A stretch of DNA of 59,104 nucleotides from IMG/VR virus record IMGVR_UViG_3300050016_000060, positions 1-59,104 of that record; one strand, given 5' to 3'. Each line of letters starts with the position of its first letter. Within the stretch, counting starts at the first letter, position 1. The position numbers were made by a program, and so were the translations under genes. Source of the DNA: a virus. Positions 1 through 59,104 of this stretch are shown here, piece by piece. The notes under the pieces were generated by a model that saw only the letters and a list, made by a program, of their open reading frames with translations, made no database searches and was not told where the DNA came from.

Positions 1-157
1 GTGGGGGATTCCGTGAGGGCTTCCGTGGGGGATTCCGTGAGGGATTCCGTGTGGGCTTCCGTGAGGGATTCCGTGGGGGCTTCCGTGAGGGCTTCCGTGG
101 GGGCTTCCGTGTGGGCTTCCGTGGGGGATTCCGTGAGGGCTTCCGTGGGGGATTCCG
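1..157 (+). repeat. 12-bp tandem repeat inside the DUF6745 gene
   Basis: About thirteen in-frame 12-bp units alternate between GATTCCGTGAGG-like and GCTTCCGTGGGG-like forms. They encode the SV tetrapeptides. Units differ mostly at two positions, so the array can expand or contract by slippage without breaking the frame. It begins at the window edge and its full length is unknown. Confidence 0.9.
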
Positions 158-762
158 GTTACGGCCAGCATGACGCTAATTGGTTAGCTTTTTATCAATA
201 CTTCCGCGAAGTTACTGATTTGAAAACCGAGACGGATAAAATCTCCGCATTGACCGATCTTGCTATGCACGCTGGCTGGTGGTTGCCGCATGAAAAAATC
301 TGTTGGGTGTCGGAGCGTCACAATATCTTGCGACGAGACGAATCAGGACGGTTGCATGACGTATCCGGTCCTGCGGTTGCTTATCCTGACGGCTGGGCTA
401 TCTATGCAGTTCATGGCGTTCGTGTGCCAGCATGGATCGTCGAAGAAAAGCACACGATCACCGTAGAGAAAGTTGACGCTGAACAGAACACAGAAATTCG
501 CCGCGTGATGATCGACTTCATGGGCTGGCCACGTTACATCAAAGACGCCGGACTCTCGCCAGTCGATGAACGAGAAAACGCCGTTGATGGCACGCTTGAG
601 GCGTTATTCCGGTGCAAAGATGGATCACAAGTTTTGGCGGTGACGTGTCCTACTGGTAGGCCGTTCGTGCTGGGCGTTCCAGCCGAGGTCAGGAGTTGCG
701 AGCAAGCACAGAAATGGCTTGGCCCGCAAGACATGAAGGTGAACATAATCGCTTCTTCGTGA
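1..762 (+). CDS. DUF6745-like protein with N-terminal SV-tetrapeptide repeats (5' partial)
   Basis: The frame is open from the first base, so the true start may lie outside the window. Residues 1-52 are a tetrapeptide repeat of the form (G/R/W)(A/D)SV. A globular domain follows, with a YGQHDANWLAFYQYF segment and a later HDVSGPAVAYPDGW segment; this layout is known from DUF6745 proteins of bacteria and phages. No enzymatic motif is visible and the function is unknown. The next gene starts 12 bases downstream and is probably co-transcribed. The assignment rests on the combination of SV repeats and the ANWLAFYxYFR motif. Confidence 0.75.
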   Translation: MGDSVRASVGDSVRDSVWASVRDSVGASVRASVGASVWASVGDSVRASVGDSGYGQHDANWLAFYQYFREVTDLKTETDKISALTDLAMHAGWWLPHEKICWVSERHNILRRDESGRLHDVSGPAVAYPDGWAIYAVHGVRVPAWIVEEKHTITVEKVDAEQNTEIRRVMIDFMGWPRYIKDAGLSPVDERENAVDGTLEALFRCKDGSQVLAVTCPTGRPFVLGVPAEVRSCEQAQKWLGPQDMKVNIIASS

Positions 763-774
763 AAGGATTGAACC

Positions 775-1230
775 ATGCAAACTGCAATCGAGAAGATCGT
801 GAATCATGCGGCCAAGATCAAAGCCGGAGAAATCGAGCAAGTCAAGCCTGGAATGCCAATCGCGTTTACCGATGCGTGCGTTGCGGGAGATACAATTCGC
901 CAAGGCGACTTGTACCTCGTCATAGTCGCCGACGTGCCGAAAGGCTACGCGGAAGTGACGAAGCCGACGAAGGCCGACCGGCAACTTGTGCCGGGCAATA
1001 CGGAAGGATCACGGCATTGCCTCGATTCGCTCGCTGGCGTGAAGATGTACCGACCCGCGAAGTGGGATGAGGAATCGTTGGATGGTCCGTGCCTTGTGCT
1101 GACGAAGGCGCGCAAGGTGCTGCATCCGACGCATGGAACGGCCCTCTTGCCTGCGGGGTTCACGGTGGTCTGCAAATATCAGCGCGAGTTCAACAAAGAG
1201 CAACAGAAGGCGTTGCGTGCGCGTGATTGA
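775..1230 (+). CDS. hypothetical protein, 151 aa
   Basis: ATG preceded by GAAAGGA. The protein has no cysteine motif or membrane segment and contains the stretch GNTEGSRHCLDSLAGVKMYR. It lies directly behind the DUF6745-like gene, which suggests a shared transcript. No family could be assigned. Confidence 0.7.
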   Translation: MQTAIEKIVNHAAKIKAGEIEQVKPGMPIAFTDACVAGDTIRQGDLYLVIVADVPKGYAEVTKPTKADRQLVPGNTEGSRHCLDSLAGVKMYRPAKWDEESLDGPCLVLTKARKVLHPTHGTALLPAGFTVVCKYQREFNKEQQKALRARD

Positions 1231-1306
1231 ACCAATCCGCTTTGTGGCGGACTGTCCCCGCAACCGGCTAATCCAGGGTTGCGGGGCTTAAATCAAGGGG
1301 TGCGGC

Positions 1307-1465
1307 ATGAAACTACGGACGCATGTTCGCTGCGAAGAAATCCGCGATCTATGCCGCGAAGTCGATAGCATCATCGACAAGATCAAGGACAAGTTGAGCG
1401 ACCTTGCAAAGCACGCGGAAGATCAAGAGGAAGAGGAAGATCAAGAGGAAGAGCGTTGTCCATGA
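1307..1465 (+). CDS. small charged helical protein, 52 aa
   Basis: Reads MKLRTHVRCEEIRDLC at the start and ends in a run of Glu/Asp/Gln (about residues 39-50). Residues 10-38 have heptad-like spacing of I/L/V and are probably helical. It sits alone in its frame between 775-1230 and 1560-1787. Function unknown. Confidence 0.5.
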   Translation: MKLRTHVRCEEIRDLCREVDSIIDKIKDKLSDLAKHAEDQEEEEDQEEERCP

Positions 1466-1559
1466 TGGCGAATCGCCCGATCATCGTTTCGTGGCAATGG
1501 AGCATGAGGTAGTGGCCGATATTTGGGGAGCCGATTATAGTTGGCGGGGAGGCAGGCGA

Positions 1560-1787
1560 ATGAATGCACCCAACGGCTATCGGTTCCTAGTCCAGTTCCC
1601 CGACCTGCTCACGGAGCCGGAAGCATGGGATCAGCTTTGGAGAATGTTCGGAATGCAAGCCGTGGCCGTTGCTAGGATAATCGCTGGCTCTGAGAAGGCC
1701 GCTATCAATGGCAACAGCACGTTGATATTCAGCAGCCAGCGGAGCGGTTGGACGGTTTACGTGCCCGTGGATTGGAGAGTATCGTGA
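1560..1787 (+). CDS. hypothetical protein, 75 aa
   Basis: Start chosen at ATG 1560 because GGGGAGG lies 7 bases upstream. An upstream in-frame ATG at 1497 has no ribosome site. The stop overlaps the GTG start of the next gene (GTGA arrangement), which implies translational coupling. No recognisable family. Confidence 0.55.
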   Translation: MNAPNGYRFLVQFPDLLTEPEAWDQLWRMFGMQAVAVARIIAGSEKAAINGNSTLIFSSQRSGWTVYVPVDWRVS

Positions 1788-2191
1788 AGGTTGTCAATCA
1801 CGCTCTGAGACGCGAGTTTGCTTTGCCAGGAAGATGCGAATGGTGCAATAAGCTCTGCCGTAAGCGGGAAGGCGCTCATTTGTGGGGCCGTGGTGCAGGT
1901 GCGAGCGATCTACGGTGCAACATGGTTTCGCTTGGATCAACGCCAATGATGATCTGCCCGTGCCATGCCCTTTCGCACTCCAAGGGGATGCCGTCGAGAA
2001 CGGAGCTGCTTGGAGTAGTTGCCAAGCGGGAAGGCTACGACGCGACAACGATAGCCGACGTAGTGAACTTCGTGCGATACACGCTTGATCGGGATGATTC
2101 ACCGGAGAGGATTGCGGAGAAGATCGTGGGGCTGTTGCCGAGTGCAAGGGAATTGGCTGAGCGCGAGCTTAGAGAGGCTGGTAAGCTATGA
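1784..2191 (+). CDS. HNH-like zinc-binding protein
   Basis: GTG start overlaps the previous stop. About residues 19-65 carry CxxC, GAHLWGRGAGASD, then CPCH and H, a spacing typical of small treble-clef HNH proteins of the form CxxC...HHxxGRG...CxxCH. The usual double His is replaced by AH, so catalytic competence is uncertain. It could be a phage HNH nuclease or a structural zinc protein. It overlaps the next gene by 4 bases. Confidence 0.6.
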   Translation: MKVVNHALRREFALPGRCEWCNKLCRKREGAHLWGRGAGASDLRCNMVSLGSTPMMICPCHALSHSKGMPSRTELLGVVAKREGYDATTIADVVNFVRYTLDRDDSPERIAEKIVGLLPSARELAERELREAGKL

Positions 2192-2352
2192 GCGACGATG
2201 ACGAATGGGACGATGACGACCCGGAGTTCGATGATGACGATGATCCGATCTTCGATGATGACGATGAATGTCCTGAATGCGAAGGAACCGGGGAGAGTTG
2301 GGATGGACTTTGCGAATGCCACATTTGCGGCGGAACGGGGGTAATCGAATGA
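2188..2352 (+). CDS. acidic mini-protein with DnaJ-type zinc motifs, 54 aa
   Basis: ATG overlaps the previous TGA, and the stop overlaps the next ATG (ATGA). The N-terminal half is mostly Asp and Glu. The C-terminal half holds CPECEGTG and CHICGGTG, the CxxCxGxG knuckle of DnaJ zinc centres. A similar two-knuckle protein occurs inside a cassette at 54817-55026. It may bind zinc; its partner is unknown. Confidence 0.7.
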   Translation: MSDDDEWDDDDPEFDDDDDPIFDDDDECPECEGTGESWDGLCECHICGGTGVIE

Positions 2353-2744
2353 GTCGCTTCGGCAAGATTTCTCCGAACACGGAACGGCAGATACGAAAAC
2401 TCTGCGGCGGGGTTATCGTCGGCCCGTCTCCGAAGCGGCACAAGTACGGGGCCGTGAGAACTACGGTTGGCAACATGACTTTCGATTCCAAGAAGGAAGC
2501 GAAGAGATACGGCGAATTGTGCCTGTTGGAGTCGGCTGGCAAGATCAAATGCCTGACGTGCCAACCGGAGTATCGGCTAGTCGTGAACGGCATCAATGTG
2601 TGTTCCTACCGAGCCGACTTCAAGTACCTTCATGGCGGCTCCGAATGGATCGTCGAGGATGTGAAGGGCGTGCGGACGCCGGCCTATTTGATTAAGCGAA
2701 AGCTCATGCTGGCGGTGCATGGCATTACGATCAGGGAAATTTAA
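2349..2744 (+). CDS. DUF1064-family protein (PD-(D/E)XK-like)
   Basis: The start overlaps the previous stop. The family pattern is clear: KYGAVRT, then FDSKKEAKRYGEL at about residues 45-57, QPEYRL, YRADFKY, and EDVKG near residue 105. DUF1064 proteins are small phage proteins with a nuclease-like fold. D...(E)xVK in the ADFKY/VEDVKG region fits the family's putative active site. The role is probably nucleic-acid processing, inferred from the family. Confidence 0.85.
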   Translation: MSRFGKISPNTERQIRKLCGGVIVGPSPKRHKYGAVRTTVGNMTFDSKKEAKRYGELCLLESAGKIKCLTCQPEYRLVVNGINVCSYRADFKYLHGGSEWIVEDVKGVRTPAYLIKRKLMLAVHGITIREI

Positions 2745-2756
2745 CCGGAGTTGATC

Positions 2757-2936
2757 TTGACGATACATAGCGACAAGAATAAGCTACTGGCAGCGGTGGA
2801 AATGGGCAGACGCGGTGGGCTTGCCCGTGCCAAGAAGTTGACGAAAAAGCGGCGGCGTGAAATCGCTCGCAACGCGGTCAATGCACGGTGGGCTAAGACG
2901 AAAGGGAAGAAGTCATGCCAAGGGAAGGCGAGATAA
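2757..2936 (+). CDS. small basic protein, 59 aa
   Basis: TTG start at 2757 chosen because GGAG lies 6 bases upstream; TTG 2751 is an alternative. The protein is very Lys/Arg rich, with MGRRGGLARAKKLTKKRRRE followed by ARNAVNARWA. Small phage proteins with a GGxAR...ARxAVxARW pattern may bind nucleic acid. Its 3' end overlaps the next gene by 22 bases. Confidence 0.55.
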   Translation: MTIHSDKNKLLAAVEMGRRGGLARAKKLTKKRRREIARNAVNARWAKTKGKKSCQGKAR

Positions 2937-3130
2937 TCAAAACCCGCTGGCTCGTCCACGGCGGCACGGCGCATGTTCTCTACGAGACGGAGGAAGGCCA
3001 TAGCAAGACGCTGTGCGGCAAGCTGCTACGCGGGGGAGAGATCAAGCTGGCGACGGTGAAGGCGACGCAGGGAAAATGTCGGGCGTGTATCGAACGGGTT
3101 AGGGTGAGAAATCGCGTCATTCACGACTGA
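2915..3130 (+). CDS. small cysteine-containing protein, 71 aa
   Basis: ATG start inside the previous gene. Contains HVLYETEEGHSKTLCGK and a later CRACIERV, giving a possible C/H...CxxC zinc site. Function unknown; part of the accessory operon. Confidence 0.55.
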   Translation: MPREGEIIKTRWLVHGGTAHVLYETEEGHSKTLCGKLLRGGEIKLATVKATQGKCRACIERVRVRNRVIHD

Positions 3131-3143
3131 AAGGACGGTGAGC

Positions 3144-3371
3144 ATGGCAACACGGATTATCTGCCGAGAGGATGGTAAAACGTGCTTTGACAGCCAATCG
3201 CAGGTTGCCAAAGAAGCGAACCGTCTTAGTGCCATGTACGGCAAATATCTCAAGTATTACTTTTGCCACTTGTGCAAGTCGTGGCATCTTACATCAACCA
3301 AGAGCGCCAAACAACTGGCCAGAGAACGCAAGAAAGCGGAGGGCAATCCATGTACTGCATCCAACGAGTAA
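3144..3371 (+). CDS. zinc-knuckle protein, 75 aa
   Basis: ATG 3144 follows GGACGGTGAGC; an in-frame GTG lies 6 bases upstream. CREDGKTCF near the N-terminus and YFCHLCKSWHLTS in the middle (CxxC...H) suggest a small zinc site. The basic C-terminus overlaps the next gene. Confidence 0.6.
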   Translation: MATRIICREDGKTCFDSQSQVAKEANRLSAMYGKYLKYYFCHLCKSWHLTSTKSAKQLARERKKAEGNPCTASNE

Positions 3372-3541
3372 GCGACGGCTTCCGCCTCCTACCCACCCAG
3401 GACGGCGATACAGGGGCGTTTCTCTGCTGGCCAACGCTGGAACAAGCGGAAGCTGGCTTCAAGTTTCAACAGGAAAACTACGACATCGGCAGCGATCCCG
3501 ATGAGGAATGGGAGATTGTGGACATCATGGAAGCGAAGTGA
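3350..3541 (+). CDS. hypothetical protein, 63 aa
   Basis: Starts MYCIQRVSDGF. The C-terminus is acidic (DPDEEWEIVDIMEAK). GGAGGGCAATCC precedes the ATG and the gene overlaps its upstream neighbour by 22 bases. No family recognised. Confidence 0.55.
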   Translation: MYCIQRVSDGFRLLPTQDGDTGAFLCWPTLEQAEAGFKFQQENYDIGSDPDEEWEIVDIMEAK

Positions 3542-3579
3542 CGCGGCCAAGAAACGCGACGAATTGAAAGGGGCAGGCT

Positions 3580-3762
3580 ATGAAAAAGCAACTTAGCCGA
3601 CAACGGCGCTGGCAGATTGCGCAGCGGAAAGCGGGACGATGCGAACGCTGCGGGGAGCCACGAAGCGAACGGAGCGGCATTCATTGCGACGAATGCTTGG
3701 ATAAACGAGCGGCGGAAGAAAAAAATAAAACCCGCCTTGACACACTTGCGGCTTGTGGGTAA
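3580..3762 (+). CDS. zinc-ribbon mini-protein, 60 aa
   Basis: GAAAGGGGCAGGCT precedes the ATG. A basic helix (residues 1-20) is followed by CERCGE...HCDECLDK, a CxxC...CxxC ribbon. Its 3' end contains the promoter of the structured RNA that follows. Confidence 0.6.
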   Translation: MKKQLSRQRRWQIAQRKAGRCERCGEPRSERSGIHCDECLDKRAAEEKNKTRLDTLAACG

Positions 3763-3765
3763 TCT
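3737..3765 (+). promoter_or_regulatory. sigma70-type promoter for the structured RNA
   Basis: TTGACA at 3737-3742, a 17-base spacer and TAATCT at 3760-3765. The predicted start is near 3772, just before the first hairpin of the RNA. The second RNA copy on the minus strand also has TTGACA at the equivalent position. Confidence 0.7.
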
Positions 3766-3771
3766 ACCGGA

Positions 3772-4190
3772 GTGAAATGAAAGCGGGGCGGCGGATTCTT
3801 TCGACAAGATGACCGCTCGCCCCTAAAAGCGTACCGACGAATCCATTCTATACGAATCACGTCGGAACGCAATTCCATTCCACGACATAGCCCCAGGATG
3901 GGCAAAGCCGCAAAACGTCGAAGGAAGCGGCAAGGGCCGTCAGCCGTGGTCTAGGCCCAAAGATTCGACCTCACTGCTTTTGATTCGCCCCGGTGCATCG
4001 GGTAAGGCTCAATACGGCCCGATCATCGACAGGACGTGACGGAGGAATCGTGGCAACGTCCCTAAAAAACCAGACCATGACAATCGGAACCGACTCACCC
4101 GCGAGGAATTTCCTGCATTGGCTCCCGCTGCGGCGGGGTCAATGCGCCCCGATCTACGCCGCTCAGAATCGGTGGGAGCGGTGTCTTTAA
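3772..4190 (+). ncRNA. structured noncoding RNA, copy 1 of 2
   Basis: A protein-free stretch of about 420 bases downstream of a good promoter. It aligns with the reverse complement of 44815-45206 in conserved blocks: GGCAAGGGCCGTCAGCC, CTAGGCCCAAAGATTCGA, GTGACGGAGGAA, TAAAAAACCAGAC, CCGACTCACC and GGTCAATGCGCCCCGATCT. Pairing is supported by compensatory changes between copies: GGACGT/ACGTCC here against GGATGT/ACATCC there, GTCGAA/TTCGAC against ATCGAA/TTCGAT, and CCGACG/CGTCGG against ATGACG/CGTCAT. The 3' end has a 9-bp stem (ACGCCGCTC/GAGCGGTGT) followed by TCTTT, a weak terminator. It does not match tmRNA, RNase P or SRP RNA signatures that I know; the class is unassigned. Confidence 0.85.
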
Positions 4191-4206
4191 CCCAAGGAGT
4201 AGAACG

Positions 4207-4488
4207 ATGACGCCAGAAGAACGAGCGCTATTGATACTTCCTCTTTGTACTGGCATGGACCTAGGCACAAAAGAGGAAGCTGATTATCACAGGAACGAAA
4301 TCGCCGCCGCCATTCGCCATGCCGTCCTTGCCGAGCGGGAAGCGTGTGCGCAGATAGCGGACCAGTGCGGTGATTACGTTGCCCGCGACAACATTCTGAC
4401 GAGGACGGTGAACTCAGAGAGTTCGTTGGAACTGTCGTCGGCCTTGTTCCAGAGGCCGCAACATGCAACATCCGGGTCGCCTATGTGA
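4207..4488 (+). CDS. hypothetical protein, 93 aa
   Basis: Preceded by AAGGAGTAGAACG. The N-terminus (MTPEERALLILPLC) and AAIRHAVLAEREACAQIAD resemble helical phage accessory proteins with a C-terminal AEREACA segment. Overlaps the next gene by 4 bases. Function unknown. Confidence 0.6.
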   Translation: MTPEERALLILPLCTGMDLGTKEEADYHRNEIAAAIRHAVLAEREACAQIADQCGDYVARDNILTRTVNSESSLELSSALFQRPQHATSGSPM

Positions 4489-4709
4489 CCGTGTACGAGA
4501 AAATCCCGTTCCTTGCGCAGCATCAATTCTTCGGTCCCGCCCAGGGGATTCTGCTCGTTTCGCATGACGGTGGGCAAGTCCCTGTCAAGGTTGACGTGGA
4601 ATATGGAGCATGTGCCGATTTTGAGTTGATCGTCGGAATTAAGATTCCTTGCTTTGTGGAAGGCAAGCCAATCGAAGGCAATAACATACTTGGGCAATCA
4701 CATACTTGA
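4485..4709 (+). CDS. hypothetical protein cut by the 4693-5022 cassette
   Basis: GTG start overlaps the previous stop. The last residues and the TGA stop are supplied by the cassette's inverted repeat, so the natural C-terminus was probably lost when the element inserted. The remaining protein has no known motif. The sequence beyond the cassette reads as a separate small gene rather than an obvious continuation. Confidence 0.5.
   Translation: MTVYEKIPFLAQHQFFGPAQGILLVSHDGGQVPVKVDVEYGACADFELIVGIKIPCFVEGKPIEGNNILGQSHT
4677..4692 (+). repeat. partial extra copy of the cassette terminal repeat
   Basis: GGCAATAACATACTTG directly abuts the full terminal repeat at 4693, which begins GGCAATCACATACTTG. 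The 16-base tandem copy may be the remnant of an earlier insertion or of imprecise excision. Confidence 0.6.
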
Positions 4710-5022
4710 CGCATCAGGAGAAAAAATGGCAAAAGCAAAACTTGGTGGCGCGGAAGTGACCTGCGATAAATTCGTGAAAGCACTCATTGATCGGCTGCTC
4801 GGTAACGAAAAACGCATCGAGCTGCTGACCACGGAAATAAACGACTTGCGCGACCAAATGGCGGAACAAGCTGCGTGGCTCGTTGCCGGCAAAGGTTTGA
4901 GGTTCAGCAATGTTCTTGACGCTGACAGCGATCTCCCAAATTCACACACGGTATTCGTCCCTATCGAGCTATGCAAGTTTGGTGGGGAAACCGAATCCTG
5001 ATGCGTCAAGTATGTGATTGCC
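4693..5022 (+). mobile_element. 330-bp single-gene inverted-repeat cassette
   Basis: Left end GGCAATCACATACTTGAC... and right end are perfect inverted repeats over about 27 bases, through the CATCAGGA part. The only gene between them starts 6 bases after the repeat's AGGAG and stops inside the other repeat. The flanking 8-mers (CATACTTG and CAATGAAG) differ, so there is no intact target duplication. The ends match those of the duplicated elements at 53-56 kb, so this is probably a non-autonomous member of the same IS1595-like group. Confidence 0.8.
4726..5001 (+). CDS. cassette cargo protein, 91 aa
   Basis: ATG 4726 uses an AGGAG that is part of the left terminal repeat, and the TGA stop begins the right repeat. 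A predicted helix or coiled coil covers about residues 16-50 (DKFVKALIDRLLGNEKRIEL...TTEINDLRDQM). No known family. Its expression signals are partly element-borne: TTGACG in the repeat could act as a -35 box. Confidence 0.65.
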   Translation: MAKAKLGGAEVTCDKFVKALIDRLLGNEKRIELLTTEINDLRDQMAEQAAWLVAGKGLRFSNVLDADSDLPNSHTVFVPIELCKFGGETES

Positions 5023-5024
5023 CA

Positions 5025-5165
5025 ATGAAGGCATCCTGCGCAGCGGCAGATCGGATCGCCAAGGAGCTATCCAAGACTCTTATAAAAGACGTTTGGGATC
5101 GACTGCCGATTGCAATAGCGTTACGGCAAGCGGCCATGAACAAGCCACGAAAGGCGAAGAAGTGA
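5025..5165 (+). CDS. small protein after the cassette, 46 aa
   Basis: The ATG lies 3 bases beyond the right repeat. Reads MKASCAAADRIAKELSKTL... and ends in a basic tail (NKPRKAKK). It may be a complete small gene or the C-terminal remainder of a gene split by the insertion. Overlaps the next GTG start. Confidence 0.4.
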   Translation: MKASCAAADRIAKELSKTLIKDVWDRLPIAIALRQAAMNKPRKAKK

Positions 5166-5371
5166 CCTACATCCTGCTGCTTTTCCTACTCCTGCCGCAA
5201 TCGCAAGCCACGACGTTCGGCTCTGCGGTGCGGTACGAGTGGCGAGCGCCGGCGTGGGAAGGGTACTACATCCCGTCCGAGCGTGTCGGCGTGGTGAGGG
5301 TTGGCGGGACGTACATCAACGTCGATCTGACGGGGGTTACGAGCAAGTGCCGAGCGACGCTGGTGTCGTGA
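5162..5371 (+). CDS. small secreted or membrane-anchored protein, 69 aa
   Basis: GTG start overlaps the previous stop, after GCGAAGAA. TYILLLFLLLPQSQA is a short signal peptide with a likely cut after SQA. The mature part is about 50 residues. The stop overlaps the next gene's GTG. Confidence 0.55.
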   Translation: MTYILLLFLLLPQSQATTFGSAVRYEWRAPAWEGYYIPSERVGVVRVGGTYINVDLTGVTSKCRATLVS

Positions 5372-5553
5372 ATGTGGCTCACGACTCTTACGATCCGGCT
5401 GGGGACATAATCAACCAGACGTTGCCGGTGCTGTACGCCGAGAAGGTCAAGGCGTGGCAGGTTTGGTCTGACGTTTGCGACAGAGCGGTGGATTCGGTGG
5501 TGGGCGTGCATAAGGCCAAGCCTGTGAAGGAGGATGGCGATGAATCAACCTGA
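5368..5553 (+). CDS. hypothetical protein, 61 aa
   Basis: GTG start overlaps the previous TGA. Reads VNVAHDSYDPAGDIINQTLP and ends acidic (KEDGDEST). The last bases hold the AAGGAGG that serves the next gene. No family recognised. Confidence 0.5.
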   Translation: MNVAHDSYDPAGDIINQTLPVLYAEKVKAWQVWSDVCDRAVDSVVGVHKAKPVKEDGDEST

Positions 5554-5806
5554 AATTATCCAAGCAGTCCAAGACCTCATCAACGCCCCGCCCTACAACG
5601 GCTCGGTGCATGATTGCTACGTGGCGTTCTGTCCGAACGGTAGCATGGGCGGGGCCGAAGTCATGGAAGTGCTAATAGCGGCGCAAGTTACTCCGCGATT
5701 CATGGAGGGCGGTTACGCTAACGCGATCATCGCCAAGATCGGCAGTAATGGCACGCTGTCCGAGGCGGAACTCGATGCGGCCATAGCGAGTAACAAGGAG
5801 GCGTGA
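5540..5806 (+). CDS. hypothetical protein, 88 aa
   Basis: The ATG at 5540, six bases after AGGAGG, is preferred over the in-frame ATG at 5534. Contains NAPPYNGSVHDCYVAFCPNG and a C-terminal helix. Small-operon context; function unknown. Confidence 0.6.
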   Translation: MNQPEIIQAVQDLINAPPYNGSVHDCYVAFCPNGSMGGAEVMEVLIAAQVTPRFMEGGYANAIIAKIGSNGTLSEAELDAAIASNKEA

Positions 5807-5985
5807 TGGAGCCTATTTCAATTACAGGATGCGTCGAATGTGAGCCAGACCTTTATATCTTGCCAATTCGGTATGAAGTTCAGTCAACAACCTCACCGCC
5901 TGTTTTAGCCGAGTGGTGGCAATGGCAAAAAGCATCTGGCGGCACAGATACACCGCGATGGGTCCGTGTTATTTCAGTGGGATAA
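5806..5985 (+). CDS. hypothetical protein, 59 aa
   Basis: ATG overlaps the previous TGA by one base, after AAGGAGGCG. Tryptophan-rich C-terminal half (LAEWWQWQKASGG). No family recognised. Stops 3 bases before the phosphoesterase. Confidence 0.5.
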   Translation: MEPISITGCVECEPDLYILPIRYEVQSTTSPPVLAEWWQWQKASGGTDTPRWVRVISVG

Positions 5986-5988
5986 AAG

Positions 5989-6915
5989 ATGACCGTCCGC
6001 ATCCTCCAACTCTCCGACCTCCACATGGCCGTCACGCCCAACCGCTACGGCCTGCCCGACGTGCTGCAACAGCTGCACGCTGCGCAGGGCGTCGAGCGAC
6101 TGGAACTGTTCGCAAGCCTGATGCGCCGCGACAGCCTGTTGGGGAGCCATTCGCCGGTGTTGGCAACGGCAGTAGAAAAATGGTTCGATGCTAATTCGCA
6201 CGACATTGACGCCATTATCGTCACCGGCGACTTGGCGACAACCGGCGAGATGTCGGACCTTCTCATTGCGAAGAACTGGCTTGATGAACTAGCACCGTTT
6301 ACGCCCGTCGCGGTCATGCCAGGCAACCACGACCGATTTCAAGGCGAATCGACGCTGTACCAACCAGGATGCTCCAACTTCGACACACTGTTCCGGTCGT
6401 GGACTTGCGGCCAGGGCGTCCAGACGTTGTGGAGCGGTGGCGGCGTTACAGTGATCGGAGCGGACCTCTCGCTGCAAGCTGGGGACCAAGGCGACGAGTT
6501 TCTTGTGGGTCATCTGGGACGCGGGCGGGTTCATGAAGAGACCATCGAGGCGCTGCATGAGCAGAGTTGGCCAATCGTACAGCGTGGGGACGTATTACTA
6601 TGGGCGATTCATTTCGAGCCTGGATGCAGCGACGAAACGCTTGCATTGCTCAACGAGGAATTACTGGCCGACGAATTGAAATCCAACGTGGGGCACTATG
6701 ATACGCCAATGCCGTCCGCGATCATCTGCGGACACACGCATCAAGCCAGCCGCGTCAAGCAGTTCGCAGGCGTCCCCGTCCTATGCTGTGGCAGCACTAT
6801 GCAGCGCAGCGAGAACGGCAACTGGCTCAACGTCGTCGAGATTGACGGCGGCAAGGTGACGCTGCGGCCTTTCCGATATAATGAAGGCTCAGGTAGTTTC
6901 GTGGAAGTCCTGTAA
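5989..6915 (+). CDS. calcineurin-like metallophosphoesterase
   Basis: The family's metal-binding motifs appear in order: LQLSDLH (D10, H12), GDLATTG (about residue 81), PGNHDR (about 112), a HF segment near residue 205, and CGHTHQ (about 248). The length of 308 aa is normal for class III cyclic nucleotide or nucleic-acid phosphoesterases. It hydrolyses a phosphodiester or phosphomonoester with two metal ions; the substrate cannot be read from sequence. Phage members often act on DNA ends or nucleotides (inference). Confidence 0.88.
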   Translation: MTVRILQLSDLHMAVTPNRYGLPDVLQQLHAAQGVERLELFASLMRRDSLLGSHSPVLATAVEKWFDANSHDIDAIIVTGDLATTGEMSDLLIAKNWLDELAPFTPVAVMPGNHDRFQGESTLYQPGCSNFDTLFRSWTCGQGVQTLWSGGGVTVIGADLSLQAGDQGDEFLVGHLGRGRVHEETIEALHEQSWPIVQRGDVLLWAIHFEPGCSDETLALLNEELLADELKSNVGHYDTPMPSAIICGHTHQASRVKQFAGVPVLCCGSTMQRSENGNWLNVVEIDGGKVTLRPFRYNEGSGSFVEVL

Positions 6916-6936
6916 CCCGTTTCAAAGGAGTTAGAC

Positions 6937-7182
6937 ATGATCGTGAGATTCCTGTTCGTATTGCTGGCGGCGCTCTTGTTTCACTTCGTCAACACCAACG
7001 ATGTCGAGGCGAAGTGCCGCAAGGGCCGCGCCGTCCTGTTCCCGCGCCTGCACCAGTGGATTGCGGAGCATCACCAGCGCGCCGCCGACCATCACGCTTC
7101 GCTAGGTGCGTGTGCCGCGCCAGCCGAGCCAATCCCCGCGCCGGTTGCGCCGCCGACGAAAGCAGATCCGAAGAAGAAGTAA
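6937..7182 (+). CDS. small exported protein, 81 aa
   Basis: AAAGGAGTTAGAC precedes the ATG. MIVRFLFVLLAALLFHFV is a signal peptide or anchor with a likely cut near VEA. The mature part is His-rich in the middle (HQWIAEHHQRAADHH), followed by a Pro/Ala tail and Lys. A periplasmic or spanin-like role is possible but unproven. Confidence 0.6.
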   Translation: MIVRFLFVLLAALLFHFVNTNDVEAKCRKGRAVLFPRLHQWIAEHHQRAADHHASLGACAAPAEPIPAPVAPPTKADPKKK

Positions 7183-7267
7183 ACTACTTCCTACCGAGTA
7201 GACGCTCCGGGACCGGCTCTCTTGTTGAGAGGATACCGGGGCTGTCCTTCACTTCACCAAGGGCGAT

Positions 7268-7522
7268 ATGATGCGCCCGCCGAATTGCCCCGATTTCGCA
7301 TGGGTACGTGCTAGTGAATGCGCTGTCGCTAACGGCATCGGGGACACGTCGCTTTGGAAATGGTCACGTCAAGAACGCACGAAGGTTTTGCTCGCATCTC
7401 TGGACAGTTTACCGCGCGATCAAGCGATGTATGAGGAAGTGACGGCGCTCGTTTACCAGCGCGCCTATGAAGCGGCCCTGGACGTGGCGATACCGTTGTG
7501 GCGGAAACGACGGGAACGGTGA
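7268..7522 (+). CDS. hypothetical protein, 84 aa
   Basis: ATGATG start after AAGGGCGAT. Helical, Trp-containing (SLWKWSRQE), with a basic C-terminus. No family recognised. Confidence 0.55.
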   Translation: MMRPPNCPDFAWVRASECAVANGIGDTSLWKWSRQERTKVLLASLDSLPRDQAMYEEVTALVYQRAYEAALDVAIPLWRKRRER

Positions 7523-7644
7523 AATGCTCAATTCCTTAGTTGCTCTCCAAGGTCGCCAGCCGCGCCTTGCCGTTGTCGGATGCTCTTTGGTTCGCGGTCC
7601 CATCGCTTGCCCTCCCGTCCATGCCCGTATTCTGCCGAAATAGG

Positions 7645-7674
7645 TTGCATTTGTCTATCGGAATACCGTAAACT
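7645..7674 (+). promoter_or_regulatory. possible promoter for the 7681 gene
   Basis: TTGCAT, 18 bases, TAAACT. The ATG at 7681 lies 6 bases beyond the -10 box and no ribosome site is visible, so the message would be leaderless or nearly so. A weak match, reported because three other genes here have the same geometry. Confidence 0.35.
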
Positions 7675-7680
7675 ATCCGC

Positions 7681-9219
7681 ATGAAAAGCGATAACCTGCA
7701 ACCGCCGTTCCTGGGGCCGCAGTTCCCGATCTACCCGCATTTGATGCAGTTGATCCGCGTCACGGACGCTACGCCGATTCCTACGTCTAGCTCGTCGTCA
7801 TCGTCTAGCATCCAAGGCAATTACGTCTTTGCGGCAAAAACGCAGCAACAGCTTGACGTAACGGTTGCCGTGCGGGATAGGGAAGATTGCTATTTGTACG
7901 ATCCGAACGGGACTGATCTGATCGAACATATTTACACGGCCCGTCTGGTTGGCTCTTACGCTGGCTTGCCGCTGTATGCGACAACGGACGCTGTGACTTC
8001 ATCCGTTATCTACGTCTACCCCGGCATAGGCAATCCGCCGCCAGCGTATAACAGCGGTAAAACGTATGGCCAAGGCGACATCGTAAGCGACGGTGCAACC
8101 CCTAATCATGCCTTTGGCTGTTTGGTCGATGGCACGGTGGGCATTTCTCCGGTTGCCGGCCCGAATTGGGCCGATCTAGGCACGGACGTTTATTTCTTCG
8201 CCGCCAATTTGACATCCTTGGTTAATGGCGGATGGGCCGTTGGCGCTGCTATCCAAGCAAGAGAGATGAACGGACTGGCGACGGTTCCGCCTGGCTACTA
8301 TATCGCCGTCTACGAAGAGATCGAGAATGGGATTGCGACATGGGCATTCAGCGGTTTTAGACTGTTGAGATTGCTGAATACGGTTTACAACGCTAATCCT
8401 ACTGGCGGTCCAACGCTACCGACTATCGTGGAGTTCACAGGCTCAGCCCCGGCATGGAGCGCCGGCACATATCAGATGGGTGAGCATGTCAAGTGGACGG
8501 ACGGAAACGAGTACATTTCAAACTCGAATGCGAACGCAGTCGATCCAAGCAATAGCACATGGGACAGTCTCGGCAGCGTTTTGAATTTCGGCCCGCAATG
8601 GATTGTGATTCCGCAGATTGACAACGCTGGATTGCCGGCAGGACCGGCCTCGCCGAAAGTTTCTATCGGAACGATGAACAATCAGGCGCAGTTCTTTGTC
8701 GGCTTAAAAACATTCGACGCCAATATCAACATTGGTGCTGCCTACACCGGAACGTACACGGAAATCTTGGATCAGAGCGTGACAGTGTTTGAGGCAGACG
8801 GAAGCTATGCTTTTATAGGGTACGAAGGCGGGATAAGCGCCCTTGCATTATTAGTGAATACTTTTGGAGTAAGTCACACGGAGGTTACTGATGGATACAT
8901 AACTGCCTATGATGCTGATGCCGCTTCGGGAGGATTCACGACTGGCCTTCAATTCGACACGACAACAGGAACGGTAGTAGCATTCGCCAGCAATTACACC
9001 CATCCTTGTTATGCCGTTTTCGGGGCATTTGGCGTCGGATTGCAACAAGGTTTGTGGGAAACGTATGCCGGATGTTATTTTGCCGGTGGTCTTTACGTTG
9101 GCCATGCCATTCCGCCAATCGTGGCCGATGGAACTTATACGGTTGGGTTGGGCGTGACGACAGACGGTACGATCACGATAACCAACGGCGCTATTACATT
9201 TATTCAACAGGCATCGTGA
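7681..9219 (+). CDS. virion or fibre-like protein with chitin-binding-like modules
   Basis: 512 aa. After a Ser-rich linker (about residues 38-46) come two segments with a YxxGxxVxxxGxxY...W spacing (about residues 120-165 and 255-295). These resemble type 5/12 (ChtBD3) carbohydrate-binding modules. The C-terminal third is Gly/Thr/Ser-rich beta sequence ending in a short repeat (ADGTYTVGLGVTTDGTITIT). Probably an external virion protein that binds a surface polymer; the call is structural inference. Confidence 0.6.
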   Translation: MKSDNLQPPFLGPQFPIYPHLMQLIRVTDATPIPTSSSSSSSSIQGNYVFAAKTQQQLDVTVAVRDREDCYLYDPNGTDLIEHIYTARLVGSYAGLPLYATTDAVTSSVIYVYPGIGNPPPAYNSGKTYGQGDIVSDGATPNHAFGCLVDGTVGISPVAGPNWADLGTDVYFFAANLTSLVNGGWAVGAAIQAREMNGLATVPPGYYIAVYEEIENGIATWAFSGFRLLRLLNTVYNANPTGGPTLPTIVEFTGSAPAWSAGTYQMGEHVKWTDGNEYISNSNANAVDPSNSTWDSLGSVLNFGPQWIVIPQIDNAGLPAGPASPKVSIGTMNNQAQFFVGLKTFDANINIGAAYTGTYTEILDQSVTVFEADGSYAFIGYEGGISALALLVNTFGVSHTEVTDGYITAYDADAASGGFTTGLQFDTTTGTVVAFASNYTHPCYAVFGAFGVGLQQGLWETYAGCYFAGGLYVGHAIPPIVADGTYTVGLGVTTDGTITITNGAITFIQQAS

Positions 9220-9226
9220 GGTACTC

Positions 9227-9757
9227 ATGGCAGGAACGCTAGGAACCGCCGCATTGCAACCTACCAGCGCCTTCGTGAGTTCAACCGCGCTGACCACGAA
9301 GGGCGATTTGTTGGCCTACAGCACCGCGATTGCTCGCCTCGGCGTTGGCTCAAATGGCCAAGTCCTGTCGGCGGATTCTACGCAGACAACTGGCCTGAAA
9401 TGGGTAGCTGCTGGCGGGTCTGGGACAGTAACAACCGTCTCCGTCGTCACCGCCAACGGCGTCAGTGGCAGCGTGGCTAACCCGACAACTGCGCCAGCGC
9501 TTACCTTGACAGTATCGCCAACGGCCATCGGCCTCTACGCCGGCAGCTTCTCGCAAGTTGGCACGGCAACCACGACGTTCACGGTTACAATAGGGGTGAC
9601 ATTGGCGGCGAACACTTTCAAGGTGAACGTGACGCCAACGGCGCTGCTGAGCGCGGCGGCGTTCTATGTGACGAACAAAACCACGACGACGTTCGACGTG
9701 GTTTACTTGGCAGGGCTGACCGGCACGGTGACGTTCGATTGGATTCTCAAGACGTGA
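9227..9757 (+). CDS. fibre-like low-complexity protein, 176 aa
   Basis: ATG 7 bases after the previous stop, with GAGGTACTC upstream. Contains TKGDLLAYS...RLGVGSNGQVLSADS, a short motif recurrent in phage tail fibre and appendage proteins, followed by Thr/Val-rich beta sequence. Paired with the upstream fibre-like gene. Confidence 0.65.
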   Translation: MAGTLGTAALQPTSAFVSSTALTTKGDLLAYSTAIARLGVGSNGQVLSADSTQTTGLKWVAAGGSGTVTTVSVVTANGVSGSVANPTTAPALTLTVSPTAIGLYAGSFSQVGTATTTFTVTIGVTLAANTFKVNVTPTALLSAAAFYVTNKTTTTFDVVYLAGLTGTVTFDWILKT

Positions 9758-9764
9758 TTTCCTC

Positions 9765-9793
9765 TTGACGCCTCACTTTCATTTCTGTATTCT
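9765..9793 (+). promoter_or_regulatory. sigma70-type promoter with near-leaderless start
   Basis: TTGACG (9765-9770), a 17-base spacer and TATTCT (9788-9793). The ATG at 9802 is where transcription would begin, and no Shine-Dalgarno is present. Drives a ribbon-helix-helix-like gene and probably the following operon. Confidence 0.65.
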
Positions 9794-9801
9794 TGTCAAA
9801 C

Positions 9802-9978
9802 ATGGCAACGGTTAAACAGCAAACACGAATCCTGGCCTTGCGCGCGCCGGAAGAAACATGCAAGACGATTGAACGCATCGCGGCGCAGCGAACGATCCGC
9901 ACGGGCAAGCGTTGCACGACGACGGACCTCTTGCGAGAGGCCGTTGCGGAGAAGATCAAGAGGGAGACGAAATCGTGA
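9802..9978 (+). CDS. ribbon-helix-helix-like regulator, 58 aa
   Basis: A beta strand (TRILALRAP) is followed by two helices, EETCKTIERIAAQR and TTTDLLREAVAEKI, the layout of Arc/MetJ-type DNA-binding proteins. It heads the glycan operon behind its own promoter, so autoregulation is plausible. The call is from pattern only. Confidence 0.6.
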   Translation: MATVKQQTRILALRAPEETCKTIERIAAQRTIRTGKRCTTTDLLREAVAEKIKRETKS

Positions 9979-10217
9979 AAAAACAATGCCTTAACTGTCG
10001 ATTCTGGGAGGACTGTGAGCCGGAAGAAAAGCCGTATCCAGAAGAAATTGTGCCAGGTTGCGGAGTAACCTTCTTGTCGAAATATGGTATTTGCCGACGT
10101 TATCCTCCCGATCCTTGCCCACCGGAAGGAAACCACGGATGGGCGGTTCTGAACTTTAGCGAATGGTGCGGAGAGTGGAAACCGATTGCGGCAAAAATAA
10201 AGAGGGAGGCGAGATGA
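9975..10217 (+). CDS. cysteine-rich protein, 80 aa
   Basis: GTG start overlaps the previous stop. CLNCRFWEDC at the N-terminus, then PGCGV, GICRRYPP and a final EWCGEW. Small Cys-rich phage proteins with CxxCxFW and a CRRYPP segment are common and of unknown function; they may bind zinc or an iron-sulphur cluster. Confidence 0.65.
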   Translation: MKKQCLNCRFWEDCEPEEKPYPEEIVPGCGVTFLSKYGICRRYPPDPCPPEGNHGWAVLNFSEWCGEWKPIAAKIKREAR

Positions 10218-11146
10218 AGATTCTTTTCGTCACCCATCGAGGGGGCGATTATTTGGCCTCGATGATTTGGGACGGCGCACAATCGCTCTTTGGTGAAGAG
10301 AACGTCTACGATGCCGTGAACAATCCTGGCCTTCACGCGGGCGGCGACTGGAATCCCATGTCCCGAATCAGCGGCACGCGGCAAGGGAAAATTCTTGGTG
10401 ATGAAGGCGACTTCGACTTGATGATCCTGAACGCTTGCTTTCTCCGCGATTTCGATTGGTCCCTTCCCGGCAAGTTACGCGAACGCATGAAGCCACGGGC
10501 GAAGATTGCTTACGTCGAAGGATGGGACTCGGCAGCGGAGCATCACGAACCGCCAACGTGGATGCGGATTAGTGATTGCTTCCGACGCGAGATTGATCCA
10601 TCCATCCGGTATCCGTTCCTTCGCGTTTGGCCGCTTTCGTTCGCAGCCCCGGAGCGATGGTTCGATGGAGCGGAGAGCAATGATCGACCGTGGGATTTAT
10701 TCTTCGCGGGAGCGGTGGACGGTTCAGGCGATACGTCGCCAGTTCGTTGGGATATGCTCGCTCCCATGTTCCAGACGCGGACGAAGCATCATTCGATGAT
10801 TGCCACGGGCAGCATCGGCATGGATGGCTACTTCGATATGCTCCGCAAGAGTAGGATAGGATTGTGCCCACCAGGGGCGGCGCAGAGCGTGGCCATGCGT
10901 GCGTTTGAAATCGTGGCTTGCGGGGCAATACCGTTTTTCATCGGAATGCCGCAATGGGAGCGTGATCCGTGGTTTGGTCCCGATACGTCGTTCTCTTGTC
11001 AGCTTGCATCGGGCTTGCCGGACATGATCGCCGCAGCGTTACGAAGCGATCTTGAGCCGATGCGGTTGGCGTGCATCGCTCATGCTAGGCAGCATCACAC
11101 GACGAAGGCCCGCGTACAGCAAATGCTGGAAAGGATGGGGGTATGA
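10214..11146 (+). CDS. GT-B-type glycosyltransferase
   Basis: Start ATG 10214 overlaps the previous stop (GAGATGA). 310 aa. The N-terminal Rossmann-like strand is MKILFVTHRGGDYLASM. The C-terminal half contains RKSRIGLCPPGAAQSVAMRA followed by FEIVACGAIPFFI, the nucleotide-sugar-binding E-x-x-A-x-G-x-(I/L)-P signature of CgeB/exostosin-like transferases. It transfers a sugar from an NDP-sugar; the acceptor is unknown. Confidence 0.75.
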   Translation: MKILFVTHRGGDYLASMIWDGAQSLFGEENVYDAVNNPGLHAGGDWNPMSRISGTRQGKILGDEGDFDLMILNACFLRDFDWSLPGKLRERMKPRAKIAYVEGWDSAAEHHEPPTWMRISDCFRREIDPSIRYPFLRVWPLSFAAPERWFDGAESNDRPWDLFFAGAVDGSGDTSPVRWDMLAPMFQTRTKHHSMIATGSIGMDGYFDMLRKSRIGLCPPGAAQSVAMRAFEIVACGAIPFFIGMPQWERDPWFGPDTSFSCQLASGLPDMIAAALRSDLEPMRLACIAHARQHHTTKARVQQMLERMGV

Positions 11147-11529
11147 GCATGTATGGCGAGTACAACATGGAACCGGACTACGCTCAAACGTATCGCGAAA
11201 ACAAGAGCGATGAAGCGATACGCACCAAAATGTCCATGCTTGAAGGCTTGGCGAAAGCGTTCCTGGACCATACCGGCTTGACGCCTGATCGCGTCGAATT
11301 GTGCCAACAAACGCGCGGAGCGGAAATTGTCTGGTACTTTCGAGAGCGGATAGAATTGCCCATTGTCCAGAGCGAACTAACCTATCGCGGAGTGTCTTTC
11401 GTTGGTCACATAACGCCAGCAGGAACATTGGCAATGCACGCCACGCCCGTTACCGTCCCCGAACCGGAAGAGGAAGCCGACGAAGAAGATGACGACGGAG
11501 CCGACACGCCGATCATCGTGGACGCCTAA
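11143..11529 (+). CDS. hypothetical protein with acidic tail, 128 aa
   Basis: ATG overlaps the previous stop. The N-terminus is helical (residues 18-45). The last 25 residues are Glu/Asp rich. It lies between the glycosyltransferase and radical SAM genes, so it may belong to the same pathway. Confidence 0.6.
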   Translation: MSMYGEYNMEPDYAQTYRENKSDEAIRTKMSMLEGLAKAFLDHTGLTPDRVELCQQTRGAEIVWYFRERIELPIVQSELTYRGVSFVGHITPAGTLAMHATPVTVPEPEEEADEEDDDGADTPIIVDA

Positions 11530-11531
11530 CG

Positions 11532-12527
11532 ATGCCCGCATACAGCTACTACGCCGAACAGCGCAACCTCTGGCAGCATGGACCCGCCATGAACGACTAC
11601 GCTGACAAACGACTGGCCCCGCAAAGCAAGCTGGCGTTGCATACGCAGTTTGCGGAGTACATGAGCGGGAAGCGGGTTTACCCGATCAACTTGGAAATAT
11701 CTCCAAGCGGTATTTGCCAAGCATCGTGCGATTTCTGTTTCTATGCGAATACCGGCGAGCTAGGTCATCATCGCAACGTCATGCTCGACACGGAGCGGGC
11801 GAAATTCCTCTTGCTCGAATGCCAAGAACTAGGCATCAAGTCCGTATCGTGGACTGGCGGTGGAGAGCCGACGTTGCATCCGCATTTCGAGCATCTCGTT
11901 GAAACCGCTCGCTACGCTGGATTGGAGCAAGGGCTTTTCACGAACGCTCTCGCCGCTCCGAAATACGATCCTCAATTACTCGCATGGGTCCGCGTAACGA
12001 TGACGGACAAGCCATTTCGCCCGGACTACATCAAGGCGTTGCGAACGTGCAAAACGGTTGGGATAGCGTTCAACTACAGCGGCCCACAAGATGACGCCTA
12101 TCTGCGTGACGTGCTGGCGATGGCGGTTGAGTGCCAAGTTTCGTATGTCCAGTGCAGGCCGGCCTTGAAGTTCCACGGGGAGACAACGGACATCGAGCCG
12201 CCGTCCATTGTGCATCCGTTGCTCCATATCACCGCGTATAAGTTCGACGAAGCACGCAAGCCGCATGGCACGCACTACGCGACATGCGAAGGATACCATC
12301 TTTCACCTATGTGCTGGGAAGACGGGAACGTAGATATTTGTTCGTACATGAGGCAGCATGAAGGATTCACGCTCGGCAATATCTACAAGCAAACGCTGAA
12401 AGAAATCCTTGACGCGGCTCCGCAAGATGTGCCTGTGCATAAGTGCTGCCAGGTAGCCTGCCGGCTGCATGAGACGAACCGCATGATCCATGCTTCACGA
12501 CGTATTGAAGATCGGAATTTTCCATGA
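11532..12527 (+). CDS. radical SAM enzyme with SPASM-like tail
   Basis: The CxxxCxxC cluster motif is seen in GICQASCDFCFY (C62, C66, C69). The following WTGGGEPTLHPHF is the SAM-binding GGEP motif. Near the C-terminus, CWEDGNVDICSYM, LGNIYKQTLKEI and a group of Cys (KCCQVAC) fit an auxiliary cluster of SPASM type. 331 aa is normal. Radical chemistry on a sugar, peptide or cofactor is likely. The glycan-operon context favours sugar or glycan modification (inference). Confidence 0.88.
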   Translation: MPAYSYYAEQRNLWQHGPAMNDYADKRLAPQSKLALHTQFAEYMSGKRVYPINLEISPSGICQASCDFCFYANTGELGHHRNVMLDTERAKFLLLECQELGIKSVSWTGGGEPTLHPHFEHLVETARYAGLEQGLFTNALAAPKYDPQLLAWVRVTMTDKPFRPDYIKALRTCKTVGIAFNYSGPQDDAYLRDVLAMAVECQVSYVQCRPALKFHGETTDIEPPSIVHPLLHITAYKFDEARKPHGTHYATCEGYHLSPMCWEDGNVDICSYMRQHEGFTLGNIYKQTLKEILDAAPQDVPVHKCCQVACRLHETNRMIHASRRIEDRNFP

Positions 12528-12970
12528 GCGAAATCGAAGTGCTTGACTTTTGTGCCCGTTTGCGGATAGCGATGTTGTATGCCGTTAATCATGGTCTTCG
12601 TGTAGAGGCTCATTTCGAGAATGGTCTTTACACGGACGCCGGGAAAATCAGGGCCGGAGTTTTCATTCATTACCAAAAAGACAAAGACGCGGTTCCGACA
12701 ACTAACTACAAGCCATTGACGGATGCGGAACGCAAGGAACTCCACAAGCCGTTGACGGAGGAATATGTCGCCCATTTCGGTGAAGGCCAGATTGCCCGTG
12801 ATGCAAGGCGACAACTGGCGAGAGAAATTGCCATAAAATGCAAGGAAGGCATACCCCTGGATTCCGAACCTACTTGCTCCGGCAACATGAAAGATGTCAC
12901 GTTCAGGATATTCAAAACGCGCGACGACGAACCGCCGCCTGAGCCTGAGATTGTGGAGAGGAAGCCGTGA
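12524..12970 (+). CDS. hypothetical protein, 148 aa
   Basis: ATG overlaps the previous stop. Mixed alpha/beta, with no catalytic signature. Part of the tightly overlapping glycan operon. Confidence 0.6.
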   Translation: MSEIEVLDFCARLRIAMLYAVNHGLRVEAHFENGLYTDAGKIRAGVFIHYQKDKDAVPTTNYKPLTDAERKELHKPLTEEYVAHFGEGQIARDARRQLAREIAIKCKEGIPLDSEPTCSGNMKDVTFRIFKTRDDEPPPEPEIVERKP

Positions 12971-13200
12971 GAATAGGATTGCCTTGTACAAAACGCATGA
13001 CGACTAAAGATGCAAGGATATTTTGCAATCAATTAAAAAAGGTGATGCTCAAGACTATTGCTGCAAACGAGCCTGTAACGGCATCATACGGTGATTGCTT
13101 TGGCGGATCAGGGAGGGGAATTGTATTTATTGAGCGTTCAATTGCTTGTAATGTTAGATCAATAATGAGGTCCATCAGATCGCGGAAAAAGAACCCATGA
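12967..13200 (+). CDS. hypothetical basic protein, 77 aa
   Basis: GTG start overlaps the previous stop. A Gly-rich loop (GDCFGGSGRG) sits between helices, with a basic C-terminus (RSIMRSIRSRKKNP). It is more A/T-rich than its neighbours, a hint of later acquisition. Function unknown. Confidence 0.5.
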   Translation: MRIGLPCTKRMTTKDARIFCNQLKKVMLKTIAANEPVTASYGDCFGGSGRGIVFIERSIACNVRSIMRSIRSRKKNP

Positions 13201-14294
13201 CCGCAAATGAAGTCACAATCTGCACATGCACCCTAGGCGATTCCGCCTTGCATCTCGGCACTCAGCTTGCAGAATTGCGGCGATTCACCAAACGTCGTTT
13301 TCGTCAAATCGTCGTCGATGATGGGACTGCCGACGAAACCATGAAGTGCAACCAGCACAAAGAATGCCTTCATAACGGTGCGCTATGGCTAGAAAATCTC
13401 GGCCCGACGTATGGCTGTTCGTATTCGTGGAATGCCGCTCTTGAGGAAGTGCAAACGCCGTGGGCCTTCTTGATCGAGGACGGCTTGCGTCCCGGCGTCG
13501 GCTGGCTCGAAACCGCTCTGGATTTCATCGCCAAGATCGGCAACCGCTCTTGGCACGGTCACAAGGTAGGCATGGCCGGATTCTCCCATATTCAGGACTG
13601 GACGCTCCGCATGGCCGGCGTGATTCCGTCCGACCTATCGACGATGGAATGGTGGAAACAGCAAGGCTATCGGGATTTCTACGGAAGCGATTGGAACGAC
13701 GGCTATTGGTGCTGGCCACGGATCGCGGGCGGATTGCTGGCGAATGCGGAAGAACTGACCGATGAGCCGCTTGTTGCACGGAAGATCATGCAAAACGCGA
13801 TGGAGATTCCCGCCGAAATCAAGCATGACGAAAACTTTGTGAAGGACCACGACAACTACAAGCTATCTACGTTTCCTGGCAAGTCCCGCTGGCCGCGTTT
13901 CCGCTCGGCAAAGTGCGACTGGTATCCCGGCGCGTTCATGCTCGTCAACATGGACGCATGGCGAGCCGTTGGCAAGTTCCGCGACGGTTGCACGTTCTAC
14001 GAAGGGCATCTAGGCATACGCATGGGTCAGCATGGGTATCTATCGTTGGCCGTGGAAGGCCCGCCGTTTCTGCATACGCCGTCGCTTGGCTTCACGGCAG
14101 GGCCGAAAGTAGGCAAGACGCCACGGCTGCACCTGGACGTGCGGGATACGTTCCTTGCAGATTTTGGCTACGACAACATCGAGGCTCCGCGATTGGCAAA
14201 TGCGGTTGTGTCGCTGGGCACGCAGGCGAAGATTAACGCGGAACTTGCCAAGGTGGAATTGTGGATGGATGAGGGATGGGAGAAATGGCTATGA
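13197..14294 (+). CDS. GT-A-type (family 2-like) glycosyltransferase
   Basis: 365 aa; the ATG overlaps the previous stop. VTICTCTLGDS at the start and QIVVDDGTADET near residue 40 form the nucleotide-binding strand and acidic motif. SWNAALEEVQTPWAFLIEDG carries the family-2 (D/E)D motif. The C-terminal half, with DWYPGAFMLVNMDAWRAVG, resembles the acceptor-side region. The acceptor is not predictable; it works in the same operon as the heptose enzymes. Confidence 0.78.
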   Translation: MTANEVTICTCTLGDSALHLGTQLAELRRFTKRRFRQIVVDDGTADETMKCNQHKECLHNGALWLENLGPTYGCSYSWNAALEEVQTPWAFLIEDGLRPGVGWLETALDFIAKIGNRSWHGHKVGMAGFSHIQDWTLRMAGVIPSDLSTMEWWKQQGYRDFYGSDWNDGYWCWPRIAGGLLANAEELTDEPLVARKIMQNAMEIPAEIKHDENFVKDHDNYKLSTFPGKSRWPRFRSAKCDWYPGAFMLVNMDAWRAVGKFRDGCTFYEGHLGIRMGQHGYLSLAVEGPPFLHTPSLGFTAGPKVGKTPRLHLDVRDTFLADFGYDNIEAPRLANAVVSLGTQAKINAELAKVELWMDEGWEKWL

Positions 14295-14491
14295 CGCCTG
14301 AACAATTACTAGCCGAATGGCAAGCTGCCAGGAAAGAATATCGCCTCTTGGATGACGAATGCACAGCGGCTTGGCGTGCCAAAGAGAACGAACGAACGCC
14401 AGCTAAGGACGCCTACAATAACGCACGCGAAGCAAAAGAAAAGGCGTTTTCTAAAATGTGTGAACTGCAACGACAGATGGAGAATTCATGA
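14291..14491 (+). CDS. small helical protein, 66 aa
   Basis: ATG overlaps the previous TGA. The whole protein is predicted coiled coil (LLAEWQAARKEYRLLDDEC ... AREAKEKAFSKMCELQRQM). Its 3' end holds the GGAG for the next gene. Confidence 0.6.
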   Translation: MTPEQLLAEWQAARKEYRLLDDECTAAWRAKENERTPAKDAYNNAREAKEKAFSKMCELQRQMENS

Positions 14492-16369
14492 TTACGGTGT
14501 TGCTTTGACTTTCCCCACGGCCTCGGCGACGTACAGCAGCTTTCCGTCGTCCTCAAGCATCTCCGCAAATACCGTCCCGATTGGGCGGTTGACGTGAAGG
14601 TAGGCTACGGCAAGCATACGTGCCTTGCGGGAGTCTGCCGAAATGTTTTCACGGACAAGGACAAGCTAACCGGCGATTACAACACGAAGATAATGATTCC
14701 CTTCTTTGAAAATTGCCAATACTATACCGACCGCCCAAACAGCAAGGTCACGAACTGCCTGCGGGATGTGTTCGGCCTCGACTACGATCCATCGCTAGGA
14801 CGCTACGAGTGCCCGCGAAGCATCGAGAAAATGAACGTCGTCGCCGCATATCTCGCCTCGATTGGATGCAAGAGCAAAGAGCCGTGGAAGTGGAACGCCG
14901 TCGTCCTGCACTACGAAGGCAATACCTCTTGCCACAAGAAAAACCTACGCCATTGGCAGGTATCCGCATTATGCGATTCCATCCTCGAAGCTGGCCGCGT
15001 GCCGATCATCCTCGATTGGGACAAGCGAAGTACCGTGTACGATCAACGGGACATTTTCTGCCCCGTTGTTTCTCCCGATGACATCTGGGGGGGATTCGGC
15101 AGCGGAGACGCGGAGACGATTGCCTGCCTCATCTCACAAGCCGAAGCGTTCATCGGCATCGACAGCGGGCCAGGCAAGATTTCGTCATCGACCGATACAC
15201 CTTCGTTGCATTGCTGGATCGGGCATCACCCGATGCAATTTCACGATCCGGCTCCGAACACGACACACCTATTGCCGATCACGCATGATCGGTTGGACCC
15301 ATGCCGCGACAAACCGGAAATCCTTGACTACTTCAAGGAGCATTATCTCCACCGTACCTACATCGGGGAGCATGGGCTAGTGCAAGAGGGGCAGAAGTGG
15401 CTGGCCGAGGTCATTGGCAGTCCGCTCCCGTCGAATCAAAGGCCGGTCAAGTTCGTGCTGCCAAGCGGGATCGGTGATTGCGTTTGGGCCTTGCACAAAA
15501 TCCGTGCGATTGCCAACGGCAGGCCGATAGACGTGATTATCAGCGGCAATGCCAACAACGAAATCGAGAGGCGAGCGCTGCCATTTTTGAAGCGGTTCGA
15601 TTTCATTCGCTCGGCAGCGGTCCTCGATGTATCCGTGCTGATCGACCATAGCGATCCGGCAGACGCCAAGGGCCGCTATCGGTACGTGCCGGATGGGTTG
15701 AAGGGGAATCACCATTTCCTCATTCCGAACGCTACCTTGGAGCGGGGAGAGCGGTTGGAGACGTGGTTGCCGGAATATCCTATCGACTGGAAAACGATGG
15801 ACAGTTTCGATTGGTCCGGTACGGAGAAGGGGACGGAAGCGGGGAAGAAATTGCAACCGTTCGCGGCGTTCTATCTTGGCCCTGAGACTGGGAACACGGG
15901 AGAGGGGCACAATCGCGGTTCGCTCTGGACGCCTGGGCAATGGGTTGAATTAGGCAAAGCGTTGACGGATCGCGGCTTGCAGATTGCGATTGTCGGCGCG
16001 TCGTATGACCGTAGCTATTGGGAGCGGTTTGTGCGGCCAGAAGTTGAGCGGTCTGGAATGCAATGGGTTGACATGATCGGCAAGTTTGAAATCGGCGAGA
16101 CGTTCGCTTTTCTGCGGGAAGCGAAACTACTCTGTTCGTATCAATGCGGTCTGGCCATCGTCGGCCATTACATCGGCATGAACGTGATAACGTGGTGGCG
16201 CAGAGCCGGCGCGTCCATTCACCCGCACCGGCTCATTTCGTTCAATGAGGCGATGAAAGATAGCTGGACTAATCCAGCGTTGGCTGATCGGTACATCGGA
16301 GCAATTTACGGACGCGAAACGGTTGCCGATTTGCTTGGCGAAATTGACGCTAGGGGATGGACGCGATGA
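14488..16369 (+). CDS. heptosyltransferase-like (GT9) protein with +1 frameshift site
   Basis: ATG 14488 has GGAG 5 bases upstream. The frame stops after six codons at CTT TGA C (14503-14509). A +1 slip there gives MITVLLDFPHGLGDVQQ..., the expected GT9 N-terminus, and joins the 600-codon frame ending at 16369. Two GT9-like halves are visible: the first holds GIDSGPGKISSSTDTPS, the second starts KFVLPSGIGDCVWALHKI and contains FYLGPETGNTGEGHNRG. CTT TGA C is the site used in the release-factor-2 gene. A genuine mutation or sequencing error is the alternative. Probably transfers heptose or a similar sugar. Confidence 0.8.
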
Positions 16370-16581
16370 GGCTGGACATCGACGGCGTGACCGTGCCTAT
16401 CGGAGAGATGCACCTTTTCACGCTTCGCTTTTACCAGAAAGGCGGGAGCGGCATTGGCGAACTCTTGACCATCGAGCCGACGCTTTACATGGACGGAAAA
16501 CGGGTAACGCGATGCTGGCGAATGGTTATGGATATTTCGATCTTGCCCGATGAACACGGCGGAAACGCTAATACGCAATAA
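16366..16581 (+). CDS. hypothetical protein, 71 aa
   Basis: ATG overlaps the GT9 stop. Beta-rich, ending in EHGGNANTQ. Possibly a small structural or accessory protein; no family recognised. Confidence 0.55.
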   Translation: MRLDIDGVTVPIGEMHLFTLRFYQKGGSGIGELLTIEPTLYMDGKRVTRCWRMVMDISILPDEHGGNANTQ

Positions 16582-16587
16582 AAAAAA

Positions 16588-16698
16588 ATGACGGATGATG
16601 ACATGCACGCTTTCGATTTCAGCCGATCGCTCGTCATCTATCCGCCCTGGGCCTCCGGCACGTTCCGCTTCGGTTACAAGCCACGGTGCGCCGGGTGA
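16588..16698 (+). CDS. mini-protein, 36 aa
   Basis: ATG after a run of A with no clear ribosome site. Reads MTDDDMHAFDFSRSLVIYPP and ends YKPRCAG. It overlaps the convergent IS110-like gene by 25 bases. Weakly supported. Confidence 0.3.
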   Translation: MTDDDMHAFDFSRSLVIYPPWASGTFRFGYKPRCAG

Positions 16699-17465
16699 TC
16701 GTTCCATTCAATCCAAAGCATCTTGAGGAAAAGTTTCGTCGCCAGCAACATGCCGTGCAAATGGCAACGCAGCTTTTTGTAATCGGGATGCGCCGCCTGA
16801 AACGTCGCCTTGGCTTCGTCGTAACGTGCCCGATAGATCGAATGATTTTGCTTCATTAACCCTTCCCCGATCAGGTAGGCAATCGAACGCCGACGAGGTG
16901 AATAGCCGAACTTCTCCCACTCTTCGGACGGCAATTTACCTTCCTTGCCGCGCCTCCACGTCGCTCCCATTGCTGTCTTGCCGTTGAAGATCAACGGGGC
17001 ACAACCGAGCCGCTTCCATACTTTTGCCGGATTGGCATAGTTGGCAAGGTCGCCAGTCTCGCCGATGACGATGGCGAGAAAGAGCAAGCCAAAACCGCGT
17101 TGCTCCGGTTTCTCGACCCATGCCTTGATCGGCAGTTTCTTGGCATATTGGAGCATGTTCTTTTCGATGGCATCCTTCTGCGCCTCAAAAGCATTGATGC
17201 CAATCAGCGTTGTCAGCACGATGGGCTTGAGCGGATGGTCCGCTCCCTCTTCCTCGATTGCCTTGATCTTAGCCGACGCCTCGATGAACTTCTTCGCTCG
17301 TTCCTCTTTGGTCATTGTCGTGCAATAGCCGAGCGTACCGGCAACTATTGCTTGCAAGCGATTGGATTGCATGTTGCGGCTTTTGACGATGATGCTACGT
17401 TGCCGCTGGAGCGGGACAAGTTGATCGACGATCAAGGCAATAGGACGTTTCGGCTGCATTGACAT
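16674..17465 (-). CDS. IS110-like C-terminal (Transposase_20) domain protein
   Basis: Start ATG 17465 follows GAAAGGAAACACC. 263 aa. After a helical N-terminal part, residues about 135-240 read GETGDLANYANPAKVWKRLG and ...GKTAMGATWRRG..., then GYSPRRRSIAYLIGEGL, TK.FLK.LW. This is the helix-hairpin-helix C-terminal domain of IS110/IS116 transposases. The N-terminal DEDD (RuvC-like) catalytic domain is absent, so it is not an autonomous recombinase. It may be a domesticated DNA-binding protein. Flanked upstream by an inverted repeat. Confidence 0.7.
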   Translation of the reverse strand: MSMQPKRPIALIVDQLVPLQRQRSIIVKSRNMQSNRLQAIVAGTLGYCTTMTKEERAKKFIEASAKIKAIEEEGADHPLKPIVLTTLIGINAFEAQKDAIEKNMLQYAKKLPIKAWVEKPEQRGFGLLFLAIVIGETGDLANYANPAKVWKRLGCAPLIFNGKTAMGATWRRGKEGKLPSEEWEKFGYSPRRRSIAYLIGEGLMKQNHSIYRARYDEAKATFQAAHPDYKKLRCHLHGMLLATKLFLKMLWIEWNDHPAHRGL

Positions 17466-17539
17466 GGTGTTTCCTTTCGGTTTGGGTGATTCTCTTGGCA
17501 TGATGCCACTCGGTTTCAAAGGATATCTCGTCAAGAAGG

Positions 17540-17619
17540 TGCAAAAGAAGTCAGTAGAGGTTAATAACGCCTGGGTCGATTACACGAGCGTAGTCATTAG
17601 CCTACTGACTTCTTTTGCA
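17540..17619. repeat. 18-bp perfect inverted repeat between two minus-strand genes
   Basis: TGCAAAAGAAGTCAGTAG (17540-17557) is repeated in inverse at 17602-17619, separated by 44 bases. The right arm lies in the last codons of the 17597-18097 gene; the left arm lies in the leader of the IS110-like gene. It could be a transcription-terminating hairpin, a protein-binding site or a recombination site. There is no T-run after it. Confidence 0.8.
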
Positions 17620-18097
17620 ACCTCTCGAATCCTCTCCGCAGCTTGTCCTCTGGCACGGACTCACGCACCGTCTTATCCTCTGGCACAAGCGTTGCGAGCC
17701 ATGTCGTCAGCATCACATTAAACCGATGGCCTTCCATAAGTTCCTTTTCGTCGGCAGCGATCTTCTCAAGTTCGTTGCCCATGACAGAGCCGAGCGACTT
17801 GCCAGCAATCGAGTAGAGGTAAACGCTCGCATAGGCATCGTTGACGGCCCCGGCAAGGTCTATTTTCGATTGATTGCTGTACGCTCCCGTATCGTTCTTG
17901 ATCTGACGATTCGTTATGTGCCGCTCGTCATGTACGCGGGCACGGATTGCCTCACGCACCAATTCGGCCTCGAATGATTTGAAATCGGGCAGATTCCGGA
18001 CTTGCTTATCCGCAAGATCGACTGCCGCGTCAATATCGTCGGGGAACTTCGCGGCACAACGCTGCGTTATCTTGATGACGCTCTGAGGAAACTCCAT
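17597..18097 (-). CDS. hypothetical helical protein, 166 aa
   Basis: ATG 18097 has AAAGGAG 7 bases upstream, which decides the start over the longer open frame to 18292. Predicted all-alpha and charged; its C-terminus (RGFERLQKKSVG) runs into the inverted repeat. Upstream of, and probably co-transcribed with, the IS110-like gene. No family recognised. Confidence 0.6.
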   Translation of the reverse strand: MEFPQSVIKITQRCAAKFPDDIDAAVDLADKQVRNLPDFKSFEAELVREAIRARVHDERHITNRQIKNDTGAYSNQSKIDLAGAVNDAYASVYLYSIAGKSLGSVMGNELEKIAADEKELMEGHRFNVMLTTWLATLVPEDKTVRESVPEDKLRRGFERLQKKSVG

Positions 18098-18316
18098 CTG
18101 GAAACTCCTTTCGTTTGAATTGGCCGCAATTCGCGAGCCGGTTTCATGTGTTGATTCGCGGCCTTGGTTTAAAAATGGCGACATCGAAAGAGACGGTTTC
18201 AATCCTCGACTCGCCGCCAAACTGATTTTGGCTCTCTTGTTTTCGCATTCAGCAACACATTCGCCAAAACCATAATTGAATCCTATAGCCATACTTTCGC
18301 TACGGCAATATCAATC

Positions 18317-18345
18317 TTGACGATTTCCCAAAATTTAGCTAATCT
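18317..18345 (+). promoter_or_regulatory. sigma70-type promoter with leaderless start
   Basis: TTGACG (18317-18322), a 17-base spacer and TAATCT (18340-18345). One ATG follows the -10 box immediately and a second, at 18352, sits at the predicted transcription start. Same geometry as the promoter at 9765. Confidence 0.65.
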
Positions 18346-18351
18346 ATGGCA

Positions 18352-18522
18352 ATGGCACGCCAAAAGAAAAAACCGGCTGACAAACGAACGAATTGCCTTC
18401 GCACGATGCTGACCGCAGAAGAACGTAAGCTAATCGACCGTGCTGCATCGGTTGCTGGCGAGGATACATCGTCGCATGTTCGCCGGCTCGTTCTGGACTT
18501 GATCCGCAAGGGGAGCCGATGA
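18352..18522 (+). CDS. ribbon-helix-helix-like regulator, 56 aa
   Basis: ATG 18352 is preferred because it coincides with the predicted start of transcription; ATG 18346 is in frame. A basic N-terminus, a strand (NCLRTMLTAEE), and the helices RKLIDRAASVAG and TSSHVRRLVLDLIRK match the Arc-like fold. The stop overlaps the hldE-like start. It may control its own operon; it resembles the 9802 protein in layout rather than sequence. Confidence 0.6.
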   Translation: MARQKKKPADKRTNCLRTMLTAEERKLIDRAASVAGEDTSSHVRRLVLDLIRKGSR

Positions 18523-19805
18523 ATCCAATCGACACGCTTATCGAAGCCGACCGCACGACGCCGAAACGCATTGCCATACTAGGCGACCGCATGACGGACA
18601 TATGGATTCACGGCCACTTGGGAACGTGCCAAGAGCAAGCCATGAAGTTCGTAGAAGATTCCAGAATTGCCACAGAGGGCGGAGCGGCGAACGCATGGCG
18701 GCAATTGGAGAACTGGAATTGCCGACGCTTCGGAATGGGATCGCCACGCCCAGAGCGAAACATCAAGACTCGTTTTGTTGTCGATGACAAAATACTCTTT
18801 CGCCATGACGTAGATTTTTTTGGCGAAGCCAATTCAATCGAAGCGAATCAGAAATCAGAATTTGATCGCTTGCTGGAAGCCAAACCAGACGCTTGCCTGA
18901 TAAGTGATTACGCGAAAGATTTCTGGACGCCTGCCTTTATCCGCGATGTCATCACCTACGCCAACGGACGCGGCATTCCGGTCGTAGCGGACGCGAAGAG
19001 AGAGCCGACAGTTTACAAGGGAGCAATCATCAAGTGCAATAAGGCTTATCGCCTACATTTTTATACCTATGAAACATCCAGAAATGACACCTTGGTTATT
19101 ACCAGCGGCGAATATGAGCCGACCGTTATAAGCAACGATGTCGATTTGCATATGCCGAAAGCCCATCCCTATGTCCAATGCGTCAACCACATCGGTGCAG
19201 GAGATAGCTTTGCGGCACATCTAACCCTTGCTCTCGCCCACGGCCTCTCGCTTGAAGATGCCGCCACTATCGCTCATTCAGCCGGTCGTGTTTATGTGCA
19301 ATATCCGCATGGCCGTCCACCGTGGCCACACGAAATCAAGCGCGACATTGATCCACTGGCCGGCAAAATCCTCATCGGCCCCGACATGCCAGGACTCCGC
19401 AAGAGCATCCCCGGCAGGATCGTATTCAGTAACGGCTGTTACGATTTGCTAGGCGCGCATCATCTATACTGCCTCGAAAAGTCCAAGCAATTCGGCGACG
19501 TTCTAGTTGTCGGCGTCAACTCCGATGAAAGCGTGCGTCGGCTGAAAGGACCGAAGCGGCCTATCCAACCGCTTGCAGATCGCGTTGCCATGCTCTGCGG
19601 GCTTTCCTTCGTCGATTGGGTTGTGCCGTTCGATCAAAATGACCCGTCCGAAATCATGCGGCTGTTGAAGCCGGACATTCGCACGAAGGGGGATTTCCCC
19701 GAACTGAATCGGGCCGGCGATGAACACGCCAAAGAAGTGCGATTGATTCCACCGCTGCCAGGCTATTCGACCACGAACACGCTTCGCAAAATTATGGACT
19801 CGTAA
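18519..19805 (+). CDS. hldE: bifunctional heptose-7-phosphate kinase / heptose-1-phosphate adenylyltransferase-like
   Basis: 428 aa, shorter than the usual 470-480. The N-terminal half is a PfkB/ribokinase fold: GGAANAW near residue 55, SDYAKDFW, and NHIGAGDSFAAHLTLAL with the catalytic GAGD. The C-terminal half is a nucleotidyltransferase: RIVFSNGCYDLLGAHHLYCL, VVGVNSDESVRRLKG and RP. In LPS synthesis HldE makes ADP-heptose precursors. With the GT9 gene this suggests phage-made heptosyl or related glycan. The 3' end overlaps the convergent tail gene by 14 bases. Confidence 0.85.
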   Translation: MNPIDTLIEADRTTPKRIAILGDRMTDIWIHGHLGTCQEQAMKFVEDSRIATEGGAANAWRQLENWNCRRFGMGSPRPERNIKTRFVVDDKILFRHDVDFFGEANSIEANQKSEFDRLLEAKPDACLISDYAKDFWTPAFIRDVITYANGRGIPVVADAKREPTVYKGAIIKCNKAYRLHFYTYETSRNDTLVITSGEYEPTVISNDVDLHMPKAHPYVQCVNHIGAGDSFAAHLTLALAHGLSLEDAATIAHSAGRVYVQYPHGRPPWPHEIKRDIDPLAGKILIGPDMPGLRKSIPGRIVFSNGCYDLLGAHHLYCLEKSKQFGDVLVVGVNSDESVRRLKGPKRPIQPLADRVAMLCGLSFVDWVVPFDQNDPSEIMRLLKPDIRTKGDFPELNRAGDEHAKEVRLIPPLPGYSTTNTLRKIMDS

Positions 19806-20100
19806 TCACCGTGAACGGATAAGGCGGCGTCACTTCCGTAAGCCCGTTCACGTCAACCAACGTCCAGCTTCTACGCCATGATCCAGCCGGTGCAATGACC
19901 GTCCAAGTATACCGCACCTTGTCCCCCGTGATCGGCACGGAATAAGCGTGCGTACCTCCGTTGGCGTCCACCATGTTCAGCGTAGCCGTGCCGCCAGTCA
20001 AATCCCACGGCTGACCGTTTAGGAAGCCGCTGAACACGAAGGTTTCCATCGAGCCGACAACAAGGGGATTTTGGCCGGTTGTGGTTGCCGTCACGTTCAT
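19792..20100 (-). CDS. Ig-like virion accessory protein, 102 aa
   Basis: Beta-rich: FSGFLNGQPWDLTGGTATLNM and SYVPIT/WTLVDVNG segments resemble small domains found at the end of phage baseplate or fibre clusters (BppU-like N-terminal fold). Last gene of the minus-strand virion module. Start overlaps the upstream stop. Confidence 0.6.
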   Translation of the reverse strand: MNVTATTTGQNPLVVGSMETFVFSGFLNGQPWDLTGGTATLNMVDANGGTHAYSVPITGDKVRYTWTVIAPAGSWRRSWTLVDVNGLTEVTPPYPFTVITSP

Positions 20101-20249
20101 TAGTTGCTCCCGTCCACGATATTGTTGAAATAAGCATTATCGACGATGTTGGCAAATGCGGCCACGTCTACGATGATCGGGCCGGTGATGACAGGCGCAG
20201 GCGTACCGCCGCCCATCAATAAGCCAGGAACCAGAATCGTAAGGATCAT
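20100..20249 (-). CDS. small hydrophobic protein, 49 aa
   Basis: ATG 20249 overlaps the TGA of the fibre gene. Starts MILTILVPGLLMGGG, a hydrophobic N-terminus, then AFANIVDNAYFNNIVDGSN. Coupled to both neighbours by overlaps. Role unknown. Confidence 0.5.
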   Translation of the reverse strand: MILTILVPGLLMGGGTPAPVITGPIIVDVAAFANIVDNAYFNNIVDGSN

Positions 20250-21868
20250 TTGAAAGCCCATGAGCCTATGACGGTGTTCGCCGAAAGAACCGTTGTATCG
20301 TTGTCGGCAATCGCGCCGGTGCAACGGAACCCTATGCCCGTTGCGAACGTCAAGCCAGCTGGGAACGTCTCGATGATGCCGGCCCCTGCCGTATTGCCAG
20401 GAACAGTGAAGCGATAGACAGGCGTATCTGTCGATGCTGGCGTTGTCGTCTGATTATAGAGGCGAACGTAGACCGGCGTTGCTCCGATATTGGTGAAATT
20501 CAGCTTGTAGAGGTTGCCGGCGCTGGCCTTGATGACTGTTGCTTGCACGGCAGCAGTTGACAGAAACGAACCAGGAGTATAGCCGCCCGTAGTTCCCGCG
20601 ATGCTCTGCGTGGCATTCGTGGTTCCCGGCGTCGTCTGGTCGATGCCGACCTTGCCGAGCAAATTGGTCCCCGCTGGCAACGCATTCGTGATCGCGGTAA
20701 CTGCCGTCACCGTGGAAACGGTCGTCACAGTTGTTACCGTGCCGATGTTCCATGTCCCCGATTGAGTTGCCAACAAAGGCGTCATCGAGGCGATACCCTG
20801 GATAGTGATAACATCGGTCGATGCACTTCCCGCCGTTCCAAGAGCCGGCTGTTTCGCCGCCGTCGATGCTCCGGTCGGCAAGCTGACCGTGCCGCTGATG
20901 TTGGTGATGTTCCATGTCCCGCTCTGCGCAGCTTGTACCGCGAATGTGCCGGTGTTAGTAACCGCAATGGTCTGCGCTGCGGAAATCCCCACCGTCCATG
21001 TCCCTGACTGCGTAACTGCCCCGCTGACGGTGACTGTTCCTGTAACCGCCGTTGTCGATCCGCTATCCGTGATGACGTGGCCAATAACTGCGGAACTTGC
21101 GTCGTTGATGACGTGCCCGATGACATTCGTTCCAGCCGGCAGAGCCGCCGAAATTGTCACCGCTCCGGTGTTACACGCCGTCACCTTGCCATTCAAGGTC
21201 GATAGAGTAGTTTCCGTGGATGCGCCCGTAGGCAAAGGAAGCGAAGCCGCCGAGATTGGCTGGGTTGCTTGCCAGAATGTGCCCGTGACGGCAACGCTGC
21301 CCGAAATTGAAACGGTAGACAACGGTGTAAGCGTGGCAATCTGCGCCGCCGTCAGCACCACGGGGACGCTCGCCGCTGCGATAGCTTGACCTAATGCCGG
21401 CGTCTTTGTGTCGATGCTCGCCAGTGAAGTGTTGCCCGTGGTCTGTAGAGCCGACGTTGCCGCCCCCGTTGGCAGGCTGACCGTCCCTGAAATGTTCGTG
21501 ACGTTCCATACTCCCGATTGCGTGACGCCGCCGATGGCGTTTGAACCGGCAGGCAGCGCCGCCGAAATGACAACTGCCCCCGTGTTGCACGCCGTTACTT
21601 TTGTGTTTAGCGCCGACAGCGTTGCTTCGGTCGAAGCGCCGGCGGGAAGTGGCAGGCTCGCCGCGCTGACGGCGAACGTCACCCCCGTCATCGGCTGGAT
21701 TGGCAATCCGTGCGTGATGTCAACCTGAGCGACGTTCCACGCTCCGGCGCTTCCGCCCGTAACGTATGAACAAACGCCAGCAGACCATTCAATACTGTTC
21801 ACGTCAAAAAAGGTACGCATGACTGCGCCGGAACCTACCGGAACCGAAAGCGTAATATTGTCGGCCAT
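20246..21868 (-). CDS. repetitive tail fibre/appendage protein, 540 aa
   Basis: Built of imperfect repeats such as SAASLPLPxGASTEtTLS, LN(T/G)KVTACNTGAV and ISAALPAGTNVIG, with SGTWNITNISGTVSLPTG between them. This repeat style is common in phage fibre proteins. The C-terminal 120 residues form a non-repetitive beta domain (YKLNFTNIGATPVYVRLYN), probably the distal domain. An adhesive or structural role is inferred. Confidence 0.75.
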   Translation of the reverse strand: MADNITLSVPVGSGAVMRTFFDVNSIEWSAGVCSYVTGGSAGAWNVAQVDITHGLPIQPMTGVTFAVSAASLPLPAGASTEATLSALNTKVTACNTGAVVISAALPAGSNAIGGVTQSGVWNVTNISGTVSLPTGAATSALQTTGNTSLASIDTKTPALGQAIAAASVPVVLTAAQIATLTPLSTVSISGSVAVTGTFWQATQPISAASLPLPTGASTETTLSTLNGKVTACNTGAVTISAALPAGTNVIGHVINDASSAVIGHVITDSGSTTAVTGTVTVSGAVTQSGTWTVGISAAQTIAVTNTGTFAVQAAQSGTWNITNISGTVSLPTGASTAAKQPALGTAGSASTDVITIQGIASMTPLLATQSGTWNIGTVTTVTTVSTVTAVTAITNALPAGTNLLGKVGIDQTTPGTTNATQSIAGTTGGYTPGSFLSTAAVQATVIKASAGNLYKLNFTNIGATPVYVRLYNQTTTPASTDTPVYRFTVPGNTAGAGIIETFPAGLTFATGIGFRCTGAIADNDTTVLSANTVIGSWAFK

Positions 21869-21871
21869 GAT

Positions 21872-23710
21872 TTAACCTCCGATGATGAACCCGCCGCCGC
21901 CACCGCCACTCGCCGCCGCCTGACTCGCCCCCATGTCCACGCTCGAAGCCGTCGGTGCCATCCCCGCGCCGATGTACGGACTCCAACCCTTCCCCTTGAG
22001 GTTCGTGCCGATGGCGAAGTTGCCGCCCGCAGCGTTGACGAACTGCGGATCGAGCGCGAGGTCGTGTGCGCCGCCTGGGGTGCCGCCGCTGATGTCCGTG
22101 CCATTGGCGTAGTAGTCGTTGTAATCCCAGAACGTCACGAAGAACGTGGCGTCGCTCGGCAGGTTGACGCCTGTCGCCCAATTGTCGATTATGTTGTTGA
22201 CCAACACAAGGCCTAGAACCATGCCAATGGATGCGACATAGATACCACTGTCCGCTGCATTGTTGCCGTAGAGGGTGTTGTTCTTGATCGTGACAGGGAT
22301 AAAACCGGAGTGCAAGAGTTGAATACCGTATGCACCACTAGCAACGACAATCGTGCTGTTCTCGATAATTATCGCACCCCCTGTAAGAGCCTCTTGAATC
22401 GAAAATGACGATGCCCCCTTTAACTGGCACGAATCGACATAGAGGCCAATACCAGCCGCGTTGATATTATAAGTCCCGGCGCAGGTAATCGTGGTTGCAA
22501 GCAGATTAAGAACGCCCCCGGTCTGGTTGATGCCCGTACCAGACCCAGAAATCGTCAGGCCGACGACGTTAGTGTGATTGCCTGTGTTGATGCCGTAAGC
22601 AGACCCCAGCATAACTAGCGTGCCGTTTTTGATGAGCCAGTAGTCCCCTGTGATAGTGAATGCGTTAGCATTGGCTGCTGCTGACAGTGTCGTGCCGTTG
22701 AGGTCGAGGATGATCTGCCCGCCAGCAAGCGACCCAGTCGCCGAGAGCGCCAAGGCGCTAGTAAGCGTCTCGCTCGTTTCTTCTTTCAAGGTCCACGCTG
22801 GCAGCGCGTCCGCGAAGATGTGCCGGCTATTCACGTCGTCAACCGTCGCCCGCTTCCCGCCACTGGCCCACGTCAAGCTGCTCTGCGTCGTCGTGTAGCC
22901 CGTCAGCACGGTGAACGTCACAATGTTGTAGCCGACTGTAACGACTGTTATCACGTCGAACTGCCGCCCGCTGCTGGTGAGTACCCAGAGGACCGCCGAG
23001 CCGTTTGCGTTGATGTTGGTAACATCGGGACCGCCGTAGAGGTAGCTGGCCAAGAGAACGTCGAGAATATTGCCGTTGATAAAACTGCCCACGGTGGGCG
23101 TGCCGTCCGTGGTGTTGTTGATGATCGCCGGATTCGTGCCGAACACCGCTTGGCCAGGAGCACCGTTGACGGTGATGAGCCATTTGTCGTTGACAGCGCC
23201 GACGTTGGTGACGGTAACGTATCCGCCGCCCAGAACGCCGTCGTAGATCGCCTGCACCGCTGCGGGATTCGTGGTTCCGCCAATCGGGATGAGCGGCACG
23301 GTTGTACCACCGGCAGGCGTCGCGTTGGTCACGTCGTAGGTTCCCGTCGTCGCACTGCTGCCGTCCAGCACGTAGGACGCCTGCACCGCCGCTGCTGGAG
23401 CCACAACGAACGTCAGCACCGTCCCGCTGATCGTGTAGTCCGTGGTGTACGTCAACGGCGTCCCGTTCTTCGTGATGAGCGTTGCCAGAACTTTCATCAC
23501 CGGAGCATTGGCCAGCCCGAACGTCACGTTGCTGCCGTCGATGGTCCCCGATGGCGTCTCGCCGCTTACCAGCGTGTACTCCGCCGTGATGTCCACGGTG
23601 GTGCTGCCGTTCGTGGCGGCGTGGACTCCGAAGACTGCCGTGCCGCCGCTGCCGGAGGCTTGGGAGTCGGAGCCGGAAGCGCTGTTGAAGGTTTCGAGGA
23701 CGGAAGCCAT
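21872..23710 (-). CDS. tail fibre/tailspike-like beta-helix protein, 612 aa
   Basis: The N-terminus is a low-complexity virion-attachment region. From about residue 290 (RHIFADALPAW) onward there are short Gly/Asn-punctuated beta rungs (LTISGSGTGI, IIIENSTIVV, VTIKNNTLYGN, LVLVNNIIDNW), typical of right-handed parallel beta-helices of the pectate-lyase type. It ends in a Gly-rich stretch. Likely receptor binding or polysaccharide degradation; no catalytic triad could be assigned. Confidence 0.75.
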   Translation of the reverse strand: MASVLETFNSASGSDSQASGSGGTAVFGVHAATNGSTTVDITAEYTLVSGETPSGTIDGSNVTFGLANAPVMKVLATLITKNGTPLTYTTDYTISGTVLTFVVAPAAAVQASYVLDGSSATTGTYDVTNATPAGGTTVPLIPIGGTTNPAAVQAIYDGVLGGGYVTVTNVGAVNDKWLITVNGAPGQAVFGTNPAIINNTTDGTPTVGSFINGNILDVLLASYLYGGPDVTNINANGSAVLWVLTSSGRQFDVITVVTVGYNIVTFTVLTGYTTTQSSLTWASGGKRATVDDVNSRHIFADALPAWTLKEETSETLTSALALSATGSLAGGQIILDLNGTTLSAAANANAFTITGDYWLIKNGTLVMLGSAYGINTGNHTNVVGLTISGSGTGINQTGGVLNLLATTITCAGTYNINAAGIGLYVDSCQLKGASSFSIQEALTGGAIIIENSTIVVASGAYGIQLLHSGFIPVTIKNNTLYGNNAADSGIYVASIGMVLGLVLVNNIIDNWATGVNLPSDATFFVTFWDYNDYYANGTDISGGTPGGAHDLALDPQFVNAAGGNFAIGTNLKGKGWSPYIGAGMAPTASSVDMGASQAAASGGGGGGFIIGG

Positions 23711-24958
23711 TTACGCATCCTTTCCTTGCATCGCAATCACATTAGCCCACGGCGGATTCATCCCGCGCACAATCTGCGTTCGCCACGATCCGCGCCCAAG
23801 CGAATAGTCCTGATACCACCGCACGCCGTCAATCTGGCTTCCCGCCGAAAACGGGATAATACCCGTGTAGGTCTGATCCAGAAAGCCGACTGTCGAAGAA
23901 TAAATGTGGTCGTAATACTGCGCCACTCGCTCATTCGCGATCGTGGTTGCCATCATGACATCCGACGCAATCGGCATCGAATCTTGATCGTATCTTACCG
24001 TGAAGTCATCGTAAAAGTAATGCGTACCCTGCGCTGCCGTGAACTGTGCTGGAGCCTCTACCGTAATCGGATAATACGACCGTGTTGCCCATTGAAACTC
24101 ATCCAATGTCACCGTTTCTTCGTTGCCGTAAAACTCATTTCGCCGATGGAAGAGAACAACAACTTGCCCAGGCACGCGCCCGCTACCAGTGTCGATGTAC
24201 GCTTGATCGTCCTCCAAGAGCGTAGCCGATGCGTTTTGCAGCGTCGTGAACGGCACATCCGTCCCAGCACTCTGCACGATGCTGTACGGCGTTGCTGACC
24301 GCAAATCGACCGCTATCGTCAAGCCGAGCAAGTCCAGTATCCTCATCAACGCCTTCCACGCCGACGTACCTTGGAACCAAAAGTTTTCCGGTGTTCCTTG
24401 CGGACCTATCGGGATGCCAGGATACGTACCAAGGAATCCTTCCATCTGCGTCCATAGATCGTCAAGCATTCCGTCCCACGTAAAGGCACTTGCACCGTCC
24501 ATCGTCGGCGTATAATACTGCCCTGGATATGCCGGTGCGACCACGTTGTAAGCTGTGTAATCCCCGCCTTCGTCAAACGGCTGAACGGGAAACTCAAACC
24601 ACTGATTCACCAAAATGCCCCGCACGTCCGTCAACTCAACCAGATAGATCGCGTTCGGATCGTTTACAACGCCCGTTGAAACGCATCGCGCCTGAACTAC
24701 CGTCAAGCCGTTCAGCGTGATTGACGTTTGACTCTGCACATCTTCAAACTGTAAGATCAAGTCTTTGCTGTACGTGTCGATATTCGCGTAATCCCCTTGC
24801 CGCATCAACACCCATCCCCGCGCCGGCCATTCTCCACCAGGAGCGAAGAACGAATTAGCGTAGGCCAGTTCCGGTATCGCATGACGACGGAACCTTGCCC
24901 GATTCGTGCGGACTTCTATCGGATCGTACAGGGGAAGTCCGTAGAGAGCGTTAGGCAT
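23711..24958 (-). CDS. virion structural protein, 415 aa
   Basis: ATG 24958 overlaps the upstream gene by 8 bases. Tyr/Trp/Phe rich, starting MPNALYGLPLYDPIEVRTNR. No repeats and no enzyme motif. It sits between the fibre gene and the portal/MuF block, so an adaptor or baseplate-like role is possible. Confidence 0.6.
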   Translation of the reverse strand: MPNALYGLPLYDPIEVRTNRARFRRHAIPELAYANSFFAPGGEWPARGWVLMRQGDYANIDTYSKDLILQFEDVQSQTSITLNGLTVVQARCVSTGVVNDPNAIYLVELTDVRGILVNQWFEFPVQPFDEGGDYTAYNVVAPAYPGQYYTPTMDGASAFTWDGMLDDLWTQMEGFLGTYPGIPIGPQGTPENFWFQGTSAWKALMRILDLLGLTIAVDLRSATPYSIVQSAGTDVPFTTLQNASATLLEDDQAYIDTGSGRVPGQVVVLFHRRNEFYGNEETVTLDEFQWATRSYYPITVEAPAQFTAAQGTHYFYDDFTVRYDQDSMPIASDVMMATTIANERVAQYYDHIYSSTVGFLDQTYTGIIPFSAGSQIDGVRWYQDYSLGRGSWRTQIVRGMNPPWANVIAMQGKDA

Positions 24959-25172
24959 TCTTTGCCCCTGCAAACAAAACGTCGGCGTCATTGTCTTGCG
25001 GCTTCGACTTGTCTTTCGGATGTTGCTCGAAAATCTGATCGGCCAAGGCGATAGCTTTCGCCGCATCCTTTGTCGTCTCAATCGTCGCGTGCAAGATCGC
25101 ACAATACCAGTCATCGTAACCGTGCTGCTCGATTGCGTCGGACAGAATCATTTGCTCTTTGGTCGCTGTCAT
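24951..25172 (-). CDS. small helical protein, 73 aa
   Basis: The start overlaps the upstream stop (ATGA). Reads MTATKEQMILSDAIEQHG..., all alpha, with an acidic C-terminus. Function unknown. Confidence 0.6.
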   Translation of the reverse strand: MTATKEQMILSDAIEQHGYDDWYCAILHATIETTKDAAKAIALADQIFEQHPKDKSKPQDNDADVLFAGAKNA

Positions 25173-25918
25173 ATTTCACCTAGAGAGAGTTTTTGCGTGT
25201 GTTCTTCGACCGCCTGCCGAGCCGCTCCAATCGCATCCGAAACCAATCCCTTTGCGGCCCGATATGTCGCCATCGGATGACGTACTGCCGAATGAGCAAG
25301 ATACGCTCCCGTCACTGGCGGAATTACCCATGAAGCCGCCGCCACAATTCCACCAAGCGGAGCCGTGGCAACCGCAACCGGCTTGAATGCGACAATATCC
25401 CACGATGCCAAAACGCTTCGGAGTTTCGCCGCTTCTTCCGGCGTTGATCCCTTCTCAATCGAAATCCGCTCCGCGACTTTTTGCGAAGCCGTCCATCCAG
25501 CAAACGCCACGGCAAGAGCCGTCGATACGGCTTTCTGTACCGGCGTCGGCAGCATCTTGAAGCCAGCCGAACCTTTATCGTGGAGATAATGATACGTCTG
25601 TGTGGCCGCATCGACGGCTTTTCCTGCGGATGATTTCGGCTTCTTTGTTCCGCCTTCTCCATCGCCAACGAAACGCCCGTCGCTCTCCCCGTGTTCGTGG
25701 CCTTCTGCATCCTTGATCGAAAACGGAATCGGCTCGGTACTCGGCACTTGAGCCGGTTCCTCGTCCTCCCCGTCGTCTTCCATCGGCGCAAGCAACAAAT
25801 CTTCATCATCCAAATGACGACACCGCTCAACAAATCGAGCGTCTTCCTCATCCGGGCTTTCTTGCCGCAAGCCTTCAACCAGCGATTGGCTTAGGCGGTC
25901 CCCAAATTTTTTCGCCAT
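25169..25918 (-). CDS. MuF-neighbour protein with membrane-active segment, 249 aa
   Basis: Residues 1-65 are acidic. Residues 68-86 carry DAEGHEHGESDGRFVGDG, a segment also found in the two upstream proteins. The C-terminal half has two hydrophobic stretches (KAVSTALAVAFAGW and VAVATAPLGGIVAAASWVI) able to enter a membrane. This could be a virion-delivered effector or ejection protein; inference only. Confidence 0.55.
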   Translation of the reverse strand: MAKKFGDRLSQSLVEGLRQESPDEEDARFVERCRHLDDEDLLLAPMEDDGEDEEPAQVPSTEPIPFSIKDAEGHEHGESDGRFVGDGEGGTKKPKSSAGKAVDAATQTYHYLHDKGSAGFKMLPTPVQKAVSTALAVAFAGWTASQKVAERISIEKGSTPEEAAKLRSVLASWDIVAFKPVAVATAPLGGIVAAASWVIPPVTGAYLAHSAVRHPMATYRAAKGLVSDAIGAARQAVEEHTQKLSLGEI

Positions 25919-27161
25919 TCAATCCGCCTTTCACGAGTGCTGGGTCCAGGTCGGCCTCATGGGCCTTAAGGCTCTTAACCGCGCTCGCGTAAATGTCCTC
26001 TGACTTCCATTTTAGCGTTTCATCGGGGAAGTCGCTCAATATCTTCGGCTCGGATTTGCTCCGGTTGTCGATGAACACGAAATCCAGCCCTTCGGCGTAC
26101 CTGTTCTGCTTCACGAAGTCGCTCATGTTCTTTGCGCCTTCGGCGTAGCTGTCCGCAAAAAGCCGCGCGTCAACCATGCGGCCCTTACGCATGGCGCGAC
26201 GGATGACGCCCCGGTCGCTCCCTTCCCAGGTGTCTTTCGGGTCAGCCCAAACATAGGCGCACGTGACGGCGATGCCGCGCTTTTTACATTCGGCATAAAT
26301 CCAAGCGTTCTCCGTCGCGTTCTGTTCTCCTGCCGCATCCCATATCGCGCCGACTTGCTCCGACGCTGGCAGCATCCCGTAATGCGGATCATCGGGATTC
26401 GTTGAGCTGGCGAGCGTCGATCCCTTTCCAGCAGCACAACCGCCGTTCGTGATGAGAACGCGACGTTTATCTTCCGGCAGCTTGGCGACAACATCATCGA
26501 GGTAAACCAGAAAGGCCCGCTTCGCAATCGCGTTCGCTGTCTGGTGTACCGCCGTGTTGTATTTCGCCATCGCCTTTTTCGTGTCTTCGTCTAGCTCTTC
26601 GCCAACGCCAATCGCGGACGGATTCCAGTCTGGATTAAGAGCCTTCACGTCATCGGTTGCGAAGATATTTGGCTCAACGCCGACTTTCCGCTTGCGGAGA
26701 GCCTTGAGATATTTGCGGGCCATTTTCTCCGGGTCTTTTTCGTAGGCATCGGCGAACCTGGATTCAACCTTGCGTTGTTTTTTCGAGAGGTTCGGCAAGC
26801 GTGGAATTTTCGGCGGCGGGGGAACTGTCATCGCGGGCACGCCAACGCGGGCATGATCCACAATGCCGGTTGCCGAATTCTTCGCCGTAAGATTCGGCAA
26901 GTAGAATTCTCCTTGCGGCGTTTCTTTTTCGCCGGTTCGTTGGCTCGGCTTTGATTTTCCGGCAACCCCTTCGCTGCCGCCCTGGGCGACAAATTGGCCC
27001 GTATGTTCGCCATGCAAATTCCCTTGCTCATCTTCAATTGCAAGCTTTGCATCATGCTGTAAATGTTCGTTAAGAGACATGGCCCATTCGTCCATGTATG
27101 AATCAAGCCCATCTTCAAATTCGTCATCCATTTTTTTGTAGAGAGCGGCATCAATGGCCAT
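25875..27161 (-). CDS. zeta-toxin-like P-loop protein linked to the head module
   Basis: An N-terminal helical region and the shared IEDEQGNLHGEHTGQFVAQG segment are followed by RRVLITNGGCAAGKGST near residue 240, a Walker A loop. The downstream stretch DTWEGSDRGVIRRAMRKGR carries the Arg/Gly pattern expected after the P-loop in zeta-type kinases. 428 aa; start ATG 27161 overlaps the MuF stop region. Zeta toxins phosphorylate UDP-N-acetylglucosamine; the substrate here is unknown. Likely a virion-associated or host-directed effector. Confidence 0.6.
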   Translation of the reverse strand: MAIDAALYKKMDDEFEDGLDSYMDEWAMSLNEHLQHDAKLAIEDEQGNLHGEHTGQFVAQGGSEGVAGKSKPSQRTGEKETPQGEFYLPNLTAKNSATGIVDHARVGVPAMTVPPPPKIPRLPNLSKKQRKVESRFADAYEKDPEKMARKYLKALRKRKVGVEPNIFATDDVKALNPDWNPSAIGVGEELDEDTKKAMAKYNTAVHQTANAIAKRAFLVYLDDVVAKLPEDKRRVLITNGGCAAGKGSTLASSTNPDDPHYGMLPASEQVGAIWDAAGEQNATENAWIYAECKKRGIAVTCAYVWADPKDTWEGSDRGVIRRAMRKGRMVDARLFADSYAEGAKNMSDFVKQNRYAEGLDFVFIDNRSKSEPKILSDFPDETLKWKSEDIYASAVKSLKAHEADLDPALVKGGLNGEKIWGPPKPIAG

Positions 27162-29265
27162 AGGAAACACTCCCTACGTAAGATTTTTTGGCAATGTCCA
27201 TTTGCCAGTCGATGCGATCATGGAAGCCGTCGAAAATGAAAACATCAGCCGTTTTTGTATCGGGGTTGATAATGACGGTCAACGTGCGCGGCTTAATCGG
27301 CTTGCCGTACTTTTTCTCAAGCGACTTGATAACCGCCGCTTTTCGTTCCTTGATCCGGCGTTGCTTATGCTGGTTCCATTCCTCTCGTTCTTGTGGCGTC
27401 ATTTTTTCATAGGCTTCGTTTTCGGCTTTGCTGGTTTTGCTGAACGTCAACCGCCACTGTTGCGACTTGCGAGCGTTGCTGACCAGTCCACCCTTCACTT
27501 CCGTTGGCGCATGATCCTCGATCATGTCGATGGGAAAATTCGTCGCTTCCGTGTTCATCGGCCGCGCGTCCTTGAATCCCTTGATTGTCTTGAGGTATGC
27601 GAGCGCGACGGCTTCCGCAACGCGGCCCGTCTCTTGTTTCGTCAGCGTCGTTTTGACCGGGATCGGCTCGCCATTGAATACGCGTTTCTTGATCGCCTTG
27701 ACACTGACCGCAGAGCCGTGAGCCGATCCGGGATGATATGCCGGCGTACCGGTAGTTTTACCTTTAGGTGTTTTATCTAACCCAGTGGACGCCGATTCTT
27801 CATCGCCAGTGAATTGTCCCCCGCCTTTACCTTTCCCTTTGTGCTTATGGCCCTCAGCGTCCACCGAAAACTCCGCTTCAATCGGCATCCGTAGCGATAG
27901 CTGGATGGAGAGCGGAGCGCCGGATAGCGATTTGCGGAACGCTGGATTCGGAGGGGGAATGTAAGGCACGTATTCCGGTTCCGGTTCGATGCCAGTCTCA
28001 AGCCATTTCTGCGCGGACGTAACGCCAGCTTCCGCAGCCATGCGAACAGTCAGGACGATAAATCCACATCTACAATTAAAATCCGCAGGGGGTTTCCACG
28101 CAAGGAACGTGGGATCATCAACACGGTATATCGGCCCCCCATTCAGCCCATGCCATTCCATCGCTAGATGATCGTGCCGTACCCTATCGTCATCTATCGC
28201 GGTCCAACGCACGAATGGAAAGCCGCTGCGCACGTAAGGGTGTTGCAAAATCTTGAATTGCCCGTCCGTGAATGCGGTTTGAATGGCAACCCTTAGAACC
28301 GTTTCTAGGTGTGCCGGCGAAAGAAACGTCCCCTCATCCACCGACGCAAGTATCTTCTCACGTCCTGCTTGAACGTCTGCCCCTTCCGCAATGTTCTCGG
28401 CAATCGCATCGCGTATTTTCTCCAACGTCTCCTGAGCATCAACCCCCGTTACCGTGAACGCCTTGGCCCGTGCCGCTTCGTCCAGACGATCAAAGCCGGC
28501 GCGGTCGATGACATTCTTTTTCGATAACTCTGCCGCTGCTTCGTCGATGATCGGGAAGTGAATACGCCCCGGCTCGCCACGTTCCGGCCTCGTCACGGAC
28601 AACGGCGGCGGCGGAACCGCTGGCTGCTGTTGCTCCGCGATCAACTGATGCCGCACGAACTGCTGTTCGGCAGACGATAGCTTGATGATCTCTTCTTCCC
28701 GTTGCATCGGCTCCAAGTCACGCAATCTCTCTACGAGGTCTAACGCCTCTTGCGGTTCAAGCGAAACTGGCGGGGGAGATGAAGGGAACATCGGCACGAC
28801 GGGAATCTGTTGCACGACTTCCTTTGCGCCGGCCAATAGGGACGCAAGCTGCGTTGTCGTCAACAGACTCGCCAACTGTAGCCGATACTTCGTGATTGCT
28901 TCGATGATCGCCGTGGCCATCTTTGCGGGATCGGTGATCTTCAACGCCTTGCGAAGTGCGTCCCTTGCATCGGCGGATAAGCCTTTGGCTTTGTCGAGAG
29001 AGCGGTTTAGGATGCCTTGGCCGACGCGGGAAAAAATATCATGTGCAAAAAACATTCCGCCGTCTTGATCGCTTGGCGGGATCGGCTCAAGAGACAACGC
29101 ACACGCCGTAAACGTCGCCCCCTGATCGTCCGCACATTCCATTGCAAGTTGAGCCGAAAGAATAGCCTCTTCCGTGTCGTCAGTCTGCAAAAGACATTCG
29201 CGCAGAATCGCCGTGTAACGCAATGCGTCACGGTGAGCCAGCTTTTCTTTGCCGTTGACTGTCAT
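27151..29265 (-). CDS. MuF-like head protein fused to a PD-(D/E)XK-like C-terminal domain
   Basis: 704 aa. The MuF domain lies at about residues 330-430: FVRWTAIDDDRVRHDHLAM, then WKPPADFNCRCG, the family's closing motif. A linker near residue 480 holds DAEGHKHKGKGKGGGQFTGD. The C-terminal domain (about 525-704) has D580 in FPIDMI and E589/K591 in TEVKGG, a D...ExK nuclease arrangement. The MuF domain helps assemble the head; MuF proteins with C-terminal toxin domains are a known polymorphic effector class in prophages. Confidence 0.8.
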   Translation of the reverse strand: MTVNGKEKLAHRDALRYTAILRECLLQTDDTEEAILSAQLAMECADDQGATFTACALSLEPIPPSDQDGGMFFAHDIFSRVGQGILNRSLDKAKGLSADARDALRKALKITDPAKMATAIIEAITKYRLQLASLLTTTQLASLLAGAKEVVQQIPVVPMFPSSPPPVSLEPQEALDLVERLRDLEPMQREEEIIKLSSAEQQFVRHQLIAEQQQPAVPPPPLSVTRPERGEPGRIHFPIIDEAAAELSKKNVIDRAGFDRLDEAARAKAFTVTGVDAQETLEKIRDAIAENIAEGADVQAGREKILASVDEGTFLSPAHLETVLRVAIQTAFTDGQFKILQHPYVRSGFPFVRWTAIDDDRVRHDHLAMEWHGLNGGPIYRVDDPTFLAWKPPADFNCRCGFIVLTVRMAAEAGVTSAQKWLETGIEPEPEYVPYIPPPNPAFRKSLSGAPLSIQLSLRMPIEAEFSVDAEGHKHKGKGKGGGQFTGDEESASTGLDKTPKGKTTGTPAYHPGSAHGSAVSVKAIKKRVFNGEPIPVKTTLTKQETGRVAEAVALAYLKTIKGFKDARPMNTEATNFPIDMIEDHAPTEVKGGLVSNARKSQQWRLTFSKTSKAENEAYEKMTPQEREEWNQHKQRRIKERKAAVIKSLEKKYGKPIKPRTLTVIINPDTKTADVFIFDGFHDRIDWQMDIAKKSYVGSVSYGH

Positions 29266-30662
29266 GCAACTCGCCTCAATGCCTTTCGTGCAATCGCGCG
29301 GATGGAATCAGTGATTAACGGATTCGCGGAGAACCGCTTCCCGCCATCATCGCCCCCATCATCTTGCGTCGGCTCCGGTTGATCGTTCGCCGCTTTCTGC
29401 GCTGGCGGTTGCGGCGGTGTTTGCGTCTGTCCACCTGGTTGCTGACCAGGCTGACCGGCAGACGCTTTGTTCTTTGTTTCGATCAATCGCCGTAGCTTGA
29501 TGTCAAACTTGACCGGCCCAAAGTTCCACAACACCAGCGGCCTTAGCACTTCCTCCACGAACAACCGCAAGAACCGATCCCCGATATGCTGTTGCGAATC
29601 AAGGAACGCTTCCAGGGGAATCCTACGCCCGCTATAACCGCTCCCCGTCTCGGCAGCTTGAATCAATTCAGGCGGCACGCCAACGCCGCGATAAATCTGG
29701 TCGATGAGGTAGTTGATATACTCCACCAACGGCGCGACGTTCAGCACGCTCTTAGGCAACTCGATTTCCCACTTCTTTTTACCTGCCCCCGCCGCTCCGT
29801 CAGGATAGCACGTCGATGGAAAGCCAACGCCTGCCCCCGTCTTTAGCTGTTCGGCCATCTGCCGAGCCATGTCCCGTGCGAACCGGCGAGGATTGCCGTT
29901 GCTGTCCAGCGTCGTGTTGCCGCTCCCTGGATTCGGCCCCTGCAAGTCCTCTTCGGGATAATAGACAATCGGCCCAGCGAACGCATGGCGATAAACGCCC
30001 ATGTCAATCGTCGATTCCGCACCGTCCTTCCATGCCAGCCGACGCCACGGACGCCACGCCCCGAATAGCTGTGATTGCCCGTAGAACAGATTCCACCGTG
30101 GATTGTGGGCATACCACATTGCCTTGCTTGGCACGCTTCCCGATGCCATCCAAAGATCGACCGGCCCCTTGTCCTTAACGTGCTTCACGCGGACGCCAAC
30201 AGGAATCGAGCCTTGCGTGAGAAGAAACGTATCGGCGGGTGAGAAGTGGTTCATCCCATTCCAACTCAAAAGGCCGTCAACATCATCGTACAAATTCTCC
30301 GCGCCGATCCAGCCGTAATCGTAGCCGCCTTGTAATTGCGGTACACCGATGTCCCAATACCTTTGCACTTGCTCAAGGCAAAACTTCGTCACCACGTCCG
30401 ATTCGCTCTTGCAATCGAACTCGGCCCCCGCGATGCCGGCCTTGTAATTGTTCAGTGCGTTCAGCACAATCGGATGCGTCAGCATGTTCTCGATGTCACG
30501 CCGAAACCAAAACCACGGCGAACCATCAAGCCCCCAGATCGTATCGAGAGGGATAGTTGCCTTGTATCCAGTGGTCAGCGGTTCGGACGTAAGAACTTCC
30601 GCCATCCGGTCTTTCTTCGGCGGCTCTTTGTTCAATACGGCGGTTCCGTTTGTTCCTGCCAT
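29262..30662 (-). CDS. portal protein, Mu-type (DUF935-like)
   Basis: ATG 30662 overlaps the upstream stop (TAATG). 466 aa. SPWFWFRRDIENMLTHPIVL near the start, GRRIPLEAFLDSQQHI near residue 370 and a Pro/Gln-rich tail match DUF935 portals. Forms the dodecameric DNA channel at the head vertex. The MuF gene follows immediately, the usual Mu-like order, but both lie far downstream of terminase and capsid. Confidence 0.8.
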   Translation of the reverse strand: MAGTNGTAVLNKEPPKKDRMAEVLTSEPLTTGYKATIPLDTIWGLDGSPWFWFRRDIENMLTHPIVLNALNNYKAGIAGAEFDCKSESDVVTKFCLEQVQRYWDIGVPQLQGGYDYGWIGAENLYDDVDGLLSWNGMNHFSPADTFLLTQGSIPVGVRVKHVKDKGPVDLWMASGSVPSKAMWYAHNPRWNLFYGQSQLFGAWRPWRRLAWKDGAESTIDMGVYRHAFAGPIVYYPEEDLQGPNPGSGNTTLDSNGNPRRFARDMARQMAEQLKTGAGVGFPSTCYPDGAAGAGKKKWEIELPKSVLNVAPLVEYINYLIDQIYRGVGVPPELIQAAETGSGYSGRRIPLEAFLDSQQHIGDRFLRLFVEEVLRPLVLWNFGPVKFDIKLRRLIETKNKASAGQPGQQPGGQTQTPPQPPAQKAANDQPEPTQDDGGDDGGKRFSANPLITDSIRAIARKALRRVA

Positions 30663-31342
30663 TAACGGCCTCCCTGTGTGGCGCTGTCGTCCGGCTGACT
30701 GAACGGGGCTTGTAGCGCCGTCGGCAATGGGTCCGTAGCCCGAATATGCTGCGCCAAGTTCGGCGGCGGATTCTGCTGATCGGTCGGTGGCTCTGCAACA
30801 GTATACCAGAGCGACCATTCCGCTTTCCAGAGCGGCACGCCAGAATAATTGCCCACGATCTTGTTATACGCCCGCTGCCGTGGTTCATCATCGGGGATTG
30901 CATCAACGCCGCCGAAACTCTTGAGCGATGGAATTGGTACTTGATAGCCGACGCGGAGAGCAAGCCCGCGCAGATTAAAACGGTAAACTGAATGAGCCAT
31001 ACGCTGCGCTACATCCTGAAAGTCGCCGACTGATTTTGTGTTGACCCCTTGCGTCGTGTTCTGCTCCAGTCCTGCATCGAACATATCCATCGAACCGAGC
31101 GAATCGGCGTTCGTATACGTTTGTGGCAATTGGCGATGAACCACGATTCCGCTATCCAATTCCATTTCAAGCCAGCAATCGTAATAGGCGTAAGACCCCG
31201 CCGAAGAGGTACACCACGGAACCTTGACGCCTTGCTCAAGCACCGTACCGGCATCGCTGTCCGAAATGCCCTGTTGGTACGCACCATTAGCGGCAAAGCC
31301 GGACGTGACGTTAGCATTCTGAAATACTGCAAATGCTGCCAT
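30662..31342 (-). CDS. virion structural protein, 226 aa
   Basis: Starts MAAFAVFQNANVTSGFAANG. Mixed beta, with a Pro/Gln-rich C-terminus (PPTDQQNPPPNLAQHIR). It lies between a tail protein and the portal. Function unknown, probably virion. Confidence 0.6.
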   Translation of the reverse strand: MAAFAVFQNANVTSGFAANGAYQQGISDSDAGTVLEQGVKVPWCTSSAGSYAYYDCWLEMELDSGIVVHRQLPQTYTNADSLGSMDMFDAGLEQNTTQGVNTKSVGDFQDVAQRMAHSVYRFNLRGLALRVGYQVPIPSLKSFGGVDAIPDDEPRQRAYNKIVGNYSGVPLWKAEWSLWYTVAEPPTDQQNPPPNLAQHIRATDPLPTALQAPFSQPDDSATQGGR

Positions 31343-31345
31343 GTT

Positions 31346-32776
31346 TTATCCCGACTGGCCAAAATCGACGATGGCCTGAGCATTCGGATTCAACTGATTG
31401 CCGAGCCACGAACTAGAGCCGGAAATTTGTTGCACGGACGTTGCCCACAATCGCGGATCGCCTTCAAGGGCGCTCTTCCGCCACATGCCAGACGCCTGAA
31501 TAATCCGTGCCCATGAGGAAACAATCTGCCAAGTGATCGAAAATGTCACGGTCCTTGAATCCAGATACATCCCTTCATCCATGCTGAAATCTTTGACAAT
31601 CGGCTTATCGGTGTTCTGTGCTTTCTGTTGCGTTGTTTGATTGACGAGCCGATATAGATTCAATGTCGCTCTCCCCACCGCTGCGACCGTACTACCAGGC
31701 AAAGGATTAAGGACGCTCGTCGCCACATTGAAGCCGTCCCACAAAGCCGTTGTGACAAAATTCCACGGCCCCGGCGCGGACGGTGCATTCGGATTTTGCG
31801 TCTGGGGATTGCTCGTTGGAATAATCCCCTGCGCGGAATTGGCATATCGTGTTTGGAACATCGCTAAAAACGCTTCCCATGCAAGCCGCCGCGAATTTCC
31901 CTTCGCTACCGTGTACGTGCATCGCAGATTACAAAGCCAGAGCGTCAAGCCAGGTCCAGACCTCGCAGGCTTCACCGTAAAACTCCCCCTCGCGTTCGTC
32001 ATCCCAGGCGGCATCCCCATGTACGGCAACTCTTCCGCCGTGAATGACCATTCCATCGTGCGCTTATCACGCGACACATTGAACTCCCGCTCCGTCACGC
32101 GAAAACGGGTCAAGTCAATGCCGCCGCCGCCGACGCTGACAATGCTGTTCAGGAACGTGGAACGGAAATTATCAACAGTCTGCGTCATCGTCCGCGTGTT
32201 CACCGTGGCCCGCGTCATCGGGATTTCCAGCGTGCCTTTAATCGAGAGTGTCGAGAATCCATCGGCATCATATTTGACGCTTGTTTCTTCGTTGAACTGT
32301 AAAATAGGACCGAGCCGCCCGCCAACGCCAGGCACTTCCGGTATGCGAAACGTCACGGTCCACTTTACCTTCGCCGATCTTGCTTGACCGAGCGGCTGAA
32401 AGTCGAGCGTCTTAGGTTCCGGCCCCCACGCCACATCTTGTAATCTTCCGCCAGGCTGATTGACAATAACCGGCCCGAATCCTCGCACGGTATACGTCAA
32501 CACCCCGCCTTGCTGATTCAGCAAATTGCGAATCGTTTGCATCGTGTATTCAATCGTCGATGTGTTCACCCCGTCAACCGAATTAGTAATCGGCCCCACC
32601 GTCACATAGCCGTCCACCATGAGCGTGTACTCCATGTACTTCACAGTCCAGTTCGCTTGGTCCTTGACGGCAATGCCGCTTATGCTGGACGTGAACAATG
32701 GCGAGAACGTGCAACCGTTGTAACTGAGTTGCCCGATGTCTGGTAACAACGTGCTGCCTGTCGTGAAGTTTGGCAT
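31346..32776 (-). CDS. tail/baseplate-like structural protein, 476 aa
   Basis: ATG overlaps the tape-measure stop (TAATG). Starts MPNFTTGSTLLPDIGQLSYN. Beta-rich, with a middle Pro/Asn-rich linker (NPQTQNPNAPSAPGP). Position directly after the tape measure suggests a distal tail or baseplate protein; no family recognised. Confidence 0.6.
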   Translation of the reverse strand: MPNFTTGSTLLPDIGQLSYNGCTFSPLFTSSISGIAVKDQANWTVKYMEYTLMVDGYVTVGPITNSVDGVNTSTIEYTMQTIRNLLNQQGGVLTYTVRGFGPVIVNQPGGRLQDVAWGPEPKTLDFQPLGQARSAKVKWTVTFRIPEVPGVGGRLGPILQFNEETSVKYDADGFSTLSIKGTLEIPMTRATVNTRTMTQTVDNFRSTFLNSIVSVGGGGIDLTRFRVTEREFNVSRDKRTMEWSFTAEELPYMGMPPGMTNARGSFTVKPARSGPGLTLWLCNLRCTYTVAKGNSRRLAWEAFLAMFQTRYANSAQGIIPTSNPQTQNPNAPSAPGPWNFVTTALWDGFNVATSVLNPLPGSTVAAVGRATLNLYRLVNQTTQQKAQNTDKPIVKDFSMDEGMYLDSRTVTFSITWQIVSSWARIIQASGMWRKSALEGDPRLWATSVQQISGSSSWLGNQLNPNAQAIVDFGQSG

Positions 32777-34515
32777 TAGACCCCCTGCGGTAATTGCATT
32801 CCTTGACCTTGCCCAGCGATTGGCATTCCGTTCGCGTCGAATCCGCCTTGAATCTGCGGACCAATCAAGCCGGTTGCCATATCTTGCAATTGATTACTCT
32901 CTTGTTGGTTACGCCACCAACGAGCGAAATCGGCCAAAATCTGAAGGGCTTCGCCTGCCGTTTCGATGCTTGGAAACGCCAGTTTGAACAATGCCCATAT
33001 CCCCTCGATGTTGTCCGCTCCCGCGCCGACAATCGCCATCAGGTTTTCCGCAATCGGCAACAGCTTCACCAAAATCTTGATCTTCGCTTCCTCGAATTGC
33101 TGTTGAAGATCGCTCCGAGCCTGAATATATCTCGCCAGTTCCGGCCCCGCTGTTTGTGCCCGCCGCATATCTGCGAGAACTTGCCGTATTTCACTTTGCG
33201 CTTGTGCTTGTGCGATGACGGGACTGTAATCGCCGTAGCGGTCTGCCGTGGCATCAACTGCCTTCATAAACTTGCCGAGCGATGAAGCCGCTTCGCCTGC
33301 TACGCTTCCCAATACACTCAATGCCGGGGAAATCAGAAACATACTGGCACTTGCTGATTTGGTCGCCTCTCCGAATGCTGCCGTGCTGCCCGCTGCTGAC
33401 GCATCGGCAGACGCAAACAATGAGGCGAAATCACCAGCACCGCGAACAATCCCCATAGCGGCATCACGGAGCGCACCGACAACCGCCAAGGCAGCGCCGG
33501 CAATCGCCGCGATTGGACCAGCCGTTTCCAAAGCCGCCATTGCGCCACCGCTGGCCGCTACAGGAGCCGCTTGCGTTGCCACTGGCGTAGCCGGCGCAAC
33601 GGCAGCAACCGGCGCAGAAGTGGCCCCAGGCAAAGCCGGGGGAGCAATCGCTGCCGTAGGGATAGTCGGCGCTGGCGCAGCGATCGGAACATTGGCCGTT
33701 GACGGCATGGCCGGCGAAGGAAGCGACGGATTTTGCCCCGATGCCGGAATGCCAGTCTGCGCCGCTCCCTTGGCATCTTGAACCGCCGCAACCACATCAA
33801 GCAAAGCACCCGCCAGCGTGCCGAACACGCCGCCGATTGTGCCGCGCATCTTTTGGGCAACATCCAGCGTTACATCAAACGCCGATTTCGTCTGTTGTGC
33901 CGCTCCATACATCTGATCGTATGCGGCCTTGATCTGCTCTTTGCGGACTTCTGCCTCTCTCTGTTTGCCGGCTTCTTTCGTAGGATCAAACGCGGGGACA
34001 GCGGCAACAGTCGGCGGATTCAGCTTGGCATAGGCCGCATCAATCTGCTCTTTGCGACGTTCGGCATCAAGCCGCTTCTGTGCTTCTGCAATCGGATCAA
34101 ACGCTGGCTTTGCCGCCGCTGCCGGTTGCACACCACCAACCGCCTGTGGAGCCGCTACCGTTGCCGCTGGTTGCGATTGTGCCGCTGTTGGCCGCTGGTA
34201 AGCCGCCATGATCGCATCGCCAATCGTGCCGAATGTCTGGCCAGATTTGCGAAGCGTTTCCAGCATCGCATCAGCGTCTTTTTTCAGGACGCCCGTAGCC
34301 ATCAACGCGGCTTGCGTATCGTCCCAGAAAGATTGCGGCATAACAGACGGCACCGCTGGCGATTGCGTTGCCTGTGTCGATTGGGGTTGCGGAACTGCGG
34401 CTTGCGGAGATGAAGATGGAAGCGAAGGACTTGACTGCGTACCTTGAGCCGCCGGAGAAGTGCTGCCGCCCTCCTCCTCGACTTTGATTCGCAGGACGGC
34501 ATTATCTTCTGCCAC
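32776..34515 (-). CDS. tape measure-like tail protein, 579 aa
   Basis: GTG start. A long Pro/Gln/Ser-rich N-terminal region (residues 15-75), then helical segments with a repeated QKRLDAERRKEQIDAAYAKL unit, an Ala-rich region (about 280-400), and a hydrophobic segment typical of tape measures. It follows the tail chaperone and tube candidates. The short length implies a short tail. Assignment by position and composition. Confidence 0.6.
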   Translation of the reverse strand: MAEDNAVLRIKVEEEGGSTSPAAQGTQSSPSLPSSSPQAAVPQPQSTQATQSPAVPSVMPQSFWDDTQAALMATGVLKKDADAMLETLRKSGQTFGTIGDAIMAAYQRPTAAQSQPAATVAAPQAVGGVQPAAAAKPAFDPIAEAQKRLDAERRKEQIDAAYAKLNPPTVAAVPAFDPTKEAGKQREAEVRKEQIKAAYDQMYGAAQQTKSAFDVTLDVAQKMRGTIGGVFGTLAGALLDVVAAVQDAKGAAQTGIPASGQNPSLPSPAMPSTANVPIAAPAPTIPTAAIAPPALPGATSAPVAAVAPATPVATQAAPVAASGGAMAALETAGPIAAIAGAALAVVGALRDAAMGIVRGAGDFASLFASADASAAGSTAAFGEATKSASASMFLISPALSVLGSVAGEAASSLGKFMKAVDATADRYGDYSPVIAQAQAQSEIRQVLADMRRAQTAGPELARYIQARSDLQQQFEEAKIKILVKLLPIAENLMAIVGAGADNIEGIWALFKLAFPSIETAGEALQILADFARWWRNQQESNQLQDMATGLIGPQIQGGFDANGMPIAGQGQGMQLPQGV

Positions 34516-34525
34516 GGTTCACCAA

Positions 34526-34711
34526 TCACTTGCGAAAGAAAACCTTCACTGATTTTGGCGTCATGCCTTTTAGCCCTGTATCTATCATTTCGTCTGTTCG
34601 GTCCTTGATGATTTCTTTCAGCCGTGGCGTTACAGGTCCAGTAAAATCAAAACGATAAACGCCTGTATCGTTTACTTTTTGTTCTTCGTCTTTTTCGTTT
34701 TCTTCTGCCAC
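34526..34711 (-). CDS. small charged protein, 61 aa
   Basis: GTG start in the context GTGAACCGTGGCAGAAG, identical to the start region of the next gene, so the two ribosome-binding regions are duplicated. The protein is acidic at its N-terminus (MAEENEKDEEQK). Function unknown. Confidence 0.55.
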   Translation of the reverse strand: MAEENEKDEEQKVNDTGVYRFDFTGPVTPRLKEIIKDRTDEMIDTGLKGMTPKSVKVFFRK

Positions 34712-34722
34712 GGTTCACTCGC

Positions 34723-35235
34723 TCAAGTGGTCGAAAAAGGAATTGCCGTTGTTACCCCGCTGACCGTTGCCGAATACGGGATCAACACCAGCTCCAACGG
34801 AAACTCACGCATCTTGCTCGTCAGATTGAACGCCGATTGACTGTTCGGCGAGATGCCCGCATTCGTGGCCGTCAACGTCTGTGGAGTCGTCGGCGGATTG
34901 GCAAGGATCGCTGTCAACACCAGCGACTTGCAATAGTTCGTCCACCGATCCCCGATGTTCGCAAGCGACGGAGAGAACGAGCCGCTGCCGCCTGGCTGAC
35001 CGAACATCTGCAAAAGGTCAAGCAAGCCGGCCTTGTTCCACTCAAGGCCACGGAAACGGAGCTTCCAGTTCTGGCCCCTCCATATGGCCTCAACCAAAGT
35101 TTGCCCGTACTGATCGCTCGCATTGATTTCCTGCCCTTGGAGTGTGCAAGATAATTCAAAACCGTCGTCCTGTTGGACACCAAGGGCTTTGGCGTTCCAA
35201 GTGCCTGAATATGGGCCGCTGATCGGGATTGTCAA
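34723..35235 (-). CDS. tail tube-like protein with ambiguous start
   Basis: 170 aa. Beta-rich; begins TIPISGPYSGTWNAKALGVQQ. The only standard start is TTG 35235 without a ribosome site. GAGAGGTG lies farther upstream with an ATC codon where a start would be expected (ACC ATC GCG). The neighbouring homing endonuclease gene ends at this point and may have replaced the original 5' end. A tail tube role is inferred from position before the tape measure. Confidence 0.5.
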   Translation of the reverse strand: MTIPISGPYSGTWNAKALGVQQDDGFELSCTLQGQEINASDQYGQTLVEAIWRGQNWKLRFRGLEWNKAGLLDLLQMFGQPGGSGSFSPSLANIGDRWTNYCKSLVLTAILANPPTTPQTLTATNAGISPNSQSAFNLTSKMREFPLELVLIPYSATVSGVTTAIPFSTT

Positions 35236-35259
35236 GCCTGCCGCGATGGTACACCTCTC

Positions 35260-35874
35260 TTACTTGTGAAGTTCAAGATAAGAAATCGCTTTACGCAATC
35301 TCTCAACATCTTCCTTGAAATTACCTATCCCTATGTTGCAATGCCGACAAAGCAGAGAACGTATTTTTTTGGACCCGTGGCAATGGTCAACACAAAGCCT
35401 CTTCAACACTCCCTTGTACAATGCCGTTTCCCGTTCCCCGCAAATGGCACATAGGAAATTCTGAGCTATTTCCATTCGCTCATATTCTTCTCTAGTTATT
35501 CCATATTCCTTGAGAAGTTTTTCCCATCTGGTTTTCTTGTATCGCATTTTGTCTGCGATTGCCGTTTGCCCGGACTTCAGCCTTTTCTGATACTGGTCAT
35601 AGCAAACTGCTGCATTACATGGACGGCATCTATGCCAGACAATTTTCGTAGGGCTATCTGCTGTCCCCTTCTTGCAAAACTCCGCAATAGGTTTGATAGT
35701 CTCGCATGTTGGGCATTGCTTTTCTGTCCGAAAATCCTTCCGCCGCAACTTTATCTCTCGACACGGAATGCACCATGCGCGAATCCGTTTCTTTCTATCA
35801 ACGAATAAATCAAGCGGTTTTTCTCTCTTGCATCGGCTGCAAGTCTTGCTTTCGGTACAATGATTCTCAGCCAC
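35260..35874 (-). CDS. endonuclease VII-like HNH homing endonuclease
   Basis: GTG start with AAGGAGG upstream. Two CxxC zinc pairs at the N-terminus (CSRCKREKPLDLF, CPTCETIKPIAEF) and a C-terminal treble clef, FLCAICGERE...LCVDHCHGSKKIRSLLCRHCNIGIG, the recombination endonuclease VII pattern. 204 aa. Such genes insert between phage genes as free-standing homing endonucleases. Here it splits the tail operon. Confidence 0.88.
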   Translation of the reverse strand: MAENHCTESKTCSRCKREKPLDLFVDRKKRIRAWCIPCREIKLRRKDFRTEKQCPTCETIKPIAEFCKKGTADSPTKIVWHRCRPCNAAVCYDQYQKRLKSGQTAIADKMRYKKTRWEKLLKEYGITREEYERMEIAQNFLCAICGERETALYKGVLKRLCVDHCHGSKKIRSLLCRHCNIGIGNFKEDVERLRKAISYLELHK

Positions 35875-35947
35875 TTCGCACCTCCTTCACAGGTTCGTTT
35901 TGGTCAGGACTCAGCACGCTCGTCAAAGCGTGCTGTTTCCGTTTATT

Positions 35948-36268
35948 CTACTGCAACTGAGCCGCCACATCCACCATTTCGCCGTACTCCGTAAGCTGCC
36001 GTTTCGCCTCATCCGTCGCAAGGCAGTCGGGACAAGTAACCGCGCGAGGATCATCCGAGTTCACGCACATCATATGCTCGCCATTCCGTATCTGCGTCCC
36101 CACCGTGTTCTGCTGCCTATTGCAAGCGATGTAGCCTTTCGTGCCGCCGATGTTTGCCAACTGCCCTTCACCTTTCGGCGTCACAATCGGCCCGCTCGCA
36201 TCACGCACGAAGTAGTGAATGCACACCCGCCCCGTGCCGTCTTTCAAAAGCCGCATGTTCAAAATCAT
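35948..36268 (-). CDS. CxxC protein, 106 aa, paralogue of its neighbour
   Basis: Overlaps the upstream gene by 4 bases. Ends VTCPDCLATDEAKRQLTEYG, closely matching the end of the 36265-36516 protein; both contain IHY in the first third. Tandem duplication is likely. Small zinc-binding proteins of unknown role. Confidence 0.6.
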   Translation of the reverse strand: MILNMRLLKDGTGRVCIHYFVRDASGPIVTPKGEGQLANIGGTKGYIACNRQQNTVGTQIRNGEHMMCVNSDDPRAVTCPDCLATDEAKRQLTEYGEMVDVAAQLQ

Positions 36269-36516
36269 CCCGTCACCTTCCGTATCCGGCCAAATGCCGC
36301 AAGCTGTTCATCGGCCCGCTTGAACTCATCCGTTGCATGGCACAAAGGGCAATTCACCACGTCGATTTCCGTTGTCCGATGCAACGGGAACGGCCTTTCC
36401 CTAGTAGCATGAAAATCCACGACGTTCGGCGAACATGCAACCTTCTTTTCTTGCGTCCAGTAGTGGATCAAGATGATTTCCCTACCATCTTCCAAGATCA
36501 TCGTCTGATGGTCCAT
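36265..36516 (-). CDS. CxxC protein, 83 aa, paralogue of its neighbour
   Basis: Contains VVNCPLCHATDEFKRADEQL near the C-terminus, the counterpart of the next protein. Coupled by overlap. Lies in the tail module but has no structural features. Confidence 0.6.
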   Translation of the reverse strand: MDHQTMILEDGREIILIHYWTQEKKVACSPNVVDFHATRERPFPLHRTTEIDVVNCPLCHATDEFKRADEQLAAFGRIRKVTG

Positions 36517-36522
36517 GTCGCC

Positions 36523-37095
36523 TCACTGAAACGCAAACAATGGCTGCATCCGTCGTGCATCATTGAAACGCAACTCGCACTTTAGACCCATCGCTACCTG
36601 TCCAGGTCCAGGGCTTGCGTAGAACCAATCTGGACCAACTGGCATCGGAGATTCCATTCCCCTGTATCGTGCCGGCTCGCAAAAGCCGTAGACCGTTGAT
36701 CCCGTTGTACACCAATCGGCGATGTACTGATTCGCCTGCGTCAGCACCGTCCATTGTGCCCCGCCCATGTGAAGCAAATTCTTCAACGCTTCCGCTCTGG
36801 CATTGAAGCCGCTACGCTGCGCCTGCGAACGCACCATTTGCAACGCTTCCATCTGACTACCAACCCGATCATCCGGTACGGTTATCCGCATCGAAAGCGT
36901 CACGCGATAGCTGAAATACTCCATGAGGCAATTATCGTTCGTGCTTCGTGACGGCCCCTCATGGATCGACACGAATACGTTTCCCGCTTTGCTCGCCGGA
37001 TGTCCATCTGGCATTATTTCGCAAGTCGCTTCTCCATAGTTCAACGGCGATGCACGAATCGTATCACGCACGGCGAACAAGAGAGCGTCAATCAT
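36523..37095 (-). CDS. tail terminator-like protein, 190 aa
   Basis: MIDALLFAVRDTIRASPLNYG, with a mid-region FSYRVTLSMRITVPDDRVG and a C-terminal beta part. Size and position, between capsid/connector genes and the tube, fit tail terminator or completion proteins, but no motif proves it. Confidence 0.5.
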   Translation of the reverse strand: MIDALLFAVRDTIRASPLNYGEATCEIMPDGHPASKAGNVFVSIHEGPSRSTNDNCLMEYFSYRVTLSMRITVPDDRVGSQMEALQMVRSQAQRSGFNARAEALKNLLHMGGAQWTVLTQANQYIADWCTTGSTVYGFCEPARYRGMESPMPVGPDWFYASPGPGQVAMGLKCELRFNDARRMQPLFAFQ

Positions 37096-37298
37096 TTCCG
37101 CACCGCTTCTACGAACTCAATCGCATTCTCCGATAGATGCCCGTATCCGCTGGTTTCGAGCAACATCGTTTTGAATCGAATCCGGCAGTCGATGCACAAG
37201 TGAACGCTCACCGTCTGCCAAGTACACTCGCCAAGATGCACGGCCCCGCAATAGGTCAACTCAACATCTTCATCCCCGGAGCATTTCTTGCAACGCAT
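37092..37298 (-). CDS. zinc-ribbon mini-protein, 68 aa
   Basis: Start at ATG 37298 (MRCKKCSGDEDVEL). CxxC near the start and CIDC in the middle make a four-Cys ribbon. Overlaps both neighbours. Confidence 0.6.
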   Translation of the reverse strand: MRCKKCSGDEDVELTYCGAVHLGECTWQTVSVHLCIDCRIRFKTMLLETSGYGHLSENAIEFVEAVRK

Positions 37299-37605
37299 GT
37301 TCGTTCCCTTGCTTCGTGACAAACTCATCAAGCAAGATCGCGGCCCTTTGCACTGGCACGCCAAGCACTCCCGTTATTTGCGTGAACAACTGAAACGCTT
37401 GCCCTGCCGAACACGGATCGACCTTCAACGGCTTATTCGCAAAGCAACTCACCGATTCGGGAATGAGCGATTCCAAAAACTTCGCCCGCAATTCTGCCGC
37501 AATCGGTTCGGGATAACTCTTCCCCAACCGCTCAAAAAGAATCCAGACTTCACGCCTGTTATCTTTTGCGTCCCAGCTTCCAAACTGTCCCGTCTCGTAT
37601 CTCAT
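37270..37605 (-). CDS. hypothetical tail-module protein, 111 aa
   Basis: ATG 37605 overlaps the stop of the chaperone fusion; longer starts are less likely. Helical, with WDAKDNRREVWILFERLG at the N-terminus. Function unknown. Confidence 0.55.
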   Translation of the reverse strand: MRYETGQFGSWDAKDNRREVWILFERLGKSYPEPIAAELRAKFLESLIPESVSCFANKPLKVDPCSAGQAFQLFTQITGVLGVPVQRAAILLDEFVTKQGNEHALQEMLRG

Positions 37606-38182
37606 GCTGGCAAATTCGCTCTCTGGCGATTCAGCGCCCATTGCTTAGCCGCGTGTTGTGATTCGCTCTCCGTGTATCCAGCGGCCTTGCACAAAGACAA
37701 ATAATTCTCCGTGTTCAAGTCCCGCGTCTCTGGCCGGTGAAGCATCTCCCACGCCATTGCCATGTTCAATCCGTCCTCCATGAGCATCTCGGCGAACGCC
37801 CCCCCACGGTCAGCTAACTCTTTCATTGCGAGAATCGGACTTCCGTATTCGCGGGAGAGTCGTGCATAACGGGCGATTTCAGGACGAAAAAATTTCGCAG
37901 CTTCTCGACCTCCTGCGCGAGCATGTCGATGAACACATTCGCTTCGTGCATCGTCACGTCCTCGCAACGGAGCATCTCGCAAACGAACTGCCTCTTGGCC
38001 GCGTTGTGGTCAAGCAACTTGTCCGCTGGAATCTTCTTGTCGGCGTCCGCGAAGCTGTTGGACAGCACGAACCATTGATCCCATGCCGCCGACACGTCCA
38101 CCATCTGCGGCTCGCCTTCACCAATGGCGAACTTCTTGGTTCCGGCGCGGCTGATCTTGAGAATCCCGTTTCCTTCGCTCAT
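37602..38182 (-). CDS. tail assembly chaperone fusion made by -1 frameshift (G/GT type)
   Basis: Two overlapping frames: the upstream frame (38182-37823, 119 aa, ending in a 24-residue tail) and a downstream frame ending at 37602. The only candidate junction is A AAT TTT at 37895-37889, a canonical X XXY YYZ heptamer. A -1 slip yields ...EKLRNF followed by FRPEIARYARLSREYGSP, about 193 aa in all. Tail chaperones of lambda-like phages (G and GT) are made this way just upstream of the tape measure. Without slippage the shorter protein is produced. Confidence 0.7.
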
Positions 38183-38186
38183 GTTT

Positions 38187-38942
38187 TCACCTAATGGTTT
38201 TCAGTCGGTCCAAAAGAATATCCACCAAACCCATGCGACCCTGTTCCACCACGGCTGACCACCACGAAGCCGGCCAGTTATTGGGATTCGGCCAAAGACG
38301 CCTCTGGGGGAGTTTCCCAGGAATCCCCGTATGGTTCGCTGCCGCCCCTTTTCGATTCGTGCCTACGATTACTTCCCCAGGTCCAACGTCGAATATCTGA
38401 TTCGGCGGCGTCGGCGGCGGATTCGGCGGTTGCTCTTGCGTCAGAATCAATCCAGGCGAAAGACTGTTGAGCAACAATCCCTTATCGCGGAGAATCTGAA
38501 CCGGCGTATCTCCGTACTCTCCGATAAGCGTTTTGGCCCCTTCCGATTTCAGGATGATCCACGCCCCCGCTGGCCCAACCGTTGCACACAAAGCCCACCA
38601 TCGTTTCCGCTGCTTGTCCGTCAGCATCCAGCTAGGAGCAAACGCCGCTCGATTCGGACTTCCCTTCACGTTCAACGGCACGCCTGGATGCTTCCGCGAA
38701 TACGCTATCGTACTTCGTTTCAACGGAGGCCATGAATCGCCAGCCTCATCCGTCCCACCCGCTGCCTTTTGCACAAACGCCGTTTTGATAAGCGAAAGAG
38801 CCGTCAGCCCCATCCGCACCATCAACGCATTCGACGCCTCGCTTGATCCATTCCCCGCTGCCAATGCCGCCGCTTCTCTCACCACTTGCAGCACTTTAGC
38901 CTTGGCGTTCTTGCCGCGAACGTAAATGACCGATTCAGCCAT
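38187..38942 (-). CDS. gpG/HK97 gp10-like virion morphogenesis protein
   Basis: 251 aa. TALSLIKTAFVQKAAGGTDE and DSWPPLKRSTIAYSRKHPG match the phage virion morphogenesis family that contains Mu gpG (F.......G..W..L...T). Likely a head-tail joining or tail completion protein; position after connector genes fits. Confidence 0.7.
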   Translation of the reverse strand: MAESVIYVRGKNAKAKVLQVVREAAALAAGNGSSEASNALMVRMGLTALSLIKTAFVQKAAGGTDEAGDSWPPLKRSTIAYSRKHPGVPLNVKGSPNRAAFAPSWMLTDKQRKRWWALCATVGPAGAWIILKSEGAKTLIGEYGDTPVQILRDKGLLLNSLSPGLILTQEQPPNPPPTPPNQIFDVGPGEVIVGTNRKGAAANHTGIPGKLPQRRLWPNPNNWPASWWSAVVEQGRMGLVDILLDRLKTIR

Positions 38943-38945
38943 ACG

Positions 38946-39434
38946 TCACCGTAGACCGAGCAGCTTGTACGTAATCGTTACACGGCAAGCCGGCGAAGTT
39001 CCCCCGCTAAACGTCGTCTTGCCAATGAACCGAATCCGACCACCGAGCGGAATCTGCGTTGCCCCGCTGCTTGACGGAAGCGAGCTAGTCGATGCCCGCG
39101 ATTGCTCGACCGCCGTAGCGCCAGCCGTTCCACCGGAAAGCACAAAAACATCCGATGCGCCCGTGATGCCTGATCGACACCATGCCACGTCAACCCAATT
39201 CCCATCGGCGTTCAGGTCCGTCTGCATCACGACGTAGGCAGTCATTCCTGACGGCGAACCCGTCACCGTGAACGTGACAACCGCCATCGCCGCTTGACCA
39301 TAAAGCACGGGAACCGGATCGGGACCGCTGGCGTTGAATAGATCGACTTCCGATCCGGTCAACGCTTTGGCCGTGCAATAGGGCAAACCGTCATCGTTAG
39401 CCGTTGGCGTGATGTTCGCGTAAGTTCCTGACAT
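38946..39434 (-). CDS. virion protein, 162 aa
   Basis: Good ribosome site GGGAGGTG. Beta-rich (MAVVTFTVTGSPSGMTAYVV) with a Gly/Ser loop. Probably a minor virion or decoration protein; no family recognised. Confidence 0.55.
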   Translation of the reverse strand: MSGTYANITPTANDDGLPYCTAKALTGSEVDLFNASGPDPVPVLYGQAAMAVVTFTVTGSPSGMTAYVVMQTDLNADGNWVDVAWCRSGITGASDVFVLSGGTAGATAVEQSRASTSSLPSSSGATQIPLGGRIRFIGKTTFSGGTSPACRVTITYKLLGLR

Positions 39435-39484
39435 TCGTCACCTCCCTGGCCTTTACTTGATGCCAGCAAAGGCACGTTCATGAC

Positions 39485-40159
39485 TTACGCGGCCTCGAAT
39501 TGAGCGTTGATGTTCGTCACCACCGAGCCTTGCGGATTCGCCAGCACGATCACGAAACTGTTGCCTGGCGTGTTCACGATGCCGCCGGTGGGAAGCGTGA
39601 TGTCCCACAACTGGCCGGAACTGCCCACGGTCGGCAAGTTGAACTGCCAAAGAACGGTTCCTGTGCCGTCCTTGATCTGCACATGCGGCAGCGTCAAGAA
39701 AGAAGGCGTCGAACTGGCGTCGAGCTTGAGAGACTTCAGCACCCATGCCCGATTCGCTTGAGCGGCCTGCGTGAGCGTGTTGACGGCCCCCGTCGCCGTA
39801 TGCGTCGGAAACAGCGTCGTGGAGGCCAGGAACGCATCCTGGTAGCTCTGGTCGATGCTCGTTGCGATGATGACCGTCACCGAACCGCTGGTGTAGGCGG
39901 AGAGCCGTGCCCGTACCTGAGCGAGATTCGTCACCGGAGCAAACCAGTTGCCCGTGGCCGTGGTCGAACTGACCGCCGTGCCGCTGGCAAATGGCGTCAG
40001 CGACAACGGAAACCATGTCAGGCCGTCATTGCTGCCTTCAAACTGGACCGTGCCGACGAAGGTGTTGCTCACCCCGAAACCAACGAAGGATTGGCCCGTG
40101 CAAACGACGGGGAGCGTTTGGCCGGCAACGGTCATCACGAATCTTGAGGTACTTGCCAT
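39485..40159 (-). CDS. virion protein, 224 aa
   Basis: AAAGGAAAAGACTC upstream of ATG. Starts MASTSRFVMTVAGQTLPVVC, contains FEGSNDGLTWFPLSL, a short motif seen in virion accessory proteins. All-beta. Likely structural. Confidence 0.6.
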   Translation of the reverse strand: MASTSRFVMTVAGQTLPVVCTGQSFVGFGVSNTFVGTVQFEGSNDGLTWFPLSLTPFASGTAVSSTTATGNWFAPVTNLAQVRARLSAYTSGSVTVIIATSIDQSYQDAFLASTTLFPTHTATGAVNTLTQAAQANRAWVLKSLKLDASSTPSFLTLPHVQIKDGTGTVLWQFNLPTVGSSGQLWDITLPTGGIVNTPGNSFVIVLANPQGSVVTNINAQFEAA

Positions 40160-40171
40160 GAGTCTTTTCCT

Positions 40172-40930
40172 TTAAGGTTCAAGCAGCCAATAGCTGCTCC
40201 AATCTATCGCCTGGCTATATTGACAACCAGTTGGCTCTGAGATTTGCGTCTCAACGCGAATCTTCCGCACGGTATAGCCAAGGTCCAGGGTCACGTTCGA
40301 GAGGAACGGCCATCCGCTCGTCCTCGTCCCGATGTTCCCGATGTTGTAGTTGCCGCTCCGCACGCCCTTCAACCATTCAACTGTCTCTTCGTAATCGCTT
40401 TCGATACCCACCGGAGCCGCTTGCGTCCGTCGCTTGGCAATCCACCGAGCCGCTATCGTCGATGCCCACCGATTCACGCTCTGCGAAGTCGCCAGAACGC
40501 TCGCATCGTACCGATTGCAACAGTAGTCCATCACCTGCGATGTTGCATACTGGCAAGCCTTTGCCAGCAATCCGCCAAGCCAAACATTCACCCCGTTATC
40601 GTAAGCAATCGCCCCCGTGGAAATTGCTGCCGAGGTAGCGTTGACGGTCAACGCCTGATCCCCGATCTTCGCAACCGCCGAAAGCGTCACCGTGATCGGC
40701 CCGGGCATTGCCGCAAACGAGAAAGCCAACTGCGATCCTTTGAGCAATCCTTGCACCAGCGGCGGAATCGCTATCGTTGTCGCTCCGCTCGCCACGTCCG
40801 CATCGACGATTATCTGTTGACCGCTCGCCTGATTCGTGTCGTCCAGCCGCAACTGCGCCCCGTCTACGCCGATGTAGTCGAATACATCGTTAGGGGTGCA
40901 GAACAGCGGACTGATCGCGGCGGGAGCCAT
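40172..40930 (-). CDS. DUF1320-like head-tail connector, 252 aa
   Basis: The C-terminal half reads WASTIAARWIAKRRTQAAPV and ESDYEETVEWLKGVRSG, the pattern of Mu gp36/DUF1320 connectors. The N-terminal half has an extra beta insertion (SGATTIAIPPLVQGLLKG). Directly follows the capsid gene. Confidence 0.7.
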   Translation of the reverse strand: MAPAAISPLFCTPNDVFDYIGVDGAQLRLDDTNQASGQQIIVDADVASGATTIAIPPLVQGLLKGSQLAFSFAAMPGPITVTLSAVAKIGDQALTVNATSAAISTGAIAYDNGVNVWLGGLLAKACQYATSQVMDYCCNRYDASVLATSQSVNRWASTIAARWIAKRRTQAAPVGIESDYEETVEWLKGVRSGNYNIGNIGTRTSGWPFLSNVTLDLGYTVRKIRVETQISEPTGCQYSQAIDWSSYWLLEP

Positions 40931-40946
40931 GTCATCTCATTCTCCG

Positions 40947-42152
40947 TTAAAACACGACCGTGGCCGGGGCGAACACCAGCGGATTGTAAAGGCACGGAAT
41001 CATGTTTCCGAGCGACAAGAGATCAATCGCACTCGGCTGCGTGACGTATTCGCTCCACGAATAGTACCCGCGACGAATGACTGCCGGCATCCCAGGATTC
41101 TCGACCACCGGCTCGCCGCCGAGGTACATCTTCGCGTTTTCGGGACTGGCCGAAGTCGTGAAGATAGCCATGTTGTCGGGGATGAGCTTCTGCGCCGTGC
41201 CCGTGGAATAGCTGTAACTGATGTCCACCGAGTTGCCTTGGCTGATGATGTCATCGTCGATATGCCAAGTGATCGTCGGATCGGCAGCCAGCACCGCCAT
41301 GTACTTGCCGGTGGGCACGCCGTCCATGCCGCGCTCTTCCGTCCACTTGTATTCGGCGAAAGGCGTCTGCGAAGAACCAGCGGCATTGCGAAGGCCGGTG
41401 TTCGTAATCAAGTTCGGCCACATGAGCGAATTGATCCACACATCCGTCAACGGCCATCCGTGAAGCTGTGCGAAAGCGGCCTTGATGCTCGCCACGTTCT
41501 GCAAGATCGGCGCTCCGACGTTGCCCCACGACACCGTAATGATGTCGCCAAGGCCAAGCATGTTAAGCTTGTTTTTGTTGCCAGCTGGAATCTGGAAGTT
41601 CACCTGCAAGCCGATCTGCGGAAATACCGGAGCCGTGAACGAAGGCGTCCAGTTGTCGCCCTGCATGATGAGCCAGAGCGAATCCCGCATCATCGCTGCG
41701 CTGAGCATTTCGGCCATCATCGCCATGCGACGAGCCAGGAACATGCTCTGCTGCTTGATGTAGCTCTGCCCGATGGCGTCGATGTTGCTGTTCGGCCCGA
41801 TCATCGGCGACAGGTTGCCGAGCATTTCGTAGTTGAGGGGAATCTTTTCCCAGAAGCGGGCGCAGGAAATTTGCACCTGACCCATCGGATTTTCGGCAAT
41901 CGTGCCAGGGCCGGTCCCAGGGGCACGGCCAGACGCCACGGAACGAACCGCGTTGAAGATGCGATACGTCACGTTACGAAGATCGCCGCTGATCGTCGCC
42001 GGCCCGCTCAAGGCGACCGAGTTCGGATCGAATCTGTTCGGCTGGAAACCGAGCCACTTGCCGATTGCACCTTGACCCGGACGAACGCGGGAAATCAGGT
42101 CCAACACAAACTGCGGCTGAAGTAACTCGCTTAGGGTCACGGTAGTTGCCAT
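40947..42152 (-). CDS. major capsid protein
   Basis: 401 aa, without low-complexity sequence. MATTVTLSELLQPQFVLDLI, a middle PLNYEMLGNLSPMIGP segment and a C-terminal EYVTQPSAIDLL segment. Position after protease and decoration genes, and length, match HK97-fold capsid proteins of Mu-like phages. The fold is inferred. Confidence 0.75.
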   Translation of the reverse strand: MATTVTLSELLQPQFVLDLISRVRPGQGAIGKWLGFQPNRFDPNSVALSGPATISGDLRNVTYRIFNAVRSVASGRAPGTGPGTIAENPMGQVQISCARFWEKIPLNYEMLGNLSPMIGPNSNIDAIGQSYIKQQSMFLARRMAMMAEMLSAAMMRDSLWLIMQGDNWTPSFTAPVFPQIGLQVNFQIPAGNKNKLNMLGLGDIITVSWGNVGAPILQNVASIKAAFAQLHGWPLTDVWINSLMWPNLITNTGLRNAAGSSQTPFAEYKWTEERGMDGVPTGKYMAVLAADPTITWHIDDDIISQGNSVDISYSYSTGTAQKLIPDNMAIFTTSASPENAKMYLGGEPVVENPGMPAVIRRGYYSWSEYVTQPSAIDLLSLGNMIPCLYNPLVFAPATVVF

Positions 42153-42200
42153 AGGTAAACGTCCTTATCAGGGAAACTTTGCTTTCTCTGTTCCGCGTTG

Positions 42201-42998
42201 TTACGCCACGGTGATCGCATTCGAGCCGGCGCTGGTGTTCTGAGCAATCCACAACGTACCGGCAGCATTCGAGTACAACGTCACCCCGCCACCGATCAAC
42301 TGCGAGCCAGTCGAGAACGCCAGCGAACTTGCCCCCGCGTTGTTGAGCGCGACGATGTTCGTGCCTTCGGCGGATACGATGCTCATGTTCTGGTTGGCGA
42401 TGACGCGGATGCCGTAGATCAACCCGTTCTGAATCGCCGGCAGCGTGATCGCCACCGCGCCGATAGCGCCGGTGTTGTCGAAAATGCTGTTGTTGTCGGA
42501 GAGCAACGCCGTATAGTTCGCGGTCTTGCTCTGCGGAAAAGGCGTGTTCGTGCCGTTCGCACCCGTGATGCCGTCGTCGAAGATGAACCGCAACGCCATT
42601 TGGTCGCGTGCGTTCTGGTCAAGGCCGAGAAGGTTCGTGCCCTGCACACGCCCGCCGACGAGGATCGCGTAGTATTTCGTCGTGTTGACGCCCGTCAGCA
42701 CGTCCTGCATACGCATCCCGTAAGCCAGGACGCCACGCGCGACCTGCGAGCCATCGGTAGCGGTCGCGGAGTAGTTCGTCCACTGGCCCGACGCCGTGAT
42801 GACACCGAGGACCAAGCCGGGCCGCAATCGCCACGTCGGGCTATTGCCGGGATCGGCAGCGGTAGACGCGATGTAGCCGTTCCACCAGACGAGTTGCCAT
42901 TGCGGACCCCACTGCGTTGCCGCATCGTAGGTCTCAATGATCTGCGTCATGCCGGGAAGGTTGCCGAACTGACTGGAAATCATGCCCATGTTTGACAC
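42201..42998 (-). CDS. head decoration-like protein, 265 aa
   Basis: GTG start. The N-terminal third contains RLRPGLVLGVITASGQWTNY, a beta motif of capsid decoration proteins. The C-terminal part (ITLPAIQNGLIYGIRVIANQ) adds a second beta domain. Its leader is the structured region 43014-43146. Confidence 0.6.
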   Translation of the reverse strand: MSNMGMISSQFGNLPGMTQIIETYDAATQWGPQWQLVWWNGYIASTAADPGNSPTWRLRPGLVLGVITASGQWTNYSATATDGSQVARGVLAYGMRMQDVLTGVNTTKYYAILVGGRVQGTNLLGLDQNARDQMALRFIFDDGITGANGTNTPFPQSKTANYTALLSDNNSIFDNTGAIGAVAITLPAIQNGLIYGIRVIANQNMSIVSAEGTNIVALNNAGASSLAFSTGSQLIGGGVTLYSNAAGTLWIAQNTSAGSNAITVA

Positions 42999-43013
42999 CC
43001 ATGCAAAAAGAGA

Positions 43014-43146
43014 GGGACGGCAAACGCGATTTTCTCACGTTAAGCCGCCCCTTGCATGGCGTCTGAGGTGCAAGCCTATCTCCCGTTGCAACAGGAGTTC
43101 GGCCAATCACGAAACGGCTCACGGAAGAAACCGCGTTTGCCGTCCC
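43014..43146 (-). other. structured RNA leader of the decoration-like gene
   Basis: Outer arms GGGACGGCAAACGCG/CGCGTTTGCCGTCCC are a perfect 15-bp inverted repeat enclosing 103 bases. Inside are a CTCCTGTTGCAACGGGAG hairpin, a CTTGCA...TGCAAG hairpin and GAGCCG/CGGCTT pairing, giving a multibranch shape. It ends 16 bases before the gene start and could control translation or processing of capsid-module mRNA. Confidence 0.6.
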
Positions 43147-43159
43147 AACTTCGTTGATC

Positions 43160-44635
43160 TTACTTCGCCGCAGCAACCGCTTGATGCGGAATGCCGCCCG
43201 TGTTTCCGAGAACCGTTTTCATGATCTCTTCCCGACGTTCCGCTGTCATCGTCCCATCGGACGGAGGACTCTGCACGCTGAACGCACCCGATGACTCTCG
43301 CAAGAGCGCCGGCAAGTCAGCCGCCTTTTCCAGCACGCGGAGAGCCGTTTCCATCGGGTCGATGATCTGCCCTTCCAAGCCAAGCGACATTTGCACGCCA
43401 GGCAAAGAGAACTCGGCAGCAACCGCCGACCGCTGATCGTGCGGAACCTTACTCTTGAGCAAGCGGTCGATACGCGCCTGCCGATGCTTCTTGGCCGCTT
43501 CCAGCCGTTCGGCGTCGGCCCCCTTGCGTTTGTTTCGTTCGGCGTCAAGCTCGTTTTGCATCGAGAGCATGGCCGATTTCAGGATCGGGTCTTCAACCCG
43601 TTTGATACGGTCTGCCAGTGACATTTGCATCGCAGGACTCTCCTCAACGATTGGATTCATCGGCTCTTTTGCAGCCGTGTCAACGTCCGTTTCCATGTCG
43701 ATTGATTCTTCCGGCTCCTTCGCCATTTCCTTCACGCCCCGCATCAGCGATTCGTAAAGGTTGCGCACGAAGGACTTGCCAGGATGCGGCGGCACGGGAA
43801 TGCCCATGCAGTCGAGCAGATGAAAGATGACTTCCTCAAGGTGCGAATCGCCGTCTTGATCGTCCAAGGCTTCCGGCACGCCCATGCCGGTCTCTTCTTC
43901 CGTGCCTTCCTTCTTCGGCGGTTCGCTGCCTTCGGCTTCATAGTCGCCTGGGATTTCGTCGTTCTCTTCCATGTCCTCCATTTCCTCTTCGCTGAACTTC
44001 ACGCCAGCGAACAGGCTGAAAGCGATGGGAGCGACCGGCTTGTACTTCTTGCCGACCTTCTTCAACAGGCCGGCGCGGGAAAGAGCAAACCCCTCTTGCG
44101 TGACCGTGGCCACGTCCAGCGGCTTCGCTTTCGGAGCAAGGGAGAGAGCGGCATTGGCCTCGATGAAAGGTTGCTGGCGAGCGATACGCGGGCGAGTGGT
44201 CAGAGCGACATGAGAGATAACGCCGTTCCACTTGCGACCTTCCCCGTCCGTGAAGCTGTTGACCCACGGCGATGCCCAGCGAATCGACCCTTGCTTGATC
44301 CCTTCGGCGGCTTCCGGCTTCGTGATGTTTAGGATGCCGAACAGCGCCGGAATGTCCTTCGCGTTCTCGTCCTTCACCATTCCCTTTTCGTATCGCTTGA
44401 CCTCGCCAGCATTGTGAAGCACCGTGTTCGCGGCCTTCTCTTCCGGCGTCATCGCGGTCGCGGTCGGCTGATGTTCCAGAGGAACGGGAATCGAGATGCC
44501 GTGACTCAGCATCTTCACGCCGTCATCGTGGTAATGGTCGATGGTTGCAGGCGTCACGTCGAGAACTTGCGGCTTGCCCTTATCGTCGATGTAGACGTGC
44601 TTGCCAGCGCGAATGATTTCTTTGCGGACTTCCAT
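43160..44635 (-). CDS. Mu I-like prohead protease/scaffold protein, 491 aa
   Basis: ATG 44635 is preferred for its AAGGAT; a TTG start at 44674 adds 13 residues. The N-terminal half (KHVYIDDKGKPQVLDVTP, IRWASPWVNSF, GVISHVALTTRP near residue 150) follows the Mu I-type protease layout. The C-terminal half is acidic and helical (about residues 225-430), as expected for scaffold that the protease removes. Immediately upstream of the decoration and capsid genes. Confidence 0.75.
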   Translation of the reverse strand: MEVRKEIIRAGKHVYIDDKGKPQVLDVTPATIDHYHDDGVKMLSHGISIPVPLEHQPTATAMTPEEKAANTVLHNAGEVKRYEKGMVKDENAKDIPALFGILNITKPEAAEGIKQGSIRWASPWVNSFTDGEGRKWNGVISHVALTTRPRIARQQPFIEANAALSLAPKAKPLDVATVTQEGFALSRAGLLKKVGKKYKPVAPIAFSLFAGVKFSEEEMEDMEENDEIPGDYEAEGSEPPKKEGTEEETGMGVPEALDDQDGDSHLEEVIFHLLDCMGIPVPPHPGKSFVRNLYESLMRGVKEMAKEPEESIDMETDVDTAAKEPMNPIVEESPAMQMSLADRIKRVEDPILKSAMLSMQNELDAERNKRKGADAERLEAAKKHRQARIDRLLKSKVPHDQRSAVAAEFSLPGVQMSLGLEGQIIDPMETALRVLEKAADLPALLRESSGAFSVQSPPSDGTMTAERREEIMKTVLGNTGGIPHQAVAAAK

Positions 44636-44814
44636 ACGGAGTATCCTTGTGCTGGTTTCCACCGCGTTTTTCAACGTGGCGAGATAACCTATGAGATTGT
44701 TCTACCGAAACATGGGGGGAGTAGTTCAAGCCCAATCGGCAAGAATTTTCCAGATTTCTCGAAATAATTCCGGTAGACATATTCAGCATGTCGTCGATCA
44801 ACTCCATGTCGGGA

Positions 44815-45206
44815 GGAAGATCGGGGCGCATTGACCCCGCCGCGAATTTTATCGCAGCGTAAGTCAATGCGTTTCCGTGTCGTAAAGGTGAGTCGGTAAC
44901 GCTTGCCGAAGTCTGGTTTTTTATGGATGTTGCTTCAGTTCCTCCGTCACATCCTATCGGTGAATGGGCCGTCTTTAGCCTCGCCTCATTGCACCGGCTC
45001 GCCTACGAGCGTTGCAGCAAACAGTATAGATCGAATCTTTGGGCCTAGACCACGGCTGACGGCCCTTGCCGCTTTTTCGATGATTGCGGCTGCGTCCATC
45101 CTGGGACTATTTCGGCTTGATTGGGATGACGAGAAATGATAAGCTATTTCCGTCATGACTAATTGCAGTCCCCGTCCTGATTCTAGTCAGGCGGGGACAT
45201 TTCATT
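44815..45206 (-). ncRNA. structured noncoding RNA, copy 2 of 2
   Basis: Homologue, on the opposite strand, of 3772-4190, with identical blocks such as AAGCGGCAAGGGCCGTCAGC and TAAAAAACCAGAC. The first hairpin is GTCCCCGCCTGA/TCAGGACGGGGAC, different in sequence from but equivalent to copy 1. The distal stem GCATTGAC/GTCAATGC encloses GCTGCGA/TCGCGGC. It precedes the protease gene by about 180 bases, so it could be a leader RNA or an independent transcript; the other copy precedes an unrelated gene, which favours independence. Confidence 0.85.
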
Positions 45207-45211
45207 TCCAG

Positions 45212-45241
45212 ACTATCGCAAACCTCCCTACCCCTTGTCAA
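45212..45241 (-). promoter_or_regulatory. promoter for RNA copy 2
   Basis: TTGACA (45241-45236), 18 bases, GATAGT (45217-45212), placing the start near 45205, just before the first hairpin, as in copy 1. Confidence 0.55.
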
Positions 45242-45300
45242 GAGAAAAACCCGCCGCATGTTTCTGTCCATGCGACGGGCCGCGACGATGGGAGAACGTC

Positions 45301-45609
45301 CTACGATTCGCTGCGTTCGATCTTGATTTGATCGACTGGCCCACCTTCGATGCGGAAGTCCCATTCGTAAGCCCCGGTATAATCGCGTGTATTCGGCAGG
45401 CAGAGAATCATTCCTGATTTGATGTTCTCAGCGATCTGCCTTCCAATGTCGCGGCAACGCTCTGCCGCAGGAATGCGAAGAACGCCAATGCCCTTGATCG
45501 CTTCCGCTTTCAACGGCTCATCAGCCTTCGTGTCCGCCATGCTTGCCGGCGCTAAAATCGCCAACCCGATGCCAGAGCCGAATTGCTTAATCGCTTGTCG
45601 CCTGTCCAT
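45301..45609 (-). CDS. small exported protein with Tat-like signal, 102 aa
   Basis: AGGAGAACGACA upstream of ATG. MDRRQAIKQFGSGIGLAILA resembles a twin-arginine signal (RRQAIKQF), followed by ASMADTKADEP. The remainder (IRIEGGPVDQIKIERSES) is mixed. Role unknown; its place between virion genes is unusual. Confidence 0.5.
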   Translation of the reverse strand: MDRRQAIKQFGSGIGLAILAPASMADTKADEPLKAEAIKGIGVLRIPAAERCRDIGRQIAENIKSGMILCLPNTRDYTGAYEWDFRIEGGPVDQIKIERSES

Positions 45610-45622
45610 TGTCGTTCTCCTG

Positions 45623-46870
45623 TTACGTGATTTTCACCGTTCGGCTCCCCGCGAACTGGAAAGGCCCAGAACTCACAATGCCGGTGACACTAACAGCATC
45701 GGTGTATGTGATCGTTGAATTCGGATCAAGAATCTGGCACGTTCCATCAATCGTCGCGTCCGTGATCGTGAACGGCGACAGGTTCCCGCTCGCATTCAAC
45801 GTGCATTGGTTCGCCATCGCCAGTCCCGTAATCGTCGAATTACTCACCCAGGTAATCGTGCAGTTCGTGTTCGCCACGATGGACGCATAGGTCAACCCAA
45901 CGCTGCCGATGAAAAGTTGCACCCCGGACTTCACCGTCACCGCTCCAGGGGCACAATAAAGCTCCAGGTTGCCGCTCGTGGCTATCACGCCTCCCGCAAT
46001 CGTAACACCGCTCCCCAGAACCAATGAGCCGCCGCCGTCTAATGCCGCCGACGCTATCGTTGACACTTCACCAGACTGGACGGCTACGCCAATCGAAGCT
46101 CCCAGGACGCTCACGGTACTACTTGCGTTGACGTTGAGCAACAGAATCGAGAACGCATCCACGGGCGAACCAGCGGCAAGCACGGTCAAAGCAACGTGTT
46201 GAGTCAGGCAGTTGTACCGTTCCCGTGACGGGCCGTTGCCAGAACCAATGCCAAGCGTAATGGTTAACGTGCCGCTGCCGATGAACTCGAAGTAAGTCGG
46301 ACGGTACTCAACATAGCCAAGCGGATTGTATGTCGGCAGGCCAATCGTGCCGGTGAACGATTGCCAGCGCGTGAAGCTCGCAAACTGGACCGCTGCTAAC
46401 GCGGTCAGGTTCCAGAGCAGCGGGACGGTCGAATCCGATACCACCACATCATCGCCGTTTACCGGGATAGCTGCCGAGCCTGCACGGTTCCAGTTGGCCG
46501 CAATCCCGACATCGGACGGCGAGCTATTTGCCGTCGTCGCCGTCAACGTGCATGTTGCCCCGCCAGCTTGTGCCTTGGTCAGCGTGAACGGCGTGCCGGG
46601 AACCGCTGCCGTGCCGACGATGTTCGTTGCCGATGGATTCGTCCAATTGACCTCAGCAAATTCAGGCGGTCCGGCTCCTTGCGTTGCTTGGAGCAATGCG
46701 GCCCATGTGGTCGCTGCCGTTGTGGTCGTGTCGGTATTGTTGCAAGTGTAGACAATGGATTTCCCATTGATGATTGCCGACAAGGTTCCACCGTTAGCTA
46801 CGGCGGTCACTTGGAGAGTCGCAACTTGCGCGATCTTTTGCGCATTCGGCGACCAAAAAGTTATTGCCAT
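45623..46870 (-). CDS. beta-solenoid-like virion protein, 415 aa
   Basis: Starts MAITFWSPNAQKIAQVATLQ with a domain GGTLSAIINGKSIVYTCNNT that resembles an adhesin-like beta module. From about residue 150 it is short beta rungs rich in Thr, Val, Ser and Gly (LTITLGIGSGNGPS, SGNLELYCAPGAVTVKSG). Probably an exterior virion protein. Confidence 0.6.
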   Translation of the reverse strand: MAITFWSPNAQKIAQVATLQVTAVANGGTLSAIINGKSIVYTCNNTDTTTTAATTWAALLQATQGAGPPEFAEVNWTNPSATNIVGTAAVPGTPFTLTKAQAGGATCTLTATTANSSPSDVGIAANWNRAGSAAIPVNGDDVVVSDSTVPLLWNLTALAAVQFASFTRWQSFTGTIGLPTYNPLGYVEYRPTYFEFIGSGTLTITLGIGSGNGPSRERYNCLTQHVALTVLAAGSPVDAFSILLLNVNASSTVSVLGASIGVAVQSGEVSTIASAALDGGGSLVLGSGVTIAGGVIATSGNLELYCAPGAVTVKSGVQLFIGSVGLTYASIVANTNCTITWVSNSTITGLAMANQCTLNASGNLSPFTITDATIDGTCQILDPNSTITYTDAVSVTGIVSSGPFQFAGSRTVKIT

Positions 46871-47284
46871 TTAAGCCGCTCCGTTCTTGTGCTTTGCCTT
46901 GGCGTTCTCGACCTGCCGCCGCAACTCCGCAACCTGCGACCTCAACCGCTCGTTCTCGCCCCGCATTTCGATCTGCTGCAAGAGCAAATCATCCCGCTCT
47001 TTGATGAGGCCGTCAACGCGGCCCTGGACTTCGTGAAAGAGATTGTTCGCTTCGTACAGCCGATGCCCGATGGGATTGACGTTTCTCTCGGCAAGGGAAT
47101 TGTGCGGGTCAACCACCTCGATCTGATACGGCACGGGTTGCCCATCGAAGCGGTAGCCGTGATACTCCACGATGACGGCAGACGTGCCGCATATCGTTGC
47201 GGAAATGACCTTGAACGGAAATGGTAGCTTTGTCGTGGGCCGGTCATCGGACATGGACCTGGCCACTTCATTCACCTGCAACAT
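46871..47284 (-). CDS. coiled-coil protein, 137 aa
   Basis: AAGGAGAACGC precedes ATG 47284. Residues 1-75 are globular; residues about 85-130 form a coiled coil (EVQGRVDGLIKERDDLLLQQ ... RSQVAELRRQVENAKAK). Between terminase and virion protein genes; function unknown. Confidence 0.6.
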   Translation of the reverse strand: MLQVNEVARSMSDDRPTTKLPFPFKVISATICGTSAVIVEYHGYRFDGQPVPYQIEVVDPHNSLAERNVNPIGHRLYEANNLFHEVQGRVDGLIKERDDLLLQQIEMRGENERLRSQVAELRRQVENAKAKHKNGAA

Positions 47285-47293
47285 GCGTTCTCC

Positions 47294-48784
47294 TTACCAT
47301 GCGGACTTGCCGCTTGTGAACAACAATGGGTCTTCCCGTGATTCCCTTATCGGCTGGCGTAGTCCTTGCACAACGCGGGCCGTGATTGATCGGCAGTCAA
47401 CCATATCATCATCTTCCCCAGGCGTTCCGGTCCACGACGAAAGTTGTTCTTTGAATGCCGAAAGCCACGGAGCATTTTGCGGTAGATGGACGCGATGGTT
47501 TTCTCCATCGATGATCGCTGCCGAGGCCCGCACCTTTTTATCTCGATTGCCAATTGGCATACACCGAACTTCGGGAATCTCAGGATGACGCCGATATTCC
47601 AAGAGCATCGCTTGCGAAAGATTGTCGTCATCACCAGCCACGATGTTCGGGTTCCACTGGCGGCACACATCGGCTAATCTCCCCCCAATATGCTCTAGCC
47701 GGATGCGGTCGTTAATGCTCTCAAATATAAGCGTTCGACCGTCCCGCGTCAAACCCGAATTTGCAGGAAGCAATCCCGATACCTCGATTGCCGTGTGATC
47801 GCTCGTTTTTTTCTTGCCCAGCGAAACGTCAATCGAGACGACAATCGTCACGTCCTTTGCATAATAAACTCGCCGTGTAGCCCCTTCCATCACCCACCAT
47901 GAATTAGGCACGCTATACGTCGATCCATAGATGGGCCAGTCCTGCGGCTTAAATAGCAGCCCTTCTTCGTCAGGCGGTTCCTGTTGCCAGCACGCCTTGA
48001 ACCATCGCCCGCGTTTTTGTTGAATCAACTGCAATCGCTTGAGCGGCACACGTTCAGGCCAAAGAGCATCACCTGCCTTGCGCCCGAGAATATCGTTTTC
48101 GCCAGCAATCGCTTTGAACTTCACGACACGCCATTTCTCGCCCGTGTCCATCGCCTCCCGATAAATCCGCCCCGGCAAGTCATCTTTCACCCATCGCGTT
48201 GTTACCATGATGATCGGAGCAACAGGACCGAGCCGCGAATAGGCCACGGTCGAATACCAGTCCCAATGGTTATCGAGGATCGTTTTCGATTGCGCCTGTT
48301 CCGCGTCCTTGATAACATCATCCAGAATGAGCATATCGGCAGGCCGTCCTGTCAAGCCGCCTTTCAATCCCTTGCAGACCAATCCGCCCCCGTGCCCCTC
48401 GATGTTCCATTCGTTCTTTGATTTCGTGTCTTTACGCAATTCGATCCCGTGTGGCCCACCGAATCTCCTAATAACTTCGCGGACCTTCGAGCCGAACGTA
48501 CCGGAATAATGTTCTTCATAAGACGCCAGCACGATCCGCATGAACGGGAAAAGCAAGAGAATCCAGGCAGGGAAGTAATGCGAGCAAAGAACACTCTTGC
48601 CGTGCTGAAATGGCATGTGAACGCCGAGCCGATCATTCAGACCGAGGCCGATGTCCACTAGCTCTTTGTTGACGACCGCGAGATGAGGGGCCATTCGCCA
48701 TTTGCCGTTTGTGTCGGCAAACGCTAATGTTGCTGGACTTGCAAGGTGCGGGCAGCGTTCAAGAAGTTCAGGAAGCTGCATCAT
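47294..48784 (-). CDS. terminase large subunit (TerL)
   Basis: ATG 48784 overlaps the upstream gene by 17 bases; 496 aa. ATPase: Walker A-like PFQHGKS (residues 58-64), Walker B MLILDD (about 150), coupling motif TTRW (about 190). Nuclease: first Asp in IVVSIDVSLG (about 340), then AGDDD, and DDMVD near the C-terminus. It cuts and packages the phage genome into the prohead through the portal. Confidence 0.92.
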   Translation of the reverse strand: MMQLPELLERCPHLASPATLAFADTNGKWRMAPHLAVVNKELVDIGLGLNDRLGVHMPFQHGKSVLCSHYFPAWILLLFPFMRIVLASYEEHYSGTFGSKVREVIRRFGGPHGIELRKDTKSKNEWNIEGHGGGLVCKGLKGGLTGRPADMLILDDVIKDAEQAQSKTILDNHWDWYSTVAYSRLGPVAPIIMVTTRWVKDDLPGRIYREAMDTGEKWRVVKFKAIAGENDILGRKAGDALWPERVPLKRLQLIQQKRGRWFKACWQQEPPDEEGLLFKPQDWPIYGSTYSVPNSWWVMEGATRRVYYAKDVTIVVSIDVSLGKKKTSDHTAIEVSGLLPANSGLTRDGRTLIFESINDRIRLEHIGGRLADVCRQWNPNIVAGDDDNLSQAMLLEYRRHPEIPEVRCMPIGNRDKKVRASAAIIDGENHRVHLPQNAPWLSAFKEQLSSWTGTPGEDDDMVDCRSITARVVQGLRQPIRESREDPLLFTSGKSAW

Positions 48785-49181
48785 GGGGTTTGCCGTTGGT
48801 GTCCTCGATTGCCTTGACCGGCGAACAAACTTGATCGGAGAAGGCAACCAACATCTTACGGACCTCTGGCGATTTCATGGCTTCCCGCAGCCCTGCCGTA
48901 GCTTCCATAACGTCCGTTTGCCGCTCTTGGACGCGAACCGCTTCACGCTTCACGTTGATCGAATCAGCCGTCAAAAGGACTTTCGCCGCTAAAAGTTGCC
49001 AGCGTTCGCTATCGGAGAACATGAGAATTGTATGGGCCTGGCCGATGATATTCTGCCGTATTTCCGGCGTCATCTGGTATTCGTTGCGAATTGCGGTGTT
49101 GGCCAGTTTCAAATCGGAACGTGTAACTTCCCCCTGACCCCCCATGAATTTGCCGTTTGAGTGGCCGTTGGTTTCGCTCAT
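48768..49181 (-). CDS. small terminase-like protein, 137 aa
   Basis: Directly upstream of TerL and overlapping it. Helical (MTPEIRQNIIGQAHTILMFS; ITADSINVKREAVRVQERQTD), with a Gly/Asn-rich N-terminus. No DNA-binding motif is obvious; the TerS assignment is by position and size. Confidence 0.55.
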   Translation of the reverse strand: MSETNGHSNGKFMGGQGEVTRSDLKLANTAIRNEYQMTPEIRQNIIGQAHTILMFSDSERWQLLAAKVLLTADSINVKREAVRVQERQTDVMEATAGLREAMKSPEVRKMLVAFSDQVCSPVKAIEDTNGKPHDAAS

Positions 49182-49423
49182 CTGAATTGCCCCATCCTAC
49201 TCGCCTCATGCCCCATCCCGATCATCACCAACGCCAAGAGGCCAATCAGCAATATGGCTATCGTCGAAACAGCCCCCACGCCAATCACCCGCAACCATTG
49301 CGGCAGCACCTTGCCAAACTCGCCGAGGCCCATGACCATCGGGGCTTGCATCAAGCGAGCTATGGCGTAGATCGCAATAATGAAGCCGATAACCTGCATC
49401 ATCTGAAATTGGACGGGGAACAT
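49178..49423 (-). CDS. two-helix membrane protein, 81 aa (holin-like?)
   Basis: MFPVQFQMMQVIGFIIAIYA begins the first membrane helix. The second, VGAVSTIAILLIGLLALVMI, ends before a short tail. Size and topology fit class II holins, but there is no adjacent endolysin. It overlaps the TerS-like start by 4 bases. Confidence 0.5.
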   Translation of the reverse strand: MFPVQFQMMQVIGFIIAIYAIARLMQAPMVMGLGEFGKVLPQWLRVIGVGAVSTIAILLIGLLALVMIGMGHEASRMGQFR

Positions 49424-49588
49424 GGTTCAATCCTAGTCTGAGGTTTTCGCCGTGTCAAGACCCTTCCACGATGCTGGCAATATGTGAGCCCTGGGAGCCG
49501 GGCTCTGGGTTGTGTTGCTGTGGTACGGATGGGTCGTGCTGGATTGCTGGCTCGTGATGCGCTGGCTGCTGGCGTGAAACCTACAAGC

Positions 49589-49741
49589 CTAGAACTCTCT
49601 TCGCCTCCTGCAGTCGTTTGAACGGCCCCTCGCCGCGGATTTTTTGCGTTTTGCTTTTTTCTTCCGGTATCGTTTTTCCGCGCGGTCAAGTTCACGCTTG
49701 CCAACCGCCAGGAGAGCGCGGAGTAATTCGTCAAAGGTCAT
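49589..49741 (-). CDS. IS1595-associated small basic protein, 50 aa
   Basis: ATG 49741 overlaps the TGA of the transposase-like gene. MTFDELLRALLAVGKRELDRA is followed by a Lys/Arg-rich tail. The protein at 56378-56518 has the same layout (FDKAMAALVQVPKSELDKA then basic tail) and the same position behind the other transposase-like gene, so this is a conserved accessory of the elements. Confidence 0.7.
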   Translation of the reverse strand: MTFDELLRALLAVGKRELDRAEKRYRKKKAKRKKSAARGRSNDCRRRREF

Positions 49742-50622
49742 TGCCGTTGCCCCCGACAGATGCGGTGGATATATCGGATTGGCACACAAAAACGTTCGGC
49801 CAATTCAGCTCGCGACACGGATTCCTTGACCCGATGAATCTCAGCAATCTGTGCATCGGTCAAGAGTGCAAGGTGTTGTCGCTGCCCTCTCGCAGTGGTT
49901 CCGTGCCGGCGCTTGTCAGCCGCATTTTCCAAAGGCGTGCCCCATGCGAGATTATCCAACCGATTGTTCTCGCGGTTGCCGTCGAGATGCCTTGCCTCTT
50001 TGCCGTCTGGTCGTGGCCCAATGAACGCGGCGAGAACGATTCCAGCAACATTGACGTTGCGGCTTGCGGACTCGCTTCGCAGCGAAACACACCGATAGCC
50101 GTGACCGTTCAGCGTTGGATGCAGAAATTTCCACGGGCCATGAAATTTCGACCAAACCGATCCATTACTCCCAACGCGGTATGCCGGGAATCCGGCAATT
50201 GGACGATATTCTACGTGCGGTTCGGCGAGCAAAAATTCTTGAGTCTCCATCGCGACTTTGAGCCGGTGCAAAAGATACCACGCGGACGGCTGGCGGATGC
50301 CGAGCGCCCGCGCGAGTTCGCAACTGCTGATCCCGTTCTTGGCGTTGGCTCTACACCAGACGGCCACGAACCACTTATCCAAGCCGAGCGGCGAATCTTC
50401 AAAGATCGTCCCGACCTTCGCGGAGAATTGCTTGCGGCACCCAGCCGCTTTGCATTGGAGCATACACCGACTGGCGATGTTGCCGATCTTGTCCCCGCCG
50501 CATTTCGGACAGGTGATTTTCCCGTCCGGCCATTTCAGGCGGATCATGTAGGCGTGACACTCGCCGAGATCGGCGAAGTGCGTCACGGCTTCGATCAGGG
50601 TTTTTGGTCCGTTCTCGTTCAT
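49738..50622 (-). CDS. IS1595 N-terminal domain fused to NUMOD4-HNH endonuclease
   Basis: 294 aa. Residues 1-130 match the IS1595 transposase N-terminus: zinc ribbon CPKCGGDKIG...CKAAGCRKQF, then VGTIFEDSPLGLDKWF and GISSCELARALGI. Where the DDE domain should start (after VAMETQEF), residues about 138-294 are a homing endonuclease: GFPAYRVGSNGSVWS (NUMOD4), ARHLDGNRENNRLDNLAWGT (HNH), and a C-terminal HTH (SRAELAERFCVPIRYIHRI). No DDE residues remain. Either a functional fusion or a homing gene that replaced the catalytic part. Confidence 0.85.
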   Translation of the reverse strand: MNENGPKTLIEAVTHFADLGECHAYMIRLKWPDGKITCPKCGGDKIGNIASRCMLQCKAAGCRKQFSAKVGTIFEDSPLGLDKWFVAVWCRANAKNGISSCELARALGIRQPSAWYLLHRLKVAMETQEFLLAEPHVEYRPIAGFPAYRVGSNGSVWSKFHGPWKFLHPTLNGHGYRCVSLRSESASRNVNVAGIVLAAFIGPRPDGKEARHLDGNRENNRLDNLAWGTPLENAADKRRHGTTARGQRQHLALLTDAQIAEIHRVKESVSRAELAERFCVPIRYIHRICRGQRQ

Positions 50623-50625
50623 GGA

Positions 50626-50913
50626 TCATTTCCCTTCCGGCGATTTGCTGGCGTGCTCGGTCATGGCTTCTTGGATTTCCGCCAGGCGAGATTTTGGAAG
50701 AACGAACACAAGGCCATGATCCGTGCGGCGCGCCTGTGGGAGATGCTCATCGGGTAGCCTCTCAAAAGGACGCCCCCGCCAAGGCCGAACGCCGAAGCGT
50801 TCCAAGGGTCCGCACTCCTGAGCGGTTTCCTTGGCGGGGACTCGGAGTATCACGCATCGACGCCAGACGATCCGAGGATCACCGAGAAACGCCAGTAAAT
50901 AGTGTACGCGCAT
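50626..50913 (-). CDS. hypothetical protein upstream of the fusion gene, 95 aa
   Basis: The C-terminal part (HGLVFVLPKSRLAEIQEAMTE) looks protein-like. The N-terminal part is Arg-rich and the true start may be later. Ends 3 bases before the fusion gene. Confidence 0.4.
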   Translation of the reverse strand: MRVHYLLAFLGDPRIVWRRCVILRVPAKETAQECGPLERFGVRPWRGRPFERLPDEHLPQARRTDHGLVFVLPKSRLAEIQEAMTEHASKSPEGK

Positions 50914-51242
50914 TCTTTCGCGCTGGAAAATCCGGAATCCCCGCCGAACAGCGGGCCACCATTAAGGCCGAAAGAAATAACATCGCTTGGAGCGTGGTTG
51001 GCCCAATTGACGACGGCCTTGAGCCGAACCAAAAAATCGCTTGGCTGCCCACATCGGAGGGCGGCCAAAATTCTCCACCGATGCTGTGGGCAGATGCCAC
51101 CGGCATAGTATGCCGCGACCTCTGCAATTTTTCGCAGAAGAGGCGTCCATCGGTCGTCGAAATGGCCGAATTGAGTGTGGACGATTGGGTGCCGACGATA
51201 CATCGGATGCTCGTCGCCAGAGAGGACAGACACGATACACAT
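50850..51242 (-). CDS. hypothetical protein, 130 aa
   Basis: Of the overlapping open frames here this one has the most natural composition (MCIVSVLSGDEHPMYRRHP, RKIAEVAAYYAGGICPQH). Start uncertain. Its 3' end overlaps the next gene. No family recognised. Confidence 0.45.
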   Translation of the reverse strand: MCIVSVLSGDEHPMYRRHPIVHTQFGHFDDRWTPLLRKIAEVAAYYAGGICPQHRWRILAALRCGQPSDFLVRLKAVVNWANHAPSDVISFGLNGGPLFGGDSGFSSAKECAYTIYWRFSVILGSSGVDA

Positions 51243-51325
51243 AGCATTGCTCCTGAATTAGGGACGGGCTGCCGAACACTCGACAGGCTGGATTGAGGAC
51301 CGGGCTGACGAGGCCCGGCGAAAAA

Positions 51326-51565
51326 TCAAAACTCTTGAGCGGTCGCGAACATGGCCTCACCAGTCGCGTCATCGACCGTCGTAACAGGCCCGTAAGCCCG
51401 ATGGCTCCCGTTGCTCTGACAGATGCGTTTCTGCCAGCCTTTTTTCGTCCGCCGAATCTGATGATGGTGGACTCCGCCGGCGCTCGCCTGATCGTTGGCG
51501 ACATCGTGCGTGTAGCCAGTGGTGCGATAGGTGTTCCATGTCGTCTTGCTGATCGTGGTCTTCAT
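51326..51565 (-). CDS. hypothetical protein, 79 aa
   Basis: ATG 51565 has GGAGAAAGATC upstream. MKTTISKTTWNTYRTTGYTH, His-rich middle (GGVHHHQIRRTKKG). First gene behind the duplicated promoter-leader. Confidence 0.55.
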   Translation of the reverse strand: MKTTISKTTWNTYRTTGYTHDVANDQASAGGVHHHQIRRTKKGWQKRICQSNGSHRAYGPVTTVDDATGEAMFATAQEF

Positions 51566-51608
51566 GATCTTTCTCCGATGCGTCCTGCCCCTGATCGCCG
51601 GGGCCGCG

Positions 51609-51682
51609 TCGTCGAGTTCCTCACCCGACACCTTAATTATACCGGATAGCGTCGATGAGTCAAGCGTATAGTCTAGTTATTT
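51609..51682 (-). promoter_or_regulatory. duplicated promoter-leader, copy 1
   Basis: On the minus strand TTGACT, 16 bases, TATAAT (51641-51636) and a leader containing GTGTCGGGTGAGG. About 74 bases are identical to 52904-52978. The -35 region (ACGCTTGACTCATC) resembles the core of the cassette terminal repeat. Confidence 0.75.
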
Positions 51683-51731
51683 TGAAAGATTTATCAAAAT
51701 ACTTTCCTGACGTTCCCGACAGGTTTTACTC

Positions 51732-51755
51732 TGATGAGCCAAATGGATAATCACC
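51732..51755 (-). repeat. diverged cassette terminal repeat
   Basis: On the minus strand GGTGATTATCCATTTGGC..., ending in CATCA, matching the terminal repeat at 53026-53049. It faces the promoter-leader copy 1, so it marks the outer end of a minus-strand unit. No matching left end was found. Confidence 0.6.
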
Positions 51756-52014
51756 CAAGCAAGTGCAGGGCATCTTGCGGTGTGCGAGCGCAGTAGATTC
51801 TCTGAGCGAAAGCTGGACTGTCAGCGTATGCCGAGTAGACGTTGTGCCGCGTATTGCAATCGTCGCAGAGTGTCGGCACGGTCATATCAGGTTCAATCGG
51901 AGCCATCCCAGGCATCCCGAAGTCAAGGACTTTGGGGTTGTTCGACCAGAACAATCCATCGTCAGATTCGCGGCCACAATGGGCACACAGACCGCCAAGT
52001 TTTGCCGAGCGCAT
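51751..52014 (-). CDS. zinc-binding protein, 87 aa
   Basis: AGGAGGCATAA upstream of ATG. Two CxxC pairs, CAHCGRESDDGLFW and TLCDDCNTRHN. The TGA stop lies in the terminal repeat at 51732-51755, as for other cassette genes. Confidence 0.6.
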   Translation of the reverse strand: MRSAKLGGLCAHCGRESDDGLFWSNNPKVLDFGMPGMAPIEPDMTVPTLCDDCNTRHNVYSAYADSPAFAQRIYCARTPQDALHLLG

Positions 52015-52164
52015 TTATGCCTCCTATTCGAGCGGTTTGAGACAGGGGAGTTTCGCCACGCGCCGCCAATGACACTTCCGCTCAAGAGCCTTGTGCGGCT
52101 TGCCCTTTTTGCAGTCCCACACGCTGATAGTCCATTGCTGTCCTTCGCCCGGCTCACCGGTGAA

Positions 52165-52863
52165 TCAATGGGTGTGGCTCCGGCTGATTTTCGTGGTGCC
52201 GTCGGGTTGGGCGGTTTCACTCAGAATGTCGATGTCACATTCCTCGACCGAACCGTCACACGTCGCACTCCAGCGCCGAATCTCGACAGGCCGGCCGGTC
52301 AACTTGGCCTGCTCAAACGCGGCTCGGCGCTTCGCCTGACGTTCGGCGTTTTTCGCGTCCAGCTTGGCTTTCTCTTCGTCCAAGCCGGGTTTGGCGAAGG
52401 CGACAGCGGCGGGATAGGTGAAACTCTCGCCTAAGGCGTCGATCACTTCGTTTTTGACGTGCGTTCCCCAGCCGCGAACGTCTTTCGCCAGGCCGAGCTT
52501 TTCCAGGAGTTCGGCCGCGTACCCAGAGACCGCATAGCCGGTCAGGTATTCCCCGTCGTGATAGTGATAGGTGACCTTGATTGGATCGGTGCCGTTTTCG
52601 ATTCGCTCGTGAGAGGCTTTTTCTTCGGCCGCTTTTGCGTCGGCCGCTTTTTTCTGCTCAGCCACAATTTCTCGGACCTTGGCCGCGAGTTCCGGTTTAT
52701 CCGCGATTCGGACCTTCAGCGTCCGCTTCGCCCCGCCGACGGTCTGGGTGCCGAAATCCACCATCGTCTCGCCGTCCTGCTGGACGATGCGACCGCCGGT
52801 GAACGTCCCGCCGCCGAGTATGCCGGCCGGTGCGGTCCAAGTGATGCTTTTTTCGTTCGACAT
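52165..52863 (-). CDS. hypothetical protein, 232 aa
   Basis: ATG 52863 with AAAGGGAAAAACC upstream, about 65 bases behind promoter copy 2. Contains ITWTAPAGILGGGTFTGGRI, a long charged helix (KVREIVAEQKKAADAKAAEE) and a second helix near the C-terminus (DEEKAKLDAKNAERQAKRRA). No family recognised. A short open frame after it (52015-52164) is too uncertain to call. Confidence 0.55.
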   Translation of the reverse strand: MSNEKSITWTAPAGILGGGTFTGGRIVQQDGETMVDFGTQTVGGAKRTLKVRIADKPELAAKVREIVAEQKKAADAKAAEEKASHERIENGTDPIKVTYHYHDGEYLTGYAVSGYAAELLEKLGLAKDVRGWGTHVKNEVIDALGESFTYPAAVAFAKPGLDEEKAKLDAKNAERQAKRRAAFEQAKLTGRPVEIRRWSATCDGSVEECDIDILSETAQPDGTTKISRSHTH

Positions 52864-52903
52864 GGTTTTTCCCTTTCGTGCCCCGGGTCGGCCAGGGTTG
52901 CCG

Positions 52904-52978
52904 GTCGAGTTCCTCACCCGACACCTTAATTATACCGGATAGCGTCGATGAGTCAAGCGTATAGTCTAGTTATTTTCG
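52904..52978 (-). promoter_or_regulatory. duplicated promoter-leader, copy 2
   Basis: Same TTGACT, 16-base spacer and TATAAT arrangement as copy 1, with identical flanks of about 75 bases. Just upstream (53000-53049) lie a GGGACGG/CCGTCCC-like hairpin and another terminal repeat. Confidence 0.75.
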
Positions 52979-53025
52979 GATTTTCCCGAAAATAGTTTTC
53001 TTGCCGTCCCGAAAGGCTCGGGGCG

Positions 53026-53049
53026 TGGTGCGTCAAGTGGATAATCACC
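53026..53049 (-). repeat. cassette terminal repeat next to the 53058 element
   Basis: On the minus strand GGTGATTATCCACTTGACGC..., 24 bases. It is followed outward by CAAATGAA, the 8 bases that were duplicated when the neighbouring element inserted. Confidence 0.7.
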
Positions 53050-53070
53050 CAAATGAAGGCAATAATATAG

Positions 53071-53099
53071 TTGACTCACCACGCTCCGCTGCCTATAAC
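53071..53099 (+). promoter_or_regulatory. promoter formed by the element's terminal repeat
   Basis: TTGACT (53071-53076) is part of the terminal repeat; 17 bases later TATAAC (53094-53099). The ATG at 53106 coincides with the predicted transcript start, giving a leaderless message. Confidence 0.7.
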
Positions 53100-53105
53100 G
53101 AGAGT

Positions 53106-53882
53106 ATGAGCATGACAGAAAAACGCATCGAACTTTGGTCTTGTGGCGGCGGTCGGCAGTCAGCCGGTATCGCGGCCTTCATCAAGGAAGGCTTGCTCCC
53201 CAGGCCGGATCATGTCGTCATGGTCGCCTTGGAATGGGAAGTGCGGACGGTCTGGGCCTACGTCAACGCCTACATCCGCCCCGCAATGGAATCGCTGGGT
53301 ATCCCGTTCACAGCCATTCCACGAAAGAAGTACGCGACGAAAGACTTCTGGGGCGGCGCAGACGGCGATTCCACGCTCTTGCCGGTCTACACGAACCAAT
53401 CGGGCGAGAACTCCAAGCTGCCAGAGTTTTGCAGCGGGGAGTGGAAGCGAGAAGTCGTCAAGCGCTGGGCCGCTGAACAACCTGGGTGGAAAGATCGCGG
53501 GGTAAATTGCTGGACTGGCATCAGCAAGGATGAGGCGGGCCGTCGCGGTGTCGCGCGGGCCTTGTGGTACGGGCCGACGTATCCCCTGCTCGATGTCCTC
53601 TGCACTCGCGTTGCCGGTTGCCTGATGGCTGTAGAGCGTCAAGGATGGCCAGCCCCGCCACGTTCGCGGTGTCGGCATTGTCCGAACCAGCAAGACGCGG
53701 AGTGGGCCGAACTGACTCCCGAAGAGTGGGAGCTTGCCTGCCAGACCGATGAAATGGTCCGCGAAGTCGATCCCCACGCTTTCCTGCATAAGAGCATGAT
53801 GCCGCTGCGAATGGTTACGTTGAATCCAGACGACGACAACGGCGGCTTGTACGGTGGATGCCAGAGCGGAACTTGTTGCTAA
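53106..53882 (+). CDS. PAPS reductase-like PP-loop protein
   Basis: 258 aa. The PP-loop is ELWSCGGGRQSAGIAA near residue 10. FCSGEWKREVVKRW, WTGISKDEAGR and a Cys cluster, RCRHCPNQQ, follow, with CQSGTCC at the end. This matches the phage PAPS-reductase/DndC-like branch of the adenine nucleotide alpha hydrolase family. Candidate roles are sulphur transfer or nucleic-acid modification. As transposon cargo beside a methyltransferase cassette, an anti-restriction role is possible (inference). Confidence 0.8.
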   Translation: MSMTEKRIELWSCGGGRQSAGIAAFIKEGLLPRPDHVVMVALEWEVRTVWAYVNAYIRPAMESLGIPFTAIPRKKYATKDFWGGADGDSTLLPVYTNQSGENSKLPEFCSGEWKREVVKRWAAEQPGWKDRGVNCWTGISKDEAGRRGVARALWYGPTYPLLDVLCTRVAGCLMAVERQGWPAPPRSRCRHCPNQQDAEWAELTPEEWELACQTDEMVREVDPHAFLHKSMMPLRMVTLNPDDDNGGLYGGCQSGTCC

Positions 53883-53891
53883 AGGTGAACC

Positions 53892-54431
53892 GTGATTGAT
53901 GAGAAGAAATCGACGGAAGCAGTTGCACTTGAACACGGCATGAATTGCCCACATAGGACGCCGAACAGCGACGACGATTGCACCTGCGGATTGCGTTGGC
54001 GGATCGCTCTCCAAACAGAACAGACGATGCACGCCGCATGGAGGAAGAGAGCCGAGGAAGCAGAAGCCGCGATTGCCGTTAGCTCTCAAGATGCCGTAGC
54101 CAAAGAATGCGAACGAATCAGCATCACAATCTACATGGCCGGGGACATCGCCCAGGCCAAGCAGATCATCCGTGGTTTTTGTTGGGCTCGCGGCTGGTGC
54201 GTAACGGTGACGCCAACGGCGTACATCTACTCCGGTGGTGAAGAAAGCGGCTTCATTGTTGGAATCGAAAACTATCCGCGATTCCCTTCCACGCTGGATG
54301 AATTGACCGGGAAGGCAAAGGAACTTGCCGAACGATTGGCCGTGCTTCTCTTTCAGAAAAGTTACATGATCTGCACACCAAAAACGACATTCTGGCAAAC
54401 CGACAAAATGCCTTTTGAAAAGGACAGTTGA
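53892..54431 (+). CDS. hypothetical protein, 179 aa
   Basis: GTG start 9 bases after the previous stop, AAAGGTGAACC upstream. N-terminal CPHRTPNSDDDCTCGLRWR zinc-like motif, then helices and a C-terminal TLDELTGKAKELAERLAVLL helix. Unknown; co-transcribed cargo. Confidence 0.6.
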   Translation: MIDEKKSTEAVALEHGMNCPHRTPNSDDDCTCGLRWRIALQTEQTMHAAWRKRAEEAEAAIAVSSQDAVAKECERISITIYMAGDIAQAKQIIRGFCWARGWCVTVTPTAYIYSGGEESGFIVGIENYPRFPSTLDELTGKAKELAERLAVLLFQKSYMICTPKTTFWQTDKMPFEKDS

Positions 54432-54579
54432 ATGAACGCAGACGGACCCCAAACCCTGATCGAAGCTGTGAAGCACTACGCTGATCTCACGGTCTGCCAT
54501 AACTACATGGTCAAGCTGAAATGGTCTGATGGCCGGATCGTCTGCCCGAAGTGTGGTAGCGACAAGATCGGCTCGGCAA

Positions 54580-54807
54580 TCACATACTTGACGCATCAAG
54601 GCCCGTCTGGGCTTTCACTAGCGCGAACTTCGCGCCGTACTTGATCTCGGCATCTTTAGTGGCCCGTCGTCTTGCTTCTCTCCCGTCGTTCCATCCGGCC
54701 ATGAAATCTTCGTCGTTCTGCATTCCCGCCGGCGTTGGCTGAACCGCCGCTGAACAAAACCACCCACGCATGTAAATCATCATCAGGTTGTACTGGTCTG
54801 CGCTCAT
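54580..54807 (-). CDS. cargo protein, 75 aa
   Basis: Starts MSADQYNLMMIYMRGWFCSA; MAGWNDGREARRRATKDAEI is a motif common in small phage proteins. The TGA stop lies inside the element's left terminal repeat. Unknown function. Confidence 0.6.
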   Translation of the reverse strand: MSADQYNLMMIYMRGWFCSAAVQPTPAGMQNDEDFMAGWNDGREARRRATKDAEIKYGAKFALVKAQTGLDASSM

Positions 54808-54816
54808 GTCAACTCC

Positions 54817-55026
54817 TCAAAAGTAGTCGTCATCCAGAGGTTCGTATTCCTTCATGACTGAGCCAGTTCCTTGGCATCGAGAGCATTCACGCACGCGAAG
54901 AAGATCGTCAACGATTGATTGCAACTCGCCGCTTCCCTGGCAATCTGGACACTCGTCACCTTCCTCGTGGTTTCCATCCCCGTTGTTCCAGTCGTAAGGT
55001 TCAATCGGGCAACCGTGATAGTCCAT
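54817..55026 (-). CDS. acidic zinc-knuckle cargo protein, 69 aa
   Basis: Two CxxCxGxG knuckles, CPDCQGSG and CSRCQGTG, between acidic ends (NGDGNHEEGDE; PLDDDYF). Same design as the 2188-2352 mini-protein. DnaJ-like zinc binding is likely; role unknown. Confidence 0.65.
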   Translation of the reverse strand: MDYHGCPIEPYDWNNGDGNHEEGDECPDCQGSGELQSIVDDLLRVRECSRCQGTGSVMKEYEPLDDDYF

Positions 55027-55031
55027 GTCGG

Positions 55032-55637
55032 TTACACCTTCTTTCCTGTCAGCCGTTCAAATATCTCAATCGTCTTCCATCCTTGCTCTGTCATCAGGTC
55101 CGCAAGAATGCAGTTGTCGGTCTTCAAAGTGGAATGCTTGATCTGACGTGCGTATGCCGTCAATCCAGCAATGAACCCGTGATGAAACGCCGTCGCCTCT
55201 TCAACCGTTTGCGGGCCTGTGAACGGTTCGCTAGAACACGTTACCAATACTTCCGGGAGGAACTCATCTGGTCGGCATTCCTTGCAAAAATACTCCGATC
55301 CGGCTTTGTGGTCGCACTTGATGTCGAGCGGCGGAAACTCGTTGCGGTCGTCTTTCGGATTCCTATCGTCCTTGATTTCTTCGAGTTGAAAAATAGATGC
55401 CGCCAACTTTTCAAATTGGTTCCCTTTCATCGGGCAGTCCGCTTCATTGCACCTAACGAAGTGGTGACACGCAAGGAATGTCGTGTTGCACTTCAGGCAA
55501 ACCTCGTCAACCAATCCATCACGGTAGGCTTGCACTTGCATCTCGACCAACTTGGCGTCCGGGAACCGTTGACGATGCAGCGACTCCGCAGCTTCCCTTT
55601 CGTGGCCAGTCGAATTACGTTTTCTTGCTTCACTCAT
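55032..55637 (-). CDS. cysteine-rich cargo protein, 201 aa
   Basis: ATG 55637 with TAGGAGAAAATCT upstream. Contains CLKCNTTFLACHHFVRCNEADC and a later CDHKAGSEYFCKECRPDEFLP, several zinc-type Cys/His groups, then a C-terminal helix with TVEEATAFHHGFIAGL. No family recognised. Confidence 0.6.
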   Translation of the reverse strand: MSEARKRNSTGHEREAAESLHRQRFPDAKLVEMQVQAYRDGLVDEVCLKCNTTFLACHHFVRCNEADCPMKGNQFEKLAASIFQLEEIKDDRNPKDDRNEFPPLDIKCDHKAGSEYFCKECRPDEFLPEVLVTCSSEPFTGPQTVEEATAFHHGFIAGLTAYARQIKHSTLKTDNCILADLMTEQGWKTIEIFERLTGKKV

Positions 55638-55651
55638 AGATTTTCTCCTAT

Positions 55652-55876
55652 TCAATCACCAGGGCAGTTTTCCGGGAATCCACATACCGTGTCGTGACAA
55701 TCGCAACCGTCGTGCGGATCAGCGCCGCATATTTCGCAGTCGTCGCTGTCCATTTCGCTGGCATCGCCTACAATTCCATCCCAGCAATCAAAGCAAAGAT
55801 CGGTTTGCTGTCCTTGCCATTCGCCAGACCATTGAACATCGAATTGCGTCCCGCAGATTGTGCAAGTTCTGTCCAT
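55652..55876 (-). CDS. Cys-rich acidic cargo protein, 74 aa
   Basis: MDRTCTICGTQFDVQWSGEW, then CFDCWDG and CEICGADPHDGCDCHD: three Cys pairs of a zinc-ribbon type. Start overlaps the upstream stop. Confidence 0.6.
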   Translation of the reverse strand: MDRTCTICGTQFDVQWSGEWQGQQTDLCFDCWDGIVGDASEMDSDDCEICGADPHDGCDCHDTVCGFPENCPGD

Positions 55877-56064
55877 TACTTCTTAACCTCGTCGATCCAA
55901 GATCGAATCCAGTAATTGAAATGCTTGTGCGCCAACGTGAACGCCTCTTGCTCTTCCTTCGTCAACGTCGATGAACTTCCGCCCAGCATCCCGTACCTCG
56001 GATCGCGGTCGATGTTCGCCAGCAGTTTTTCAAAATCGGCTTCCGCCAGGATGTAGGCTTTCAC
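55876..56064 (-). CDS. cargo protein, 62 aa
   Basis: First gene of the nested element's operon, starting 39 bases inside its right end. MKAYILAEADFEKLLANIDRD, helical C-terminus (FNYWIRSWIDEVKK). TTGACG in the terminal repeat is the only upstream -35-like box; no good -10 was seen. Confidence 0.6.
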   Translation of the reverse strand: MKAYILAEADFEKLLANIDRDPRYGMLGGSSSTLTKEEQEAFTLAHKHFNYWIRSWIDEVKK

Positions 56065-56377
56065 GGACCAACCTCCCTTGATGCGTCAAGTATGTGATTA
56101 CCATCGGCTCGATTGCCACGCGATGTATGTTGCGCTGCAACGCGAAGGGATGCCGGAAACAGTTTAGCGTCAAGGTCGGCACGATCTTTGAGGATTCCCC
56201 CCTGGGTCTCGACAAGTGGTTCATCGCGATCTGGTGCGTCATCAATGCCAAGAACGGCGTCAGCAGCTACGAGATTCATCGGGCGCTTGGCGTTACGCAA
56301 AAGACGGCCTGGTTCATGGACCATCGAATCCGCTTGGCACTCAAGACCGGCACGGCGGGTTTTATGGGGATCGAGTG

Positions 56378-56518
56378 ATGGCAAAATCCAAGGAAGCAAC
56401 GGCGTTCGATAAGGCGATGGCCGCACTTGTCCAAGTTCCGAAATCGGAACTTGACAAGGCGCTGCGCGAAGAGGCGCGGGCGAAGAAACGCCGCAAGCAA
56501 CGCAAGCACAAGCGATGA
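56378..56518 (+). CDS. IS1595-associated small basic protein, 46 aa
   Basis: ATG overlaps the TGA of the transposase-like gene by one base. MAKSKEATAFDKAMAALVQV, then PKSELDKALREEARAKK and a basic tail. Counterpart of 49589-49741. Ends 45 bases before the right terminal repeat. Confidence 0.7.
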   Translation: MAKSKEATAFDKAMAALVQVPKSELDKALREEARAKKRRKQRKHKR

Positions 56519-56622
56519 TGAATTTAGCCAGCATTTTCGCCCTCGCATGAATCAGTAATCCGTGGTGAGCCAAGTATGTCATTACCCAAATGAAACTTGG
56601 CTGCTTGTGTTTGCGAGGGCAA

Positions 56623-58191
56623 TCATATACTTGACTCATCAGCCGAAAAACCGCTGCCACAGAACGCAAAAAGCAACCGCGCCACAAGCCGGGACGACTG
56701 CATTTCCCAGCGCGCGAAGCTCATCGGTTCGACTGTTTGGAGCGTTGCCCATCCCATCGGCAACCCCTGTAGCCACTCCACGAATCGCGGATTGAGTCGC
56801 GGGCGCGAGGTCGGGCCTGACGGCAAGGATGCGCTCCCATTCGGCTCTGGCGGCGGGGCCTGGGGGCCAGTAAGGGATTCCTGAAATATCCGCACTTGGT
56901 CCGTGATCGTTGTCGTGATCGGCTCGCCGTCCTTGTTTCTCGGCATCTCCCCAGGTGCCCATGTCGCTTCTTTCGTTCCCGCTGACATTTGATTTCTTGG
57001 CGTGGCCCATTGGCTCATCGTCTGCTCCACCGACTTCGCAAACTCCCCGCCCAGCCCCTGCTTGCCCGTCGCATCCACTCCCGCCATCCCTGCTGGCGTC
57101 GGCCACAACTCCGAAGAGGCAGTCGGGACAGGTTCCTCGATGTTCATCGCTGATACGCCGGAAAACAAGTCCGCTTCCTTTGCAGGTCGTGCAAATTCTT
57201 CGATCGCTCCCCGCAGGCTGTCCTGCTTCCCCGGATGGTTGCCGCAACTCTCCGAGTCCTCCGCTCGTGGGGTCGGCCACGTTCCCGTTTGGCGATTCAG
57301 ATTGGCCCCCTGCGTCGATGTCTCGTCCACTCCCGGCCGTCTGCCGTCGTGCGATGTCGGGCTGTTCCACAGCGATTCCGTTTCCAGATTCTCCATGAGG
57401 ATATTTGCTGCTGCTGCTGCTGCTGCTGGCGAATGGCGTGCCCGTTCCGAGGGACAATCCAGATTCGCGTTTTTTGTCGGAGTCGGCCAGCACTTCGTCG
57501 CGCCCGTCAGACTGTCCATCGCGTCGGGGTGGTTGCCGCAACTTTCGGAGTCCTCGGCTCTGGGGGATGGCCAGTTGCTCGCCTCTTCGCACAACGCCCG
57601 AAAGCCCAGGGCCTTCGCTTCGTCGCTGCATACCGGCTCTTTGTGCTCCGAACTTCGCGGCGTAGGCCAAGAGGAAGAACCGTTCCCGCCGCTGGGGCGC
57701 TCCAACGTCTTCCGCCGCCACACTGATCCACTCCGCATCGTACCCGTCTTCGGCCAGCTCTCCGAGTATCCGAACGATGGGAGCTGTAAGCTGCTTTCCG
57801 CGCTCTGGAATAGCGATCCCTGGCACGTTCTCCAGGAAGAGGAATGGCGCTCCCACGTCGCGAAGGGTTCGCCGCAAGGCGGGCCAGAGATTTCTTGGAT
57901 CGCGTTCGAGTTCACGCTTTCCGGCGATGCTGTTTCCCTGGCAAGGGATTCCCGCAACGACGCAATCCACGAGACCGCGAAAGCCTTTGCCTTTGAAGGT
58001 GGTAAGGTCCGTCCAAATAGGCGCCGGATCAAGCCGCCCTTCTTCCATGCGCGTTGCCAGAACTTCGGCGGCATAGATTTCCCTCTCCAAGTGAACGAGC
58101 GTGCGAACGCCTGGCATTGCGAGTCGGACGGACAATCCGAGTCCGCCGATGCCGCTGCAAACTTCGATAGTTGTGAAGGAATTATCCACAC
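56623..58191 (-). other. 522-codon open frame overlapping the methyltransferase
   Basis: Same strand, different frame, GTG start 2 bases before the methyltransferase start and stop in the terminal repeat. It carries recognisable sequence: SSSWRTCQGSLFQSAESSLQ, SESWPKTGTMRSGSVWRRKT, repeated W(P/A)(T/S)PR units and LNPRFVEWLQGLPMGW. Proteins with SW+TSQxSLF, WPTPRASD repeats and NPxFVEWLMG are commonly annotated in prophages. They may be read from methyltransferase genes in a second frame. Translation is unproven. Confidence 0.4.
56639..58189 (-). CDS. C5 cytosine DNA methyltransferase
   Basis: 516 aa, GTG start. Motif I VCSGIGGLG (about residues 10-18), motif IV AGIPCQGNS with catalytic Cys (about 82), motif VI FLENVPG (about 120), motif VIII APQRRERFF (about 165), motifs IX/X ELRALGNAVVP (about 485). 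Between VIII and IX is a long variable region with a zinc-like CTTCKGSG...CPDC. Methylates cytosine in a sequence not predictable here; as phage cargo it may protect DNA from restriction. Confidence 0.92.
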   Translation of the reverse strand: MDNSFTTIEVCSGIGGLGLSVRLAMPGVRTLVHLEREIYAAEVLATRMEEGRLDPAPIWTDLTTFKGKGFRGLVDCVVAGIPCQGNSIAGKRELERDPRNLWPALRRTLRDVGAPFLFLENVPGIAIPERGKQLTAPIVRILGELAEDGYDAEWISVAAEDVGAPQRRERFFLLAYAAKFGAQRAGMQRRSEGPGLSGVVRRGEQLAIPQSRGLRKLRQPPRRDGQSDGRDEVLADSDKKRESGLSLGTGTPFASSSSSSSKYPHGESGNGIAVEQPDIARRQTAGSGRDIDAGGQSESPNGNVADPTSGGLGELRQPSGEAGQPAGSDRRICTTCKGSGLVFRRISDEHRGTCPDCLFGVVADASRDGGSGCDGQAGAGRGVCEVGGADDEPMGHAKKSNVSGNERSDMGTWGDAEKQGRRADHDNDHGPSADISGIPYWPPGPAARAEWERILAVRPDLAPATQSAIRGVATGVADGMGNAPNSRTDELRALGNAVVPACGAVAFCVLWQRFFG

Positions 58192-58246
58192 GATTCAGCC
58201 TCTTGATGAGCCAAGTATGTAATTGCCCTTCATTTCCATGCTTCGC

Positions 58247-58702
58247 TCATGGCGTCCCTCCTTGCAGCGTCAACTCGCTCGTAGCCGTCACTTCCGCCGC
58301 CTGTCCGGTGAATAGCGAAAATGCCGCGTTAGGGAATGTGGTCGGCCCATTGAACACCAGGCCGCTCGGCAAGTATAGCGTCGAGTCGGGGCAGACGATC
58401 TTCTTGGCCACGACCGTCAGCGTTGCGAAGTCCACCACGACCGGCTCAGGGATCAGGTTGACGACGAAGCTATTTCCCGCCGCGTCCTTGCCCTGCCCTA
58501 TGCAGGCGTCTACCTGCCAGATGCCTACGTGCTTCCATCGCACCATCGTTTCAGGGATCGTCACGATCATCTTGATCGGCGTGCCGTCCGGCAGCGGGAA
58601 GGTTCCCTGCATGTTCTCGATGGCGGTTCGCTTGAGGTGGATGCCGTAGGGCTTAACCTCCATTGCGGGGCAGAGCAGAGTTGCCTGAATGACGGTCAGC
58701 AT
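58247..58702 (-). CDS. hypothetical protein, 151 aa
   Basis: ATG 58702 overlaps the upstream stop (ATGCTGA). Beta-rich, ending VTATSELTLQGGTP. Hypothetical phage protein. Confidence 0.55.
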   Translation of the reverse strand: MLTVIQATLLCPAMEVKPYGIHLKRTAIENMQGTFPLPDGTPIKMIVTIPETMVRWKHVGIWQVDACIGQGKDAAGNSFVVNLIPEPVVVDFATLTVVAKKIVCPDSTLYLPSGLVFNGPTTFPNAAFSLFTGQAAEVTATSELTLQGGTP

Positions 58703-58992
58703 GATCGAAATACTCCCGCCGTCAAGTAACCGTGCCAATGTCCATTGCCGATGTTAATGCTTGGCGTCGTGGTCGGTTGTTCTTCGTTTTTGTCCCAACC
58801 CCACGCGCCAGGACATTGTTGACCATCATTGCGGACAGTAATTCCGCAGAGATCGCCGCATCCGCATGGACATCGAAACGACAACCTGCGGGTTGCTTCT
58901 GGATCAGGGAAATCCTGAACAGTCAGGAAGAACTCGCCAGGATCGTTGCACGAATCGAAGTCGGCAACTCGCTTCGCTTTTACATCGGCCAT
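58696..58992 (-). CDS. DUF6527-like protein, 98 aa
   Basis: ATG 58992. SFRCPCGCGDLCGITV, then TTTPSINIGNGHWHGYLTAG and a final Cys match the DUF6527 layout (CxCGC...PSI...H...G.V..C). Probable zinc site; function unknown. Confidence 0.7.
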   Translation of the reverse strand: MADVKAKRVADFDSCNDPGEFFLTVQDFPDPEATRRLSFRCPCGCGDLCGITVRNDGQQCPGAWGWDKNEEQPTTTPSINIGNGHWHGYLTAGVFRSC

Positions 58993-58997
58993 CAATA

Positions 58998-59075
58998 TCA
59001 CTCCCAAAACGCGAACACCGCCCACGCCAATAGGATCGCGGCGACACCGATCAGGCGGTAGTAGGTGATGCTCAT
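58998..59075 (-). CDS. single-helix membrane mini-protein, 25 aa
   Basis: MSITYYRLIGVAAILLAWAV followed by FAFWE. One membrane helix; ATG overlaps the upstream stop and the stop precedes the next ATG by 5 bases. Coupling to both neighbours supports it. Confidence 0.45.
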   Translation of the reverse strand: MSITYYRLIGVAAILLAWAVFAFWE

Positions 59076-59104
59076 TTCGATTCCTCGATCAGCTTGCGGA
59101 GGTC
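59072..59104 (-). CDS. 3' end of a gene running off the window
   Basis: Ten codons (DLRKLIEESK) and TGA overlapping the next ATG. Only the C-terminus is inside the window. Confidence 0.35.
   Translation of the reverse strand, partial: DLRKLIEESK

Follow-up and report, generated by a model that had tools for sequence, protein, structure and literature searches.

Two diverged copies of a noncoding sequence

What does a phage do with two diverged copies of one long intergenic sequence, lying on opposite strands ahead of unrelated genes? The window analyzed here (59,104 bases) is the entire IMG/VR record IMGVR_UViG_3300050016_000060, from an uncultivated tailed phage. An earlier note on this DNA had described two copies of a structured noncoding RNA, and both are present. 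Copy A lies at 3772 to 4155 on the plus strand, with a predicted start near 3772 and a conserved part that ends in GATCT at 4155. Copy B lies at 44818 to 45206 on the minus strand and scores 248.6 bits with a model (R1) that was itself built from A and B; a scan with R1 found no third copy in the record. When A was searched against the record by blastn, the two copies aligned with 73% identity over about 300 nt (E = 1.7e-41). This identity is unevenly distributed: blocks of about 42 to 44 bases and of 26 bases are identical, and the remaining stretches diverge much more. For a 42-base identical block, zero matches are expected by chance.

Neither copy interrupts a gene. A sits between open reading frames (ORFs) at 3580-3762 and 4207-4488, and B between ORFs at 45301-45609 and 43160-44635; the intergenic gaps that house them are unusually long, and B ends 180 nt before its gene. 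Coding sequence was considered as the cause of the similarity and was ruled out by the phase of substitutions and by frame-breaking gaps. Over the hand alignment's longest block without gaps, the three codon phases have 10, 12, and 8 substitutions, which gives no codon-phase pattern, and gaps of 1 and 13 bases disrupt any frame common to A and B. In addition, the frame of the 26-base 3' block relative to the preceding block differs between the copies. With no codon phase and with this block in differing frames, coding is not what has been conserved.

A shared fold with compensatory changes and two pseudoknots

To compare the folds, stems that both copies can form were enumerated, and the alignment was then refined by hand. 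Twelve helices recur in both copies, and 11 base pairs are altered on both sides between A and B yet still pair, most of them in one pseudoknot of two stems that has an A-rich loop and in two other helices. None of 300 column shuffles matched the observed sums of compensated pairs, whether for stems of at least 5 or of at least 6 pairs; the shuffles preserved the pattern of identical and different columns, and the comparison is between two sequences with gaps partly placed by hand.

From the 5' end, the first element of A is a hairpin, H1 (CGGGGCG...CGCCCC, 3784 to 3823, plus strand). The opening hairpin that had been reported as shared does occupy the same place in B, but the two sequences are not similar. 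H3 follows at 3890 to 3903, where the GCCC-CAGGAT-GGGC hairpin of A becomes GTCC...GGAC in B with one both-side change. The first pseudoknot, PKa, spans 3907 to 3969 in A and is composed of H4 (GCCGC/GCGGC, 3907-3911/3927-3931) crossed by H5 (GTCGAA/TTCGAC, 3917-3922/3964-3969); it encloses an invariant GGGCC...GGCCC hairpin. In B (45030 to 45090, minus strand), GCCGC/GCGGC is crossed instead by ATCGAA/TTCGAT, a single both-side change in H5. H7 of A (3991 to 4028) consists of CGGTG/CATCG and ATCGGGT/GCCCGAT, and its inner part in B is AATG(A)GGC/GCCCATT, with two both-side changes in the hand alignment.

The second pseudoknot, PKb, is of the H type and carries four both-side changes. In A (4032 to 4080), H8 (GGACGT/ACGTCC, 4032-4037/4056-4061) is crossed by H9 (TCGTGG/CCATGA, 4048-4053/4075-4080), and the loops of this fold include the invariant 10-base GACGGAGGAA and the A-rich AAAAAACCAGA. 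In B (44906 to 44954, minus strand), H8 reads GGATGT/ACATCC, which is one both-side change, and H9 reads CTGAAG/CTTCGG, which is three. H10, a helix found by eye, lies at 4086 to 4113 in A and at 44870 to 44901 on the minus strand in B; it changes from GGAA/TTCC to CGTT/AACG, again with three both-side changes, and its loop starts with the invariant CCGACTCACC. H11 and the invariant 26-base 3' block GCGGCGGGGTCAATGCGCCCCGATCT (4130-4155) complete A at 4115 to 4155. Two long-range pairings, GGGCCGT/ACGGCCC and CCGTCA/TGACGG, are also possible in both copies and are invariant.

The earlier note had pointed to the compensations in H5 and H8, which are real, and to invariant loops, which are indeed identical in A and B. 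It did not contain the both-side changes in H9 (three), H10 (three), H3 (one), and inner H7 (two), nor the two crossing-helix pseudoknots, nor the terminator and leader-like placement described below. In terms of energy, the penalty for adopting the shared nested fold instead of the free minimum is just 2.7 to 2.8 kcal/mol for A and B alike, with crossing stems not counted. Measured against shuffles, the folding energy of A is modest, at z = -1.75, and that of B is clear, at z = -3.64.

Collectively, the both-side changes, the failure of any shuffle to do as well, and the absence of a codon phase bear out the earlier description of a structured noncoding RNA with covarying helices. The duplication, the conserved fold, and the lack of coding are shown; A and B are paralogous copies, and we are highly confident that a conserved pseudoknotted RNA in two copies is real. 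To argue from the presence of two copies to a real function is reasonable but falls short of proof.

Promoter-like sites, a predicted terminator, and the genes downstream

A common promoter position had been claimed for the copies, and a promoter-like site with TTGACA lies directly upstream of each. The site of A (3737 to 3765, plus strand) consists of TTGACA, a spacer of 17 nt, and TAATCT; it overlaps the end of ORF 3580-3762. Its -35 box matches at 6 of 6 positions and its -10 box at only 3 of 6, which is why it is missing from the listing of the promoter scan. The site of B (45212 to 45241, minus strand) has TTGACA, a spacer of 18 nt, and GATAGT preceded by TG, for 10 of 12 matches. TTGACA is scarce in the window (16 and 14 occurrences on the two strands, 30 in all), so one is unlikely to precede each copy this closely by chance (we estimate about 1 in 10,000).

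The strongest terminator-like site in the window is a predicted intrinsic terminator at 45248 to 45281 on the minus strand, with 13 pairs (8 of them G-C) and a T-run, and it ends just before the putative promoter of B. No other promoter-like site is listed between this terminator and the next gene start, and thus the head genes probably depend on the transcript that bears B. No terminator was found between B and the head genes. The sequence supports the predicted promoters and the terminator upstream of B, and B therefore looks like the 5' leader of a head-gene unit.

The first gene after B (43160 to 44635, minus strand) is an ORF of 491 aa followed by genes for a decoration protein and the major capsid protein. 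Its product is a probable head maturation protease, a call made by position and by eye; it had no match in Pfam or PHROG, and those of its neighbors that had matches are the decoration protein and the major head protein. The minus strand holds a tailed-phage gene set that includes the decoration, major capsid, portal, and head morphogenesis proteins, and the terminase is at 47294-48847.

A likewise precedes a run of rightward genes, the first of which (4207 to 4488, plus strand) encodes an unknown protein of 93 aa and has the Shine-Dalgarno sequence AAGGAG. The leader picture is weaker for A, which has a poor -10 box, further genes upstream on the same strand, and a possible terminator hairpin: just before the ribosome site of the following gene, a GC-rich hairpin and then TCTTT could end the transcript. 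At 4156-4190 on the plus strand, two mutually exclusive hairpins can be seen by eye, CCCCGAT/ATCGGtGGG versus CGCCGCTC/GAGCGGTG followed by TCTTT, and as a pair they would resemble an attenuator. A 3' switch of this kind was considered and set aside, as it is not conserved in B.

A and B as candidate cis-acting leaders

Paired copies before opposed gene blocks, promoter-like starts, and invariant loops carried on pseudoknots are best read together as a cis leader. Thus, we tentatively favor, at somewhat short of an even chance, the reading that A and B are leader RNAs that act in cis, as nascent RNA, most likely on the transcribing polymerase or the leading ribosome. Transcription of each copy would begin at a promoter of its own, and the copy would form the opening 400 nt or so of a phage transcript, with A heading the rightward genes from 4207 and B heading the leftward genes for head and tail, from 44635. 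The RNA would fold into consecutive hairpins and two H-type pseudoknots, its conserved loops would form a binding surface, and in cis it would act on the polymerase (or leading ribosome) that is making or following it, allowing read-through of long operons. We infer that the downstream mRNA includes this RNA and that the RNA may target polymerase, the latter on the model of the put RNAs of HK022.

Put RNA brings about factor-independent antitermination via the zinc-binding domain of polymerase. The HK022 put element is about 70 nt long with two stem-loops, and the pair binds polymerase during elongation and keeps it from pausing or terminating (PMC9378689). The likeness to putL and putR is one of arrangement: two similar structured RNAs, each after a promoter (predicted here) and before a gene block, in opposite directions. 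A and B differ from put in size and fold, being about 400 nt with two pseudoknots, and so are not members of the put family; the host and operon differ as well, and antitermination by A and B is a hypothesis.

The leader reading is favored by the 11 both-side changes unmatched among the shuffles, by TTGACA before both copies and the terminator before the promoter of B, and by the position of the copies on opposite strands at the heads of two convergent gene blocks, which resembles putL/putR. However, the downstream gene blocks yielded no internal terminators that stood out from shuffled sequence, which leaves antitermination without a visible target, and the RNA is 5 to 6 times as long as put, with no recognized sequence or fold in common. 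The poor -10 box of A, the same-strand genes upstream of it, and the GC-rich hairpin with TCTTT after it also weigh against this reading.

To our knowledge, very few phage RNAs work purely through their fold, and no function is known for the large ones, ROOL and GOLLD. A and B probably represent a novel type of phage control RNA. The more specific proposal that they form a new class of large pseudoknotted leader pair, which reprograms the host polymerase or ribosome with no protein factor and evolved independently as a counterpart of put, we consider unlikely. Diverged paralogues within one genome provide an internal comparative test of a fold, and placement at the heads of two transcription units leads to a definite, testable prediction of function, which is lacking for the large known phage RNAs. 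If the RNA does act on polymerase, factor-free RNA antitermination would have arisen more than once, in quite different form.

Alternative functions and searches for relatives

The main rival, less probable but still a substantial possibility, is a stand-alone structured RNA that acts in trans from two gene copies, abundant like ROOL or GOLLD and acting either by itself or in concert with host proteins or ribosomes. Its length, several pseudoknots, and large invariant loops would suit such an RNA, as would its own promoter, the unrelated genes downstream, and the possible terminator hairpin after A, but B is followed by no terminator, and two copies heading two gene blocks are more natural for a cis element. 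ROOL and GOLLD often, although not strictly, lie near tRNA islands, and this record contains no tRNA genes. Both are phage-encoded and form RNA-only cages (PMC12286853). Homo-oligomeric RNA complexes are characteristic of them and of OLE, and the three resemble A and B in being large and pseudoknotted, with invariant loops and unknown function; two of the three are phage-encoded. A and B differ in being shorter, in lying away from tRNAs, in occurring as two paralogues in one genome, and in having no Rfam match. Over the window, no family in Rfam (15) reached its gathering score, in agreement with the earlier claim that the conserved loops fit no known RNA class. With the threshold relaxed to E 10 for A and B, the only matches were weak ones to mir-7143, SprD, ceN125, and ssnA, which differed between the copies and were rejected as chance.

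Third in rank is a cis-acting sensor, either a riboswitch or a protein-binding leader, through which a signal from host or phage would control the two downstream units, whether by attenuation or by making the ribosome site more or less accessible. We consider it improbable. Two copies before different genes, with invariant loops on variable stems, are typical of a structured leader with a binding pocket, and the two competing hairpins close to the 3' end of A could serve as the switch. However, that switch is not conserved in B, which ends well before its gene, and A and B have no conserved expression platform, no metabolic genes under control, and an unusually large size for a riboswitch-type leader.

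It is very improbable that the similarity reflects a shared DNA element or a decayed duplicate gene instead of RNA structure: some frames are open across parts of both copies, but there is no codon-phase bias, and pairs are kept by both-side changes, including those in two crossing helices. Also very improbable is a guide or scaffold RNA belonging to a selfish nuclease, or what is left of a self-splicing intron (omega-RNA, group I, group II, or retron). The size, pseudoknots, and multiple copies do recall the structured, pseudoknotted 200- to 400-nt RNAs of HEARO/IscB and TnpB in mobile DNA, and the record has an HNH gene with an IS1595 zinc ribbon (49738-50622). However, both copies are intergenic and gave no match at E 10 to HEARO (RF02033) or to the group I intron (RF00028), the record has no match to TnpB/Cas12f (PF07282; the same search was positive in 6 control genomes) or to reverse transcriptase (PF00078), and the genes neighboring the copies show no nuclease domain. 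A search for RRXRR, the IscB N-terminal domain, gave no match in the record and none in its control genomes either. For the omega-RNA assignment, which the earlier note had raised against itself, there is neither a HEARO match nor a TnpB/Cas12f-type domain here, and the intron, retron, and guide-RNA readings are largely excluded.

Relatives of the RNA were also sought by sequence. In IMG/VR, exact 30-, 19-, and 18-base pieces and one two-part loop pattern had no match. Looser patterns gave matches that were rejected, being unrelated or coding on reading or at chance level with R1; among the matches listed, the best scored 14.5 bits, versus 229 to 249 for A and B. A sequence pattern found nothing in GTDB contigs, and blastn with both copies against INPHARED and PLSDB returned short chance matches only. 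As to the phage itself, its terminase has a single distant relative in IMG/VR and also matches distantly in INPHARED, where the capsid protein and the 43160..44635 product have no relatives; of the records with such terminases, that from IMG/VR and MW202426 were scanned with R1, which found nothing credible. Since pattern and blastn searches depend on short identical stretches or close DNA similarity, more distant homologues may well exist, and the nearest records possibly lie outside the collections searched.

Other features of the record

The plus strand carries a sugar-related cluster at 10163-19805, with glycosyltransferases, a radical-SAM protein, and a PfkB-cytidylyltransferase like HldE, which suggests glycan modification of host or virion. 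The closest matches of the HldE-like protein are on Planctomycetota plasmids at 30% identity, which is only a hint that Planctomycetota may be the host.

Several repeats are also present. A repeat of 24 to 30 nt, GGCAATCACATACTTGACGCATCA, occurs about 10 times, mostly as inverted pairs around single genes or small gene groups (4690-4719 and 4996-5025; 51732, 53026-53081, 54575, 56074-56102, 56563, 56618, and 58204), and these pairs look like the borders of exchangeable gene cassettes. A 113-nt block is duplicated at 51611-51723 and 52904-53016 with 86% identity; it contains a near-consensus promoter-like sequence (TTGACT-16-TATAAT) and is probably a shared early-promoter region. The gene at 49738-50622 (minus strand) fuses an IS1595-type zinc ribbon to an HNH_3 domain, and a 141-nt stretch from its start recurs inverted at 54432-54572; a second IS1595-ribbon-like ORF lies at 56127-56378. 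At the end of the record, positions 1-156 on the plus strand hold a tandem 12-bp repeat, GTGNGGGNTTCC, at the start of a DUF6745 reading frame.
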